43,688 bases of DNA from Acidobacteriaceae bacterium (GTDB lineage: Bacteria; Acidobacteriota; Terriglobia; Terriglobales; Acidobacteriaceae), in the NCBI GenBank assembly GCA_030041955.1, contig JASIAO010000224.1, positions 1-43,688 of the forward strand, read 5' to 3'. How positions within the stretch are numbered: position 1 is the first letter of the stretch; each line of letters opens with the position of its first letter. The position numbers were made by a program, and so were the translations under genes. Positions 1-43,688 of the stretch are shown here, piece after piece. The notes beneath the pieces are model-generated. The model had not been told where the DNA came from, did no database searches, and saw only the letters and a list, made by a program, of their open reading frames with translations.

Positions 1-432
1 CTGGCGAGGTGGGCGGGGGAACGGCTCTCGGTGCAGACCAATGCCGATGGGTCGATCGAGGTGCTTTTCCGCTACGACGGCACGACATGCACGAATATGG
101 GGCGCGCGCTGGCGTTTCACTACTATGTGACGCTGGGTCCGCGGGCGGAGGGGTATCTGATACGGAAGCAGCGGTGCGTGCCGGCTCCCGGGGACACGGG
201 ACACAGGTTCATGTGCCAGTATCTCGCCGACGCCGATGGGTTGATGTCGGCGATCGATCGGGAACGGCCGCTCAGTGGCGAGCCGCTCAACGCCGTGCTG
301 CAGTGGCGCACGGAGCCGTGCGCGGCGGGATGCTTCTGCGACGTTGCGGCGCGCAATCGCAAGTGGGGGCTGGTGCTGGAAACGATCCATTACGCACTGG
401 TGCAACAGGAGCGAAACGAGAAATCCGCATGA
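1..432 (+). CDS. Hypothetical protein, C-terminal part (5' end outside window)
   Basis: The frame is open from base 1 to the TGA at 430-432, so this is most likely the tail of a longer gene. A GTG at 31 could start it, but it has no ribosome-binding site in front. The visible 143 residues are soluble with no membrane segment. The end is cysteine-rich (CAAGCFCD), which could bind metal or form disulfides. I do not recognise the family. The stop overlaps the ATG of the homocysteine methyltransferase gene (ATGA), so the two are probably co-transcribed and translationally coupled. Confidence 0.6.
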   Translation: MARWAGERLSVQTNADGSIEVLFRYDGTTCTNMGRALAFHYYVTLGPRAEGYLIRKQRCVPAPGDTGHRFMCQYLADADGLMSAIDRERPLSGEPLNAVLQWRTEPCAAGCFCDVAARNRKWGLVLETIHYALVQQERNEKSA

Positions 433-1370
433 AGAAACTTCTGCATCACGCTGTACTCGATCGACCGCTGCTGGGCGATGGCGCTATGGGCACGCAACTG
501 ATGTTGGCCGGACTGGAGCAGGGAAACTGCGGCGAGACCTGGAATCTGACTCGTGCGGAGCGCGTGCTGAGTATCCAGCGGAGATATGTTGAGGCCGGTT
601 CGGACTGCCTGCTCACGAACACTTTCGGAGGGTCGCGGATCATGCTGACGCGGCACGGCGAAGGCGAGCATGTCGCGGCAGTCAACCAGGCGGGGGTGCG
701 CATCGCGCGTGAGGCCTTTGGCAACCGTGACGGTTACGTTATCGGAGACATGGGTCCGTTCGGGGGGCTGCTGGAGCCTTTCGGCGACTTCACGGAGGCG
801 CAGGTGCGGAGCGCATTCGAAGAGCAGGCGGCGGCGCTGGTGCAGGCGGGCGCGGATGCCATCATCATGGAGACGCAGACGTCGCTCGAGGAACTGCTGC
901 TGGGCATCCGGGCGGCGCAGGCTGCCGGCGCGCCGTGCATCATCGGCTCCATGGCGTATGACGTGACGCTCGACGGTTCGACCTTCCGCACCATGATGGG
1001 CATCGAGCCCGAGCGAGCGGCGGAGTTTATGGAGGAGCAGGGCGCGCACATTGTGGCGCTGAACTGCGGGACGCGCATGGATATGACGCGGGCGTTGGCT
1101 GCCGTGGAGCGGTACAGGGGCGTGACCGGCCTGCCGGTGATGGTGCAGCCGAACGCCGGACAGCCGCGGCTGGAGAATATGAAGGTGGTCTACGACGAGG
1201 CGCCCGAGCAGATGGTGCAGGGTCTGCCGGCGCTGCTGGATGCGGGCGCAAATATCATCGGGGCCTGCTGCGGGAGCACGCCGGAGCACATCCGCGCGTT
1301 CCGCAAAGTTATGGACGCCCGTCTCGAATCGAAGGGAATGCAGGCAGCGGGGCGCCAGAGTGAAAATTAA
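429..1370 (+). CDS. Homocysteine S-methyltransferase family protein (MetH N-terminal-type domain)
   Basis: This 313-residue protein is a stand-alone homocysteine-binding methyltransferase TIM barrel, the domain found at the N-terminus of MetH and in MmuM and BHMT. The family moves a methyl group from a donor to homocysteine, with a zinc-bound thiolate, to make methionine in the cytoplasm. It begins with the typical DGAMGTQL motif (about residues 17-24). The three zinc-ligand cysteines are present: Cys213 in the NCG motif and the Cys280-Cys281 pair in GACCGS. The folate, B12 and activation domains of full MetH are absent, so the methyl donor is unknown; S-methylmethionine or a separate corrinoid protein are possibilities. 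The ATG overlaps the upstream stop (ATGA), and the 3' end overlaps the next gene. Confidence 0.88.
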   Translation: MKKLLHHAVLDRPLLGDGAMGTQLMLAGLEQGNCGETWNLTRAERVLSIQRRYVEAGSDCLLTNTFGGSRIMLTRHGEGEHVAAVNQAGVRIAREAFGNRDGYVIGDMGPFGGLLEPFGDFTEAQVRSAFEEQAAALVQAGADAIIMETQTSLEELLLGIRAAQAAGAPCIIGSMAYDVTLDGSTFRTMMGIEPERAAEFMEEQGAHIVALNCGTRMDMTRALAAVERYRGVTGLPVMVQPNAGQPRLENMKVVYDEAPEQMVQGLPALLDAGANIIGACCGSTPEHIRAFRKVMDARLESKGMQAAGRQSEN

Positions 1371-1701
1371 GCTTTGCGAGGTGAACTCTGCGGCAATGGA
1401 AAAGCTGCCGCAGCATACCGACGACAAGTCCGGCATCGGGGTGCACTACGTCGACGCGTACCTGAAGCCGATGAACGTGAAGCTGGAAGACGGCACGCCG
1501 GTGAAGTGCAAACGGCGGGGATTGAAGATTACGCTGTCAGCGGGTGGCAGAAGAGGCGAAGGGCTGATGCGGCGGCTGGAGGTCAGCCCCGATCCGGTGG
1601 CGATGCTGGACGCGGCACTGCAGGAAGCAGCCCGGGGGGCGGGCGTGGAACTGACGGTGGAGGGCGGAGCGATCTACCTGCGTTTTGATTCGGCCTCCTG
1701 A
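1360..1701 (+). CDS. Small hypothetical protein, 113 aa
   Basis: The likely start is a GTG at 1360, inside the end of the methyltransferase gene, giving VKIKLCEVNSAAMEKL. The frame extends upstream, but only as a shadow of the methyltransferase coding sequence. The protein is charged and soluble, with no signal peptide or membrane segment. It reads like a small alpha/beta domain (strand-rich N-half, a helix around DPVAMLDAALQEAARG, and a final strand). I do not recognise the family. Its overlap with the methyltransferase gene suggests a shared transcript and perhaps a partner role. Confidence 0.6.
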   Translation: MKIKLCEVNSAAMEKLPQHTDDKSGIGVHYVDAYLKPMNVKLEDGTPVKCKRRGLKITLSAGGRRGEGLMRRLEVSPDPVAMLDAALQEAARGAGVELTVEGGAIYLRFDSAS

Positions 1702-1704
1702 TTT

Positions 1705-1730
1705 GCGCTCTGATTCTGATCTGTGAGCGC
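1705..1730. terminator. Possible bidirectional hairpin between convergent genes
   Basis: GCGCTC (1705-1710) pairs with GAGCGC (1725-1730) around a 14-base loop. It sits in the short gap between the convergent genes ending at 1701 and 1743. There is no clear T-run, so a terminator role is only suggested by position. Confidence 0.3.
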
Positions 1731-1742
1731 GGCAGAGGATAT

Positions 1743-2573
1743 TCAGCTCACTTTCGCGCCGTTCCACTCTGCGGCATAACGGGCCACGACTTCTGCCGCC
1801 AGAGTCACCGTTCGCGGGGGGGAACAGACGCAGGAGGTCAGCGTCTGCCCGAGAATGGCCATATCGCTCAGGAAGGTCGCCCGTTTCATGTAATCGAAAT
1901 CCAGCCGCGCTTTTGCGGGTTTGACGAACATCTCGTAGAAGGCTTCGAGCTCGTTCGCGGGGATACCGGAGAGAAAGCACTCCTCGTTGCGGAAGGCCAG
2001 GGTGGCTACGCCAGTGATGCCAGGGCGATAGGTCATATGGAGCGCCTCGTGGTGCGGCAGCTTGGGGCGCGGTCCCACCAGGCCCATGTCGCCACGAAGT
2101 ACATTCCAGAACTGGGGCAACTCGTCGAGCTTGTAGCGCCGCAGGAGGGCCCCGATCCGGGTAACGCGCGCGTCGCCGCTCACAGTAATGCAGGAGCGGC
2201 AGTGCTTTTCCACGCGCATGGAACGGAACTTGCAAAGAGTGAACTCGCGGCCGTTGCCGCCCATGCGCTTTTGGCGGAAGAAAACGGGACCGCCGGAATC
2301 GAGCCAGATGAGGGCAGCCACGATAACCATTAACGGCATCAAAAGGACGAGCGCCGCGGCAGCCACTCCAAACTCGACGATGCGGCGGCGCCGGGACATA
2401 GCCCAGGGGCTGGCGTCGCTGACGGTGCGTTCTTTGGCGGCGATGTGGGGGAGAGGTGCGTTCCACGCACTGACGCGCCGAAGGCCCTGGGCGGGAGTGA
2501 GTGGAAGGGAGGGCCGACCCGGAGGATCTTCAGGATGCGGCGGGAAGACATTGTCAAAAGAAAGCGAACTCAT
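1743..2573 (-). CDS. Sugar transferase (undecaprenyl-phosphate sugar-phosphotransferase)
   Basis: This is a 276-residue member of the bacterial sugar transferase family (PF02397; WbaP/EpsL-like). Such enzymes transfer a sugar-1-phosphate from a nucleotide sugar to undecaprenyl phosphate at the inner membrane, starting a polysaccharide repeat unit. One hydrophobic segment (about residues 68-92) is followed by the catalytic domain with the expected motifs: KFRSM, DELPQFWNVLRGDMGLVGPRP and YRPGITG. The N-terminal 60 residues are proline-rich and poorly conserved in type. It lacks the four-helix N-terminal membrane domain of full WbaP, so it is the short form. It lies divergently from the export gene at 2913 and is the probable priming enzyme of the locus. 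The start is the first ATG; a later start after the proline-rich leader is possible. Confidence 0.88.
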   Translation of the reverse strand: MSSLSFDNVFPPHPEDPPGRPSLPLTPAQGLRRVSAWNAPLPHIAAKERTVSDASPWAMSRRRRIVEFGVAAAALVLLMPLMVIVAALIWLDSGGPVFFRQKRMGGNGREFTLCKFRSMRVEKHCRSCITVSGDARVTRIGALLRRYKLDELPQFWNVLRGDMGLVGPRPKLPHHEALHMTYRPGITGVATLAFRNEECFLSGIPANELEAFYEMFVKPAKARLDFDYMKRATFLSDMAILGQTLTSCVCSPPRTVTLAAEVVARYAAEWNGAKVS

Positions 2574-2912
2574 CCATCCATCACCATGAATACGAGAATT
2601 ATGACTTGCGGTTTAGGCGGGGAGATCGGGTTTGGTCTGCCGATCTCATTCACTAAGCTGCTATTGGTATGAAAGTTGGAAAGAGTATACCCCACGGATG
2701 AAAAGATTGGATGCAAAATACGCGAGCAGAGAACAGGCCAGATAAATTGATCTAATTTCTACTAATAGTACAGGACGGTAAGTAAATCGCATACGAGTTC
2801 GTTAATGTTTGGTAACGACATTCAACAGGCTCCGACTGGACCTGGGTACATACTTTCCATAAAATCATAGAGATTGCCCACTGAGATTAGCCGTTTGTTC
2901 GCTTTCCTGCGT
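2574..2912. other. AT-rich divergent intergenic region of the exopolysaccharide locus
   Basis: These 340 bases separate the divergent sugar transferase and OPX genes. The stretch from about 2660 to 2880 is clearly richer in A+T than its surroundings, as expected for back-to-back promoters. I could not assign a convincing -35/-10 pair or operator by eye, and no gene is evident. Confidence 0.4.
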
Positions 2913-5597
2913 ATGACGCGATCGTTTGTATTGTTCCTGCTGATTTCTTCGCTCGGCCTGGTACCGCGGGCTGGAGCCCAACTTCCTGACGACCTCGCCG
3001 GCTCGTCGGCGGGTCAGCAGCAACAGCAGTCGCCGGCTGCGGATTGTTCCGATCCTTTGCTGGCCGATTCGTCTCTGTGCTCGATGCAGACTCAGGGTCA
3101 GGGCCTGCTGATGCCGGGCATGTCCACAATGCAGACGGGGATTGGCCAGCCACGGTTTTCGAATTATTCCGATCTGGGTCGGGGAGAACGCCAGCGGACG
3201 GGACAGCAAATGCCGGTGACGCTGCCGCCGGAGCCGCTTACGGAATTCCAGAAATTCGTGGCCTCAACGACCGGACAGGTACTGCCGATTTTCGGCGCCG
3301 ATCTGTTCCGGCAGGTGCCTTCGACTTTTTCGCCGCTGAATCTCGCTCCGGTCCCCCCGGATTATGTGATTGGTCCGGGGGACGAGCTGCGAATCCATGT
3401 GTGGGGGCAAGTGAACTTCACGGCCGACGTTCGCGTGGACCGCACCGGGGAGATTTATCTGCCGCAGGTGGGAGATGTCCACGTTGCAGGGATCCCCTAT
3501 TCAGCGCTGGCCGCGCACCTGCGGGGTGCGATTGGGCGGGTTTACCGGAATTTCGATCTGACCGCGGACATTGGGCAGATACGTGCGATCCAGGTATACG
3601 TTTCAGGAGAAGCACGTCGGCCAGGGGTCTATACGGTCAGTTCGCTGAGCACGCTGGTGGATGCTATCTTTGCCAGCGGCGGACCATCGCCGACAGGCTC
3701 GCTGCGCGACATTGAGTTGCGCCGCGGCGGAAATGTGGTGACGGATTTCGATTTATATGCACTGCTGATTCACGGAGACAAATCGAAGGACGCACCGCTT
3801 GAACCGGGCGATGTGATTTTTGTTCCGCCTGCCGGACCGGAAGTGGCGATCGCCGGAAGCGTGCGCAATCCGGCGATCTATGAGCTGCGCGCGGGCGAGT
3901 CACTGGCCGATGCCATTGCCGACGCCGGCGGCGCTTCGGCGGTCGCCGCGGAGACGCGCGTCTCCATCGAACGGATCGACAATCACCGCGATCGCTATTC
4001 GATGGAGGTGGCGTGGGATCCTGTCGGACTGGCGACCAGGCTCGCCGATGGCGACCTGATACGCATATTTTCGATCGTACCGATGTACCAAAACACGGTC
4101 ACGCTGCGCGGTAATACCGCGAATCCAGGACGTTTTGCGTGGCATCCGGGCATGCGGCTCAGCGAGCTCATTCCGGATCGAGCATCGCTGGTGACGCGCG
4201 ACTACTGGTGGAAGCGCTCGCAACTTGGGTTGCCGGCGCCGGAGTTCGAGCCGCTCGAGAATTTCCGCAATCTTCGCCAGCCGAACGGGCCGGTGGATTT
4301 GCCACGCCGTGCTTTCCTTGGCGAGGTCACGCCAGGAAACGCGGCGACGCCACCGACAGGAAAGGGGGCCAACGGCAATCCCCAATCGCAGCAGGACCAG
4401 TACCTCACAGAGCAGAATGGCGATTATCTTACCGAGCAGAACGTAGGAACGACGGTGACGAACGGGCAGAACGGGATGCTGTCCTCAGACGAGACCTCTT
4501 CTTCAGGCGGGACGGAAATGGGCTACGGTCCCACAGTTCCCGCCTCGCAGCGCGCCAGCAATGCATCTTTGGCGGCCGGTTACAACTCGGCTGTGTCCGC
4601 TACAGTTGCGCCGCGCACGCATGTCGGCCCCATTGCGCCCGATATCGACTGGGACTATGCGGTGATCGAGCGACTTGATGCAAAAACGCTGAAGACGACA
4701 CTGATCCCCTTCGATTTGGGCCGGCTGGTGATGGACCACGATGCCTCGCAGGATCTGGCGCTCGAACCGGGAGATGTGGTCACCATCTTCTCGCAGGCTG
4801 ACATTCGGGTGCCGATTGCGCAGGAAACCAAGTTTGTGCGCCTGGAGGGTGAGTTCGTTCACGCCGGCGTATACACCGTGCACTCGGGCGAAACGCTCCG
4901 CGAGTTAGTGCAGCGCGCGGGCGGGTTCACGCCGAACGCTTATCTGTACGGGTCCCAGTTCTCGCGCGAGTCGACGCGCATCCTGCAGCAGCAGCGCATG
5001 GACGAATATGTACAGCAACTGCAGATGGAGATGCAGCGGGGGGTGCTGGCGCTGGCCTCGTCGGCAACGATGGCTCCGCAGGCGCTGGCGGGGAGCGCCG
5101 CGGCACAGAGCAGCGAGCAGGACCTGATTGCGCGGCTGCGCGCTATGCGGGCCACAGGACGGATTGTTCTCCAGTTCAACTCCGGCAGCAGAGGACTGGA
5201 TGCGCTGCCTGACATCGAACTGCAGAATGGGGACAAGTTTGTGGTGCCGCCGGTACCCGCGGGTATCAACGTGGTGGGTGCAGTCTACGATCAGAATTCA
5301 TTTCTGTATCAGGGAGGATTGCCGGCGGGCGCGTATCTGCATCTGGCGGGAGGTCCGAATCGCGATGCCGATCGCAAGCACATGTTCATCATTCGGGCGG
5401 ACGGGTCGGTGGTGAGCCGCGAGGCGGCGAACAATCTTTGGGGTAACGACTTTTTGAGCCTGCGGATGAATCCTGGGGATACCATCGTGGTACCAGAGAA
5501 GGTTTTCCGGCCCTCGCCGATGGTCGGATTCCTGGGTTGGTCGCAGTTGTTCTCGCAATTCGCGCTCGGGGCTGCGGCTCTTACTGTCATTCAATAG
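2913..5597 (+). CDS. Polysaccharide export outer-membrane protein (OPX/Wza-like) with multiple SLBB domains
   Basis: This protein of about 894 residues is an outer-membrane polysaccharide export protein. The start at ATG 2913 gives a clean signal peptide (MTRSFVLFLLISSLGLVPRAGAQ). A TTG at 2874 would add 13 residues; neither has a strong ribosome-binding site. A poly-export domain begins near residue 149 (DYVIGPGDELRIHVWGQV). About five SLBB-like repeats follow, near residues 227, 310, 395, 642 and 785. A low-complexity Gln/Asn/Thr-rich stretch lies near 470-570 and contains a tandem YLTEQN repeat. The C-terminus has a hydrophobic segment that may cross the outer membrane. It is more than twice as long as Escherichia coli Wza (about 380 residues). 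It directly precedes the Wzz-like gene, its natural partner in a Wzy-type export machine. Confidence 0.9.
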   Translation: MTRSFVLFLLISSLGLVPRAGAQLPDDLAGSSAGQQQQQSPAADCSDPLLADSSLCSMQTQGQGLLMPGMSTMQTGIGQPRFSNYSDLGRGERQRTGQQMPVTLPPEPLTEFQKFVASTTGQVLPIFGADLFRQVPSTFSPLNLAPVPPDYVIGPGDELRIHVWGQVNFTADVRVDRTGEIYLPQVGDVHVAGIPYSALAAHLRGAIGRVYRNFDLTADIGQIRAIQVYVSGEARRPGVYTVSSLSTLVDAIFASGGPSPTGSLRDIELRRGGNVVTDFDLYALLIHGDKSKDAPLEPGDVIFVPPAGPEVAIAGSVRNPAIYELRAGESLADAIADAGGASAVAAETRVSIERIDNHRDRYSMEVAWDPVGLATRLADGDLIRIFSIVPMYQNTVTLRGNTANPGRFAWHPGMRLSELIPDRASLVTRDYWWKRSQLGLPAPEFEPLENFRNLRQPNGPVDLPRRAFLGEVTPGNAATPPTGKGANGNPQSQQDQYLTEQNGDYLTEQNVGTTVTNGQNGMLSSDETSSSGGTEMGYGPTVPASQRASNASLAAGYNSAVSATVAPRTHVGPIAPDIDWDYAVIERLDAKTLKTTLIPFDLGRLVMDHDASQDLALEPGDVVTIFSQADIRVPIAQETKFVRLEGEFVHAGVYTVHSGETLRELVQRAGGFTPNAYLYGSQFSRESTRILQQQRMDEYVQQLQMEMQRGVLALASSATMAPQALAGSAAAQSSEQDLIARLRAMRATGRIVLQFNSGSRGLDALPDIELQNGDKFVVPPVPAGINVVGAVYDQNSFLYQGGLPAGAYLHLAGGPNRDADRKHMFIIRADGSVVSREAANNLWGNDFLSLRMNPGDTIVVPEKVFRPSPMVGFLGWSQLFSQFALGAAALTVIQ

Positions 5598-5602
5598 TGG
5601 AT

Positions 5603-6925
5603 ATGCCCAAGTCTGAACCCCCACAATACGGTCGGATCGCCGCCCCGCCGGAGAGCGAGCATGCGGACGAACGCTTTGCAGGCCGGAACGGTACGGCCGC
5701 AACCAATACGCTCGCGCCGGCAGGGGGGGATCAGGAAGTAAGCCTGCTCGACATGCTGGTACTGCTGGCTGAGAAGAAGTGGACGATCCTGCGCGTGGCA
5801 GGAGTGTGCACCGCGCTGGCTACGATCATCGCTTTTCTGCTGCCGAAGGAATATACCGCGAAGGTGCTGCTGCTGCCTCCGCAGCACAACAACTCTATCG
5901 CTTCAGAGTTGGCATCGCAGATGGGCAATCTGGGTAATCTGGGCTCGTTGGCGGAGTTGGCCGGGCCGAGCCTGGGCATCAAGAATCCCAACGACATGTA
6001 TGTTGCCCTGCTGAAGAGCCGCACCGTCGAAGACGCGATGGTGAAGGATTACGGTCTGATGCAGGAGTACCGCAAGCGATACTTCTCCGAGGCGCGCAAG
6101 AAGTTCGAGCATTACACCGACGTGGATGGGAACGAGAAGGACGGGCTGATCCACATTTCCATCGAAGATCGCAATCCGCAGCGCGCCGCGGAGCTGGCCA
6201 ACGGATATGTCGCGCAGTTTCGCCTGTTGTCAGAGCATCTGGCCATCACTGAAGCCTCGCAGCGGCGTCTCTTTTTCCAGCAGCAACTGGAGCAGGCCAG
6301 GGACAACCTGGCGGATGCGGAAGTAGCGCTGAAGCAGACCGAAGAGACGACGGGCCTGATCCAGCTGGATGCGCAGGCGCGCGCGCTGATCGAGTCTGCG
6401 GCGATGCTGCGCGCGCAGATCGCGGCCAAGCAGGTGCAGATCCAGGCGCTGAGTACGTTTGCGACCGGCCAGAATGCGCAGTTGATGGAAGCGCAACAGG
6501 AACTGGACAGTTTGCAGGCGCAACTGGCGAAGCTGGGGGGCTCGGACCAGAGCGCCACTTCGTTGATTGTGCCCAAGGGCAAGGTTCCGGAAGCAGGGCT
6601 GGAATATGTGCGGCGTCTGCGCGACGTGAAATATTACGAGACGGTGTTCGATATTCTGGCGCGACAGTATGAGATCGCCAAGCTCGACGAGGCGAAGGAA
6701 GGTGCGATCATCCAGGTAGTGGATCCGGCCATTCCTCCGGACCGGAAGTCGTTTCCGCCGCGCGCGCTGATCATCGTCTCGGCGGCGGTGTTCGGTTTGT
6801 TGTTGGGTTGTGGAATCGTCTTTAGCCGATCGGCATTCCAGCGCATGGAGGCCGATGCTGAAACGAGTGCAAAACTGGCGCGTCTGCGAAGTGCACTGCG
6901 CCGCAGGCAGACATTGCAAAGCTGA
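5603..6925 (+). CDS. Wzz-type polysaccharide co-polymerase / chain-length determinant
   Basis: This 440-residue inner-membrane protein has the Wzz architecture: a transmembrane segment at about residues 59-81, a long periplasmic region with coiled coil (about 210-330) and a second transmembrane segment at about 386-408 preceded by the proline-rich stretch (PPDRKSFPPRA) typical of Wzz and Wzc. The family sets chain length and links the polymerase to the OPX channel. The C-terminus ends shortly after TM2, so there is no fused BY-kinase domain, and no separate kinase gene is visible here. ATG 5603 lies 5 bases after the upstream stop; a GTG at 5597 overlapping that stop is an alternative. Coupling with the export gene is likely. 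Confidence 0.88.
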   Translation: MPKSEPPQYGRIAAPPESEHADERFAGRNGTAATNTLAPAGGDQEVSLLDMLVLLAEKKWTILRVAGVCTALATIIAFLLPKEYTAKVLLLPPQHNNSIASELASQMGNLGNLGSLAELAGPSLGIKNPNDMYVALLKSRTVEDAMVKDYGLMQEYRKRYFSEARKKFEHYTDVDGNEKDGLIHISIEDRNPQRAAELANGYVAQFRLLSEHLAITEASQRRLFFQQQLEQARDNLADAEVALKQTEETTGLIQLDAQARALIESAAMLRAQIAAKQVQIQALSTFATGQNAQLMEAQQELDSLQAQLAKLGGSDQSATSLIVPKGKVPEAGLEYVRRLRDVKYYETVFDILARQYEIAKLDEAKEGAIIQVVDPAIPPDRKSFPPRALIIVSAAVFGLLLGCGIVFSRSAFQRMEADAETSAKLARLRSALRRRQTLQS

Positions 6926-6994
6926 GCGCTCCGAGCCGGCTTGCCCGCGTTGCCCGATCATTTGCCGCAACGCCTCACTGAGTGGCACCAAGTG

Positions 6995-7894
6995 CTAATG
7001 ACAATCGTCGCTTTTCCGAGGTCTCGGTGGCGATGATTTCGGAGGCATAGTTAGCGGCGAAGGATTGTGGGGTTGAGATGACAGGGCCTGAAGGGTGCTG
7101 CGATTTGCGTCCGACCTCTGGGCATCGAGCAGCCATCCCCACTTGTTAAAGTATTTCATTGCGCTGCGTATGTGATTCCAGAGCGCGCGCGGCTTTTTAT
7201 AGGATTCCCGTGCGTGGTCGTGAACCACGGTTGCGCCCGGAAAAAATACGGTACGGAACTGCGCGTGAATTCTCCTCGTAAGGTCGAAGTCCTCAAGATA
7301 CATAAAGAACCGTTCATCGAATAGTCCAATTTCACGCAGAGCCGAAGTTCGCAACAGCATAAAGCAGCCGGAGAGGCAGGGAACATCCATGACGCTCTCA
7401 TATCTGGTGAATCGGAGCTCAAAGCGATCAGAATGGTGCTGGATAACCTTCCTGAATGGCTCAGGTGAAAATCGCCGCACCAGGAGATCGACGGGAGTGG
7501 GCAGGAGCTTGCAAAGATACTGTAAATTACCATCCGGATAGAGAATTTTGGGCATAACCTGGCCGATTTCGGGATCATGTTCCATGAACCCGATCATCTT
7601 TTCCAGTTCGGCAGGGCCAAAATATATGTCGGGATTCAGAACGAAGTGAAAAGCAGCGTTGTGGATGATCTTGCGAAGAGCAATATTATGTCCGGCGCCA
7701 TAGCCCTTATTCTCCGTGACTTTGAGGTACGTTACGCGCGGGAAATGAGCACATGAGAACCCAAGAGGGACCGGCGAATTGTCGATGAGATAGGTTTCGA
7801 CAGGGATCGTCGATTGCGCGATGGAGTCCAGAAGTCGCGTCAACTGCAATTCGGGGGTGTTGTAGAGGACGACGGATGCGGTAATCTGGCTCAT
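6995..7894 (-). CDS. Family 2 glycosyltransferase, rhamnosyltransferase-like
   Basis: The start is set at ATG 7894 (MSQITASVVLYNTPELQL), where the GT-A fold begins. The longer upstream frame is not convincing. The 299-residue protein has VVLYNT at the N-terminus, the nucleotide-sugar region ENKGYGAGHNIA, the NPDIYF metal-site motif and an LEDFDLTRRI motif holding the catalytic ED pair. This arrangement is typical of WbbL-like rhamnosyltransferases. There is no membrane segment. The basic C-terminal tail (PPKSSPPRPRK) could aid membrane association. It is transcribed against the rest of the locus and divergent from the next glycosyltransferase. The sugar specificity is inferred only from resemblance. 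Confidence 0.85.
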   Translation of the reverse strand: MSQITASVVLYNTPELQLTRLLDSIAQSTIPVETYLIDNSPVPLGFSCAHFPRVTYLKVTENKGYGAGHNIALRKIIHNAAFHFVLNPDIYFGPAELEKMIGFMEHDPEIGQVMPKILYPDGNLQYLCKLLPTPVDLLVRRFSPEPFRKVIQHHSDRFELRFTRYESVMDVPCLSGCFMLLRTSALREIGLFDERFFMYLEDFDLTRRIHAQFRTVFFPGATVVHDHARESYKKPRALWNHIRSAMKYFNKWGWLLDAQRSDANRSTLQALSSQPHNPSPLTMPPKSSPPRPRKSDDCH

Positions 7895-8144
7895 GTTGAG
7901 CGCATCACCCCGTTTGGCGGGGGTTACTCTGCCAGTTCTGAAGTTGGCTCTGGCGACGCGACACCAATACGCTGCAAACCTGCGCTCGTCTCGGGCACAA
8001 AACCTGAGGCGGCGAACAAATGCTCGTATGTAGTATACGTGCGCTGAACGCAACCACTGTGAACCGGATGCGCTTCCGTAGTAGCAGGACAGCGGTGACC
8101 TACTCACTTTCGGGGATCTCTCGGAATCAGTTTGACCGCTGAAC

Positions 8145-9200
8145 ATGGAGGGCCGCGTACGAAAGGGGAGATTGGCGGCGGAACAGGCGCAGAGGGTAAA
8201 CAGAGACATTGCGAGGCATCGATCATTGACGGACTCCAGACCCACCCTGTCGGTTGCGCTGTGTACGTACAATGGTGCTGCTTATCTGCCAGAGCAACTG
8301 GAGAGCATCGCCGCACAGAGTCGTGTGCCGGACGAGCTCGTGGTCTGTGACGATGGATCGCATGATGCGACCGAGGAGCTGGTCGCGCGGTTCGCGCGCC
8401 GGGCTGCGTATCCGGTTCGATTCATCAGCAACCCGGTGAATCTCGGCTCCTCGCGCAACTTTGCGCAGGCGATTGGCCTGTGCACAGGCGACTTTATCGC
8501 TTTATGCGATCAGGACGACAAATGGGAGCCGCGGAAGCTCGAGACGCTTGCAGATATCCTGCACACCAGCGGAGCGGGAGGTGTATTCAGCAACGGATAT
8601 TTGATGGATGGGCTGTCGAAGCCGGTGAGCGGTACCTTATGGGAACTTAGCCGCTTCTTCGAGCGAGACGGGGGCTTCGAGTGGTTCCGTTCCAGGCCGC
8701 ACGCGATTTCGGCGCTTTTGCGGTGCAACGTCGTGACAGGAGCGACAATGATGATCCGGGCTGGGCTGCGCGACCGGGTGCTGCCGATTCCCCAGGAGTG
8801 GATTCACGATGGCTGGATAGCCTGGATGCTGGTTCTCCATTCGCAAATGGTTGCATGCCCGGAACCCCTGATTCACTACCGGCTCCACAGCTCACAGCAG
8901 GTGGGCATGCCCGGACGTTCCGCGCTTTCCCGTTTGCGGCGCGCCCGGCAGACAGGAGGGACGGCATATCGTACCGAGGAGAAGCAGTTCGGGATACTGG
9001 AAGCGTACGGTGAGGCGCATCCGGAACTTTGCGCCCCCGAGCTGCGTCGCAGCATTACGAAGAAGCGTCAGCTCTGCGCGTTTCGGGCGGAGCTTCCGGC
9101 TTCCCGGCTAGCCCGGTGGAGAGAAATCGCGGCCAACTCCTCCGAATATCGTCTTTATTCCCAGGGATGGCGCAGTATGCTCAAGGACACACTACGTTGA
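8145..9200 (+). CDS. Family 2 glycosyltransferase
   Basis: The protein has up to 351 residues. The GT-A domain starts at about residue 33 with SVALCTYNGAAYLPEQLESI, followed by VVCDDGS and the metal-binding CDQDDKWEP motif. A hydrophobic stretch near WIAWMLVLHSQMVACPEPL and the YRLHSSQQVG motif resemble glycosyltransferases of O-antigen and capsule loci. The assigned ATG lacks a strong ribosome-binding site; a TTG at 8226 would begin right before the conserved domain. Its stop overlaps the next gene, so it belongs to an operon running to about 12930. It probably adds one sugar to the lipid-linked repeat unit; donor and acceptor cannot be read from the sequence. Confidence 0.85.
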   Translation: MEGRVRKGRLAAEQAQRVNRDIARHRSLTDSRPTLSVALCTYNGAAYLPEQLESIAAQSRVPDELVVCDDGSHDATEELVARFARRAAYPVRFISNPVNLGSSRNFAQAIGLCTGDFIALCDQDDKWEPRKLETLADILHTSGAGGVFSNGYLMDGLSKPVSGTLWELSRFFERDGGFEWFRSRPHAISALLRCNVVTGATMMIRAGLRDRVLPIPQEWIHDGWIAWMLVLHSQMVACPEPLIHYRLHSSQQVGMPGRSALSRLRRARQTGGTAYRTEEKQFGILEAYGEAHPELCAPELRRSITKKRQLCAFRAELPASRLARWREIAANSSEYRLYSQGWRSMLKDTLR

Positions 9201-10495
9201 AGCGGCATGCACTCGCAGAGCGCTCTGCGGCTCATGGGACCTCCCGTCACCTGCTGCTGTTGGGCATGGCGGTGCTAACCTTTGCGGCGGCATTGGATCC
9301 ATCAGACGAGATTCTTCATATCAAGGTTCCTGCGTTCATCTTCGTGCTCGCGCTCTGGCTGGCGCGACGAGGCGCGACCCGACCGACGGTCTGCGTGCGA
9401 ATCTGGACGCTGGTCGCCGTGGTGAGCCTGGTGATTCCGCTCTGCTGGACGATTCTGGGCATGCTTCATCAGAACGTGCACACGACTGTGCTGGATTACG
9501 GCATTTTCAAGGCCTTTCTTTTCCTGCTGATTCTGCCCGTTGCGATCAGTGAGGACATCAATCTCAACTCGCTCATTGTCCGTGCTGGCTACCCGATCGC
9601 CGCACTGACATTCGCGATGGTGGCCGTCAGTTTCATGTTCCCCGCTGCATTTGCGGCTCTCTATGCATTTACGCTGGAGAAGGGAAACGCGATTATTGCC
9701 ACTTCCAGGCAGACGCTCGGCCTTGGAGTGGGGATGTTCTACTACAAGACTTCGCCGCTGCTCGTTTTTCCTCTGGCGTGGTATTGCGGGCAGCTGGCAA
9801 CGCCTGGGCGGAAGCGACTGTTTCCTCTGCTTTGCTGTGCGGCATTTGGCACGGCACTGATTCTGTCAGGGGCTCGCGCCAACTTCCTGGCCGCGGTCTT
9901 CATTGTGGGGTTTTTCGTCCTGCGCTCCATGCGGCGGCGTTTCGGCTTGCCGGTGGCGCTGGTTATGGGACTGCTGGCCGCAGTGCTGTTCTCCGACACC
10001 GTGGTGGTTCGGCTTGCAAATCCCGAGGAGGCGTCGAATTCCATTAAGCTGGGCCATATAGATTCCTATGTTCAGGAATTCAATCGGAATCCCTCGGTCC
10101 TGGTCTGGGGCGAAGGTGCCGGTTCGGCCTTTTACAGCGAAGGCTTTGAGGACTGGACCACTGTCACAGAGCTGAGCTATCTGGAACTGATCCGGGTCTT
10201 TGGCATTCCGGTGACACTGTTTTTCCTCGTGGGGCTTTTCTGGATTTCGCGCAGGCTATTCCGCCAGGGTCAATTCGGCCTGGGGATTGCATTCATTTCG
10301 TATCTTGTGATTTGCGCGTCGAATCCTCTTCTGATCAGCTCCACAGGGTTTCTTGCGATCTGCGCGGTGTGGAAGGAAGTCGAGCGGCCTTCGAGCGCGG
10401 CTTCGGCTTGGCACTTGCTGACCAAGGAACGCCGCGAACACCGCCAAGGCGTCTCGGCACAATCTGCAGTCAGTTCCGGGGCCGCCGCGATATGA
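9167..10495 (+). CDS. O-antigen ligase/polymerase-like membrane protein (Wzy/WaaL superfamily)
   Basis: This integral membrane protein of about 442 residues has around ten hydrophobic segments. A periplasmic loop before the last helices holds the GEGAGSAFYSEGFEDW region, and a GARANFL motif resembles the Wzy_C/O-antigen ligase family. Such proteins polymerise undecaprenyl-linked repeat units or ligate the finished chain. In this locus, with flippase, Wzz and OPX, a polymerase role is the simplest reading. The frame overlaps the preceding gene. ATG 9167 has a purine-rich stretch too close to it; TTG 9197, overlapping the upstream TGA, is an alternative start. The stop overlaps the following ATG (ATGA). 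Confidence 0.78.
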   Translation: MAQYAQGHTTLKRHALAERSAAHGTSRHLLLLGMAVLTFAAALDPSDEILHIKVPAFIFVLALWLARRGATRPTVCVRIWTLVAVVSLVIPLCWTILGMLHQNVHTTVLDYGIFKAFLFLLILPVAISEDINLNSLIVRAGYPIAALTFAMVAVSFMFPAAFAALYAFTLEKGNAIIATSRQTLGLGVGMFYYKTSPLLVFPLAWYCGQLATPGRKRLFPLLCCAAFGTALILSGARANFLAAVFIVGFFVLRSMRRRFGLPVALVMGLLAAVLFSDTVVVRLANPEEASNSIKLGHIDSYVQEFNRNPSVLVWGEGAGSAFYSEGFEDWTTVTELSYLELIRVFGIPVTLFFLVGLFWISRRLFRQGQFGLGIAFISYLVICASNPLLISSTGFLAICAVWKEVERPSSAASAWHLLTKERREHRQGVSAQSAVSSGAAAI

Positions 10496-11247
10496 ATGCC
10501 AGCTTCAGCATCTCCGTTTGCATGGCTGCACGGAATGGAGAAGCGTTTATCGGACAGCAGCTCGCATCCATCCTTCAGCAATTGTCCGCCGAGGATGAAG
10601 TCATCGTTGTCGATGACGCTTCCACCGACGGGACGCGGGACCGCATCTGTGAGTTGGCGGATCCGAGGATTCGGCTGTTCGTCCACTCAGAGACTCGGGG
10701 CGTGGTTCGCACGTTCGAGGAGGCCATTCGTCGCGCGGGAAACGAGCTGATCTTTCTGAGCGATCAGGACGATTTATGGCTGCCGGGAAAGGCCGCAGCC
10801 ATCTCCCGGGTCTTTGCGGCTCATCCGGAGGTGACCCTCGTAGTATCGGGTGTTGCGCTGGTCGATTCGGCCGGAAATCCGCTGCCCGGAGGACAAGCGC
10901 CGCGCCGGCGGTTCCGGCCTGGGCTCATGGCAAATCTGATCCGCAACCAGTACCAGGGCTGCACGATGGCGTTCCGGTCTGGCATTCGCCCCGAGATAGT
11001 GCCGTTTCCTTACAAATACGATGTGCTGCATGATATCTGGATCGGCGTCCGCAACCATTTGGCTCATGGAACGACTGTCTATATCGACGAGGCGTTGGTA
11101 CTCTATCGGCGGCACGAGCGGACCGTGACCGGAAGGAAGAAGCTCGGCATCAGGAGAAGATTGCTCACGCGCTTTCATCTGGTTGTCGCGCTTGCCGCAT
11201 ATTCCTGGCGACGAAGAGCGAGAAGTCGGGTAGAAGCAGGGGCGTAA
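10492..11247 (+). CDS. Family 2 glycosyltransferase
   Basis: The start ATG 10492 overlaps the upstream stop (ATGA). The 251-residue protein begins straight into the GT-A domain: SVCMAARNGEAFIGQQL, then VIVVDDASTDGT and the metal-site motif LSDQDDLWLPGK. It resembles the glycosyltransferase at 8145 in motif style (DQDD-W, a later YRRHERTVTG motif), so the two may be old paralogues acting on successive sugars. The C-terminus is very basic (RRRLLTRF, SWRRRARSRVE), suggesting contact with the inner membrane. It is soluble or peripheral and sits in the polysaccharide operon between polymerase and flippase genes. Confidence 0.87.
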   Translation: MNASFSISVCMAARNGEAFIGQQLASILQQLSAEDEVIVVDDASTDGTRDRICELADPRIRLFVHSETRGVVRTFEEAIRRAGNELIFLSDQDDLWLPGKAAAISRVFAAHPEVTLVVSGVALVDSAGNPLPGGQAPRRRFRPGLMANLIRNQYQGCTMAFRSGIRPEIVPFPYKYDVLHDIWIGVRNHLAHGTTVYIDEALVLYRRHERTVTGRKKLGIRRRLLTRFHLVVALAAYSWRRRARSRVEAGA

Positions 11248-11343
11248 ACCGCTAACCGGTGCAGACAGCTTGGGACCGCGTGGAGAACGGCGGCGAGCGG
11301 TTTATCATTCTGGAAGTAATTCATCTCGCCCAGAGCAGTTCCC

Positions 11344-12930
11344 TTGAGTTCAGCCTCCAACCACCGACTGGATACATCCGACCGGTCTGCCTTCTTCGGA
11401 GTGCTGGCGCGGAACGCGTTCGCCAATCTTAGCCAGTCCGGCGCTACCTGGCTGATTCTGCTCTTTCTTCCCCCTCTTCTGGTCCGCGTCCTTGATCGTG
11501 AAACTTATGCCACGTGGATGCTCCTGCTCCAACTGGGCGCCTATATCGTTCTGATCGATACAGGAATCCAGGGTGCCATTGCCCGCTTTGTTGCACGAGC
11601 GGAGGGGTTAAAGGACGAGCGCTATCTGGGAGGCGTTCTGAGCAGTGCGGGTGCAGTCCTGCTGGCCACTGGCGCCCTGGCTGCAGCGGTCGTCGGGCTG
11701 ATGGTTTGGCTGCTGCCCCACGTTTTCAGGAGTATTCCCGCCGCGATTGTTCCGGATTCCCGTCGAGCGCTCCTGATGATTGGGTGGTCACTGGCCGCGG
11801 CGCTGCCTTTCTCTACCCTTGCTGGGTATTTTCGCGGCTATCTCCGCAATGAAATCCTCGCTGTCTCCACGGTGACAGGGAAATTCTGCGGTGCAGTGGG
11901 AATCGGCTGGGCGGCGTGGCACCACCAGGGGCTGGCGACGATGGCCGCCTGGAGCGCGGCCGGGAATCTGATCGCACCGGCGCTTTATACGTTTGTCTGG
12001 GGCCGCTCCGGCCGACCAGCGCTGATTCGGCTGGCCCATGTCAGTTTTCGCGTTGCCCGTGAATTTCTGACCTTTTGCGGAGCCATGCTGGCCTCGCAGC
12101 TCGCAACCTTGCTGATTACCGGGCTGGACATGCCTGTCGTGGTGGCATTCGACTTCCGCTCTGCGGCTTATTACGCGGTCGCCACCACCGTGAGCAACAT
12201 GCTCATCGCGCCGCAGGGAGCCATTCTGAGCGCGCTGCTGCCGGTAACCTCGAGTCTCAGCGCACGGAATAATCCGGAACAAATGGGCGCCGCGTTGCGG
12301 AAGATTACGCGCTATGGGACGTCCATTCTCATCCTGCTGACGATGCCGCTGCTGTTCGGCATGCCGGTGTTTCTCCGTCTCTGGGTGGGCGGTAACTATG
12401 AAACCCATGCCCTTGTTCTCGCGGAGGTGCTGGTCGTTGCGCAGTTTATCCGTCTCTCTATGCTCCCTTACGCCATCATTGGATTCAGCGTTGGGCAACA
12501 ACATCGGATGCTCGTTTCGCCGATGGTCGAAGGTATCGTGAACCTGACTTGCAGCATCATTCTGGTTCGCGAAACAGGAGCGCTGGGGGTTGCGCTGGGG
12601 ACGCTGATCGGCGCGATCGTCGGTGTCGCACTGCACTTCGCGAACAGTATTCCACGAACCGACAACATTGCGGTGAGCCGCAAGGAGCTGATTTCCGAGG
12701 ATATTCTGCGACCTGTATTTTTCGTTGCTCCGGTGGCTGCGTTGCTCGCAGGGACGAAGATAGTCGGGCTTCCTCGTGCGCCTTTTCTGCTCGCCATGGC
12801 GGGCGGCGAGGTCGCTGCGGCCGTCATCCTGTTTCGTTTCCTTCTGGGAAAGCAGGAACGAGAGGAGATTGCTCAGTTTTACCGCAATTTACGGCTATCG
12901 GTAACGAGAAGACTGGCCCCGGGCCGATGA
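11344..12930 (+). CDS. Polysaccharide flippase (Wzx-like, MOP superfamily)
   Basis: This 528-residue protein has about 12-14 hydrophobic segments and the overall pattern of the polysaccharide transporter branch of the MOP superfamily. It begins in the usual way (NAFANLSQSGATWLILLFLPPLLVRVL) and has the second-half repeat near TRYGTSILILLTMPLLFGMPVFLRLWVG, the LRLWVG motif common in Wzx/RfbX. Its role is to flip undecaprenyl-linked repeat units to the periplasmic face. The only start before the first helix is TTG 11344, or a GTG at 11401; neither has a clear ribosome-binding site. It follows the glycosyltransferase gene by 96 bases and closes the locus. Confidence 0.86.
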   Translation: MSSASNHRLDTSDRSAFFGVLARNAFANLSQSGATWLILLFLPPLLVRVLDRETYATWMLLLQLGAYIVLIDTGIQGAIARFVARAEGLKDERYLGGVLSSAGAVLLATGALAAAVVGLMVWLLPHVFRSIPAAIVPDSRRALLMIGWSLAAALPFSTLAGYFRGYLRNEILAVSTVTGKFCGAVGIGWAAWHHQGLATMAAWSAAGNLIAPALYTFVWGRSGRPALIRLAHVSFRVAREFLTFCGAMLASQLATLLITGLDMPVVVAFDFRSAAYYAVATTVSNMLIAPQGAILSALLPVTSSLSARNNPEQMGAALRKITRYGTSILILLTMPLLFGMPVFLRLWVGGNYETHALVLAEVLVVAQFIRLSMLPYAIIGFSVGQQHRMLVSPMVEGIVNLTCSIILVRETGALGVALGTLIGAIVGVALHFANSIPRTDNIAVSRKELISEDILRPVFFVAPVAALLAGTKIVGLPRAPFLLAMAGGEVAAAVILFRFLLGKQEREEIAQFYRNLRLSVTRRLAPGR

Positions 12931-13123
12931 CGATTCATTTGCCGAAAGGGTAAAACGAAGGCTTGGCGGAGAGGGAGGGATTCTTCTCCGGCGCTTTGCC
13001 CAGACCCTTTGGAATCAGAGGAAAACCGAGTTGCGCCCGCTCCAGACGCGGGTTTTGTGGCTCTCGCCACAGATGACATAGTAAACGCTGGTAGAAGCTG
13101 GTGGAAGCAGAAAGCCGTGCAAT

Positions 13124-13153
13124 AGTGTAACGAGACGGGCGGAAAGTGTAACG
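13124..13153 (+). repeat. Direct repeat AGTGTAACG, two copies 21 bp apart
   Basis: The 9-mer AGTGTAACG occurs at 13124-13132 and again at 13145-13153, an exact two-helical-turn spacing. An imperfect 10-bp tandem repeat (CTGGTAGAAG/CTGGTGGAAG, 13088-13107) lies just upstream. This could be a protein-binding site or a remnant of a mobile-element end; there is no gene next to it to decide. Confidence 0.4.
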
Positions 13154-13417
13154 GACACGATGCAGCAAGAACGGCCCGGCTATACGAGGCCGAATGTGCG
13201 GTAAACGCGCTGCGCAACAAAACTGGTACCGGGCACGGCCGACCGTTTGTACCGTCGGTATCTGATGACGAAGCCCGCGCGGCCGTGCAGTTGATCGGGA
13301 TCATTTCCGGACTTCTCCTGTGTGCATCGAAGAACAATCCGTAGATGTAGCAATCCCGCATCACCCGGCGACAGTTTCGTTTGTTATTCCCGATCGCCCT
13401 TGGCGCCACCCCCGGTA

Positions 13418-13439
13418 CGTGATAATCCGGTTTATCACG
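13418..13439. promoter_or_regulatory. Perfect inverted repeat upstream of the GIY-YIG gene
   Basis: CGTGATAA (13418-13425) and TTATCACG (13432-13439) form perfect 8-bp arms around a 6-base spacer, about 72 bp before the GIY-YIG gene start. Size and symmetry fit an operator for a dimeric HTH protein. The downstream protein itself carries an N-terminal HTH, so autoregulation is possible but unproven. No T-run follows, so it is not a terminator. Confidence 0.45.
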
Positions 13440-13511
13440 AAGGGAATGGAGCACTGCCGGGGGCGTGCAGTGTTAATGGCCGCATGAGACTGTGGAGGCA
13501 CGAACCGATAT

Positions 13512-14147
13512 ATGGACACGCGACCGCCCGCCGATGAAATCATCAGAGGTCTAATCACAACCTCCGACAAGATCCGCGCCCTGGCGAAGGCCGGCTACGA
13601 TCGCACCGAAATCAGCAAGTCTCTCGGCATCCGCTATCAGCACGTCCGCAATGTGATGCTGCGTTCCGGGCTCACCGGCGGCATGCGACGTGAGGTCGAG
13701 GCCGAACGCGAGCCGGTGGAGGTGGACGCTGCGCCGCCGCCGCGCGAAGACACTTCCTGGAAAGTCCTGACGGATTCGGGGTTTCAGTTTATCGGCGAAT
13801 GGACGCAGGACCCTGAGAGCCTTATCCGTCTTGACGCGAGGGCGCCGAGCTCAGCTGGTGTTTATGCCTTCATCGTCGATGATGTGGTGGTTTATGTCGG
13901 CCTGACCCTGAGCGGCCTCAAGACGCGGTTCGACCAGTATCGTCGCGGACATAAGGGCCAGCGGACGAGCTCCCGCATCAACGGGCAGATCAATGAGACG
14001 CTACGGGCCGGCAAGAAGGTCAAGGTCCTGGTTGCGACGCCCGAACCGTCCGAATGGCAGGAGCTCCCAGTGAACACGGCCGCCGGGCTCGAAGCCGGCC
14101 TGATTGAAATGATCCGTCCTGCTTGGAACATTCGGGGAGCGCAATGA
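13512..14147 (+). CDS. GIY-YIG nuclease-fold protein with N-terminal HTH
   Basis: This 211-residue protein has two parts. Residues about 20-50 form a resolvase-like helix-turn-helix (KIRALAKAGYDRTEISKSLG). After a proline/acidic linker, a GIY-YIG core runs from about 112 to 208: GVY (116-118) and YVG (128-130), with Arg139, Glu194 in the AGLEAGLIEMIRP helix and Asn206 near the end as candidate catalytic residues. The core residues look intact. The family cuts DNA; this HTH-GIY-YIG form is small and uncharacterised to my knowledge. The gene lies 12 bases before a truncated recombinase gene and after a gene-poor stretch, which suggests arrival on a mobile element. A role in defence or element maintenance is conceivable but not shown. 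Confidence 0.75.
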   Translation: MDTRPPADEIIRGLITTSDKIRALAKAGYDRTEISKSLGIRYQHVRNVMLRSGLTGGMRREVEAEREPVEVDAAPPPREDTSWKVLTDSGFQFIGEWTQDPESLIRLDARAPSSAGVYAFIVDDVVVYVGLTLSGLKTRFDQYRRGHKGQRTSSRINGQINETLRAGKKVKVLVATPEPSEWQELPVNTAAGLEAGLIEMIRPAWNIRGAQ

Positions 14148-14159
14148 CCGAACACTCCG

Positions 14160-14759
14160 ATGATCGTCCGCCCCCCCGCCGTGCTTCCCGCTGCCGAAAC
14201 CTCGCTTCCTTCGCCGCCGGCCACGCTCGCCGACATTCCCGAAGAGGAAATCTGGCTCGTCAAGCAGAAGAGCAAACGCTCCCGCCGCGCCTACAGACTC
14301 GACGTGCAGCATTTCACGCGCACGCCGCACATCAGGACCTGCGAGGAGTCGCGCAAAGCGGACCTTCGGGCGGTCATCGCCTGGGAGCGCATCATGCGCG
14401 AGATCAACGAAGCCGAGCCGTCCACGATCCGACGCCGGTTCGCGGTACTCTCCAGCCTGTTCAATCACCTTGTTCGCCGCGGCCATGCCGAGAGCAATCC
14501 GGTCACGGAGGTCGAACGCCCGGCCATCAGCTGCGGGCACGGCTGGGGCTCTAATTTACTGCGCGCCTTGCCAGACCCTGTGGGGCCAGAAACCTACGTT
14601 ATCGGCCCTCCCCCAGATCCGCGTCATAACCGAGGTTCGGGCGCACTTCCGAAGCCTGCCTGCTGCTCCATTGCCCTTCCAAGCCGAGCTGCGGCACAAC
14701 CGCCACACTTGGCGACGGGGATGGTACGTTCTATCGGGTTCTGGGAAGGGCGGTACTGA
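14160..14759 (+). pseudogene. Truncated tyrosine recombinase/integrase (N-terminal domain only)
   Basis: From ATG 14160 the frame encodes about 125 residues that match the N-terminal SAM-like core-binding domain of phage-type integrases (IWLVKQKSKRSRRAYRLDVQ; EPSTIRRRFAVLSSLFNHLV; ESNPVTEVERPAI). Similarity stops abruptly after about base 14530. The remaining 70 codons to the stop at 14759 are proline- and alanine-rich and do not resemble a recombinase. The whole catalytic domain (Arg, Lys, His-x-x-Arg, His, Tyr) is missing, so it cannot recombine DNA. The junction suggests a deletion or rearrangement rather than a single frameshift, since I see no catalytic-domain continuation in any frame downstream. 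Confidence 0.72.
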
Positions 14760-15177
14760 TCGCCTACTCAGTGGAAAGGTCTCATCTCGCGCCGACCGCG
14801 TTCTCGCACGGGAGTTCGGCAGGCGCCGCCTACCGCCCAGGATCAGAAAACTAAAGCCTGGCCGACGTGCGGGTACCAATCAACCCAATGCGTCGGCCCG
14901 GAGGGCCGGAATCATTTCCTGTCAGGCGGGGCACACAGGAGGTAGTCGCGACTCCTTTAGGAGGGATGACCGGCAGCGGAAAAAATGTTCGAGTCAAGGA
15001 ACGCGACACGTCAGCTGGGGGCTGGACCTCTGCACGTCGCCGGAGTATCGTGTCTTGTTCCTCTGCGCTGCTTGCGATGCAACATATTCCTGTTCCTGCG
15101 CTCGGCGCGGGGCAATTGGATGTGCGCAGGTAAGACGGCGCCAAAAGTGTTGTGCTCCTGGCGCCGTCGATTCCGAG
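14760..15177. other. Intergenic region after the truncated recombinase, no gene seen
   Basis: About 420 bases with no recognisable coding sequence on either strand. Frames through it are rich in Arg and Cys and look accidental. It contains a short 10-bp palindrome (AGTCGCGACT, 14944-14953) of unknown meaning. It probably represents decayed mobile-element DNA. Confidence 0.45.
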
Positions 15178-16833
15178 TTAGTTGATGGAGACGACCACCT
15201 GCGAGGTATGGGAGAGCGATCCGGAGGTTCCCGTGATCGCCAGCGTGAAGCTGCTTACAGGCGTGGATGAGCCGGAGCCTGTGCCGCTGCTCCCGCCGCA
15301 ACCGGTGATGTCCATCGATGCAGCCAAAAGCATGAGGATCGCTACGGGAAACAGGAATTGCCACTGCCGTCGCTTCCTGAGGAAGAGCGTGAGCAGAAGG
15401 ATCCCCGGCGCGAACACCCCTGCGGCGAGGGGGAGATTGCCGGATGGACGGTTTCCCGCGCGATAAGGATTCCCGCCCGAGCCCGCTGTTGAGCCCACGG
15501 CAACGGTCAGCACACTGCTGGCCGTCATCCCGCTGAGCGTTACGCTCGCGGGCGCCAGCGAGCAGGTTGCCCCGCTGGGCAGGCCAGAGCACGACAGCGC
15601 CACGGTCCCGTCGAATCCGTTCACCGCACTCAGGCTGACGTCCATGGTAGCCGACTGCCCGGTCTGCACCGTCAGCGTCGAGGAGGCCGGCGACAGCGCG
15701 AAATCTCCAGTCACCGCCGCGGTCTGCGGGGTAATGGATCCAAAGAGGCCGCCCTTCTCGTCATTCACGCCCGCCGAGAAATACAGCGTGTTCGGATCGC
15801 CCGTGCCCATCGAGCCGAACAGCAGCTCCCAGAGACCGTCATTCGCGATGACGTTGCCGGACCCATCCTGCAACTGACCTTGCGGAGCAAAGGTGACGGG
15901 ATCGAATGCCGTGATCGCCCCATCGCCAAAGTTCCCCACCAGCAGATCCCCTCCGAACGCTCCGAATCCGCTCGGCGCCAGCGCCACACCCCACGGAGCG
16001 TTCAGCGTTCCCATGGTCGCGACGCGCGCCTGCAGTGTGCCGGTCGCGTCGAATTCGTCCACATAGCCCAGCCCCGCGCCGGTGACCGCCGGTCCAGGGC
16101 TCGAAGGCGCCTGGGCGTAGGTTACGTAGAGCATCCCATTGACGTTGTGAATGCCGAAGGGCGCATACCCCGCTGGCAGATTGGGATCCGCGAATCCGCC
16201 GCTTACGGTTGTCGGATTGAATTGGCTGTCGAAGACGTCCACACGACCGCGGCCGAAATCCGCTGCGAACAGAAGCGATCCCCCATTCCCCGCCGCAATC
16301 GCAGCCCCCGTGTACGATGCCCCGGAAGCGGAATTGTCCGCTACAAGGATGGCGTTTGCCGCGCTTGCATTCCATCCCGATATCGTGCCGTCCAACGTTA
16401 CAAATATGAATGTGGCCGCGCTTCCGTCAGGGACCATGAAGGCGGACCCCGACGGGTTATACGCTATGCCGCTTGGCTTGCCTGCCGCCGTGGAACCGCC
16501 GTGGGGCGGCACAGTCACAGCAAACTGCTTTACGCCGGCCGCGGTGTAGACCGCGGACAAACCGGAACCTGCGTCATTGATCCAGAAAGGGGTCTGCGAC
16601 CCGACCGCGACTCCCCACGGGTTGATCAGCGTCGGGTCAGTGATCTGCGCGCTCACCGATCCGTCGGAAACAATATTGGTTTGCTGATAACTGCCGGCCT
16701 GGCCCAGCGCCGCACGCGGCATCAACACCGCACTGCAGAGCGCGATGGCGCCCGCGCTCAGGATCCGTGTCCTGCCGATGAAACGCCGGAAGCGCAGGGC
16801 GCCGACGCCGATTACCGTTCGCTGCTCGCTCAT
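15178..16833 (-). CDS. TIGR03118 family secreted protein with Ig-like and lipobox-type tail
   Basis: This 551-residue exported protein has a signal segment at about residues 20-45. The TIGR03118 domain follows (NIVSDG..., DPTLINPWGVAVG, PSGIAYNPSG, TFIFVTLDGTISGWN, NGMLYVTYAQ, NAPWGVALAPSGFG, GDLLVGNFGDGAI), likely a beta-propeller. An Ig-like domain follows (FALSPASSTLTVQTGQSAT; LSCSGLPSGATC). Next come a hydrophobic segment with basic residues (LLTLFLRKRRQW), a second hydrophobic segment ending in ITGCGG, and a short final Ig-like strand. That tail is a recurrent acidobacterial ending. The start has a strong GGAGG with good spacing. It lies downstream of the cupredoxin gene but has its own upstream repeat cluster. 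The function of the family is unknown. Confidence 0.88.
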   Translation of the reverse strand: MSEQRTVIGVGALRFRRFIGRTRILSAGAIALCSAVLMPRAALGQAGSYQQTNIVSDGSVSAQITDPTLINPWGVAVGSQTPFWINDAGSGLSAVYTAAGVKQFAVTVPPHGGSTAAGKPSGIAYNPSGSAFMVPDGSAATFIFVTLDGTISGWNASAANAILVADNSASGASYTGAAIAAGNGGSLLFAADFGRGRVDVFDSQFNPTTVSGGFADPNLPAGYAPFGIHNVNGMLYVTYAQAPSSPGPAVTGAGLGYVDEFDATGTLQARVATMGTLNAPWGVALAPSGFGAFGGDLLVGNFGDGAITAFDPVTFAPQGQLQDGSGNVIANDGLWELLFGSMGTGDPNTLYFSAGVNDEKGGLFGSITPQTAAVTGDFALSPASSTLTVQTGQSATMDVSLSAVNGFDGTVALSCSGLPSGATCSLAPASVTLSGMTASSVLTVAVGSTAGSGGNPYRAGNRPSGNLPLAAGVFAPGILLLTLFLRKRRQWQFLFPVAILMLLAASMDITGCGGSSGTGSGSSTPVSSFTLAITGTSGSLSHTSQVVVSIN

Positions 16834-16906
16834 TTCCTTTCACCTCCACCTGAGTTGCCGGGTGCAGCCGGCTGAGGTGAACGTTAGAGGGAACGGAATG
16901 CGGGGT

Positions 16907-16933
16907 TGTCACGCAGTCGTCAGAACTTCGTCT
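16907..16933 (-). promoter_or_regulatory. Repeat cluster C: three TGACA-like elements, 11-bp period, upstream of TIGR03118 gene
   Basis: Read on the minus strand, elements AGACG (16933-16929), TGACG (16922-16918) and TGACA (16911-16907) follow each other at exactly 11 bp. The last one is about 73 bp before the TIGR03118 start at 16833. The flanks match clusters A and B: the first element is followed by AAG and the last by ACC. An 11-bp direct-repeat layout is typical of OmpR/PhoB-type regulators. This cluster is weaker than the other two (two of three elements degenerate), so it is less certain on its own. Confidence 0.5.
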
Positions 16934-16939
16934 TTCCCT

Positions 16940-17671
16940 TCACGGGTAGGGATACAGCGGAGACTCGGACTGCCGGTAGTCCTCGCCGAATTTGTTCTTG
17001 TGCTGCGTCAGGTCGTCGCGGTCTCTGAGGATGTGGAGCGTGCCGAATGCCGCGGAGCCGGGTCCGACGCGCAGTTCCCGCGTCATGCGATCCAGTTGCC
17101 CGCTATCCGCGCCTTCAGCCCACACGTGCATCCGGTAACCCCCGGGCGGCACGCCGGCGATCACGATGTTTCCCTGAGCGCTGGAAATGGCAACGTACGG
17201 GGTGGAGAGAGCAATCACCACGGCGCTCATCTGGGGATGAATATTGCAGAAGATATACGACACGCCTTCATGATCGAAGCGCACCGCGCGCGACGCGCCT
17301 GCTTCGTAGAGTCCAAGGTCAAATCGCTTTCCGTTGAACAGCGAGAAGACATTATGGAAGAAAGGATCTTCATTCGGGAAATCCACGGTGCTGCCCAGCG
17401 GGATAACCAATTGGTGGGGTATGAAGCTCTTGTCCTTCTGCACCAGGCGAAAATGCCCGGGCGCGGCGGGCACAAAGCTGGCCGCGCTCTCAGCGGAGGC
17501 CGGGGTGAGCCACACCACGACGCCGCTGAGCCGCTTGTCGAGCTTGCCCCGCCCACGTGTAGCCACCTGCACGCTGCCGGTTACGTCGACCTTCTGGGCT
17601 GCGGAAATCGCGATTGCGCCGGCAAAGCTCAGCGCAACCACCGCGCAGCAAGCCGTCCACTTCGCCTTCAA
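16940..17671 (-). CDS. Periplasmic cupredoxin-like protein (methylamine-utilisation-type annotation)
   Basis: The start is a TTG at 17671 that overlaps the porin gene's stop (TTGA). It gives an immediate signal peptide (MKAKWTACCAVVALSFAGAI) in a 243-residue protein. The core is a cupredoxin domain: STVDFPNEDPFFHNVFSLFN, then YIFCNIHPQM. His106, Cys142, His145 and Met148 sit in the type-1 copper arrangement, so copper binding and electron transfer in the periplasm are likely. Proteins of this form are often labelled methylamine utilisation protein, but no methylamine dehydrogenase genes are here. A carboxypeptidase-regulatory-like strand region (NIVIAGVPPGGYRMHVWAEG) follows. Translational coupling ties it to the porin, suggesting an envelope copper or redox function. 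Confidence 0.82.
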   Translation of the reverse strand: MKAKWTACCAVVALSFAGAIAISAAQKVDVTGSVQVATRGRGKLDKRLSGVVVWLTPASAESAASFVPAAPGHFRLVQKDKSFIPHQLVIPLGSTVDFPNEDPFFHNVFSLFNGKRFDLGLYEAGASRAVRFDHEGVSYIFCNIHPQMSAVVIALSTPYVAISSAQGNIVIAGVPPGGYRMHVWAEGADSGQLDRMTRELRVGPGSAAFGTLHILRDRDDLTQHKNKFGEDYRQSESPLYPYP

Positions 17672-19191
17672 AACAAATACCCCGCACCCAGTCCAAAAGC
17701 TTGGCTGGCATACACGCTGCCGGAGATCGGCCAACTGCGCAGGTTGCGGTACTCCGCGGAGAAGAGCAGATAGCTGCTCGGCCGGTAGATGATGTTTCCA
17801 AAGCTGGTGCGGTTGCGCGCCAGGTTGCCATAGGTGTCGGTCAGGTCGGGATAAGCGTATTCCAGTTCGTTCGCGTATCCATTCGTCTCGCCGATCGCGG
17901 CATTTACGTCGAGGCGCCGCGAGAGGCGCCCTTTGACCTGGGCCCATCCACCTTCGGCATCCAATCCGCGGATGCTGTCGTCATCGCTGTCGACGAGGTA
18001 ATTCTGAAAGGCTCCTCCGAGCCCGCTGACAGCGCGTCCGCGATAAAGGGCTCCCGACGCCTCAACAAATCGAGTCAGAGGCAGCCGGAAGTCCGCAGTG
18101 CCTGCCCACGCATCGAGTTCGCCGCCGTAAGAGTAGCGCTGTCGGCCATAGAAACCGCCTGCGCCCAATTCCAGCGTGTTTCCCGCGAGGGGCAGTGTGT
18201 AAGTGACGTGAGACTCGAAGGCCGGCAGACGGTTCTGTTCAGCAGCATTGGGCTGGCGGAGCCCCGCACTGGACGCATTCCCCGGTGCGGCTGCATCCAT
18301 AAGCCCCAGTTGCAGGTTGAATGTGCCGCTTCCCGCCGCCGTCTCGCGGCTCCACGCAAGCTGCGGAACCCATATCCAAAGGTTGCCGGCCCAGGCCATC
18401 GCTGGCTGCGCGTAGCTCAGCAACGACGTTGGCTCCAGCGGCGCAATCAGCGGCTTATCAATTTCCACGCGCAATGAACTCTGCGGCCACTCCAGTCCGG
18501 CATGCATGGTGCGCAGGCGCAGGATGCCCGCCGAAGGTGTGTCATATGTCTCCCCCATCCCTCCGAAAAAGTCTACGTTGAGGTCAGCAGCCGATTTGCC
18601 GCCCCAAAGATGCGGTCCCCAGGCCTCGAGGCCGAACGCGCTCTGGCGCGCTGTCGCCGTCAAGCTTCCGTGCGCATAACTGCTGTTGCGCACGAGGGCA
18701 ATGGCAGGCTGGTCGACGTCGTCGACGGCGCCGTCATTCAGAAATGAACTGAACAAAACCATTCCGGAGACCGTCAATGGGTATTTCGAGGCGGTCTCCA
18801 CTTTGCTCTGCTCGTGCTGCGCCACTTCCGCCTGCAGCACGGCCCCGTCCTCCTGCAGCTGCCGCATACTTTGCTGCAGAGCGTTTGCCGCCGAAGCGCT
18901 CGACGCGTTGTTCGCAGTTTGCAGCTGCTCTTCGGTGTTCTTCAACTCCGTTCTCAGATCTGCAATCTGCTGCTGCGCATCGTCCAGCTGTTTCTGCAGA
19001 GCATCGACGGCTGCCAGAACTTTGCCAAGCCGGTCTGACAGGGCCTGGTCCTCCGCCGACTGATGCGCAGCAGGCGCGTCGGCGGGTTGCGCCAGCTGCG
19101 CTTGCGCCGGAAAATCCGCCAGCAGCGGTACCATCCACAGGAGTCCGGCCAGCACCAGGGCGCGGCCTGCTCCGCTGATTTCGCGATCCAT
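17668..19191 (-). CDS. Outer-membrane porin-like protein with N-terminal coiled coil
   Basis: ATG 19191 is chosen because AGGAGG lies 8-9 bases upstream; an earlier in-frame start at 19233 would overlap the kinase gene. The 507-residue protein has a signal peptide (ALVLAGLLWMVPLLADFPAQAQ). A coiled coil follows at about residues 50-120 (LDDAQQQIADLRTELKNTEE). The rest is a long region of alternating aromatic/polar strands ending in a terminal phenylalanine (LGAGYLF), as in beta-barrels. The coiled coil may trimerise the barrel or reach the peptidoglycan. It resembles phosphate-selective or other large porins only in general form; the substrate is unknown. It lies between the kinase gene (35 bp gap) and the cupredoxin gene (overlap). 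Confidence 0.75.
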   Translation of the reverse strand: MDREISGAGRALVLAGLLWMVPLLADFPAQAQLAQPADAPAAHQSAEDQALSDRLGKVLAAVDALQKQLDDAQQQIADLRTELKNTEEQLQTANNASSASAANALQQSMRQLQEDGAVLQAEVAQHEQSKVETASKYPLTVSGMVLFSSFLNDGAVDDVDQPAIALVRNSSYAHGSLTATARQSAFGLEAWGPHLWGGKSAADLNVDFFGGMGETYDTPSAGILRLRTMHAGLEWPQSSLRVEIDKPLIAPLEPTSLLSYAQPAMAWAGNLWIWVPQLAWSRETAAGSGTFNLQLGLMDAAAPGNASSAGLRQPNAAEQNRLPAFESHVTYTLPLAGNTLELGAGGFYGRQRYSYGGELDAWAGTADFRLPLTRFVEASGALYRGRAVSGLGGAFQNYLVDSDDDSIRGLDAEGGWAQVKGRLSRRLDVNAAIGETNGYANELEYAYPDLTDTYGNLARNRTSFGNIIYRPSSYLLFSAEYRNLRSWPISGSVYASQAFGLGAGYLF

Positions 19192-19226
19192 CTTATTTCG
19201 CCTCCTATGCGGAACTGAGCATTTCC

Positions 19227-21011
19227 TCAGCACCCGGAAACCGGCGCGGCGGCTTTGGGCTCCTGCGCCAACACCCCCAAACGCGCCAGCGTGCTTTTTG
19301 CCAGGGTCATCGAAAAGACCGTCCGCCCGGGCCTTGACTCGACGAGCGTCACGCTCCCGCCGTGTTCCTGGCTGATATGGTGGGCCAGCGTGAGGCCGAT
19401 GCCCATCCCGCTCTGTTTTCCCTCGCTCACGAACGGCTCAAACAGAGTGGCCCGAATGGATTCATTGACTCCCGGACCGTTGTCGGTGACCAGGATCCTG
19501 ACCCAGTCCTGGTCTTCGGTCAGCGAAACCCTAACCAGGGGAACCCATTCGTGGCGTGCGGCCTGGCAGGCATTCAGCAGCAGGTTGTAGAGAGCGCGCT
19601 CGATCTTGCGGCCGTCGATCCAGGAGGCGGGCGACTCCGGCGCTTCAAAAGCAATCGAAACTCCCAGCGCGTCGGGATGATTGCGCATCATGCTGACCGC
19701 CCTGTCAATCACCAGCGAAATCGACTCCGGACTGATCTGGAGTGCGTGGCCGGTACGGCTGAAAATGAGGAGAGAATCGATGAGGTCGGTCATGCCCTGT
19801 ACGCCGGATCTCACCTCGGCCAGCAGCTCCGCCCTCTCTTCCGGACGCGTGGAATCATAGCCCAGGAACTCGGAATTCGCGTAAACAGCGGCGAGGTAGT
19901 GCCGGAGATCATGGGAAATGGACCGCGCCATGCTGCCAATGGTCGCCAGCCGTTCCGACTGAATCAGTTCCTGCTGGGTGCGCAGGAGTTTTGCCCGCAT
20001 GCGGTCAAACGCCGTACTGAGCTCGCGTATCTCCCGGGTCCCCGTCTTCTGGATCTCGTAGCGGAAGTCGCCTCCGCCCAGCGCACGAGTGCCGGCAACC
20101 AGTTGCTCCAGAGGCCTGGTGATGGTGCCGGAGAGATACAGGGCCAGTACGCCTCCCAGCGCGAACACCACAACGCCGATCGCAGCCAACAGTCGATTCA
20201 GGTCGCGCAGATATCGGCTGGCCTCGTCGTAAGACTTGAGCACCACGAGCCGCACGGGCGCTGTCGCGGGTCCGGAGAGGACGATCGTGGTCGTAAGGTA
20301 ATGCTCACGACCCAGCCATACGTCATGAACGCTTTGTTCCGCATTCGCCGGAATGTTATTCCAGGATTCGGTCCAGGTTTCCAGCGCCTGCCTGCGCTGC
20401 CCCGCAAGGGTTGAGGCCATCACCTTACTACCGTCGGAAAACACGACCTCCGCAGACGCCGCGTGACCAATCTCATCGGCGAGGGTATCGTTCAGTGCAT
20501 AGCCCGTGACGACATAGCCCAGAAGAGTTCCATTGCCCGGCGAGCCGAAATAGACAGGCTTTGCGGCAATCGCATAGAGGCGCCGACCCAGGATGCTGTA
20601 AGGCGCCTGACTCGATCCAACCAGTGGAGGGCAGTCGGCGAGGACCGACGCGCCTGCAGCTCCGCGCAAGTAGCAGGCCACCGACGCGCCGCTGGTATTG
20701 GCCAGCGCCAGCATGTCGGCTCCGGCAATTGTGTAGAACTCCCGCCCGGAATCGCGTATGGTCGCCTGGTCTTCGGTGGTCATGAGCGCCTTCAGGCTGG
20801 GCAGGTCGGCCAACAGCGCGGTTTCACGGCTGAGCATGTGAAGCCGGTACGACTCCATGTCCTGATAGGTGGCGATGCTGCGGTTCAGATCCGATACGAG
20901 GCGCTCGCGAATCTGCTTTTCGAGAACCCGGTGCAGGGCGGCAAGACTCAGAGCAGTGAGGCCGAAGGAAATCGACAGGAGGCAGAGCAGCAGCTTCGTT
21001 CGCATCCGCAT
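19227..21011 (-). CDS. Sensor histidine kinase with periplasmic sensor, HAMP, HisKA and HATPase domains
   Basis: This 594-residue inner-membrane kinase has TM1 at about residues 5-27 and a periplasmic sensor of about 250 residues that looks like a Cache-type domain (conserved FYTIAGADMLALANTSG and LYAIAAKPVYF segments). TM2 lies at about 280-302. A HAMP linker follows, then HisKA with the phospho-acceptor His367 in SISHDLRHYL. The HATPase domain has NLLLNACQAA, VTDNGPGV and GMGIGLTLAHHIS. All catalytic motifs look intact. It should phosphorylate the regulator encoded 30 bp upstream. The ligand is unknown; genes following it encode a porin and a cupredoxin, so an envelope-related small molecule, metal or redox cue is plausible. 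Confidence 0.92.
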   Translation of the reverse strand: MRMRTKLLLCLLSISFGLTALSLAALHRVLEKQIRERLVSDLNRSIATYQDMESYRLHMLSRETALLADLPSLKALMTTEDQATIRDSGREFYTIAGADMLALANTSGASVACYLRGAAGASVLADCPPLVGSSQAPYSILGRRLYAIAAKPVYFGSPGNGTLLGYVVTGYALNDTLADEIGHAASAEVVFSDGSKVMASTLAGQRRQALETWTESWNNIPANAEQSVHDVWLGREHYLTTTIVLSGPATAPVRLVVLKSYDEASRYLRDLNRLLAAIGVVVFALGGVLALYLSGTITRPLEQLVAGTRALGGGDFRYEIQKTGTREIRELSTAFDRMRAKLLRTQQELIQSERLATIGSMARSISHDLRHYLAAVYANSEFLGYDSTRPEERAELLAEVRSGVQGMTDLIDSLLIFSRTGHALQISPESISLVIDRAVSMMRNHPDALGVSIAFEAPESPASWIDGRKIERALYNLLLNACQAARHEWVPLVRVSLTEDQDWVRILVTDNGPGVNESIRATLFEPFVSEGKQSGMGIGLTLAHHISQEHGGSVTLVESRPGRTVFSMTLAKSTLARLGVLAQEPKAAAPVSGC

Positions 21012-21041
21012 CCGGATTCGTCCGCCTCTCTTCCTTCCCGG

Positions 21042-21731
21042 TTATTCCGCCGGCGAAAGGACCAACTTGTAGCCCATGCCGTGAACGGTACGAAAATAGA
21101 TGGGATTGGCGGGATTCTGTTCCAGCTTCTGCCGGAGCTTGAGCACCTGGTTATCCACGGTGCGCGTCGACGGATAGAAGTTATATCCCCAGACATCGTT
21201 CAGCAGCTCCTCACGGGTGAGCACCCGTTCGGCATTCTCCATGAAGAAGCGCAGCAGCTTGAATTCGTGAGCGGTGAGCGAAACCGGCTTGCCCGCCCGG
21301 ACAACCTTCATTCTCATGAAGTCGACCGAGACGTCGCCGAATCCCGATGCGGCGATGGGGTGTACCCGCTGCACCCGCCGGATTGCTGCCTGCACACGCG
21401 CCAGCAGCTCTCGCGGGCTGAAGGGCTTGGTCAAATAGTCGTCCGCACCCAGCTCCAGCAGAAGTACTTTATCCGCGACATCGGAGACCGCGCTGAGCAC
21501 CAGCACCGGCGTCTCCGGGCAGGATCGCTTGATCGCCCGGCACAGCTCGCGCCCCGACATGCCGGGGAGAATTAAATCGAGAATGACGGCCTGCGGCGAT
21601 TCGCTCTGCAGAACCTTCAGCGCCACCGCGCCATCCGTCACGGCGCTGATCTCGTAGCCCTCCGCTGAAAACAGGCGCTGCAGCGCCTTCTGGATTCGCA
21701 GATCGTCTTCGATGACGAGGATCCTGCTCAT
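21042..21731 (-). CDS. OmpR/PhoB-family response regulator
   Basis: The start ATG 21731 has a GGGAG ribosome-binding site. The 229-residue protein has a receiver domain with the acidic pair Glu8/Asp9-Asp10, the phospho-acceptor Asp52 (ILDLILPG), Ser80 and Lys102 (LTKPFSP). A winged-helix DNA-binding domain follows (HEFKLLRFFMENAERVLTREELL; STRTVDNQVLKLRQKLE; VHGMGYKL). It is the first gene of an operon with the kinase, porin and cupredoxin genes. The promoter region in front contains 11-bp-spaced TGACA repeats, the layout such regulators bind as tandem dimers, so autoregulation is likely. Its regulon probably includes both TIGR03118 genes. Confidence 0.93.
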   Translation of the reverse strand: MSRILVIEDDLRIQKALQRLFSAEGYEISAVTDGAVALKVLQSESPQAVILDLILPGMSGRELCRAIKRSCPETPVLVLSAVSDVADKVLLLELGADDYLTKPFSPRELLARVQAAIRRVQRVHPIAASGFGDVSVDFMRMKVVRAGKPVSLTAHEFKLLRFFMENAERVLTREELLNDVWGYNFYPSTRTVDNQVLKLRQKLEQNPANPIYFRTVHGMGYKLVLSPAE

Positions 21732-21801
21732 AAAACTCCCTGCGCCCGCACGGGGCTCAGTATTGGGGAAGCAAGGTGATTTTCCTCCAATTTGCAGTCC
21801 G

Positions 21802-21830
21802 GTACTACCGCGAAATGTGCGAAATGACAA
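21802..21830 (-). promoter_or_regulatory. Candidate promoter of the regulator-kinase-porin-cupredoxin operon
   Basis: On the minus strand TTGTCA (21830-21825) and TAGTAC (21807-21802) are 17 bp apart. They match the sigma-70 consensus at 5/6 and 3/6 positions. The -35 element is the gene-proximal repeat of cluster A, so a bound regulator would sit directly on the promoter. Confidence 0.45.
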
Positions 21831-21851
21831 AGCAGTGACAACCGAGTGACA
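21825..21851. promoter_or_regulatory. Repeat cluster A: three TGACA direct repeats with exact 11-bp period
   Basis: TGACA occurs at 21825, 21836 and 21847, each exactly 11 bp from the next, about 95-120 bp upstream of the response regulator start. Read toward that gene it is TGTCA x3, which resembles the layout of a Pho box (7-bp direct repeats with 4-bp spacers). I take it as the regulator's binding site on its own promoter; the identity of the binding protein is inference. Confidence 0.65.
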
Positions 21852-21976
21852 TCCCTGCCTCAGGGTTTAGCTGATTGCGGTCTCATCACAGGTTCCGCTC
21901 TTGTCCCCCTCGGGGCACAGCGCGGCCGCTGAGGAGCGCCGGCCAGCGGTGCGCTCGCCGCCTGTGAAGGAACTGG

Positions 21977-22003
21977 TGACAAAGAGCTGACAGGCCGCTG
22001 ACA
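21977..22003. promoter_or_regulatory. Repeat cluster B: three TGACA direct repeats with exact 11-bp period
   Basis: TGACA occurs at 21977, 21988 and 21999, again exactly 11 bp apart, about 120 bp before the TIGR03118 gene at 22123. A further TGAC at 22015 is off register. The first repeat is followed by AAAG.. and the last by ACC, as in cluster A's first and middle repeats. A possible -10 (TAGTAT, 22025-22030) lies 21 bp after the last repeat. Confidence 0.65.
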
Positions 22004-22122
22004 ACCACGCGCGGTGACTCAACCTAGTATTCAACCCCAGCAGACCGGGAAGGCTTGGCGCCAGGTATTGCCACCCAGGGTTCATCCTCCTCGGCTTCTG
22101 ACTTCTTTAAGGAGAAACCACA

Positions 22123-23187
22123 ATGCAGGTTTGGAGAACCGCACTCGCAGCTTGCCTCGGGATTGGACTTTTCACGGTTTCAGTCCCAGCCCGCGCGCAA
22201 TACAAAGTCACCGTTCTGGCCTCCAATCAGGTCGGGCAGGCCCGGACGATCGATCCGCTGCTGGCCAACGCATGGGGCCTGGCCCGGAGCGCCACATCGC
22301 CCTGGTGGATCAGCGACAACGACACGGGATGGTCAACCATTTACGATGCGAATGGAGGACAGAAGTCTCTCCGCGTGTCGATCCCCACTGCCGGAAACGG
22401 ACCGGCTTCGCCGAACGGCCTGAACGGCCCGGGCACACCCACGGGAATCGTCTTCAACGGATCGTCGGATTTCCAGATTGACGGCGTGCCATCGAGTTTC
22501 ATTTTTGCGACTCTCGATGGCACCATCAGCGCGTGGCCGGGCGGGAACAGGAACCAGGCGACCATTGCGGTCGACAACTCTGCCGCGAAGTCGATGTATA
22601 CCGGCCTGGCCATTACCAACAGGCCTTCCGGCAATCTGCTGTATGCGGCAGACAACGCGAATAACGAAATCGACATGTTCGACGCCAACTTCAACCTGGT
22701 GAAGTCGTTCGGAGATCCGTCCGCGCCATCCAATCTTTCAGTCTTCGGCGTTCAGGACATTAACGGCCTGCTGTACGTCGCCTACGCCGTGCCCAACATC
22801 GGCGCCGGCGGACTGATTGACCTGTTCACCGAGGATGGAACTTTCGTGAAGACGCTCATCCATGGAAACCAGCTGAATCAGGCTTGGGGAATCGCCGCGG
22901 CTCCCGGTAACTTCGGACCGTTGAGTAATACTCTGTTGGTTTCAAATAACTCGATCAACGGCACCATCAACGCCTTCGATCCGATCAGCGGGAAGTTTGT
23001 GGGTACGATGAGGGATCAGAATGGCAAGCCGATCGTCCTCAACAATCTTTGGGGGATCGCCTTCGGCGGAGGGAATACGACCAACGGAGCAGCCAATACT
23101 CTGTTCGTGACCGTGGGGCCCGGCATTGGGGCCAACGAACTGGCCGGAACCTTCTTATCCATCCGTTTTGCGCCGAGCGGCAACTGA
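22123..23187 (+). CDS. TIGR03118 family secreted protein
   Basis: This 354-residue protein begins with a clear signal peptide (LAACLGIGLFTVSVPARAQ) after a good AAGGAG site. It consists of the TIGR03118 domain alone: DPLLANAWGLARS, PWWISDNDTGWSTIYDANG, PTGIVFNGSSDF, SFIFATLDGTISAWPG, GNLLYAADNANNEIDMFD, LNQAWGIAAAPGNFG, NTLLVSNNSINGTINAFD and NNLWGIAFGGG. The repeats suggest a secreted beta-propeller. It is a paralogue of the protein at 15178-16833 but lacks the Ig-like domain and hydrophobic tail, so it should be a free periplasmic or extracellular protein. It is divergent from the regulator gene and shares its control region. The function of the family is unknown. Confidence 0.9.
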   Translation: MQVWRTALAACLGIGLFTVSVPARAQYKVTVLASNQVGQARTIDPLLANAWGLARSATSPWWISDNDTGWSTIYDANGGQKSLRVSIPTAGNGPASPNGLNGPGTPTGIVFNGSSDFQIDGVPSSFIFATLDGTISAWPGGNRNQATIAVDNSAAKSMYTGLAITNRPSGNLLYAADNANNEIDMFDANFNLVKSFGDPSAPSNLSVFGVQDINGLLYVAYAVPNIGAGGLIDLFTEDGTFVKTLIHGNQLNQAWGIAAAPGNFGPLSNTLLVSNNSINGTINAFDPISGKFVGTMRDQNGKPIVLNNLWGIAFGGGNTTNGAANTLFVTVGPGIGANELAGTFLSIRFAPSGN

Positions 23188-23216
23188 CAAGCTCGGTAGC
23201 CGCGAGGTTGTAATGT

Positions 23217-23243
23217 GGGCCGCGGGAAGGAGCGGCCCTTTTT
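23217..23243 (+). terminator. Rho-independent terminator after the TIGR03118 gene
   Basis: GGGCCGC (23217-23223) pairs perfectly with GCGGCCC (23232-23238) around an 8-base loop and is followed by TTTTT. It lies 30 bp after the stop codon at 23187, a standard intrinsic terminator. Confidence 0.88.
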
Positions 23244-23605
23244 CTTGAAGGCGAACGAAGTCCCAGCGGACGGCCGTGATCGTGATCGAACGTAAACGCG
23301 CACGTCTTGAGACTGTGCGGAGGTGATCGTCGATGATCGTCCCTGTCACGACTGTTTCGGTGGCCGGGGATGGCGTCTCGCCCCAGGGGCCCACTCCGAG
23401 AGCTTTTGAATGAAGTTCGACCGATGGATCCCAGGAAATGGGCATCGCGCAATGTTTTCGTTCGGCCCATTCGGTGTCGGAATTCCGGAACCCCGGCCGA
23501 CTTCCCGGGTAGTAATCCGCTTATGAGATAAGCCCGGTTTGCTTGCCGAGTTAGTTGGGAGGGAGTCTCCGCGGCTCGTGGGTCACGATTTTTGCACACG
23601 AAATC
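23244..23605. other. Intergenic region before the giant-protein operon, no gene seen
   Basis: About 360 bases between the terminator and the operon promoter. Frames on both strands are short or Arg/Pro-rich shadows without a ribosome-binding site. I see no repeats or RNA structure that I can name. Confidence 0.4.
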
Positions 23606-23635
23606 TTGACAGTGGAAGGTAGCTCCTGCTATGAA
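23606..23635 (+). promoter_or_regulatory. Sigma-70-like promoter of the giant-protein operon
   Basis: A perfect TTGACA (23606-23611) is followed after 18 bp by TATGAA (23630-23635), which matches 4/6 of the -10 consensus. It would give a leader of about 200 bases before the GTG start at 23844. No other good promoter was seen before the five genes ending at 35044. Confidence 0.5.
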
Positions 23636-23843
23636 GTGTGACCACGCTTCCCCCGCTCTCGGGCTCTATTCTCTGCCCACCAGACTCGTTTGCCCGGATG
23701 CGTCGCGCGTGTCCTGTTGCGGGTATCAGCACACCCGATCCGATATCCCGCTTTGCCGAGTGAAGTGTTGAGCATCGCCATCGCCGCGAGGGCCACCGGC
23801 CTTTGCTCTCCGGCGCATGACCCCATCTCATTGGAGGCTGACC

Positions 23844-26800
23844 GTGTCGAACGTCGTATTGGCCATCCAGGGCGGAGTCGCCAGCGGAAGTGAGGCTACT
23901 TTCGATGGTCAGCCGATGCAAAAGGGCATCCATTTGCGCTGGAGCTTTCTGGCGGCTCTGGGCTTTCCGCCGGGGGGGTTCTGGCTGTGCCGGCGAGTCG
24001 CCCAAAAGGGAGAGAAGCAGATTCCTCCGCCACCTGCAGGGTCGGCCACGGTTGCAGGCGCAGACGCTACGAACGCCGTTGCGGCAAGCGCGTCCGGGGA
24101 TACATGGCAGGCCGTGCTGGAGCATCCCTGCCAGAGCGTAACGCTGGCTGGTTGTGCAGCGCCTGGTTGCGATGAGATCGTGATCGAAACCTTTCGGCGC
24201 AATCCTGATGGCGCCTTGGCTGTTGCCGAACGGCGCACGGTCGAGGTCGAAGAGGGGGCGTTCCGAGTCACGGTGCAGGCCACCCAGATTTCCTGCGTGC
24301 GCGTGGTCGGCGCCGGTAGCGTGGACGAGTGCGGCTGTGGACCGATGGAACCGCCTCAGGACTGCGGCTGCACGGGCGGCGGCAATCAGGGCGGCAGCAA
24401 TCCTCCGTGCACGGGTGGACCCGGATGGGGAGACCCCAATCCAAACGGATGGCAATGCTGGGGCGTTCCGTTTACCTTGCCGGTCACTGTCAGGCAATGG
24501 CCCGCGCGCTATTATGGAGCCCCCGATCCGCTGACGACCGCGCCTTCGGTGGTCCAGCAGGACGACATCAAAGAGATGCGCCGGCGGCTGGGGACGCTGA
24601 AGCTGGCCGCGGGACTGACGACCGCCCAGGAGAATGCTGCGTTCGCGCAACTGCGTTCGGAACTCGTGCGGCTGGTGCAGGGATTTCCCACGACACTTTT
24701 GAGCGAAGTGCAGTTACCTGCCGCAACCGCTGGAGCCAACGCTCCGAACCTGAATATCAACGTGATGCAGGAGCTGCTTCTGCTCGCGCTCGATCCCTAT
24801 TTCGCGCGCGTGCTGGGCCTGTACTTCGTCGATGAACAGGCTGCTTCAGGCGTGCAGTACGACTACAGCATCGCGGGCTACTGGGGGGCCACGGCCTGCG
24901 ACAACACGGTGATCTTCCCGGGACTCACGCCGGGGGCGCCACTGGCCCGCGGATCGGCCACCTACAACGGCATCACAATCGCACCCCAGGGCGGAAATAC
25001 TTCACTGTGGCGCTGGACCAAATTCGACAGCAGCGGCAGTTACGATCCGTCGGTCGATTCCTCGTCGCCGTCTTTCGTGCAGAGCGCTGCGGCCTCCATC
25101 ATCGGCGGCCTCAGCGAGGCGGAACAGCCGGACGCGCTGCTGCTGGCTGCCTCACCGGGAACGTGGTGGTTTCCGCCGACGCCGCTGCCGCAGGTTTCCA
25201 TCACGCTCTCCCAGCCCGTGGCGCGCGTCGACGCGCAGGTCTCGGGCAACGGCACACTGCAGGGATTATCGAGCGGCACAATGGTGTCGTCGGCCGGCTT
25301 TAACTCGACGCAACTGAACACGGTGAGCGTCGCTGCGCCGAGCGGCCAACTCATCGACACGATTCAGTTCGTGGGAACGACCGCACCGTCGCCTGCCGGG
25401 TACGTGCTGGCGATCGGGGCATTGACGCTGCATCCGATTTCGCCCGACACCATCGGCACGCTTTATGCGATCATGCCGCCGCCGGTCGCGATCCAGCCGA
25501 TTGCCGCGCCCGGACAGCCGTACACGACCTTCCGCCACCGCCAGGCCGACATCGACACCAGCACGCTGACGCTGGTGCGGCACAGCCTCTATGACGTCGT
25601 GTGGCCGGCGCCGAATCCACCGGCGCCCGTCGGCGATCCCGTAAGCGATCCGCTGCAGCTTCCTCCGCCCACACAACCCATCGGCTTCGTCGCGCAGCGG
25701 CAGGACAGCGGGAAAGCCGGAAGTACGGCGGCTCTTCCTGGCTGGATATCCACCCGGACCGCCCCCACGCCAGCGGGTTCGAATATCACCACGAATAATC
25801 TCTACCGGTTGGTCGATTCGCAGCTTCCCGATCCTGCAGGCGGATGGAGCCATCGCGTCGCGGGCTTCGACATCTTCGGTGCGCTGGGTACGTGGAGCGC
25901 ATGGTCCGATGCGCGCGGAGTGGAGAAGATCGCGGCAGCGCCGACGGCGATGCGCATCGTGCAGTTCGACAATTCGACCGCCGGCGGAGGAGCAGCGAAG
26001 CCCGACGGGTCCGCCTGGATCGGCGGCACGCTCAACCTGATCGTGAACTGGGCGGGCGGCTCTTTCATGATGTATCCGGATCTTGCGACGGCCCGCATCA
26101 CCGTCCAGTCCATCGACGGCAGCGGCAACGTGACAGGAACGCTGGCCACGAAGGACCTGGTAGTGCCTGTACCGTCGATCCAGGAACTTACCGTGGCGTC
26201 GGTCGTCGCTACGCCGTCGGCCGACGGCCTCAGCTACAGCGTGGCCATCCAGACCACGCCGCCGCTGGTGGCGCTGAAGAGCACCGATCCGGGGCAAGTG
26301 CTGATGCTCACTCTTCCCGACGGCTCCTCCGATCGCTATGCCGTGCGTCCCGCGGTGCCTGCCTCCGCAGGGCCGACCGCGACCGCACCGGTCGTGGCCA
26401 CGGTGAACGCGGGCAACTCTGCCCGGATCATTGCCAACACCAGCAAGTACGTGGGCCAGCCCGCCTATCTGCTCTCGGGTTATGGCGTGAATCCCCTGCT
26501 GTCGGTTCCGCTGGACATCCCGGTAACGCAGCAAACGGCCCGCGCGCAGGTTTCGGTTACAGGCTCGACAAGAAATCCATTCCTTGCCGGTGAACAGATC
26601 GTCGACCCCAATGGCGTGAATCCGAACAAGCCCGAGCCGTCTTCGGTCGAGCTCATCTTCAACGGACCGCAGCGGCTCCAGCCTCCCCCGCCGCCTCAAC
26701 CGCCCACGACGCCGATCCCGGTCCACCAGGTCAACCACCTCTACTACAATCCGGCAGATGCGAATGGGAACGCCGATCAGACGCTTCCATTTACCACACC

Positions 26801-28121
26801 GGCCGTGACCGGAGTATCGGGATACGTGCTGCAGCGCGAACCGGTGCGCTCGCTCTCGCTGGCCGACGTGAAGCGGCGGAACAACCTGCCGACACCCAAC
26901 CTGGCCGATCCGAACCCGGTGATGGTGGACAGCGGAACACCGCGCGCCGATCTTGCCGCGTGGATCTCCTCCCTCACCGGATGGCTTAGCTGCTACAACG
27001 CCGTGCAGGGGTACAACGCGGCCCATGCCGTACCGCCGTACAGCTATACGCCGCTGACTACCGCAAACGCGCTCCAGGATACCAACGCGCAGCGTGCGTT
27101 CATCGAGCATTTCTATGGGGGCCTCCTGGACGACGAGCTGTGCACTCTGGCAGATGTTCCGGGCAACGCCATTGGTTACGTTCGCGTCCACTCGCAGCCG
27201 ATCGCTCCGGGAACCACGATCGTCGACACCGTGGACGGCAGCGGCTACGGGCGCACCGTCTATCGGCTCGCCTCGGTGAACCAGGCGGGCAGCATGAGCG
27301 CATCGCCGACGAACACCATCGGTCCCTGGTACACGACCATCGTCACGCCGCCTCGTCCTCCGGTGCTCTACAAGCTGCAGCCGACGGAGACCGCCATCAT
27401 TGTGGCCTGGGCGCTTGATGCCAGTCCGGACGTTGCCGCTTACATCGTCTACCGCGCCGCCACTGTGCAGGACCTCGCCGACCTTCGCTACTTCGGCGCC
27501 GACCCCACGCACCCCAGCCCGTCGAGCGATCTGCCAACGACAACGCGTAATACCCAAAGCTATCCACCGCTCAGATTCGTTCAGGGCTCGGGGGCGAACA
27601 TCGATTCGCGCATTGTCGGTTTTGTGCCCGATCCGCGGCTATGCGCTCGCGATTACAAGGGCAGCGACATGGGCGAGGTGATCCTGCCAACGGGACCGGC
27701 GCCAGATGCGATCAACGGCGTTTACCGGCTGAGCGATTACGTCCAGGCGCTGGGGCCGACCGGGCAACTGGCGTTCAACTACTGGACACCGCCAGCCACA
27801 GGCGGAATCGCGCAGGTGGTCACGACTTCGGACACGCAGTCGCGGCTGACAGGCCTGCGCATCGGCCTGGGCCGCGGTATTCCCGTTGTCGTGGTCGCCA
27901 CGTGGGCCGGGAAAGTCCAGGCTCTGGGCGTGGTGCCCAATCGGCGCGCGGCCTTCATCGACAGCGCGCCGGTCAGCGATCCCAACGCAATCGCCGGGGC
28001 TTCGGCGCCCGGCACGGACGCGCCTAATGCGTACGCAGTGGTCTCCGTGGACATATTCGGCAATTACTCAGCGTCATCGTCGGTGTTTGCGACGCAGATG
28101 CTGATGCCGGTCACGGCCTAG
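23844..28121 (+). CDS. Giant beta-rich protein with FN3-like domains, 1425 aa, function unknown
   Basis: The GTG at 23844 is preferred because GGAGG lies 6 bases upstream; an ATG at 23817 would add nine residues. There is no signal peptide or clear membrane segment. The N-terminus (MQKGIHLRWSFLAALGFPPGG) leads into an FN3-like fold. A Cys-rich, Gly-rich segment follows at about residues 163-206 (six Cys). A helical section (about 235-320) lies between beta regions. There is another FN3-like unit around WSHRVAGFDIFGALGTWSAWS, a polyproline linker near 947-958 and a clear FN3 domain near 1171-1250 (RPPVLYKLQPTETAIIVAW). The family is unknown to me beyond a remembered type of giant bacterial protein that often pairs with a second giant protein like the one at 29203. 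It probably binds or scaffolds; no catalytic motif is seen. Confidence 0.75.
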   Translation: MSNVVLAIQGGVASGSEATFDGQPMQKGIHLRWSFLAALGFPPGGFWLCRRVAQKGEKQIPPPPAGSATVAGADATNAVAASASGDTWQAVLEHPCQSVTLAGCAAPGCDEIVIETFRRNPDGALAVAERRTVEVEEGAFRVTVQATQISCVRVVGAGSVDECGCGPMEPPQDCGCTGGGNQGGSNPPCTGGPGWGDPNPNGWQCWGVPFTLPVTVRQWPARYYGAPDPLTTAPSVVQQDDIKEMRRRLGTLKLAAGLTTAQENAAFAQLRSELVRLVQGFPTTLLSEVQLPAATAGANAPNLNINVMQELLLLALDPYFARVLGLYFVDEQAASGVQYDYSIAGYWGATACDNTVIFPGLTPGAPLARGSATYNGITIAPQGGNTSLWRWTKFDSSGSYDPSVDSSSPSFVQSAAASIIGGLSEAEQPDALLLAASPGTWWFPPTPLPQVSITLSQPVARVDAQVSGNGTLQGLSSGTMVSSAGFNSTQLNTVSVAAPSGQLIDTIQFVGTTAPSPAGYVLAIGALTLHPISPDTIGTLYAIMPPPVAIQPIAAPGQPYTTFRHRQADIDTSTLTLVRHSLYDVVWPAPNPPAPVGDPVSDPLQLPPPTQPIGFVAQRQDSGKAGSTAALPGWISTRTAPTPAGSNITTNNLYRLVDSQLPDPAGGWSHRVAGFDIFGALGTWSAWSDARGVEKIAAAPTAMRIVQFDNSTAGGGAAKPDGSAWIGGTLNLIVNWAGGSFMMYPDLATARITVQSIDGSGNVTGTLATKDLVVPVPSIQELTVASVVATPSADGLSYSVAIQTTPPLVALKSTDPGQVLMLTLPDGSSDRYAVRPAVPASAGPTATAPVVATVNAGNSARIIANTSKYVGQPAYLLSGYGVNPLLSVPLDIPVTQQTARAQVSVTGSTRNPFLAGEQIVDPNGVNPNKPEPSSVELIFNGPQRLQPPPPPQPPTTPIPVHQVNHLYYNPADANGNADQTLPFTTPAVTGVSGYVLQREPVRSLSLADVKRRNNLPTPNLADPNPVMVDSGTPRADLAAWISSLTGWLSCYNAVQGYNAAHAVPPYSYTPLTTANALQDTNAQRAFIEHFYGGLLDDELCTLADVPGNAIGYVRVHSQPIAPGTTIVDTVDGSGYGRTVYRLASVNQAGSMSASPTNTIGPWYTTIVTPPRPPVLYKLQPTETAIIVAWALDASPDVAAYIVYRAATVQDLADLRYFGADPTHPSPSSDLPTTTRNTQSYPPLRFVQGSGANIDSRIVGFVPDPRLCARDYKGSDMGEVILPTGPAPDAINGVYRLSDYVQALGPTGQLAFNYWTPPATGGIAQVVTTSDTQSRLTGLRIGLGRGIPVVVVATWAGKVQALGVVPNRRAAFIDSAPVSDPNAIAGASAPGTDAPNAYAVVSVDIFGNYSASSSVFATQMLMPVTA

Positions 28122-28153
28122 TCACCCGGAACCAGTGAGAGAAAGGAACCAAG

Positions 28154-28624
28154 ATGGCAGACGATCCGATCAATGATGTGATTACGGCGCTGACCAGCAG
28201 CAATCTCATCCAGAACAGCGGCGGCACCATGGTAGCTGGGTCGCTGTACAACACCATCCAGACGCTGGTGAAGGCCATATTCGGGGTGTCGGCGCTGGCG
28301 CCGGTGAGCACCGACATCAAGACTGCGCTTACGACGGCCGCATCAACGCTTACCACGATCGGGACCGCGTTGCAGTCGAGCGGCGGCAGCCTGAGCGACA
28401 TCGGCGGGGTCATGGCGGGGCTGCAAAACGCGATGTCGGCGCTGCAGTCGCTGGCTCCGTCAGCAGCCGCGCCGGTGCTGAATACAGCCAGCAGCCTTTT
28501 CCAGACCATTCAGGAGCAACTTAACGCGCTTGCCGGTGAGGTGGGAAAGACGATCACCGACGCGGCAACGGAGCTAACCCAGCTCTCGCAAATCCTGACG
28601 CTGATAGTGGCTCTGTTCCCGTAG
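28154..28624 (+). CDS. Small helical protein, 156 aa, related to the next gene product
   Basis: A good AAGGA site precedes ATG 28154, 32 bases after the first giant gene. The protein is almost entirely amphipathic helix, rich in Ala, Leu, Ser and Thr, without Cys and without a signal peptide. Segments such as IQTLVKAIFGVSALAPVSTD and LTTAASTLTTIGTALQSSGG suggest a helical bundle. The C-terminal half aligns by eye with the protein at 28685: both have PSAA, then L..(S/N)xLF, L.ALA/LLAQVA, and end in a helix closing with LFP. Possible roles include a structural subunit, a chaperone for the giant proteins or a membrane-active protein. None can be chosen from sequence. Confidence 0.72.
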   Translation: MADDPINDVITALTSSNLIQNSGGTMVAGSLYNTIQTLVKAIFGVSALAPVSTDIKTALTTAASTLTTIGTALQSSGGSLSDIGGVMAGLQNAMSALQSLAPSAAAPVLNTASSLFQTIQEQLNALAGEVGKTITDAATELTQLSQILTLIVALFP

Positions 28625-28684
28625 TCGGAGGCTGGCCGGTCCGCGCTTCGCCGATCCACGATCCCTCCCAGGAAAGGTTCCGTT

Positions 28685-29188
28685 ATGCCGCCTCCCGATC
28701 CACTCGCTCCCGTCATTCAGGCTTTGTCGTATCTGATTGTGCCGAACCCCACAGTCGCCGACCCTGTCGGGACACAGACGCCGAACGACTGGACCGGCGG
28801 GGCGAATACGCCGACCGACGGCCCGTTCTTTACGCCTGCGCAGGTGCTGCTGAGTCTGATCCTCGGCGCTTCAGCTGATCTGACGACGCTGGGCAATGGC
28901 ATCAATTCCACGCTGACTGGCGTGGGGTCAGCGCTTGCGAGTCTCGCCAATGAAATCGGCGATCTGGAATCCACGGCAGGAGCAGCGACCGTCCTCAGCG
29001 CCGTGCAGACCGTGCTCCAGCTGGTGCAGGGATTTGTTCCTCCCTCCGCCGCGGGAACGCTGCAGTCGGTGAACACGCTGTTTGGGCAATTGAACACGCT
29101 GCTGGCGCAGGTCGCTCTTGAAGCCAATGAGATGGCGGCGATCTCGCAGCAACTCACGGCCACGGCCCCGCTGTTTCCCGCCGCCTGA
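28685..29188 (+). CDS. Small helical protein, 167 aa, paralogue-like partner of the preceding protein
   Basis: AGGAAAGG lies a few bases before ATG 28685. Residues 1-55 form a proline-rich, extended leader (NDWTGGANTPTDGPFF). The rest is amphipathic helix: VLLSLILGASADLTTLGNGI, VLQLVQGFVPPSAAGTLQSV, and a closing helix ending in LFPAA. There is no signal peptide and no Cys. Its C-terminal half resembles the protein at 28154, which suggests an old duplication. Both genes lie between the two giant genes in the same direction with small gaps (60 and 14 bp), so the products are likely made together and may form a hetero-oligomer. No known family is recognised. Confidence 0.72.
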   Translation: MPPPDPLAPVIQALSYLIVPNPTVADPVGTQTPNDWTGGANTPTDGPFFTPAQVLLSLILGASADLTTLGNGINSTLTGVGSALASLANEIGDLESTAGAATVLSAVQTVLQLVQGFVPPSAAGTLQSVNTLFGQLNTLLAQVALEANEMAAISQQLTATAPLFPAA

Positions 29189-29202
29189 AAGGATTGACGC
29201 AC

Positions 29203-32200
29203 ATGTCCACATTGCTTTCACCCACGTCTCTACTCGGATCGCTGGGGCTGCCGATCCTGCAGGACGCTCTGGACGCGGCGTTCGGGTCGGGCGTAGTCAC
29301 GATCAGCGCCGACAGCTCCGGAGTCAGCGCGGGGCTGACGCTCTCCGGCGGTATATCGGTCAACATCGACGACCTTGTGGTGAATGCACAGGGAATCTCG
29401 GGACACTTCTCTATCGGCGGAATCAGCGACACCAACCCGCTGAGCGCGACGATCGCGGGATTTACGGTTGGCCTTACCGCCTTCGACATCACGCTGGCGC
29501 AAAGCGGCTTGGCAGCAAGCAACATCGCTGCGCAACTCACCATTCCGTTCTTCACCGACAGCTCAGGCAATCCGCAGGTGATTGACATCGAGGTGAGCAC
29601 CAACGCCGCGGGGAATCTAACCATCTCCGTTGCGGCCGCCCCGAGTCAGTCAACGACGCCCGATGGTCTGGTTCAGCTCACGTACGACCTCGCCGGCGTG
29701 GGCAGCGTGGAAATTGACGTGGATTCGCTCGAGATCACCGAGGTCAACAGCGTGTGGACGCTGGTGATCTCCGGCAACCTGATTATCGAGACGGAGGGGT
29801 TGAACTGGCCGAGCATCGAGCTCAAGGGGCTGGGCATCGACAGCAAGGGCCATATCTCGCTGGAGGGCGGATGGATCGATCTGCCCAACCAAATGGCGCT
29901 GGATTTTTACGGCTTCCACGTCGGCCTGCAGAAACTCGGCTTCGGCACGGATTCCAGTGGCGACAAGTGGATCGGCTTCAACGGCGACATCAATCTCGTG
30001 GAAGGTCTCACGCTGGGCGGCAGCGTGCGCGGACTGCAGATCAACATCACCCACCCCGGCGTCACGTTTGAAGGCGTCAGCATCGACTTCGCCATCCCCG
30101 ACGTTCTGAGCATTACCGGCCAGGTCGATCACTTTCAGGTCAACAACGCGATGGGTCCGAATGATCTGGTCAACGTCGGACTGCCCGGATACATCTTCGA
30201 CTTCATCAACCCGGTGGGTCCGGTCCAGCCCCCGAGCCCGGGCAAGCAAGTCAACGTCTTTGCCGGAGCCGTGAAAGTCGTCATTGACCCTGGCGACATG
30301 GACCTTGAAGTCGACGCCAATTTCATCGTAGGCACGTTTGGCGGTCAGTCGGTCTTCTTCCTCGACGTGGATGCCGAGCTGCCGGTGGGCATTCCGTTGT
30401 TCCTCGATGTGGCTTTGTACGGACTGCAGGGTTTGGTGGCGACGGGGCTGGAGCCGCAACCGGAGCCGCAAAACACGTGGTGGGAGTGGTTCAAGTATCC
30501 GGCCGTGGGCGAGCCGCCCGAAGGACAGATAGGCAGCGGCACCGTGCCCCCCGAGGGGTCGAGCGGGGTCGTGAACACTTCCGGCACACCCCCGCCGAAT
30601 TACTCGGCGACGGATTTCTATAAGTGGCTGTGGCCGAAACAGGGAGCATTTGCAATCGGCGCGGGTGCCACCATTGGCACCGAAGCGGACGATGGCTATA
30701 CCGTGTCGGCGGCGATCATGTTCGTGCTGATGCTGCCAGGTCCGATCATCTCTTTCATCGGCAAAGCGAACATTCTTTCCCCGCGCATTGGCGGCGCTTC
30801 GGACGACGCTGATTTCGACGCAATGGCTACGTACGACGGCACCTCGCAGACCTTCGATCTCACCGTCGATGCCCAGTACTCCATCCCCATCGTGCTCGAT
30901 ATCACCGCGACGGCGGAACTCTTTGTCGGCGAGGGAACGTGGTATTTCGCGCTTGGCAAGCCGCCGCATGAGCAGCGCGTCTCGGCGCGCATCTTCGATA
31001 TTTTCGAGGCCGACGCGTATTTCGTGGTGAGCGACACCGGTCTGGTCACCGGCACGTGGACCGGCTACAAGAACTCGTGGAGCTTCGGACCTCTCTCGGC
31101 CAGCGTCGATGCGTATCTGGCCACGCTGGCGGCGATCCAGTGGGCGCCTCTGCAGATTGGCGGGGGGATTGAGCTGTACGGAAACCTGCAACTCAGCGCG
31201 TTCGGCATCCACGTCGGCCTGACCGCCGATGCGCTGCTGGAAGGCTGCGCGCCCAATCCTTTCTGGGTACATGGCGAATTGAGCGTGCAGTTGAATTTGC
31301 CGTGGCCTCTGCCCAGTCCGGGCGCGACCATCTCGCTCACATGGGGCGGCGACGATGGCTCGGTGCCGCCCGCGCCGCTGGCGCTGAGCCGTGTGAACGC
31401 CACGCTGATTGATCACTGCGACTCGGCCAGCAAGCCGGCCAGCGATCATTACGTGCTGCTCTCGCACGCCTCGCCCGCGGTCGATTCCGACCAGACCGTC
31501 ACCCTGGATCCCGTCACTCCGGGGATCCTGGGCCTGACCTCGTCCACAGGGCGCACGCTGACCTCGCCGCCCGATCTGAACCCGGGCAGCGCCAGCTCGG
31601 CGCAGTTTGCTGCTGTGCTGCCGCAGGATGCGCACTTCACACTGAACTTCTCGCAGGGAACTGTCGACAACACGGGAGCATTCAACGGTGCGCTGCCCTG
31701 GGGCAGCTTCCCCACGCTACCACCCGTGCCTTCGCTGCCTCCGGCCTCTCTCATTGGGGCCGACGACATGTCGAATATCAACCCGAACCAGCCGCCGGTG
31801 CAGTTCGTCATTCGGCATACGCTTCTCGAGGTCGCTCTGTACATGTACGATTCCGGCACCAGCGCCTGGAGCCTCGTTTGCTCGACGGCAACGCCCACAG
31901 TCAGCGATCCCACCCCTGGTGTGACGCAGTTGAGCGGCGTGTGGCTCTCGGCCAGTGCCTCGAATGCGAATCCGCGCCAGGCGATGACGCAACTCAAGGT
32001 TGTTCCCTGGAGTTTGTTGCCGGGCGTCGACGCGACAGCGCAGTGGAGCAGCACATCCGAGATCGACCCGATCACCAATCCATTCGAGGACCAGAATCTG
32101 ACGTTCGATGTCGCGGCCGGCTTTGGCACCCCAGCCATCGAGGGATTCCAGCCAATTCCAGCAGGGTTGTCGTTCCCCACCGTCGGCAAGGTCGAGAATC

Positions 32201-34356
32201 CCCTGGTCACCATCTCCTTCACGCAGCCCAGCGTGCTCACGTCGATTACTGCGCTTGTATACTTCGCCAGCGGCGAGATCCAGATCGCCGAAACTCCGCA
32301 AATCCTGGTGAACGGAGTCGCGCTGACGCCGCAGAGTTCCTGGCAGGATCAAAGCTCAGGGGCCTGGACCCTCACGTTTCCTGACACCGGCCCGTCCATC
32401 CAGGAATTCAGCATCCCGGTGGGCGGAATCGCGCTGATCCTCTACTCCATCGACTACTCCACGGCGCCCGTGCCTATGGCCATACTGCCGCAGGCGCCGG
32501 CCTTTTACTCTCTCGCGACGGCGACCATGATCGAGGCCGAGCGAGTTGGCGCGTCTTCCTTTCAGGCTGTGCCGTATGGCGACCCCATCGTGGAGTTCGC
32601 CTATTTTCAAACCGCGTCCGGACCCGGCACGGTGCAGGGAACGGCGACGACGGTTCCCGTCCCGGTTACTCCGGCGCCTTACCCCCCATTGCAGCAGCAG
32701 TGTCCTTCCGTTGCGCAACCGAACTCGGCCTCGCCGCTCGCGGGCGCTCTGACCGATCTGCACACATATACGCAGTGGTCCTGGCCGCTCGATGGCGCCA
32801 CGACGGCTTACTACGGTTACGACGTGAATGTCGAATTCGTGGAGAGCTACGTGAACATGCTCTACGCAGCTTTCTCAAGAAAGCTTCCTGAGCTGTCGCT
32901 GCATTTCCGGTGCGTGGACCGGAATAATAACCACGTCCTCCTCGTTCCGAACGCTATTCACGTGCCATCCATTCCGCAGCAGAGCGCGCTCGTCGCCTCC
33001 GCTATGACCCTGCCTTTGCCGTCATACATTCCCCAGTCGCCGGTTACCCTCAAGCCATGGCTCATCGGCGAACAGCAGCAGGCGCTGTTGCAGAAGCGCG
33101 CGGCCCAGGCAGTGCATGCCAATATCTTCCAGGAGTCGGCGCCGGTCTTCACGCGGCCCTCGCTGTCCACCCTCATTAACGAGGCCAATCTGGGCGGCGG
33201 CCGCAACAACGCGTTGTCGATCCAGCAGATCGATCCTGGACTCGCCGGTGCAATTCTTCACGGGATCGAGGAATACAACGCCGGCCAGCAGGACGAACAG
33301 TTGTGGTTCAGGCCATTCATGCCTTCCACACGATACACGCTCGACGTAGTGGCCGGCCCCCTCTACGTCAACTCCGATTTCGCAGCAGATGCCGCGTCGA
33401 TCCCGGGTGCGGTCTCCCTCGGCTCAGTGCTCGATGCTACCGACGCCATCGGCCTGCTGGCTGCGCTCGATAACTACTTCGGCTATGAAGATTCATTGAC
33501 GACGCTCGAGCGAGTGCAGTTCACCACGTCGCGCTACGCGAATTTCACCGCACACCTGGCGAACGCGGCGAGCCAGCTTGCGGGCGCTGCCGGCGCAACG
33601 CCGATTCGCAACTATGTCGCTGCCGAGGATCCCATTACCTGGCTGACTGGACAAACGACGCAGCTTAACACCTGGGTCAGTGCTGGTGTGCAGTACCTGG
33701 ACGACCATCAGAAACTTGCCTCTCTGGTGGCCTCGTTCGATCCTATGGCCGACGATCTGTGGTCTGGCAGCGCACCCGCAGTCACCAACGGCGCATCCGC
33801 GCTGGTGAGCCAGCGGCAGGCGGTGGCCGCTGACTGGACTGCGTTCTCGCAGGCGATCAATGCGCTTTACAACGGCATGATCGCGGCCCTCGGCCAGCCG
33901 CAGATGGCTGCAAACACTGCACCCATTGCTGTGCCCGATACCGAAATCAGCTTCTTCACGGATTCGTCAGGATTGTGGATCGAAGCGATCCTGATCCAGA
34001 GCCCGGAACCGCTGCCCTGGCAGCGCCTCTGGCGCTGGGTTCGCCTCGCCGGTGCCGGCAACGCCCAGATCGCAATTCTGCCGATCTGGAGCGACGACGG
34101 GACCACGGGCCTGCTGGTGCCTCTCGAAAGTGGGCGGGGAATCTACAGCCTGAGCATGACGTTCCAGGGAAACCTTGGCGCTGAGGCTCCGTGCATCACG
34201 CTGAACGCCGATGCGGTGACGGAACCGCTTGTCGTGGGATCGATCAGAATGGGTCCGCCGATTCGCCATCTCCCACGGGAGGGCCAGGCGATCCAGGAGC
34301 TGCAGCGCCCCGTTCTCTCCCTCGCGGACAAGATTCAGTCCATCCTCGGCGGATAA
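29203..34356 (+). CDS. Giant beta-rich protein, 1717 aa, function unknown
   Basis: ATG 29203 follows GAAAGGA at good spacing; a TTG at 29194 is less likely. There is no signal peptide. The N-terminal 330 residues are a run of short beta strands with repeated hydrophobic/Gly pattern (LTLGGSVRGLQINITHPGV), like an elongated beta sheet or AsmA-like solenoid. Near 424 is a Trp-rich segment (NTWWEWFKYP) and near 503-525 a hydrophobic stretch (IMFVLMLPGPIISFIGKANI). The region from there to about 705, ending in LNLPWPLPSPGATISLTWGG, recalls very large bacterial and fungal proteins of the DUF6603 type; this is memory, not a search. The C-terminal thousand residues mix beta domains with helices. The gene sits in the five-gene operon and is probably the main partner of the 1425-residue protein. 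Confidence 0.78.
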   Translation: MSTLLSPTSLLGSLGLPILQDALDAAFGSGVVTISADSSGVSAGLTLSGGISVNIDDLVVNAQGISGHFSIGGISDTNPLSATIAGFTVGLTAFDITLAQSGLAASNIAAQLTIPFFTDSSGNPQVIDIEVSTNAAGNLTISVAAAPSQSTTPDGLVQLTYDLAGVGSVEIDVDSLEITEVNSVWTLVISGNLIIETEGLNWPSIELKGLGIDSKGHISLEGGWIDLPNQMALDFYGFHVGLQKLGFGTDSSGDKWIGFNGDINLVEGLTLGGSVRGLQINITHPGVTFEGVSIDFAIPDVLSITGQVDHFQVNNAMGPNDLVNVGLPGYIFDFINPVGPVQPPSPGKQVNVFAGAVKVVIDPGDMDLEVDANFIVGTFGGQSVFFLDVDAELPVGIPLFLDVALYGLQGLVATGLEPQPEPQNTWWEWFKYPAVGEPPEGQIGSGTVPPEGSSGVVNTSGTPPPNYSATDFYKWLWPKQGAFAIGAGATIGTEADDGYTVSAAIMFVLMLPGPIISFIGKANILSPRIGGASDDADFDAMATYDGTSQTFDLTVDAQYSIPIVLDITATAELFVGEGTWYFALGKPPHEQRVSARIFDIFEADAYFVVSDTGLVTGTWTGYKNSWSFGPLSASVDAYLATLAAIQWAPLQIGGGIELYGNLQLSAFGIHVGLTADALLEGCAPNPFWVHGELSVQLNLPWPLPSPGATISLTWGGDDGSVPPAPLALSRVNATLIDHCDSASKPASDHYVLLSHASPAVDSDQTVTLDPVTPGILGLTSSTGRTLTSPPDLNPGSASSAQFAAVLPQDAHFTLNFSQGTVDNTGAFNGALPWGSFPTLPPVPSLPPASLIGADDMSNINPNQPPVQFVIRHTLLEVALYMYDSGTSAWSLVCSTATPTVSDPTPGVTQLSGVWLSASASNANPRQAMTQLKVVPWSLLPGVDATAQWSSTSEIDPITNPFEDQNLTFDVAAGFGTPAIEGFQPIPAGLSFPTVGKVENPLVTISFTQPSVLTSITALVYFASGEIQIAETPQILVNGVALTPQSSWQDQSSGAWTLTFPDTGPSIQEFSIPVGGIALILYSIDYSTAPVPMAILPQAPAFYSLATATMIEAERVGASSFQAVPYGDPIVEFAYFQTASGPGTVQGTATTVPVPVTPAPYPPLQQQCPSVAQPNSASPLAGALTDLHTYTQWSWPLDGATTAYYGYDVNVEFVESYVNMLYAAFSRKLPELSLHFRCVDRNNNHVLLVPNAIHVPSIPQQSALVASAMTLPLPSYIPQSPVTLKPWLIGEQQQALLQKRAAQAVHANIFQESAPVFTRPSLSTLINEANLGGGRNNALSIQQIDPGLAGAILHGIEEYNAGQQDEQLWFRPFMPSTRYTLDVVAGPLYVNSDFAADAASIPGAVSLGSVLDATDAIGLLAALDNYFGYEDSLTTLERVQFTTSRYANFTAHLANAASQLAGAAGATPIRNYVAAEDPITWLTGQTTQLNTWVSAGVQYLDDHQKLASLVASFDPMADDLWSGSAPAVTNGASALVSQRQAVAADWTAFSQAINALYNGMIAALGQPQMAANTAPIAVPDTEISFFTDSSGLWIEAILIQSPEPLPWQRLWRWVRLAGAGNAQIAILPIWSDDGTTGLLVPLESGRGIYSLSMTFQGNLGAEAPCITLNADAVTEPLVVGSIRMGPPIRHLPREGQAIQELQRPVLSLADKIQSILGG

Positions 34357-34390
34357 CCTGCGCAGAGGCGTGAGGCTCACGAAAAAGAAA

Positions 34391-35044
34391 ATGACCTCAG
34401 ACATCCCCCAAAATGTTGGCCTCGAACTGCCGACGCAACTCGTCCATGGGGCTTTCTTCCAGCGTTCCCTCGTCTCCGAATCGTCTGCGCAAAACTGCTG
34501 GTTCGTCTACTTTCCGGACGGCGTGATCGATCCACCACAATACGTAATACCCTGTCACCGGTTGCCCACGCAGGAGACGCTCTACTGGCTGCAGGAACCG
34601 ACCAATCTGCCGAGAGCGGTGAATGGTTTCGTTCTTGCGAGTGCCAGCGATCTGGCCGGATTCGAACTGGGCCCGGGCGCGCTGAATCCTTACGAGCAGT
34701 TCAATCTCATCAAACCTGTTGCTGTCATTGACGACGGCGTATACGTCTTCCAGGGCCGCTTCGATCTCTCGATCGCCTCTGGCCTGAATCGTGCCGAAAA
34801 AGCCAACTTGCTGCTCCAGCGTCACCAACCGGAGGCTGCGCTCTCTGAAGCCAGGCAGGCAGTCGCGCTGGCCCCGGACCTGGTTCCTCCAGAGGCCACC
34901 CTTGGCGACATCCTGTTGGCTCTTGGGCGCACCTCGGAAGCGCGAGCTGCCTACCAGCGCGCCCTGTATCTGGCGGAAACGGTCGATCCGGCTCTGCAGA
35001 CCGATTGGGTTCAGACGTTGCGGGCGAAGCTGGCGCCACGGTGA
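34391..35044 (+). CDS. TPR-containing protein, 217 aa
   Basis: ATG 34391 lies 35 bases after the giant gene; the ribosome-binding site is weak. Residues 1-130 form a mixed alpha/beta region (CWFVYFPDGVIDPPQYVIPC; LYWLQEPTNLPRAVNGFVLA) that includes LGPGALNPYEQFNLIKPVAV and DDGVYVFQGRF. Residues about 135-215 hold two TPR-like helix pairs (AEKANLLLQRHQPEAALSEA; LGDILLALGRTSEARAAYQR). There is no signal peptide or membrane segment. The layout reminds me of the soluble tail of acidobacterial membrane glycosyltransferases (PMT/GT39 type), so it may derive from such a domain. As last gene of the operon it could be an adaptor or assembly factor for the giant proteins. Confidence 0.7.
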   Translation: MTSDIPQNVGLELPTQLVHGAFFQRSLVSESSAQNCWFVYFPDGVIDPPQYVIPCHRLPTQETLYWLQEPTNLPRAVNGFVLASASDLAGFELGPGALNPYEQFNLIKPVAVIDDGVYVFQGRFDLSIASGLNRAEKANLLLQRHQPEAALSEARQAVALAPDLVPPEATLGDILLALGRTSEARAAYQRALYLAETVDPALQTDWVQTLRAKLAPR

Positions 35045-35184
35045 AAGAATATTTGTCGCTCCGCATGCCCATGCCCGGCCATCACGAGCCGCGAGTGCTC
35101 GCGGCCTTCCGGCCGCGCTCCAGTAAATCAGCATTCACATGGAACTCTGAGAATGTCGGCTCGATCCGCCCACTGCGACATCCG

Positions 35185-35643
35185 ATGGTTGGAAAGAAGC
35201 TCATCCCAGACGTTGGCCAACTCGTTGCGGCCCTTGCCGCAGTCGCGTCTCTGGCGCCGACCGCGCAGGCTCAATCCACCATGGTCACCGCGCGCATGAA
35301 GGTGCCCTTCGCTTTCCAGTACGGAACGAAGCACCTTCCCGCTGGGACCTACATCATCACCCTGGGCCAAGACAGCGTCCTCACGGTGAGTGGCTGGGCC
35401 GGCACGGCGTGCGTCCTGGCCGACGTGAATTACGATCCCGGTCTGGTCTACGCCATCCAGGTGGTCTTCAACAAGTACGGCGACCACTACTTTCTGGAAG
35501 AGCTGACCATCGACGGCAGCGGCGCGCAGATCCCCATCCCAGAATCCGAGACCGAGCGGCAAATGGCCACAGAGCAAGCCATGAATCGCCGGGCGCCCAG
35601 CGGGACGGCAATCGCTCGGTTAGGCGGACGGTCGACCCGTTGA
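35185..35643 (+). CDS. Small secreted acidobacterial protein of unknown function
   Basis: The chosen ATG 35185 gives a signal peptide (LVAALAAVASLAPTAQAQ) and a mature domain of about 120 residues; the frame extends upstream without a better start. The mature part begins with MKVPFAFQYGTKHLPAGTYI, a pattern I associate with small periplasmic or surface proteins common in acidobacteria, and is beta-rich. It ends in a polar tail (RAPSGTAIARLGGRSTR). No enzymatic motif is visible. It stands alone, with a hairpin after the stop codon, and is probably not part of the giant-protein operon. Confidence 0.68.
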   Translation: MVGKKLIPDVGQLVAALAAVASLAPTAQAQSTMVTARMKVPFAFQYGTKHLPAGTYIITLGQDSVLTVSGWAGTACVLADVNYDPGLVYAIQVVFNKYGDHYFLEELTIDGSGAQIPIPESETERQMATEQAMNRRAPSGTAIARLGGRSTR

Positions 35644-35644
35644 G

Positions 35645-35681
35645 GCAAGGCACGAACTTCCTTGCGGGAGTTTCCCTTTTT
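35645..35681 (+). terminator. Candidate intrinsic terminator
   Basis: GCAAGG (35645-35650) pairs with CCTTGC (35660-35665), followed by a small GGGA/TCCC hairpin and TTTTT (35677-35681), just after the stop at 35643. The two hairpins and T-run make termination likely, though the stems are short. Confidence 0.5.
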
Positions 35682-35747
35682 CCTTGAAGCTCGCGCCTTT
35701 TTTGGTGCGCCCAGCATGGGCATCACGCAGGGTGAACTGGAGGCGAG

Positions 35748-36578
35748 ATGAACAAGCAACCGCTCGGAGCTCTTTGTGAGTTTTCTTTCAAAACCGGCAT
35801 CAAGGTCAGACAAATCTGCATTCCTATTTTCGTGGGGATGATCGCAGCTGCGCATTCTTCCGCGCAGCAGCCCTGCGCGCAGGGTATTCGCATCGACGGA
35901 ATCGTCATCGACCCGACGGGAGCGGTCATTTCTGGAGCGAGCATGCACACGTCCAGTGGAGCGACGGTCCTGACCGATGCAACCGGGCACTATGGGTTCG
36001 CGTGTGAGGCGGGGACTTCCACCATGATCACCGCGGATGCTGCGGGATTCGCCAAAGCCATGGGGCGTGCGCATGCGCGCGCGGGCGGCGTCGCGCATGT
36101 CAATCTCAAGCTTTCTGTGGCGTCGGTAGAGACGAGTGTGGAGGTCAACGCAAACGCCGGCGGAGTTGACAGCGGCGACTCAGCAGGTTCGATTGTCCTC
36201 GGGCCAGAAGCGATCGAACGGCTCTCCGACGATCCGGACGATCTTCTTCGCGAGTTGCAGACGATGGCTGCCGGCGGAGGCGGCGCTCCCGGAGGGGCGA
36301 TCATTTCCGTCGACGGTTTTCAGAATGGAAGCCCACTGCCTCCCAAAGGCTCTATCGCCGAGATTCGCATCAATCCAGACCCGTTTTCGGCCCAATACGC
36401 AACCAGCAACCAGGAACCTTCAATCGCCGGCAGGAGTCCGGTACTGGAAACCTGCGCAAGCCTGTCCCAACGCCCGCCTCTTGCCACAATCCCGCCGAGC
36501 TTTCCGACGGGCCAATTCGCACGCCGCAACCTTGCCCGTTCCCTGCAGTCTCGGTTGTTCAATAATCAAAATCGATGA
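35748..36578 (+). pseudogene. Truncated Oar-like TonB-dependent receptor (N-terminal fragment)
   Basis: This 276-residue frame starts like a large acidobacterial Oar-type outer-membrane protein. It has a signal region (QICIPIFVGMIAAAHSSAQQ) and a carboxypeptidase-regulatory domain (IRIDGIVIDPTGAVISGASM; TDATGHYGFACEAG). A plug-like start follows (SIVLGPEAIERLSDDPDDLL; GGAIISVDGFQNGSPLPPKG; IAEIRINPDPFSAQYATSNQ). Full-length members go on for about 800 more residues as a beta-barrel. Here the pattern breaks near residue 225 and ends after about 50 unrelated residues rich in Arg, Pro and Ser. It cannot form a transporter. The break looks like a deletion; whether the short protein is still made is unknown. 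Its stop overlaps the start of the GH127 gene (ATGA). Confidence 0.65.
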
Positions 36579-38641
36579 GAAACCACAGCAGCGCCCTCGG
36601 TTTTACTCGTCGCAGCTTTCTTCGCGGACTCGGCACCGCTGTGGCCGCCTCCACTACTTCCCATTGGTTCGCCGGATCCGCTCAAGCCGCCACCATGTCC
36701 GTCCCCCGCCGTCCTCAGGCCGTCGTGAAAGACCGGGCGCCGCTCTTCGCTGGAAACATGTACTTCCTCCCGCTGGGATCGATTCGTCCTCGCGGATGGC
36801 TCCTCGACCAGCTACGCATCCAGGCCGACGGACTCACCGGCCACCTCGGCGAAATCTGGCCGGATGTGGGGCCAAATTCCGGGTGGCTCGGAGGAACCGG
36901 AGAAAGCTGGGAGCGCGGCCCCTATTATTTCGACGGCATGCTTCCCTTGGCGTGGCTGCTCGACGATGCGCGCCTGCAGGCCCGCGCAAAACAATTTGCC
37001 GACTGGACCCTCGATCATCCCTGGCCGAACGGAATGATCGGCCCGAGAAGCAATGATGACTGGTGGCCGCGCATCGTCATGCTGAAGGCGCTCGCCCAAT
37101 ATCAGGAGCTCACCGGCGACCAGCGGGTGGTTCCACTGATGGATCGCTATTGCCGATACCAGATGGCGACGCTGCCCACGCGTCCTCTGCGCGACTGGGG
37201 AAAATTCCGCTGGCAGGACGAAGTCCTTACCGTAGTCTGGCTCTACAACCGAACCGGCTCTCCTTATCTACTCGACCTCGCGAAGCTCCTCCAGCTACAG
37301 GGATACAACTGGATTGCCGAGTTCGCCGACTTCCCTTACAAACAGAAAGTTACGGCCGCTTGGCTGAAGCTCGCCGAAGGTCAGGGTCTGAGCGATCTTG
37401 CGCTCGCCACCCACGGCGTCAACAACGGGCAAGGGGTGAAAACTGGTGCTGTCTGGTCCCTTGTTTCCGCATCCGCCGATGATCGCCGTGCTTCCGAGCA
37501 CATGCTGGCCGAGTTGACGAAATATCATGGCCTGCCCAACGGAATGTTCTCGTGCGATGAGCATCTCGCGGGCCGGGATCCTTCGCAGGGCTCCGAGCTA
37601 TGCACGGTGGTTGAGACGATGTTCTCGCTCGAGCGCGCCCTCGCCGTCACAGGTTCCCCCGTCCTCGGCGACCGTCTGGAAAAGCTCGCGTTTAATGCCC
37701 TCCCTGGCACGCTCACCGACGATATGTGGGCGCACCAGTACAACCAGGAATCGAATCAGGTCGAGTGCAGCCTCCACCGGAAACCCTGGGTAACCGACGG
37801 GCCCGAGTCAAACCTCTTCGGCCTTGCTCCGAACTTCGGCTGCTGCACGGCGAACTATCACCAGGGCTGGCCAAAGTTTGCTAACAGCTTATGGATGCTC
37901 AGCGGCGCGCCGGATCACGACCACGGGGATGGCCTGGTTGCAGCGGCCTATGCGCCCTGCGAAGTAACGGCCTTGGTTCGCGGTACTGCGGTTCACGTAA
38001 TCGAGGAAACCGAATATCCGTTCCGCGGCACCGTAGCGCTGACTGTTTCGCCGGATAAGGCGGTTTTCTTCCCGCTGGGACTACGCATTCCAGATTGGGC
38101 GCCGGGGGCGACCATCCGGGTGAACGGCGAGCGCCAGGCGGATCCGGCCGCGGGAAGCTTTGCCCGGATTGAGCGGACGTGGGAAGCCGGCGACCGGGTT
38201 GAGCTCGAATTTCCAATGCGTTTGCGGACATCGCGTTGGTTCCACGACGCAGTGGCGGTCGAGCGGGGACCCCTGGTCTTTTCGCTCGAGGTCGGCGAGG
38301 ACTGGGAGAAGCTCAAGAACAATGGGCTAAGGTCCGCCGATTGGCAGGTGTTTCCAACGGGGCCCTGGAACTATGCGCTGGCGGTTGACCCTGCACATCC
38401 GGAGGCGAGTCTGCTGGTAACCGAGACGCCAGTCGGAGCTGGACCCTTTACAAAGCCGGGCATCGGAGTTCGAATTGAAGCGCGGGGCGGGCAGGTGAAC
38501 GCCTGGCGGGCAGAGGACGGAGCGGCGAACCCCCTGCCGGAAAGTCCGCTGGCGAGTGAGGAGCCGGAGGAAAGATTGACTCTGTTGCCGTATGCTGCGG
38601 CGAAGCTGCGAATCACAGCGTTCCCGGTGCTGAAAAGTTAA
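36575..38641 (+). CDS. GH127-family (DUF1680) beta-L-arabinofuranosidase-like enzyme, Tat-exported
   Basis: This 688-residue protein has a twin-arginine signal (TRRSFLRG at residues 11-18, then a hydrophobic stretch and AQA). The body is the DUF1680/GH127 (alpha/alpha)6 domain. Glu341 and Cys343 (GSELCTVVE) and the Cys423-Cys424 pair in GCCTANYHQGWPKF correspond to the Glu-x-Cys and Cys-Cys zinc-site residues of Bifidobacterium HypBA1. This supports a working enzyme that removes beta-L-arabinofuranosyl units from plant glycans or glycoproteins, probably in the periplasm. The C-terminal part is beta-rich. Its start overlaps the truncated receptor's stop. The three genes converging on it encode further glycosidases. 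Confidence 0.9.
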   Translation: MRNHSSALGFTRRSFLRGLGTAVAASTTSHWFAGSAQAATMSVPRRPQAVVKDRAPLFAGNMYFLPLGSIRPRGWLLDQLRIQADGLTGHLGEIWPDVGPNSGWLGGTGESWERGPYYFDGMLPLAWLLDDARLQARAKQFADWTLDHPWPNGMIGPRSNDDWWPRIVMLKALAQYQELTGDQRVVPLMDRYCRYQMATLPTRPLRDWGKFRWQDEVLTVVWLYNRTGSPYLLDLAKLLQLQGYNWIAEFADFPYKQKVTAAWLKLAEGQGLSDLALATHGVNNGQGVKTGAVWSLVSASADDRRASEHMLAELTKYHGLPNGMFSCDEHLAGRDPSQGSELCTVVETMFSLERALAVTGSPVLGDRLEKLAFNALPGTLTDDMWAHQYNQESNQVECSLHRKPWVTDGPESNLFGLAPNFGCCTANYHQGWPKFANSLWMLSGAPDHDHGDGLVAAAYAPCEVTALVRGTAVHVIEETEYPFRGTVALTVSPDKAVFFPLGLRIPDWAPGATIRVNGERQADPAAGSFARIERTWEAGDRVELEFPMRLRTSRWFHDAVAVERGPLVFSLEVGEDWEKLKNNGLRSADWQVFPTGPWNYALAVDPAHPEASLLVTETPVGAGPFTKPGIGVRIEARGGQVNAWRAEDGAANPLPESPLASEEPEERLTLLPYAAAKLRITAFPVLKS

Positions 38642-38864
38642 TGCCTCCCGCGGCGTCCTGAATGTATGGGTTCTCGAGTGAAGCACGGAGCCGGATTGCT
38701 TCGGGCTCCTTCATCGGCAGGTCCGACTGCGTCCTCACATGAACGACGGCATTGAGATTTATCCTGGCGAAATTCCGCTCAGCCGCGAGCGTCAGGGTCA
38801 AACTCAACAATAATCCGCCCAGCGGTCATTCGCACCTTCCCCGCGAGTCTCCGGATCACCGCGA

Positions 38865-40556
38865 TCAAATACCGAATGGCCACGCTCCGGTGTCCTGGTA
38901 CCAGTCGTAGTCCTTATCGATTGCAGACCGGAATTGCCAGTGGTCCGGCGTGGTGTTGTTCTGCCAGTCAGCGGCAACGGTTTCCGATCCGGCGGCGGAT
39001 ATTGCGAAGGCTGCGCGCACTGCGTCGCGCTGTTCCGCACCGATTGCCGCAGGCTGGGGCGACACCAGCAGCACCACTCCGCTTCTGGCCACCAAGTCGA
39101 GCCACTGCCGGTTGCAGGACCACGGCGTGTCTGCAGTGATCGGCACACAGTCGGGATCGACAGCAAAGAACGAACGATGCTGAGGGTACCTGAAGGCGAG
39201 GGTGTTGACGCCCATGCGGCGCGTGCGCTCCCATTGCTTTCCGCTCACGTCGTCTCCCGTCCGCTGTGCATCGAAGAGCCCGGCTCCAAGATGGCCCACG
39301 GTGTTGCAGCCGATCATAACCGTACGATCTCCTGCTGACTGCCGCATCGCTTCGTAAAAGCCGCGGATGATTTCCGCGTTCGTCCGGCTGCGATCGTGGA
39401 AGCTCCAGCCAGGCAGGGTGGGCTGAGCATGCATCTGAAATCCCCACTGTCCCAGAAGATCGTAGGTGGAGAAATCGTGCTTGATGAGGTCGTACCCCCA
39501 GCCGGTGGCTTGGGTCACTTTGGCGAGCACACGCTCCAGGGCTTCCGGAACCGTCGGATCGAAGGCGAGATCTGTGCTTTGGTTTGTCCGGTCTCCGAAT
39601 CGCGAGCCGGGCAGCAGGAGGTTGGCGGGGGTGCCGGCATCCGCCTGGAGAGGACGAATCCAAAGGCCGGGCCGGACGTAGCGATCACGGATTTTTGCGG
39701 CCAGCGCGGCCATATCGGGAAATGCCTGCTGGTTGTCCCATCCGGCATCGATCACGGTAAACGGACGCGGCGCCCGCGCCGGCGCCAGAGAGGCCATCAA
39801 CTCCGCATCGTGGACAATCTGATCCGGGGTATTCCGGCCATACGCGTAGTACCAGTCGTTGCTGCCGTAGAGCGTTATGGCAGGGCGAGGAGAATCGCAC
39901 ATCCTGCGGCAGAAGAGGTGCGCAGCATCCAGAGCGTTCTCGCCGGGCTCTCCCTCTCTGGAAACCACGGTGGCGGCGAGCAGCTCGCGCTGCCCAAGCA
40001 CCACGCCGTCGCCGCCATTGGCGACATTCAGCCAGAGAGAGACGCCTTTGGGATCGATCTGCCAGAAGCAGAGCGACCCGGCGCCGGTCTGGACTCCGTA
40101 TCCATGCAATGCGCCGCGGCCGACGGTGAGGAAGTACCAGGGCAGGACGCGCTCGGGTACCAGCGACTGCCAATGCAGATTGCCGTAACTGCGCTCCCAC
40201 GCGTCGTTCAGAATCAGCAGACCGGAGGCCACGGCATCGTTCCAGCGCAGATGGATATGCGTGGGACAAGCGGTGGCCGCCGACAGCGTGACGGGAAGAC
40301 GATCCGGCTCGGGGACGGTGGTGACCAGCAGCCCTGGACCGCTCCACCGCTGACCTGAGCGGTTGAGCCGGGCCGGTCGATCGAGCCCGCAGAACGCGGT
40401 AACCGAATCCGGAGGGCGCAAGAGGTCAAGAAAGGTGGTTGCTCGGCCGGCAGATGCCGGGGATAGGGATGGAGGCAGGAGTTCCGCCTGGGCAGATGCG
40501 GCAAGACCAGCACAGGCCAGACCCGCAATGAGATCTCTGCGAGTGATCGATTGCAT
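38865..40556 (-). CDS. GH36-like glycoside hydrolase (alpha-galactosidase-like), Tat signal
   Basis: This 563-residue protein starts with ITRRDLIAGLACAGLAASAQA, a Tat-type signal. An N-terminal beta-sandwich (to about residue 220) is followed by a TIM-barrel region beginning with ITLYGSNDWYYAYGRN. The likely nucleophile is Asp361 in YDLIKHDFSTYD, matching the Lys-x-Asp motif of clan GH-D (GH27/GH36). Further barrel motifs are AGWDNQQAFPDM and TVMIGCNTVG. A galactosidase-like role on plant oligosaccharides is plausible; the exact sugar cannot be read. It is the third gene of a minus-strand operon (15 bp after the (alpha/alpha)6 glycosidase) and converges on the GH127 gene. Confidence 0.78.
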   Translation of the reverse strand: MQSITRRDLIAGLACAGLAASAQAELLPPSLSPASAGRATTFLDLLRPPDSVTAFCGLDRPARLNRSGQRWSGPGLLVTTVPEPDRLPVTLSAATACPTHIHLRWNDAVASGLLILNDAWERSYGNLHWQSLVPERVLPWYFLTVGRGALHGYGVQTGAGSLCFWQIDPKGVSLWLNVANGGDGVVLGQRELLAATVVSREGEPGENALDAAHLFCRRMCDSPRPAITLYGSNDWYYAYGRNTPDQIVHDAELMASLAPARAPRPFTVIDAGWDNQQAFPDMAALAAKIRDRYVRPGLWIRPLQADAGTPANLLLPGSRFGDRTNQSTDLAFDPTVPEALERVLAKVTQATGWGYDLIKHDFSTYDLLGQWGFQMHAQPTLPGWSFHDRSRTNAEIIRGFYEAMRQSAGDRTVMIGCNTVGHLGAGLFDAQRTGDDVSGKQWERTRRMGVNTLAFRYPQHRSFFAVDPDCVPITADTPWSCNRQWLDLVARSGVVLLVSPQPAAIGAEQRDAVRAAFAISAAGSETVAADWQNNTTPDHWQFRSAIDKDYDWYQDTGAWPFGI

Positions 40557-40571
40557 TCAGACCGCCGTTCC

Positions 40572-42164
40572 TCAGCCGGGGTGGACCGGCAAACTGCCGC
40601 GCAGGTCTTCGAGCTTGCCGGAATGAGCAATGACCCGACCGTCGCACAGCACCTGGAAGCCTTTGCCCCGGTGATATCTTTCACCGGTTCGATCGTAAAG
40701 GATCGTCAGCAGGCGCCCATGGTAAGGCAGACCATCGAGAGCGAAGTAGCTCCATTTTCCGCGCGGCAGCAGAGGATGGATCACCACATCATTGCCGGCC
40801 TGCGGTCTCAGCCCGATCAGGCCGGTGATGATCAGATCCGCGTAGCCGGAGTGGTTGTAATAACGGCCTCGGTTGCTCGGCAGAGCGTGCCAGCTCCTGA
40901 GAATGTCGCGCGCGATCCACTCTCCGGTGTCCGCGTCCAGATCCTCATCAATCCAGGGTACGGTTCGGCCGCCGGGAAGGCGAATGTGCTGAGAGTGGGT
41001 GTAGGTGCTGAGGAGGCTGAAGTAGTCGGCGCGGGTCATCACGGTCTGCTCCGGCCCGTTGAGCAGATTCGCCAGAGCGACGAGGGTCTGGGTTGTGGCA
41101 TACGGCCACGATGGACCATTCCAGAGGCACTCATGATGCACGGTATACCGGAAGCGGGGACTGCTGCGCTCCGCGGTGGTTGGCCCGTACTTACCCGCAA
41201 AGCCTTCAGGTGAAAATAGGAAGCTCCACGCAATGTCATGTTGAAGGGGAGGGATGTCGAAATACCAGGGGATGTAACCAATCAGTTCGCGAACCCCGGA
41301 CCATCCTGAGGCCGCATGCCGCGCCACCGTCTCGTAAAACTCATCGTGCGGATTCCAGAGGCGGCTTTCGATCAACGCTCGCAACTGCGCGGCCTTGTCC
41401 TGATAGGTGGCAGCGATTTGCGGATCCTCCGCCATGGCGGCGATGCGCGAAATTGCGACGGCATCGCCATACATGTAGCTGTTGATGGTGGGCCGGTACC
41501 CGTTGCCGCTGATGCTGTCCTCCATGCCGTCGCGGTCGTCGATCTGCCAGAACAGCCCGTTTGGATCCTGGTGCGTCGCCTGCCAGGCACGGTAATTGGC
41601 TTCGAGCGCGGGCAGCAGGCTGACAGCCAGATCGCGGTTTCCGGTCGCCAGATACAACTGGTACACGGAGTCCGCGGCCCAGAAGCTGTAGCGCCGCGGT
41701 TCTCCATCGGGGCCGAACCAGAACCTGGTGTAGTCGTCCACGTATTTTGGATCGCGCAGCCATCGCGCCTCGCGGATATGGTGACCCGCTGCCGTGTCGA
41801 TCGTGTTGAACTTTCCCGACCACGGGACCTTGTCGAGGAATTCGGTGATGACGTAACCATCCGGCGTGCGCACCAGATGCTTCTCAAACGCATACCAGCG
41901 GAAATAGTAGATCTGGTTCAGCTCCGCGTCGGGAGTGTCCAGCCAGGGAATATTCCGTACGAACCAGTCCCACGGAAGCGGGGGCGCCGAGCCCAGCATC
42001 TCGCGCTCGTCGCGGACAAAGCCGGTAAAGTAGTGCCGAAAACTCTGCGGCTGCAGCAGCGGGCCGGAAGCTCGACTCTGGGCCTGCGATCCCGCGTGAA
42101 ATATGGCGGTCAGCGCAAAGGTGAAGCTCACAAGCCGGGCCCGGAGCTTTGCGGGAGTCTTCAT
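40572..42164 (-). CDS. (alpha/alpha)6-barrel glycoside hydrolase (MGH1/GH63-like), secreted
   Basis: This 530-residue protein has a signal peptide (LVSFTFALTAIFHAGSQAQS). The (alpha/alpha)6 domain shows the general acid region DDRDGMEDSISGNG (Glu215-Asp216), comparable to the G-x-D-D/N-S motif of GH63-like enzymes. It is followed by TINSYMYGDAVAISRIAAMA, the WNGPSWPYATTQTLVALANL helix and a final NHSGYADLIITGLIGLRPQA with a small beta domain. This fold is used by mannosylglycerate hydrolases, glucosidases and several rhamnosidase/arabinosidase-like families, so the substrate is open. The ATG overlaps the stop of the propeller gene, indicating coupling. It probably acts in the periplasm on the same glycan as its neighbours. 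Confidence 0.78.
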   Translation of the reverse strand: MKTPAKLRARLVSFTFALTAIFHAGSQAQSRASGPLLQPQSFRHYFTGFVRDEREMLGSAPPLPWDWFVRNIPWLDTPDAELNQIYYFRWYAFEKHLVRTPDGYVITEFLDKVPWSGKFNTIDTAAGHHIREARWLRDPKYVDDYTRFWFGPDGEPRRYSFWAADSVYQLYLATGNRDLAVSLLPALEANYRAWQATHQDPNGLFWQIDDRDGMEDSISGNGYRPTINSYMYGDAVAISRIAAMAEDPQIAATYQDKAAQLRALIESRLWNPHDEFYETVARHAASGWSGVRELIGYIPWYFDIPPLQHDIAWSFLFSPEGFAGKYGPTTAERSSPRFRYTVHHECLWNGPSWPYATTQTLVALANLLNGPEQTVMTRADYFSLLSTYTHSQHIRLPGGRTVPWIDEDLDADTGEWIARDILRSWHALPSNRGRYYNHSGYADLIITGLIGLRPQAGNDVVIHPLLPRGKWSYFALDGLPYHGRLLTILYDRTGERYHRGKGFQVLCDGRVIAHSGKLEDLRGSLPVHPG

Positions 42165-43135
42165 GCGGGCACGAATCCAAGGTCCTTCCCGTAATGGAAT
42201 GCCAGCCCGATTTGTTCGAAATGATTGTTGCGCCCGTTGTACCAGAGCATCCAGCGGCCGTGAGAGTAGACCGCAAACGGCTTATAACATGCATCGGCAT
42301 CCCATCCGCCGGGGGTTGGACGAATAATGGGGTTCCCGGCATTCCTTACCCAGCCGGTGATCCCGTCTTTGGACTGCGCGATGCCAATTTGTGCGTGATC
42401 AATGTCCCTGAAGCCGATATAGAAGGCGTAATACCAACCGTCCCAGCGGAGAACCTGCGCGGCCGCTACCCGGTTCTTCTCCCACGGATACCGAGGATCC
42501 GCTTTCATCACGGGGTTGGCGGAGTATTTGTCCCAGCGCAGTCCGTCGCGGCTGGTGGCGTAGCCGATGGCGTTGGGCTCGAACTGCTCGCCGCCGGAGT
42601 ACCACATCTTCCAAAGGCCGGCCTCGCTGTCCCACATAGCATCCGGACACATGACGGCGACACCTTCCCACGGCGTCTGCGACGAGAGCACCGGATGGAC
42701 CGACTGCCGCACCCATGTCCGGCCGTCGGAACTGGTGGCGTATCCGATCGACGACTTTCCGTGGGCCTGCCCGGTGTACCACATGTGATATCCGTCATGC
42801 CGCCTGGCCACAGTGGGACGGTTGATGTCGTCTTCCCATCCGGTCTCCGGACGGGGTCCGAGCACGATTTCAGGCGGACTCCAGTGGATGCCATCCCGGC
42901 TCTCAGAAAGAGCGACGCTCTGCTTCGGACGCCAGGAAAGCCACATCCTGTAGACGCCGCGCTCGAGCAGCAGCGACACATCGAAACAGGTTCCGTATTC
43001 TCCTCCGAGTACCGGATCGCCAGGATACTTGACCCAACCGCTGCTCTCCCCGCCGCCCAGACGGCGCGCAGCATGAGACAGCGAAGGTTCGAGGCCGGCG
43101 GCGGCCAACAGGAGCATCAACTCTCTTCTGTCCAT
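42161..43135 (-). CDS. Five-bladed beta-propeller glycosidase-like protein (GH43/GH32/GH130-type)
   Basis: ATG 43135 follows GGAG at good spacing and starts a short signal (MDRRELMLLLAAAGLEPSLS). An upstream in-frame ATG at 43204 is less likely. The 324-residue protein contains repeated W-M-W-Y style blade motifs (YRMWLSW, YHMWYTG, WKMWYSG, YYAFYIGF, WMLWYNGR) and R-D-G-x-x-W turns (ESRDGIHW, TSSDGRTW, TSRDGLRW, QSKDGITGW), typical of five-bladed propellers of arabinosidases, fructosidases and mannoside phosphorylases. Candidate acidic residues include Asp in WEDDINRPTV and ENRV-like positions, but I cannot assign the catalytic set. It is the first gene of the minus-strand operon. Confidence 0.75.
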   Translation of the reverse strand: MDRRELMLLLAAAGLEPSLSHAARRLGGGESSGWVKYPGDPVLGGEYGTCFDVSLLLERGVYRMWLSWRPKQSVALSESRDGIHWSPPEIVLGPRPETGWEDDINRPTVARRHDGYHMWYTGQAHGKSSIGYATSSDGRTWVRQSVHPVLSSQTPWEGVAVMCPDAMWDSEAGLWKMWYSGGEQFEPNAIGYATSRDGLRWDKYSANPVMKADPRYPWEKNRVAAAQVLRWDGWYYAFYIGFRDIDHAQIGIAQSKDGITGWVRNAGNPIIRPTPGGWDADACYKPFAVYSHGRWMLWYNGRNNHFEQIGLAFHYGKDLGFVPA

Positions 43136-43299
43136 AGATCTCCGGGGTTCTCTTCTGCATGCTTGTTGGGGAATCGTACGACGCTCGCTTTTGACGAACG
43201 CCATCCCAGTATCGATTGTTTTCAGGTACCGGCAAAAGTGAGCCGTGAGGGCTGCAATTCAAAACCTCACGGCTCAGCAGACAGCGCGGGAGGGGCGAT

Positions 43300-43419
43300 T
43301 CAGAACTTTATGTGCAGGGATAACTGCATCCTCCTTGGCGCATCGGCGCTGCTGATGGTGCCGAATCCCAGCATGTCCGGCCCTACGGTGTTGTTGTTTG
43401 CCCAGGACCGAGAGTGCCT
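43300..43419 (-). pseudogene. Remnant of a TonB-dependent receptor C-terminus
   Basis: The minus-strand frame ending at the TGA 43302-43300 reads NNNTVGPDMLGFGTISSADA, then PRRMQLSLHIKF and stop. This is the characteristic last strand of acidobacterial Oar-like receptors, which end in R-x-x-Q-x-S-L-x-x-x-F. An in-frame stop at 43420-43422 cuts the frame after about 40 codons, and no barrel sequence continues upstream in the other frames. It is too short for the listed frames but the ending is distinctive. It is best read as a decayed 3' end left upstream of the glycosidase operon. Confidence 0.6.
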
Positions 43420-43530
43420 TCATCATCAGCACGATGTCGTAGTGTTCATGCCCGCGAACATTTCGAGTCGGGCGCTGTATGGCCTGGCGCACGGATCCAT
43501 GTGAGCCCACGAACTTCTCTTTTCGTCCGG

Positions 43531-43688
43531 CTACTGATGCTGCAGCGGATCCGATCCTGTGCCGTGCTCGGAAACCGCCTCGGTGGTTTCACGAGGCTGC
43601 TGCAGCAGCCGATACCCATCCCGCGTGCGCACGCGATATTTCCGGGACTTCGGGTTCACCAGCCTCACTGTGATTCTCCGCCACCCGC
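43531..43688 (-). CDS. Hypothetical protein C-terminus (runs off the window end)
   Basis: The minus-strand frame is open from the window edge to a TAG at 43533-43531, about 51 codons (RITVRLVNPKSRKYRVRTRD, then GYRLLQQPRETTEAVSEHGT). The sequence is polar and basic, with an acidic, disordered-looking end. It could be the tail of a real gene lying beyond the window or a chance frame. No family is recognised. Confidence 0.3.
   Translation of the reverse strand, partial: GWRRITVRLVNPKSRKYRVRTRDGYRLLQQPRETTEAVSEHGTGSDPLQHQ

What the first reader, a model, noticed from the sequence alone, without database searches (positions are those of the whole stretch)
23606..35044. Five-gene operon of two giant proteins, twin helical proteins and a TPR protein
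Over 11 kb is spent on proteins of 1425 and 1717 residues plus two small related helical proteins and a TPR protein, all in one direction with gaps of 14-60 bp behind one TTGACA promoter. None has a signal peptide, and no sheath, tube, baseplate, polymerase or nuclease motif is visible, so it is not an obvious injection system, prophage or defence cassette. The pairing of an FN3-containing giant with a DUF6603-like giant is something I recall from other bacteria, without known function. A cytosolic or non-classically released assembly is a working guess only.
Basis: partly seen in the sequence, partly recalled or inferred. Interest (0 to 1): 0.8.

Follow-up and report, generated by a model that had tools for sequence, protein, structure and literature searches.

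The report
Two-giant chassis with swappable middle gene
Two giant proteins always encoded together, with a different small protein or enzyme gene slotted between them in different microbes, form an undescribed gene system found in unrelated soil bacteria and in salt-loving archaea, and it looks like a carrier for interchangeable cargo, although nobody has tested what it does.

Summary
The genes are real, but the unit has four, not five. P1 (1425 aa, FN3 type), two paralogous low-charge helical proteins (156 and 167 aa) and P4 (1717 aa) sit on one strand with gaps of 32, 60 and 14 bp, and all four are under purifying selection. The fifth ORF, the "TPR protein", is the truncated C-terminal tail of a membrane glycosyltransferase, and homology of the unit stops before it.

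P4 is a diverged DUF6603 protein. P1 and P4 homologues occur together in Acidobacteriota, Dormiibacterota, Burkholderiaceae, Actinomycetota, Chloroflexota, Paenibacillus and haloarchaea, but in few genomes. Their trees match (r = 0.97, 18 pairs).

Between them lies a middle gene that is not conserved: helical protein(s) in the window's clade, phospholipase D-like enzymes in seven distinct loci, SGNH-motif proteins in two, others elsewhere. Two loci whose giants are 53-54% identical carry PLD in one and an SGNH-motif protein in the other.

I read this as a two-giant chassis with a swappable cargo slot, probably acting outside the cell on membranes or envelopes. The organisation is shown; the function is inferred (PLD enzymes, lectin repeats, signal peptides on a distant pair, amphipathic strands). 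No library names P1-P4, and no searched paper mentions DUF6603.

The parts
23606..23635 (+). Promoter-like element: TTGACA at 23606-23611, weak -10 candidate TATGAA at 23630-23635
   Evidence: TTGACA kept in the two relatives L005 and L006 within an otherwise diverged upstream region; a consensus scan does not call it
23844..28121 (+). P1, giant 1, 1425 aa: FN3-type giant with the N-terminal motif GIHLRW..LGFPPGGFWLCRR
   Evidence: GTG start behind GGAGG; dN/dS 0.15; homologues next to the DUF6603-type giant in the related loci
28154..28624 (+). P2, helical low-charge protein, 156 aa (middle-slot protein 1)
   Evidence: dN/dS 0.34; homologue in every helical-clade locus; low-confidence all-helical model
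28685..29188 (+). P3, helical low-charge protein, 167 aa, paralogue of P2 (middle-slot protein 2)
   Evidence: dN/dS 0.20; P2/P3 family alignment; two copies only in the window's genus
29203..34356 (+). P4, giant 2, 1717 aa, diverged DUF6603-type protein: core about residues 1-835 made of about 30 long amphipathic strands; clade-specific C-terminal half
   Evidence: BLAST to DUF6603-positive giants at 1.6e-96 and 6e-87; PF20248 above cutoff in L033 and L035; model; strand amphipathicity
34391..35044 (+). P5, 217 aa, remnant C-terminal tail (with TPR) of a membrane glycosyltransferase; not part of the system
   Evidence: 63% identical over 185 aa to the tail of a 709-aa glycosyltransferase; remaining N-terminal part absent from the window; no homologue in the other loci of the unit

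Best explanation
P1 and P4 are the two halves of an obligate large chassis, and the gene between them encodes the cargo or effector, which has been exchanged during evolution. Elsewhere the cargo includes PLD-like enzymes, SGNH-motif proteins and perhaps other envelope hydrolases; here it is two small, nearly uncharged all-helical proteins. SHOWN: co-inheritance of P1 and P4 with fixed order and tight spacing, and replacement of the middle gene by non-homologous families. INFERRED: the complex is released, binds a target surface (glycans, through C-terminal lectin domains in some homologues), and presents the middle protein to a membrane or envelope. P4's very long amphipathic beta core may form the membrane- or lipid-contacting part, and the helical pair may act on or insert into membranes.
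For: Giant1-middle-giant2 on one strand in 21 tabulated loci (including the window; a few are near-identical strains), with gaps mostly -4 to 130 bp. Giants' trees mirror each other, r = 0.966 for 18 pairs. L035 and L036: giants 54% and 53% identical, middle genes PLD and SGNH-motif without homology (E 0.23). PLD identity above Pfam cutoffs and matched to eukaryotic PLD1/PLD2. SGNH triad motifs GDSW, GGND, DE.HL conserved between two 28-33% identical proteins. Lectin-type repeats at the C-terminus of DUF6603 giants. Predicted Sec signals on both members of the distant Bacteroidota pair. P4 core: 31 strands, mean 12.6 residues, face difference 2.47 against 1.39 +/- 0.18 in shuffles. Patchy distribution, different flanks, plasmid location in Mycetohabitans.
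Against: No immunity gene was recognised, no release route is visible, and proteins of the window's clade lack signal peptides. PLD and SGNH enzymes also have housekeeping roles, so a toxin reading is not forced. One locus (L068) has giants with no middle gene, and other loci have a different gene order. The helical proteins' action is unknown and their model is poor (pLDDT 54). The P4 model is weak (mean pLDDT 56) and its best fold matches have TM-scores under 0.2.
Confidence: 0.4

Rival explanations
1. Lipid-handling machine: P4's giant amphipathic beta structure is a lipid-binding groove, belt or barrel, and the middle protein is a lipid-modifying (PLD, SGNH) or lipid-binding (helical) partner, so the unit stores, moves or remodels lipids rather than attacking other cells.
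For: About 30 long strongly amphipathic strands; weak Foldseek similarity to beta-barrels and apolipoprotein B; PLD relatives are phospholipases; helical proteins are small and low in charge.
Against: Lectin repeats and a patchy, partly plasmid-borne distribution fit surface targeting or conflict better than lipid housekeeping; one locus has a possible transglycosylase (weak); P4 model confidence is low and similar folds can arise from a general beta-meander shape.
Confidence: 0.25
2. Extracellular adhesin or matrix complex: FN3 and lectin-bearing giants bind polysaccharide outside the cell and carry accessory hydrolases.
For: FN3 domains in a homologue of giant 1; ConA-like lectin repeats in giants 2; soil and mire organisms; glycoside hydrolases near the unit in the window.
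Against: No signal peptide in the triad loci checked; PLD and the helical proteins are not polysaccharide enzymes; the window's P4 has no recognised lectin; flanking genes differ between the closest loci of the unit.
Confidence: 0.15
3. Cytosolic protein assembly or compartment built of the giants, with the middle protein as its content.
For: No signal peptides in the window's clade; very acidic proteins (P2, P3 and P4 about pI 4.1); few cysteines in P4's core.
Against: The distant Bacteroidota pair is predicted secreted; lectin domains make little sense inside the cell; no shell or filament family is hit.
Confidence: 0.1

Closest known systems
DUF6603 (Pfam PF20248), family of unknown function
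   Same: P4's core is homologous to giants that pass the DUF6603 cutoff; same position next to an FN3-type giant
   Different: P4 itself is below detection by the model, lacks about 170-220 N-terminal residues of its distant relatives and has a clade-specific C-terminal half; the family has no known function
Polymorphic toxin systems (PMC3482391)
   Same: Conserved carrier part combined with exchangeable effector-like parts; patchy distribution
   Different: The variable part is a separate gene in the middle, not a C-terminal domain; no immunity gene recognised; carriers belong to no known trafficking family
Tc (ABC) toxins and extracellular contractile injection systems
   Same: Multi-gene loci with very large proteins and a cargo (from general knowledge, not tested)
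   Different: No hit of the window's proteins to toxin, sheath, tube or baseplate families above cutoff
AsmA/TamB and bridge-like lipid transfer proteins
   Same: Large beta structure with a hydrophobic face
   Different: No sequence match, no membrane anchor seen, free-standing giant with a swappable partner gene

Membership tests
DUF6603 (PF20248) | Pfam model match above curated cutoff in the window protein | tested here: not met
   P4 has no Pfam match at E <= 1 and none in its genome (a search in which the model rang nowhere)
DUF6603 (PF20248) | Homology to proteins that do pass the cutoff | tested here: met
   PF20248 in L033 (1.6e-8) and L035 (1.5e-7), above cutoff; P4 matches them at 1.6e-96 and 6e-87
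Polymorphic toxin system | Variable toxin domain at the C-terminus of one conserved polypeptide | tested here: not met
   Variable element is a separate middle gene
Polymorphic toxin system | Immunity gene next to the toxin | tested here: inconclusive
   The middle gene is followed directly by giant 2; an unrecognised immunity protein or a non-self target cannot be excluded
Contractile injection system or phage tail | Sheath, tube, baseplate or ATPase genes | tested here: not met
   No hits for P1 or P4 of note in Pfam, NCBIfam or PHROGs; only weak tape-measure-like helical matches for P2 (E 7e-4) and P3 (0.11)
Anti-phage defence system | Match to PADLOC models | tested here: not met
   No hit for P1-P5; only generic PLD (DrmC) similarity for other loci's PLD genes
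PLD superfamily (middle gene of other loci) | PLD-like domain with HxKx4D motif | tested here: met
   PF13091 between 1e-16 and 1e-9 in L017, L033, L035 and L038; second motif complete, first is HxK without the D
SGNH hydrolase (middle gene of L036, L022) | Blocks GDS, GxND and DxxH in order | tested here: inconclusive
   GDSW, GGND and DE.HL conserved, but no Pfam or PDB sequence hit

The most novel reading that the evidence does not exclude
An undescribed delivery or targeting device shared by bacteria and archaea: a two-giant chassis (FN3 giant plus amphipathic-beta DUF6603 giant) whose central gene slot is repeatedly reloaded with different membrane- or envelope-active proteins.
Probability: 0.35. 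Interest if true: 0.9.

Novelty: categorically new. Interest (0 to 1): 0.72.

Why it matters
A gene system of about 10-15 kb, preserved with the same layout across several bacterial phyla and haloarchaea, has no described function, and its main domain is not mentioned in any of 5.39 million searched papers. The exchange of a PLD-like for an SGNH-type gene between chassis 53-54% identical makes the cargo idea directly testable. If right, it adds a kind of modular protein machine; if the lipid reading is right, it adds a kind of bacterial lipid carrier. Either result would give function to DUF6603.

Tried and rejected
(1) Known families for the window's proteins: Pfam, NCBIfam, PHROGs, PADLOC and PDB sequences gave nothing above cutoff except TPR in P5. 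(2) PF20248 search in the own genome rang nowhere, not even in controls, so it says nothing. (3) TPR protein as a fifth component: rejected. (4) Phage origin: P4 has no match in the phage collection; viral structure matches are poor (best TM-scores about 0.1). (5) Structure of P2: low confidence, so no fold search was done. (6) Structure of P4 1-1000: usable mainly for secondary structure; VIA-align rows are porins (Z up to 14.3, but rmsd about 13 A over residues 293-703), read as a barrel- or meander-like arrangement, not as outer-membrane protein membership, since homologues occur in Paenibacillus and haloarchaea. (7) PDB search with the DUF6603 core profile: no hit; helical family profile: only weak chance-like coiled-coil and Dps matches. 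(8) Lytic transglycosylase for L034: below Pfam cutoff, weak MltB matches. (9) L032, L039 and L019 middle or third genes: unidentified. (10) A shared docking domain among middle proteins: no homology between the PLD, SGNH and other types. (11) Literature: no paper for DUF6603/PF20248 and none for other term sets tried.

Full report
1. The observation. The window carries P1 (23844-28121, 1425 aa, GTG behind GGAGG), P2 (28154-28624, 156 aa), P3 (28685-29188, 167 aa), P4 (29203-34356, 1717 aa) and a further ORF P5 (34391-35044, 217 aa), all on +. Gaps are 32, 60 and 14 bp, then 34 bp to P5. Against a close relative, dN/dS is 0.15, 0.34, 0.20 and 0.20 for P1-P4, so the two small ORFs are true genes. 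TTGACA at 23606 is conserved in two relatives within a diverged upstream stretch; the -10 is weak and a consensus scan does not call it.

2. P5 is not a member. Its only close homologues found are the C-terminal tails of large membrane glycosyltransferases: 63% identity over 185 aa to residues 521-705 of a 709-aa protein in the same genus, 47-48% to a 683-aa protein in another genome. (That these are glycosyltransferases is my reading of their sequence, not a family hit.) The rest of that gene is not in the window. DNA similarity to the two nearest copies of the unit (80%) covers 23696-34325 and ends before P5; no flanking similarity was found in the stretches compared. P5 has no homologue in any of the other loci of the unit that were searched. 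So the unit is four genes, and it lies next to a truncated gene.

3. Relatives. No library names P1-P4 above its cutoffs. Among 150 relatives (plus the window's own genome) P4 was found in four genomes in all, and in a phylum sample in 6 of 396. Two same-genus genomes have the full P1-P2-P3-P4 unit (80-85% protein identity for the giants), and a third genome of another genus has P1, one helical protein and P4. A further genome (L020) holds a decayed copy: P1 fragments, and P4 residues 1-104 joined to about 1283-1691 with a stop. A scan of 84,980 species found 16 loci, and further searches added others: 1 of 296 in the phylum of L030, 4 of 301 Chloroflexota, 1 of 248 in the order of Paenibacillus, 3 of 299 in the family of Paraburkholderia, 7 of 148 in the class of L035, 3 of 79 in a haloarchaeal order, and 13 of 61 in the family of L039, most of these last being weak matches. 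These samples were drawn around carriers, so they overstate frequency. Mycetohabitans carries the unit on plasmids among insertion elements.

4. P4 is a diverged DUF6603 protein. Its relatives in Paenibacillus (L033) and Thermoanaerobaculum (L035) pass the PF20248 cutoff (1.6e-8 and 1.5e-7), and P4 matches them at 1.6e-96 and 6e-87. A Mycetohabitans relative is annotated as DUF6603. Several of these giants end in ConA-lectin-like repeats (PF06439: five stretches in L033, three in L035, one just below cutoff in L017), and one contains a beta-propeller stretch. P1's relatives share the N-terminal GIHLRW...FP..GF.L.RR motif, a LDPYFARVLGLYFVD..YDY motif and FN3-like stretches; Pfam calls fn3 in the distant homologue L091.

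5. The central finding: the middle slot. In 21 tabulated loci the order is giant 1 - middle - giant 2 on one strand, usually with gaps of -4 to 130 bp, several with overlapping starts and stops. The middle gene differs: (a) helical 156-176 aa proteins, one copy or two, in the window's clade (Acidobacteriota, Dormiibacterota, Paraburkholderia, Acidimicrobiaceae); (b) PLD-like proteins in Mycetohabitans (two species), Paenibacillus, L035, two haloarchaea and, as a tandem pair, a Chloroflexota genome; (c) proteins with the SGNH triad motifs in L036 and L022; (d) a possible transglycosylase in L034, below cutoff; (e) unidentified proteins in L032 and L039. L035 and L036 are the sharpest case: giants 2 are 54% identical over 2,696 aligned positions, giants 1 are 53%, and their middle genes are PLD and SGNH-type with no homology (E 0.23). 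The two giants' trees agree (r = 0.966, 18 pairs). The helical pair P2/P3 and the PLD pair of L066 are both tandem pairs in the same slot. Exceptions: L068 has the giants without a middle gene, and other loci have the order X-giant 2-giant 1 or giant 2-giant 1.

6. Structure hints. A model of P4 residues 1-1000 (mean pLDDT 56, core blocks mostly 60-80) is a long antiparallel beta meander; 31 strands of 8 or more residues average 12.6 residues, with one face more hydrophobic than the other (2.47 against 1.39 +/- 0.18 in shuffles). Fold matches are large beta-barrels and, weakly, apolipoprotein B, with low TM-scores. This fits a large barrel, groove or lipid-facing sheet, but does not prove one; any beta sandwich would also show some alternation. 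P2 is modelled as helices with low confidence; the family is 4-9% charged with conserved positions DP(I/L), LQ..L, P and Q.L.

7. Where it acts. Window-clade proteins have no recognisable signal peptide. The distant Bacteroidota pair (L091, L092), recognised by collinear profile matches to both giants, has typical Sec-like signals on both members. With the lectin repeats this favours action outside the cell; how the window's proteins would leave is unknown.

8. Explanation. I commit to a chassis-and-cargo model: two co-evolving giants carry or present a swappable middle protein to a membrane or envelope (0.40). The conserved pair and the swapping are shown; release, targeting and membrane action are inferred. 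Main rival: a lipid-handling machine (0.25). Against the model: no immunity gene recognised, no release route, weak structural models.

9. Novelty. DUF6603 is a known domain of unknown function, but the system (pair plus swappable slot, bacteria and archaea) matches no described kind that I could test: polymorphic toxins put the variable part at the C-terminus of one protein next to an immunity gene (PMC3482391), which is not the arrangement here. No searched paper mentions DUF6603 (open-licence papers only, so an unheld paper may exist).

Noticed in passing
window 34391-35044: Truncated C-terminal tail of a membrane glycosyltransferase directly behind the operon; its N-terminal part is missing from the window, so the right border of the unit marks a rearrangement.
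   Followed up: yes
L020 (G494:C2:1070001-1089000), 7985-12051: Decayed copy of the unit in a related genus: P1 in fragments, helical gene in pieces, P4 with residues 1-104 joined to about 1283-1691 and an internal stop.
   Followed up: partly
L091 5978-9010 and 3941-5977; L092 7313-12396: Bacteroidota have a compact version (about 1010 and 680 aa) of the two giants, adjacent, both with predicted Sec signal peptides.
   Followed up: partly
L089 14377-18729, L090 4228-8349, L067 9238-12696, L071 10210-13605: In another arrangement a third large protein (1130-1450 aa, no Pfam family above cutoff) stands upstream of the DUF6603 giant; in L089, L090 and L071 the FN3-type giant follows downstream.
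   Followed up: no
L066 10154-13749: Tandem PLD pair (33% identical) in the middle slot of a Chloroflexota locus, parallel to the tandem helical pair of the window.
   Followed up: partly
L022 4598-7337: The SGNH-type middle gene appears split over two frames (ORFs 4598-5557 and 5454-7337), a frameshift or assembly error.
   Followed up: no
window 23844-28121, P1 residues about 95-180: A cluster of cysteines conserved in the four closest P1 proteins, including CGCG...CGC; possible metal site or disulfides.
   Followed up: no
window 36575-38641, 40572-42164, 2874-5597, 19227-21011: Neighbouring genes by Pfam: GH127-like, MGH1-like glycoside hydrolase, SLBB/Poly_export polysaccharide export protein, histidine kinase; the flanks compared in the closest loci of the unit show no DNA similarity to these.
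   Followed up: partly
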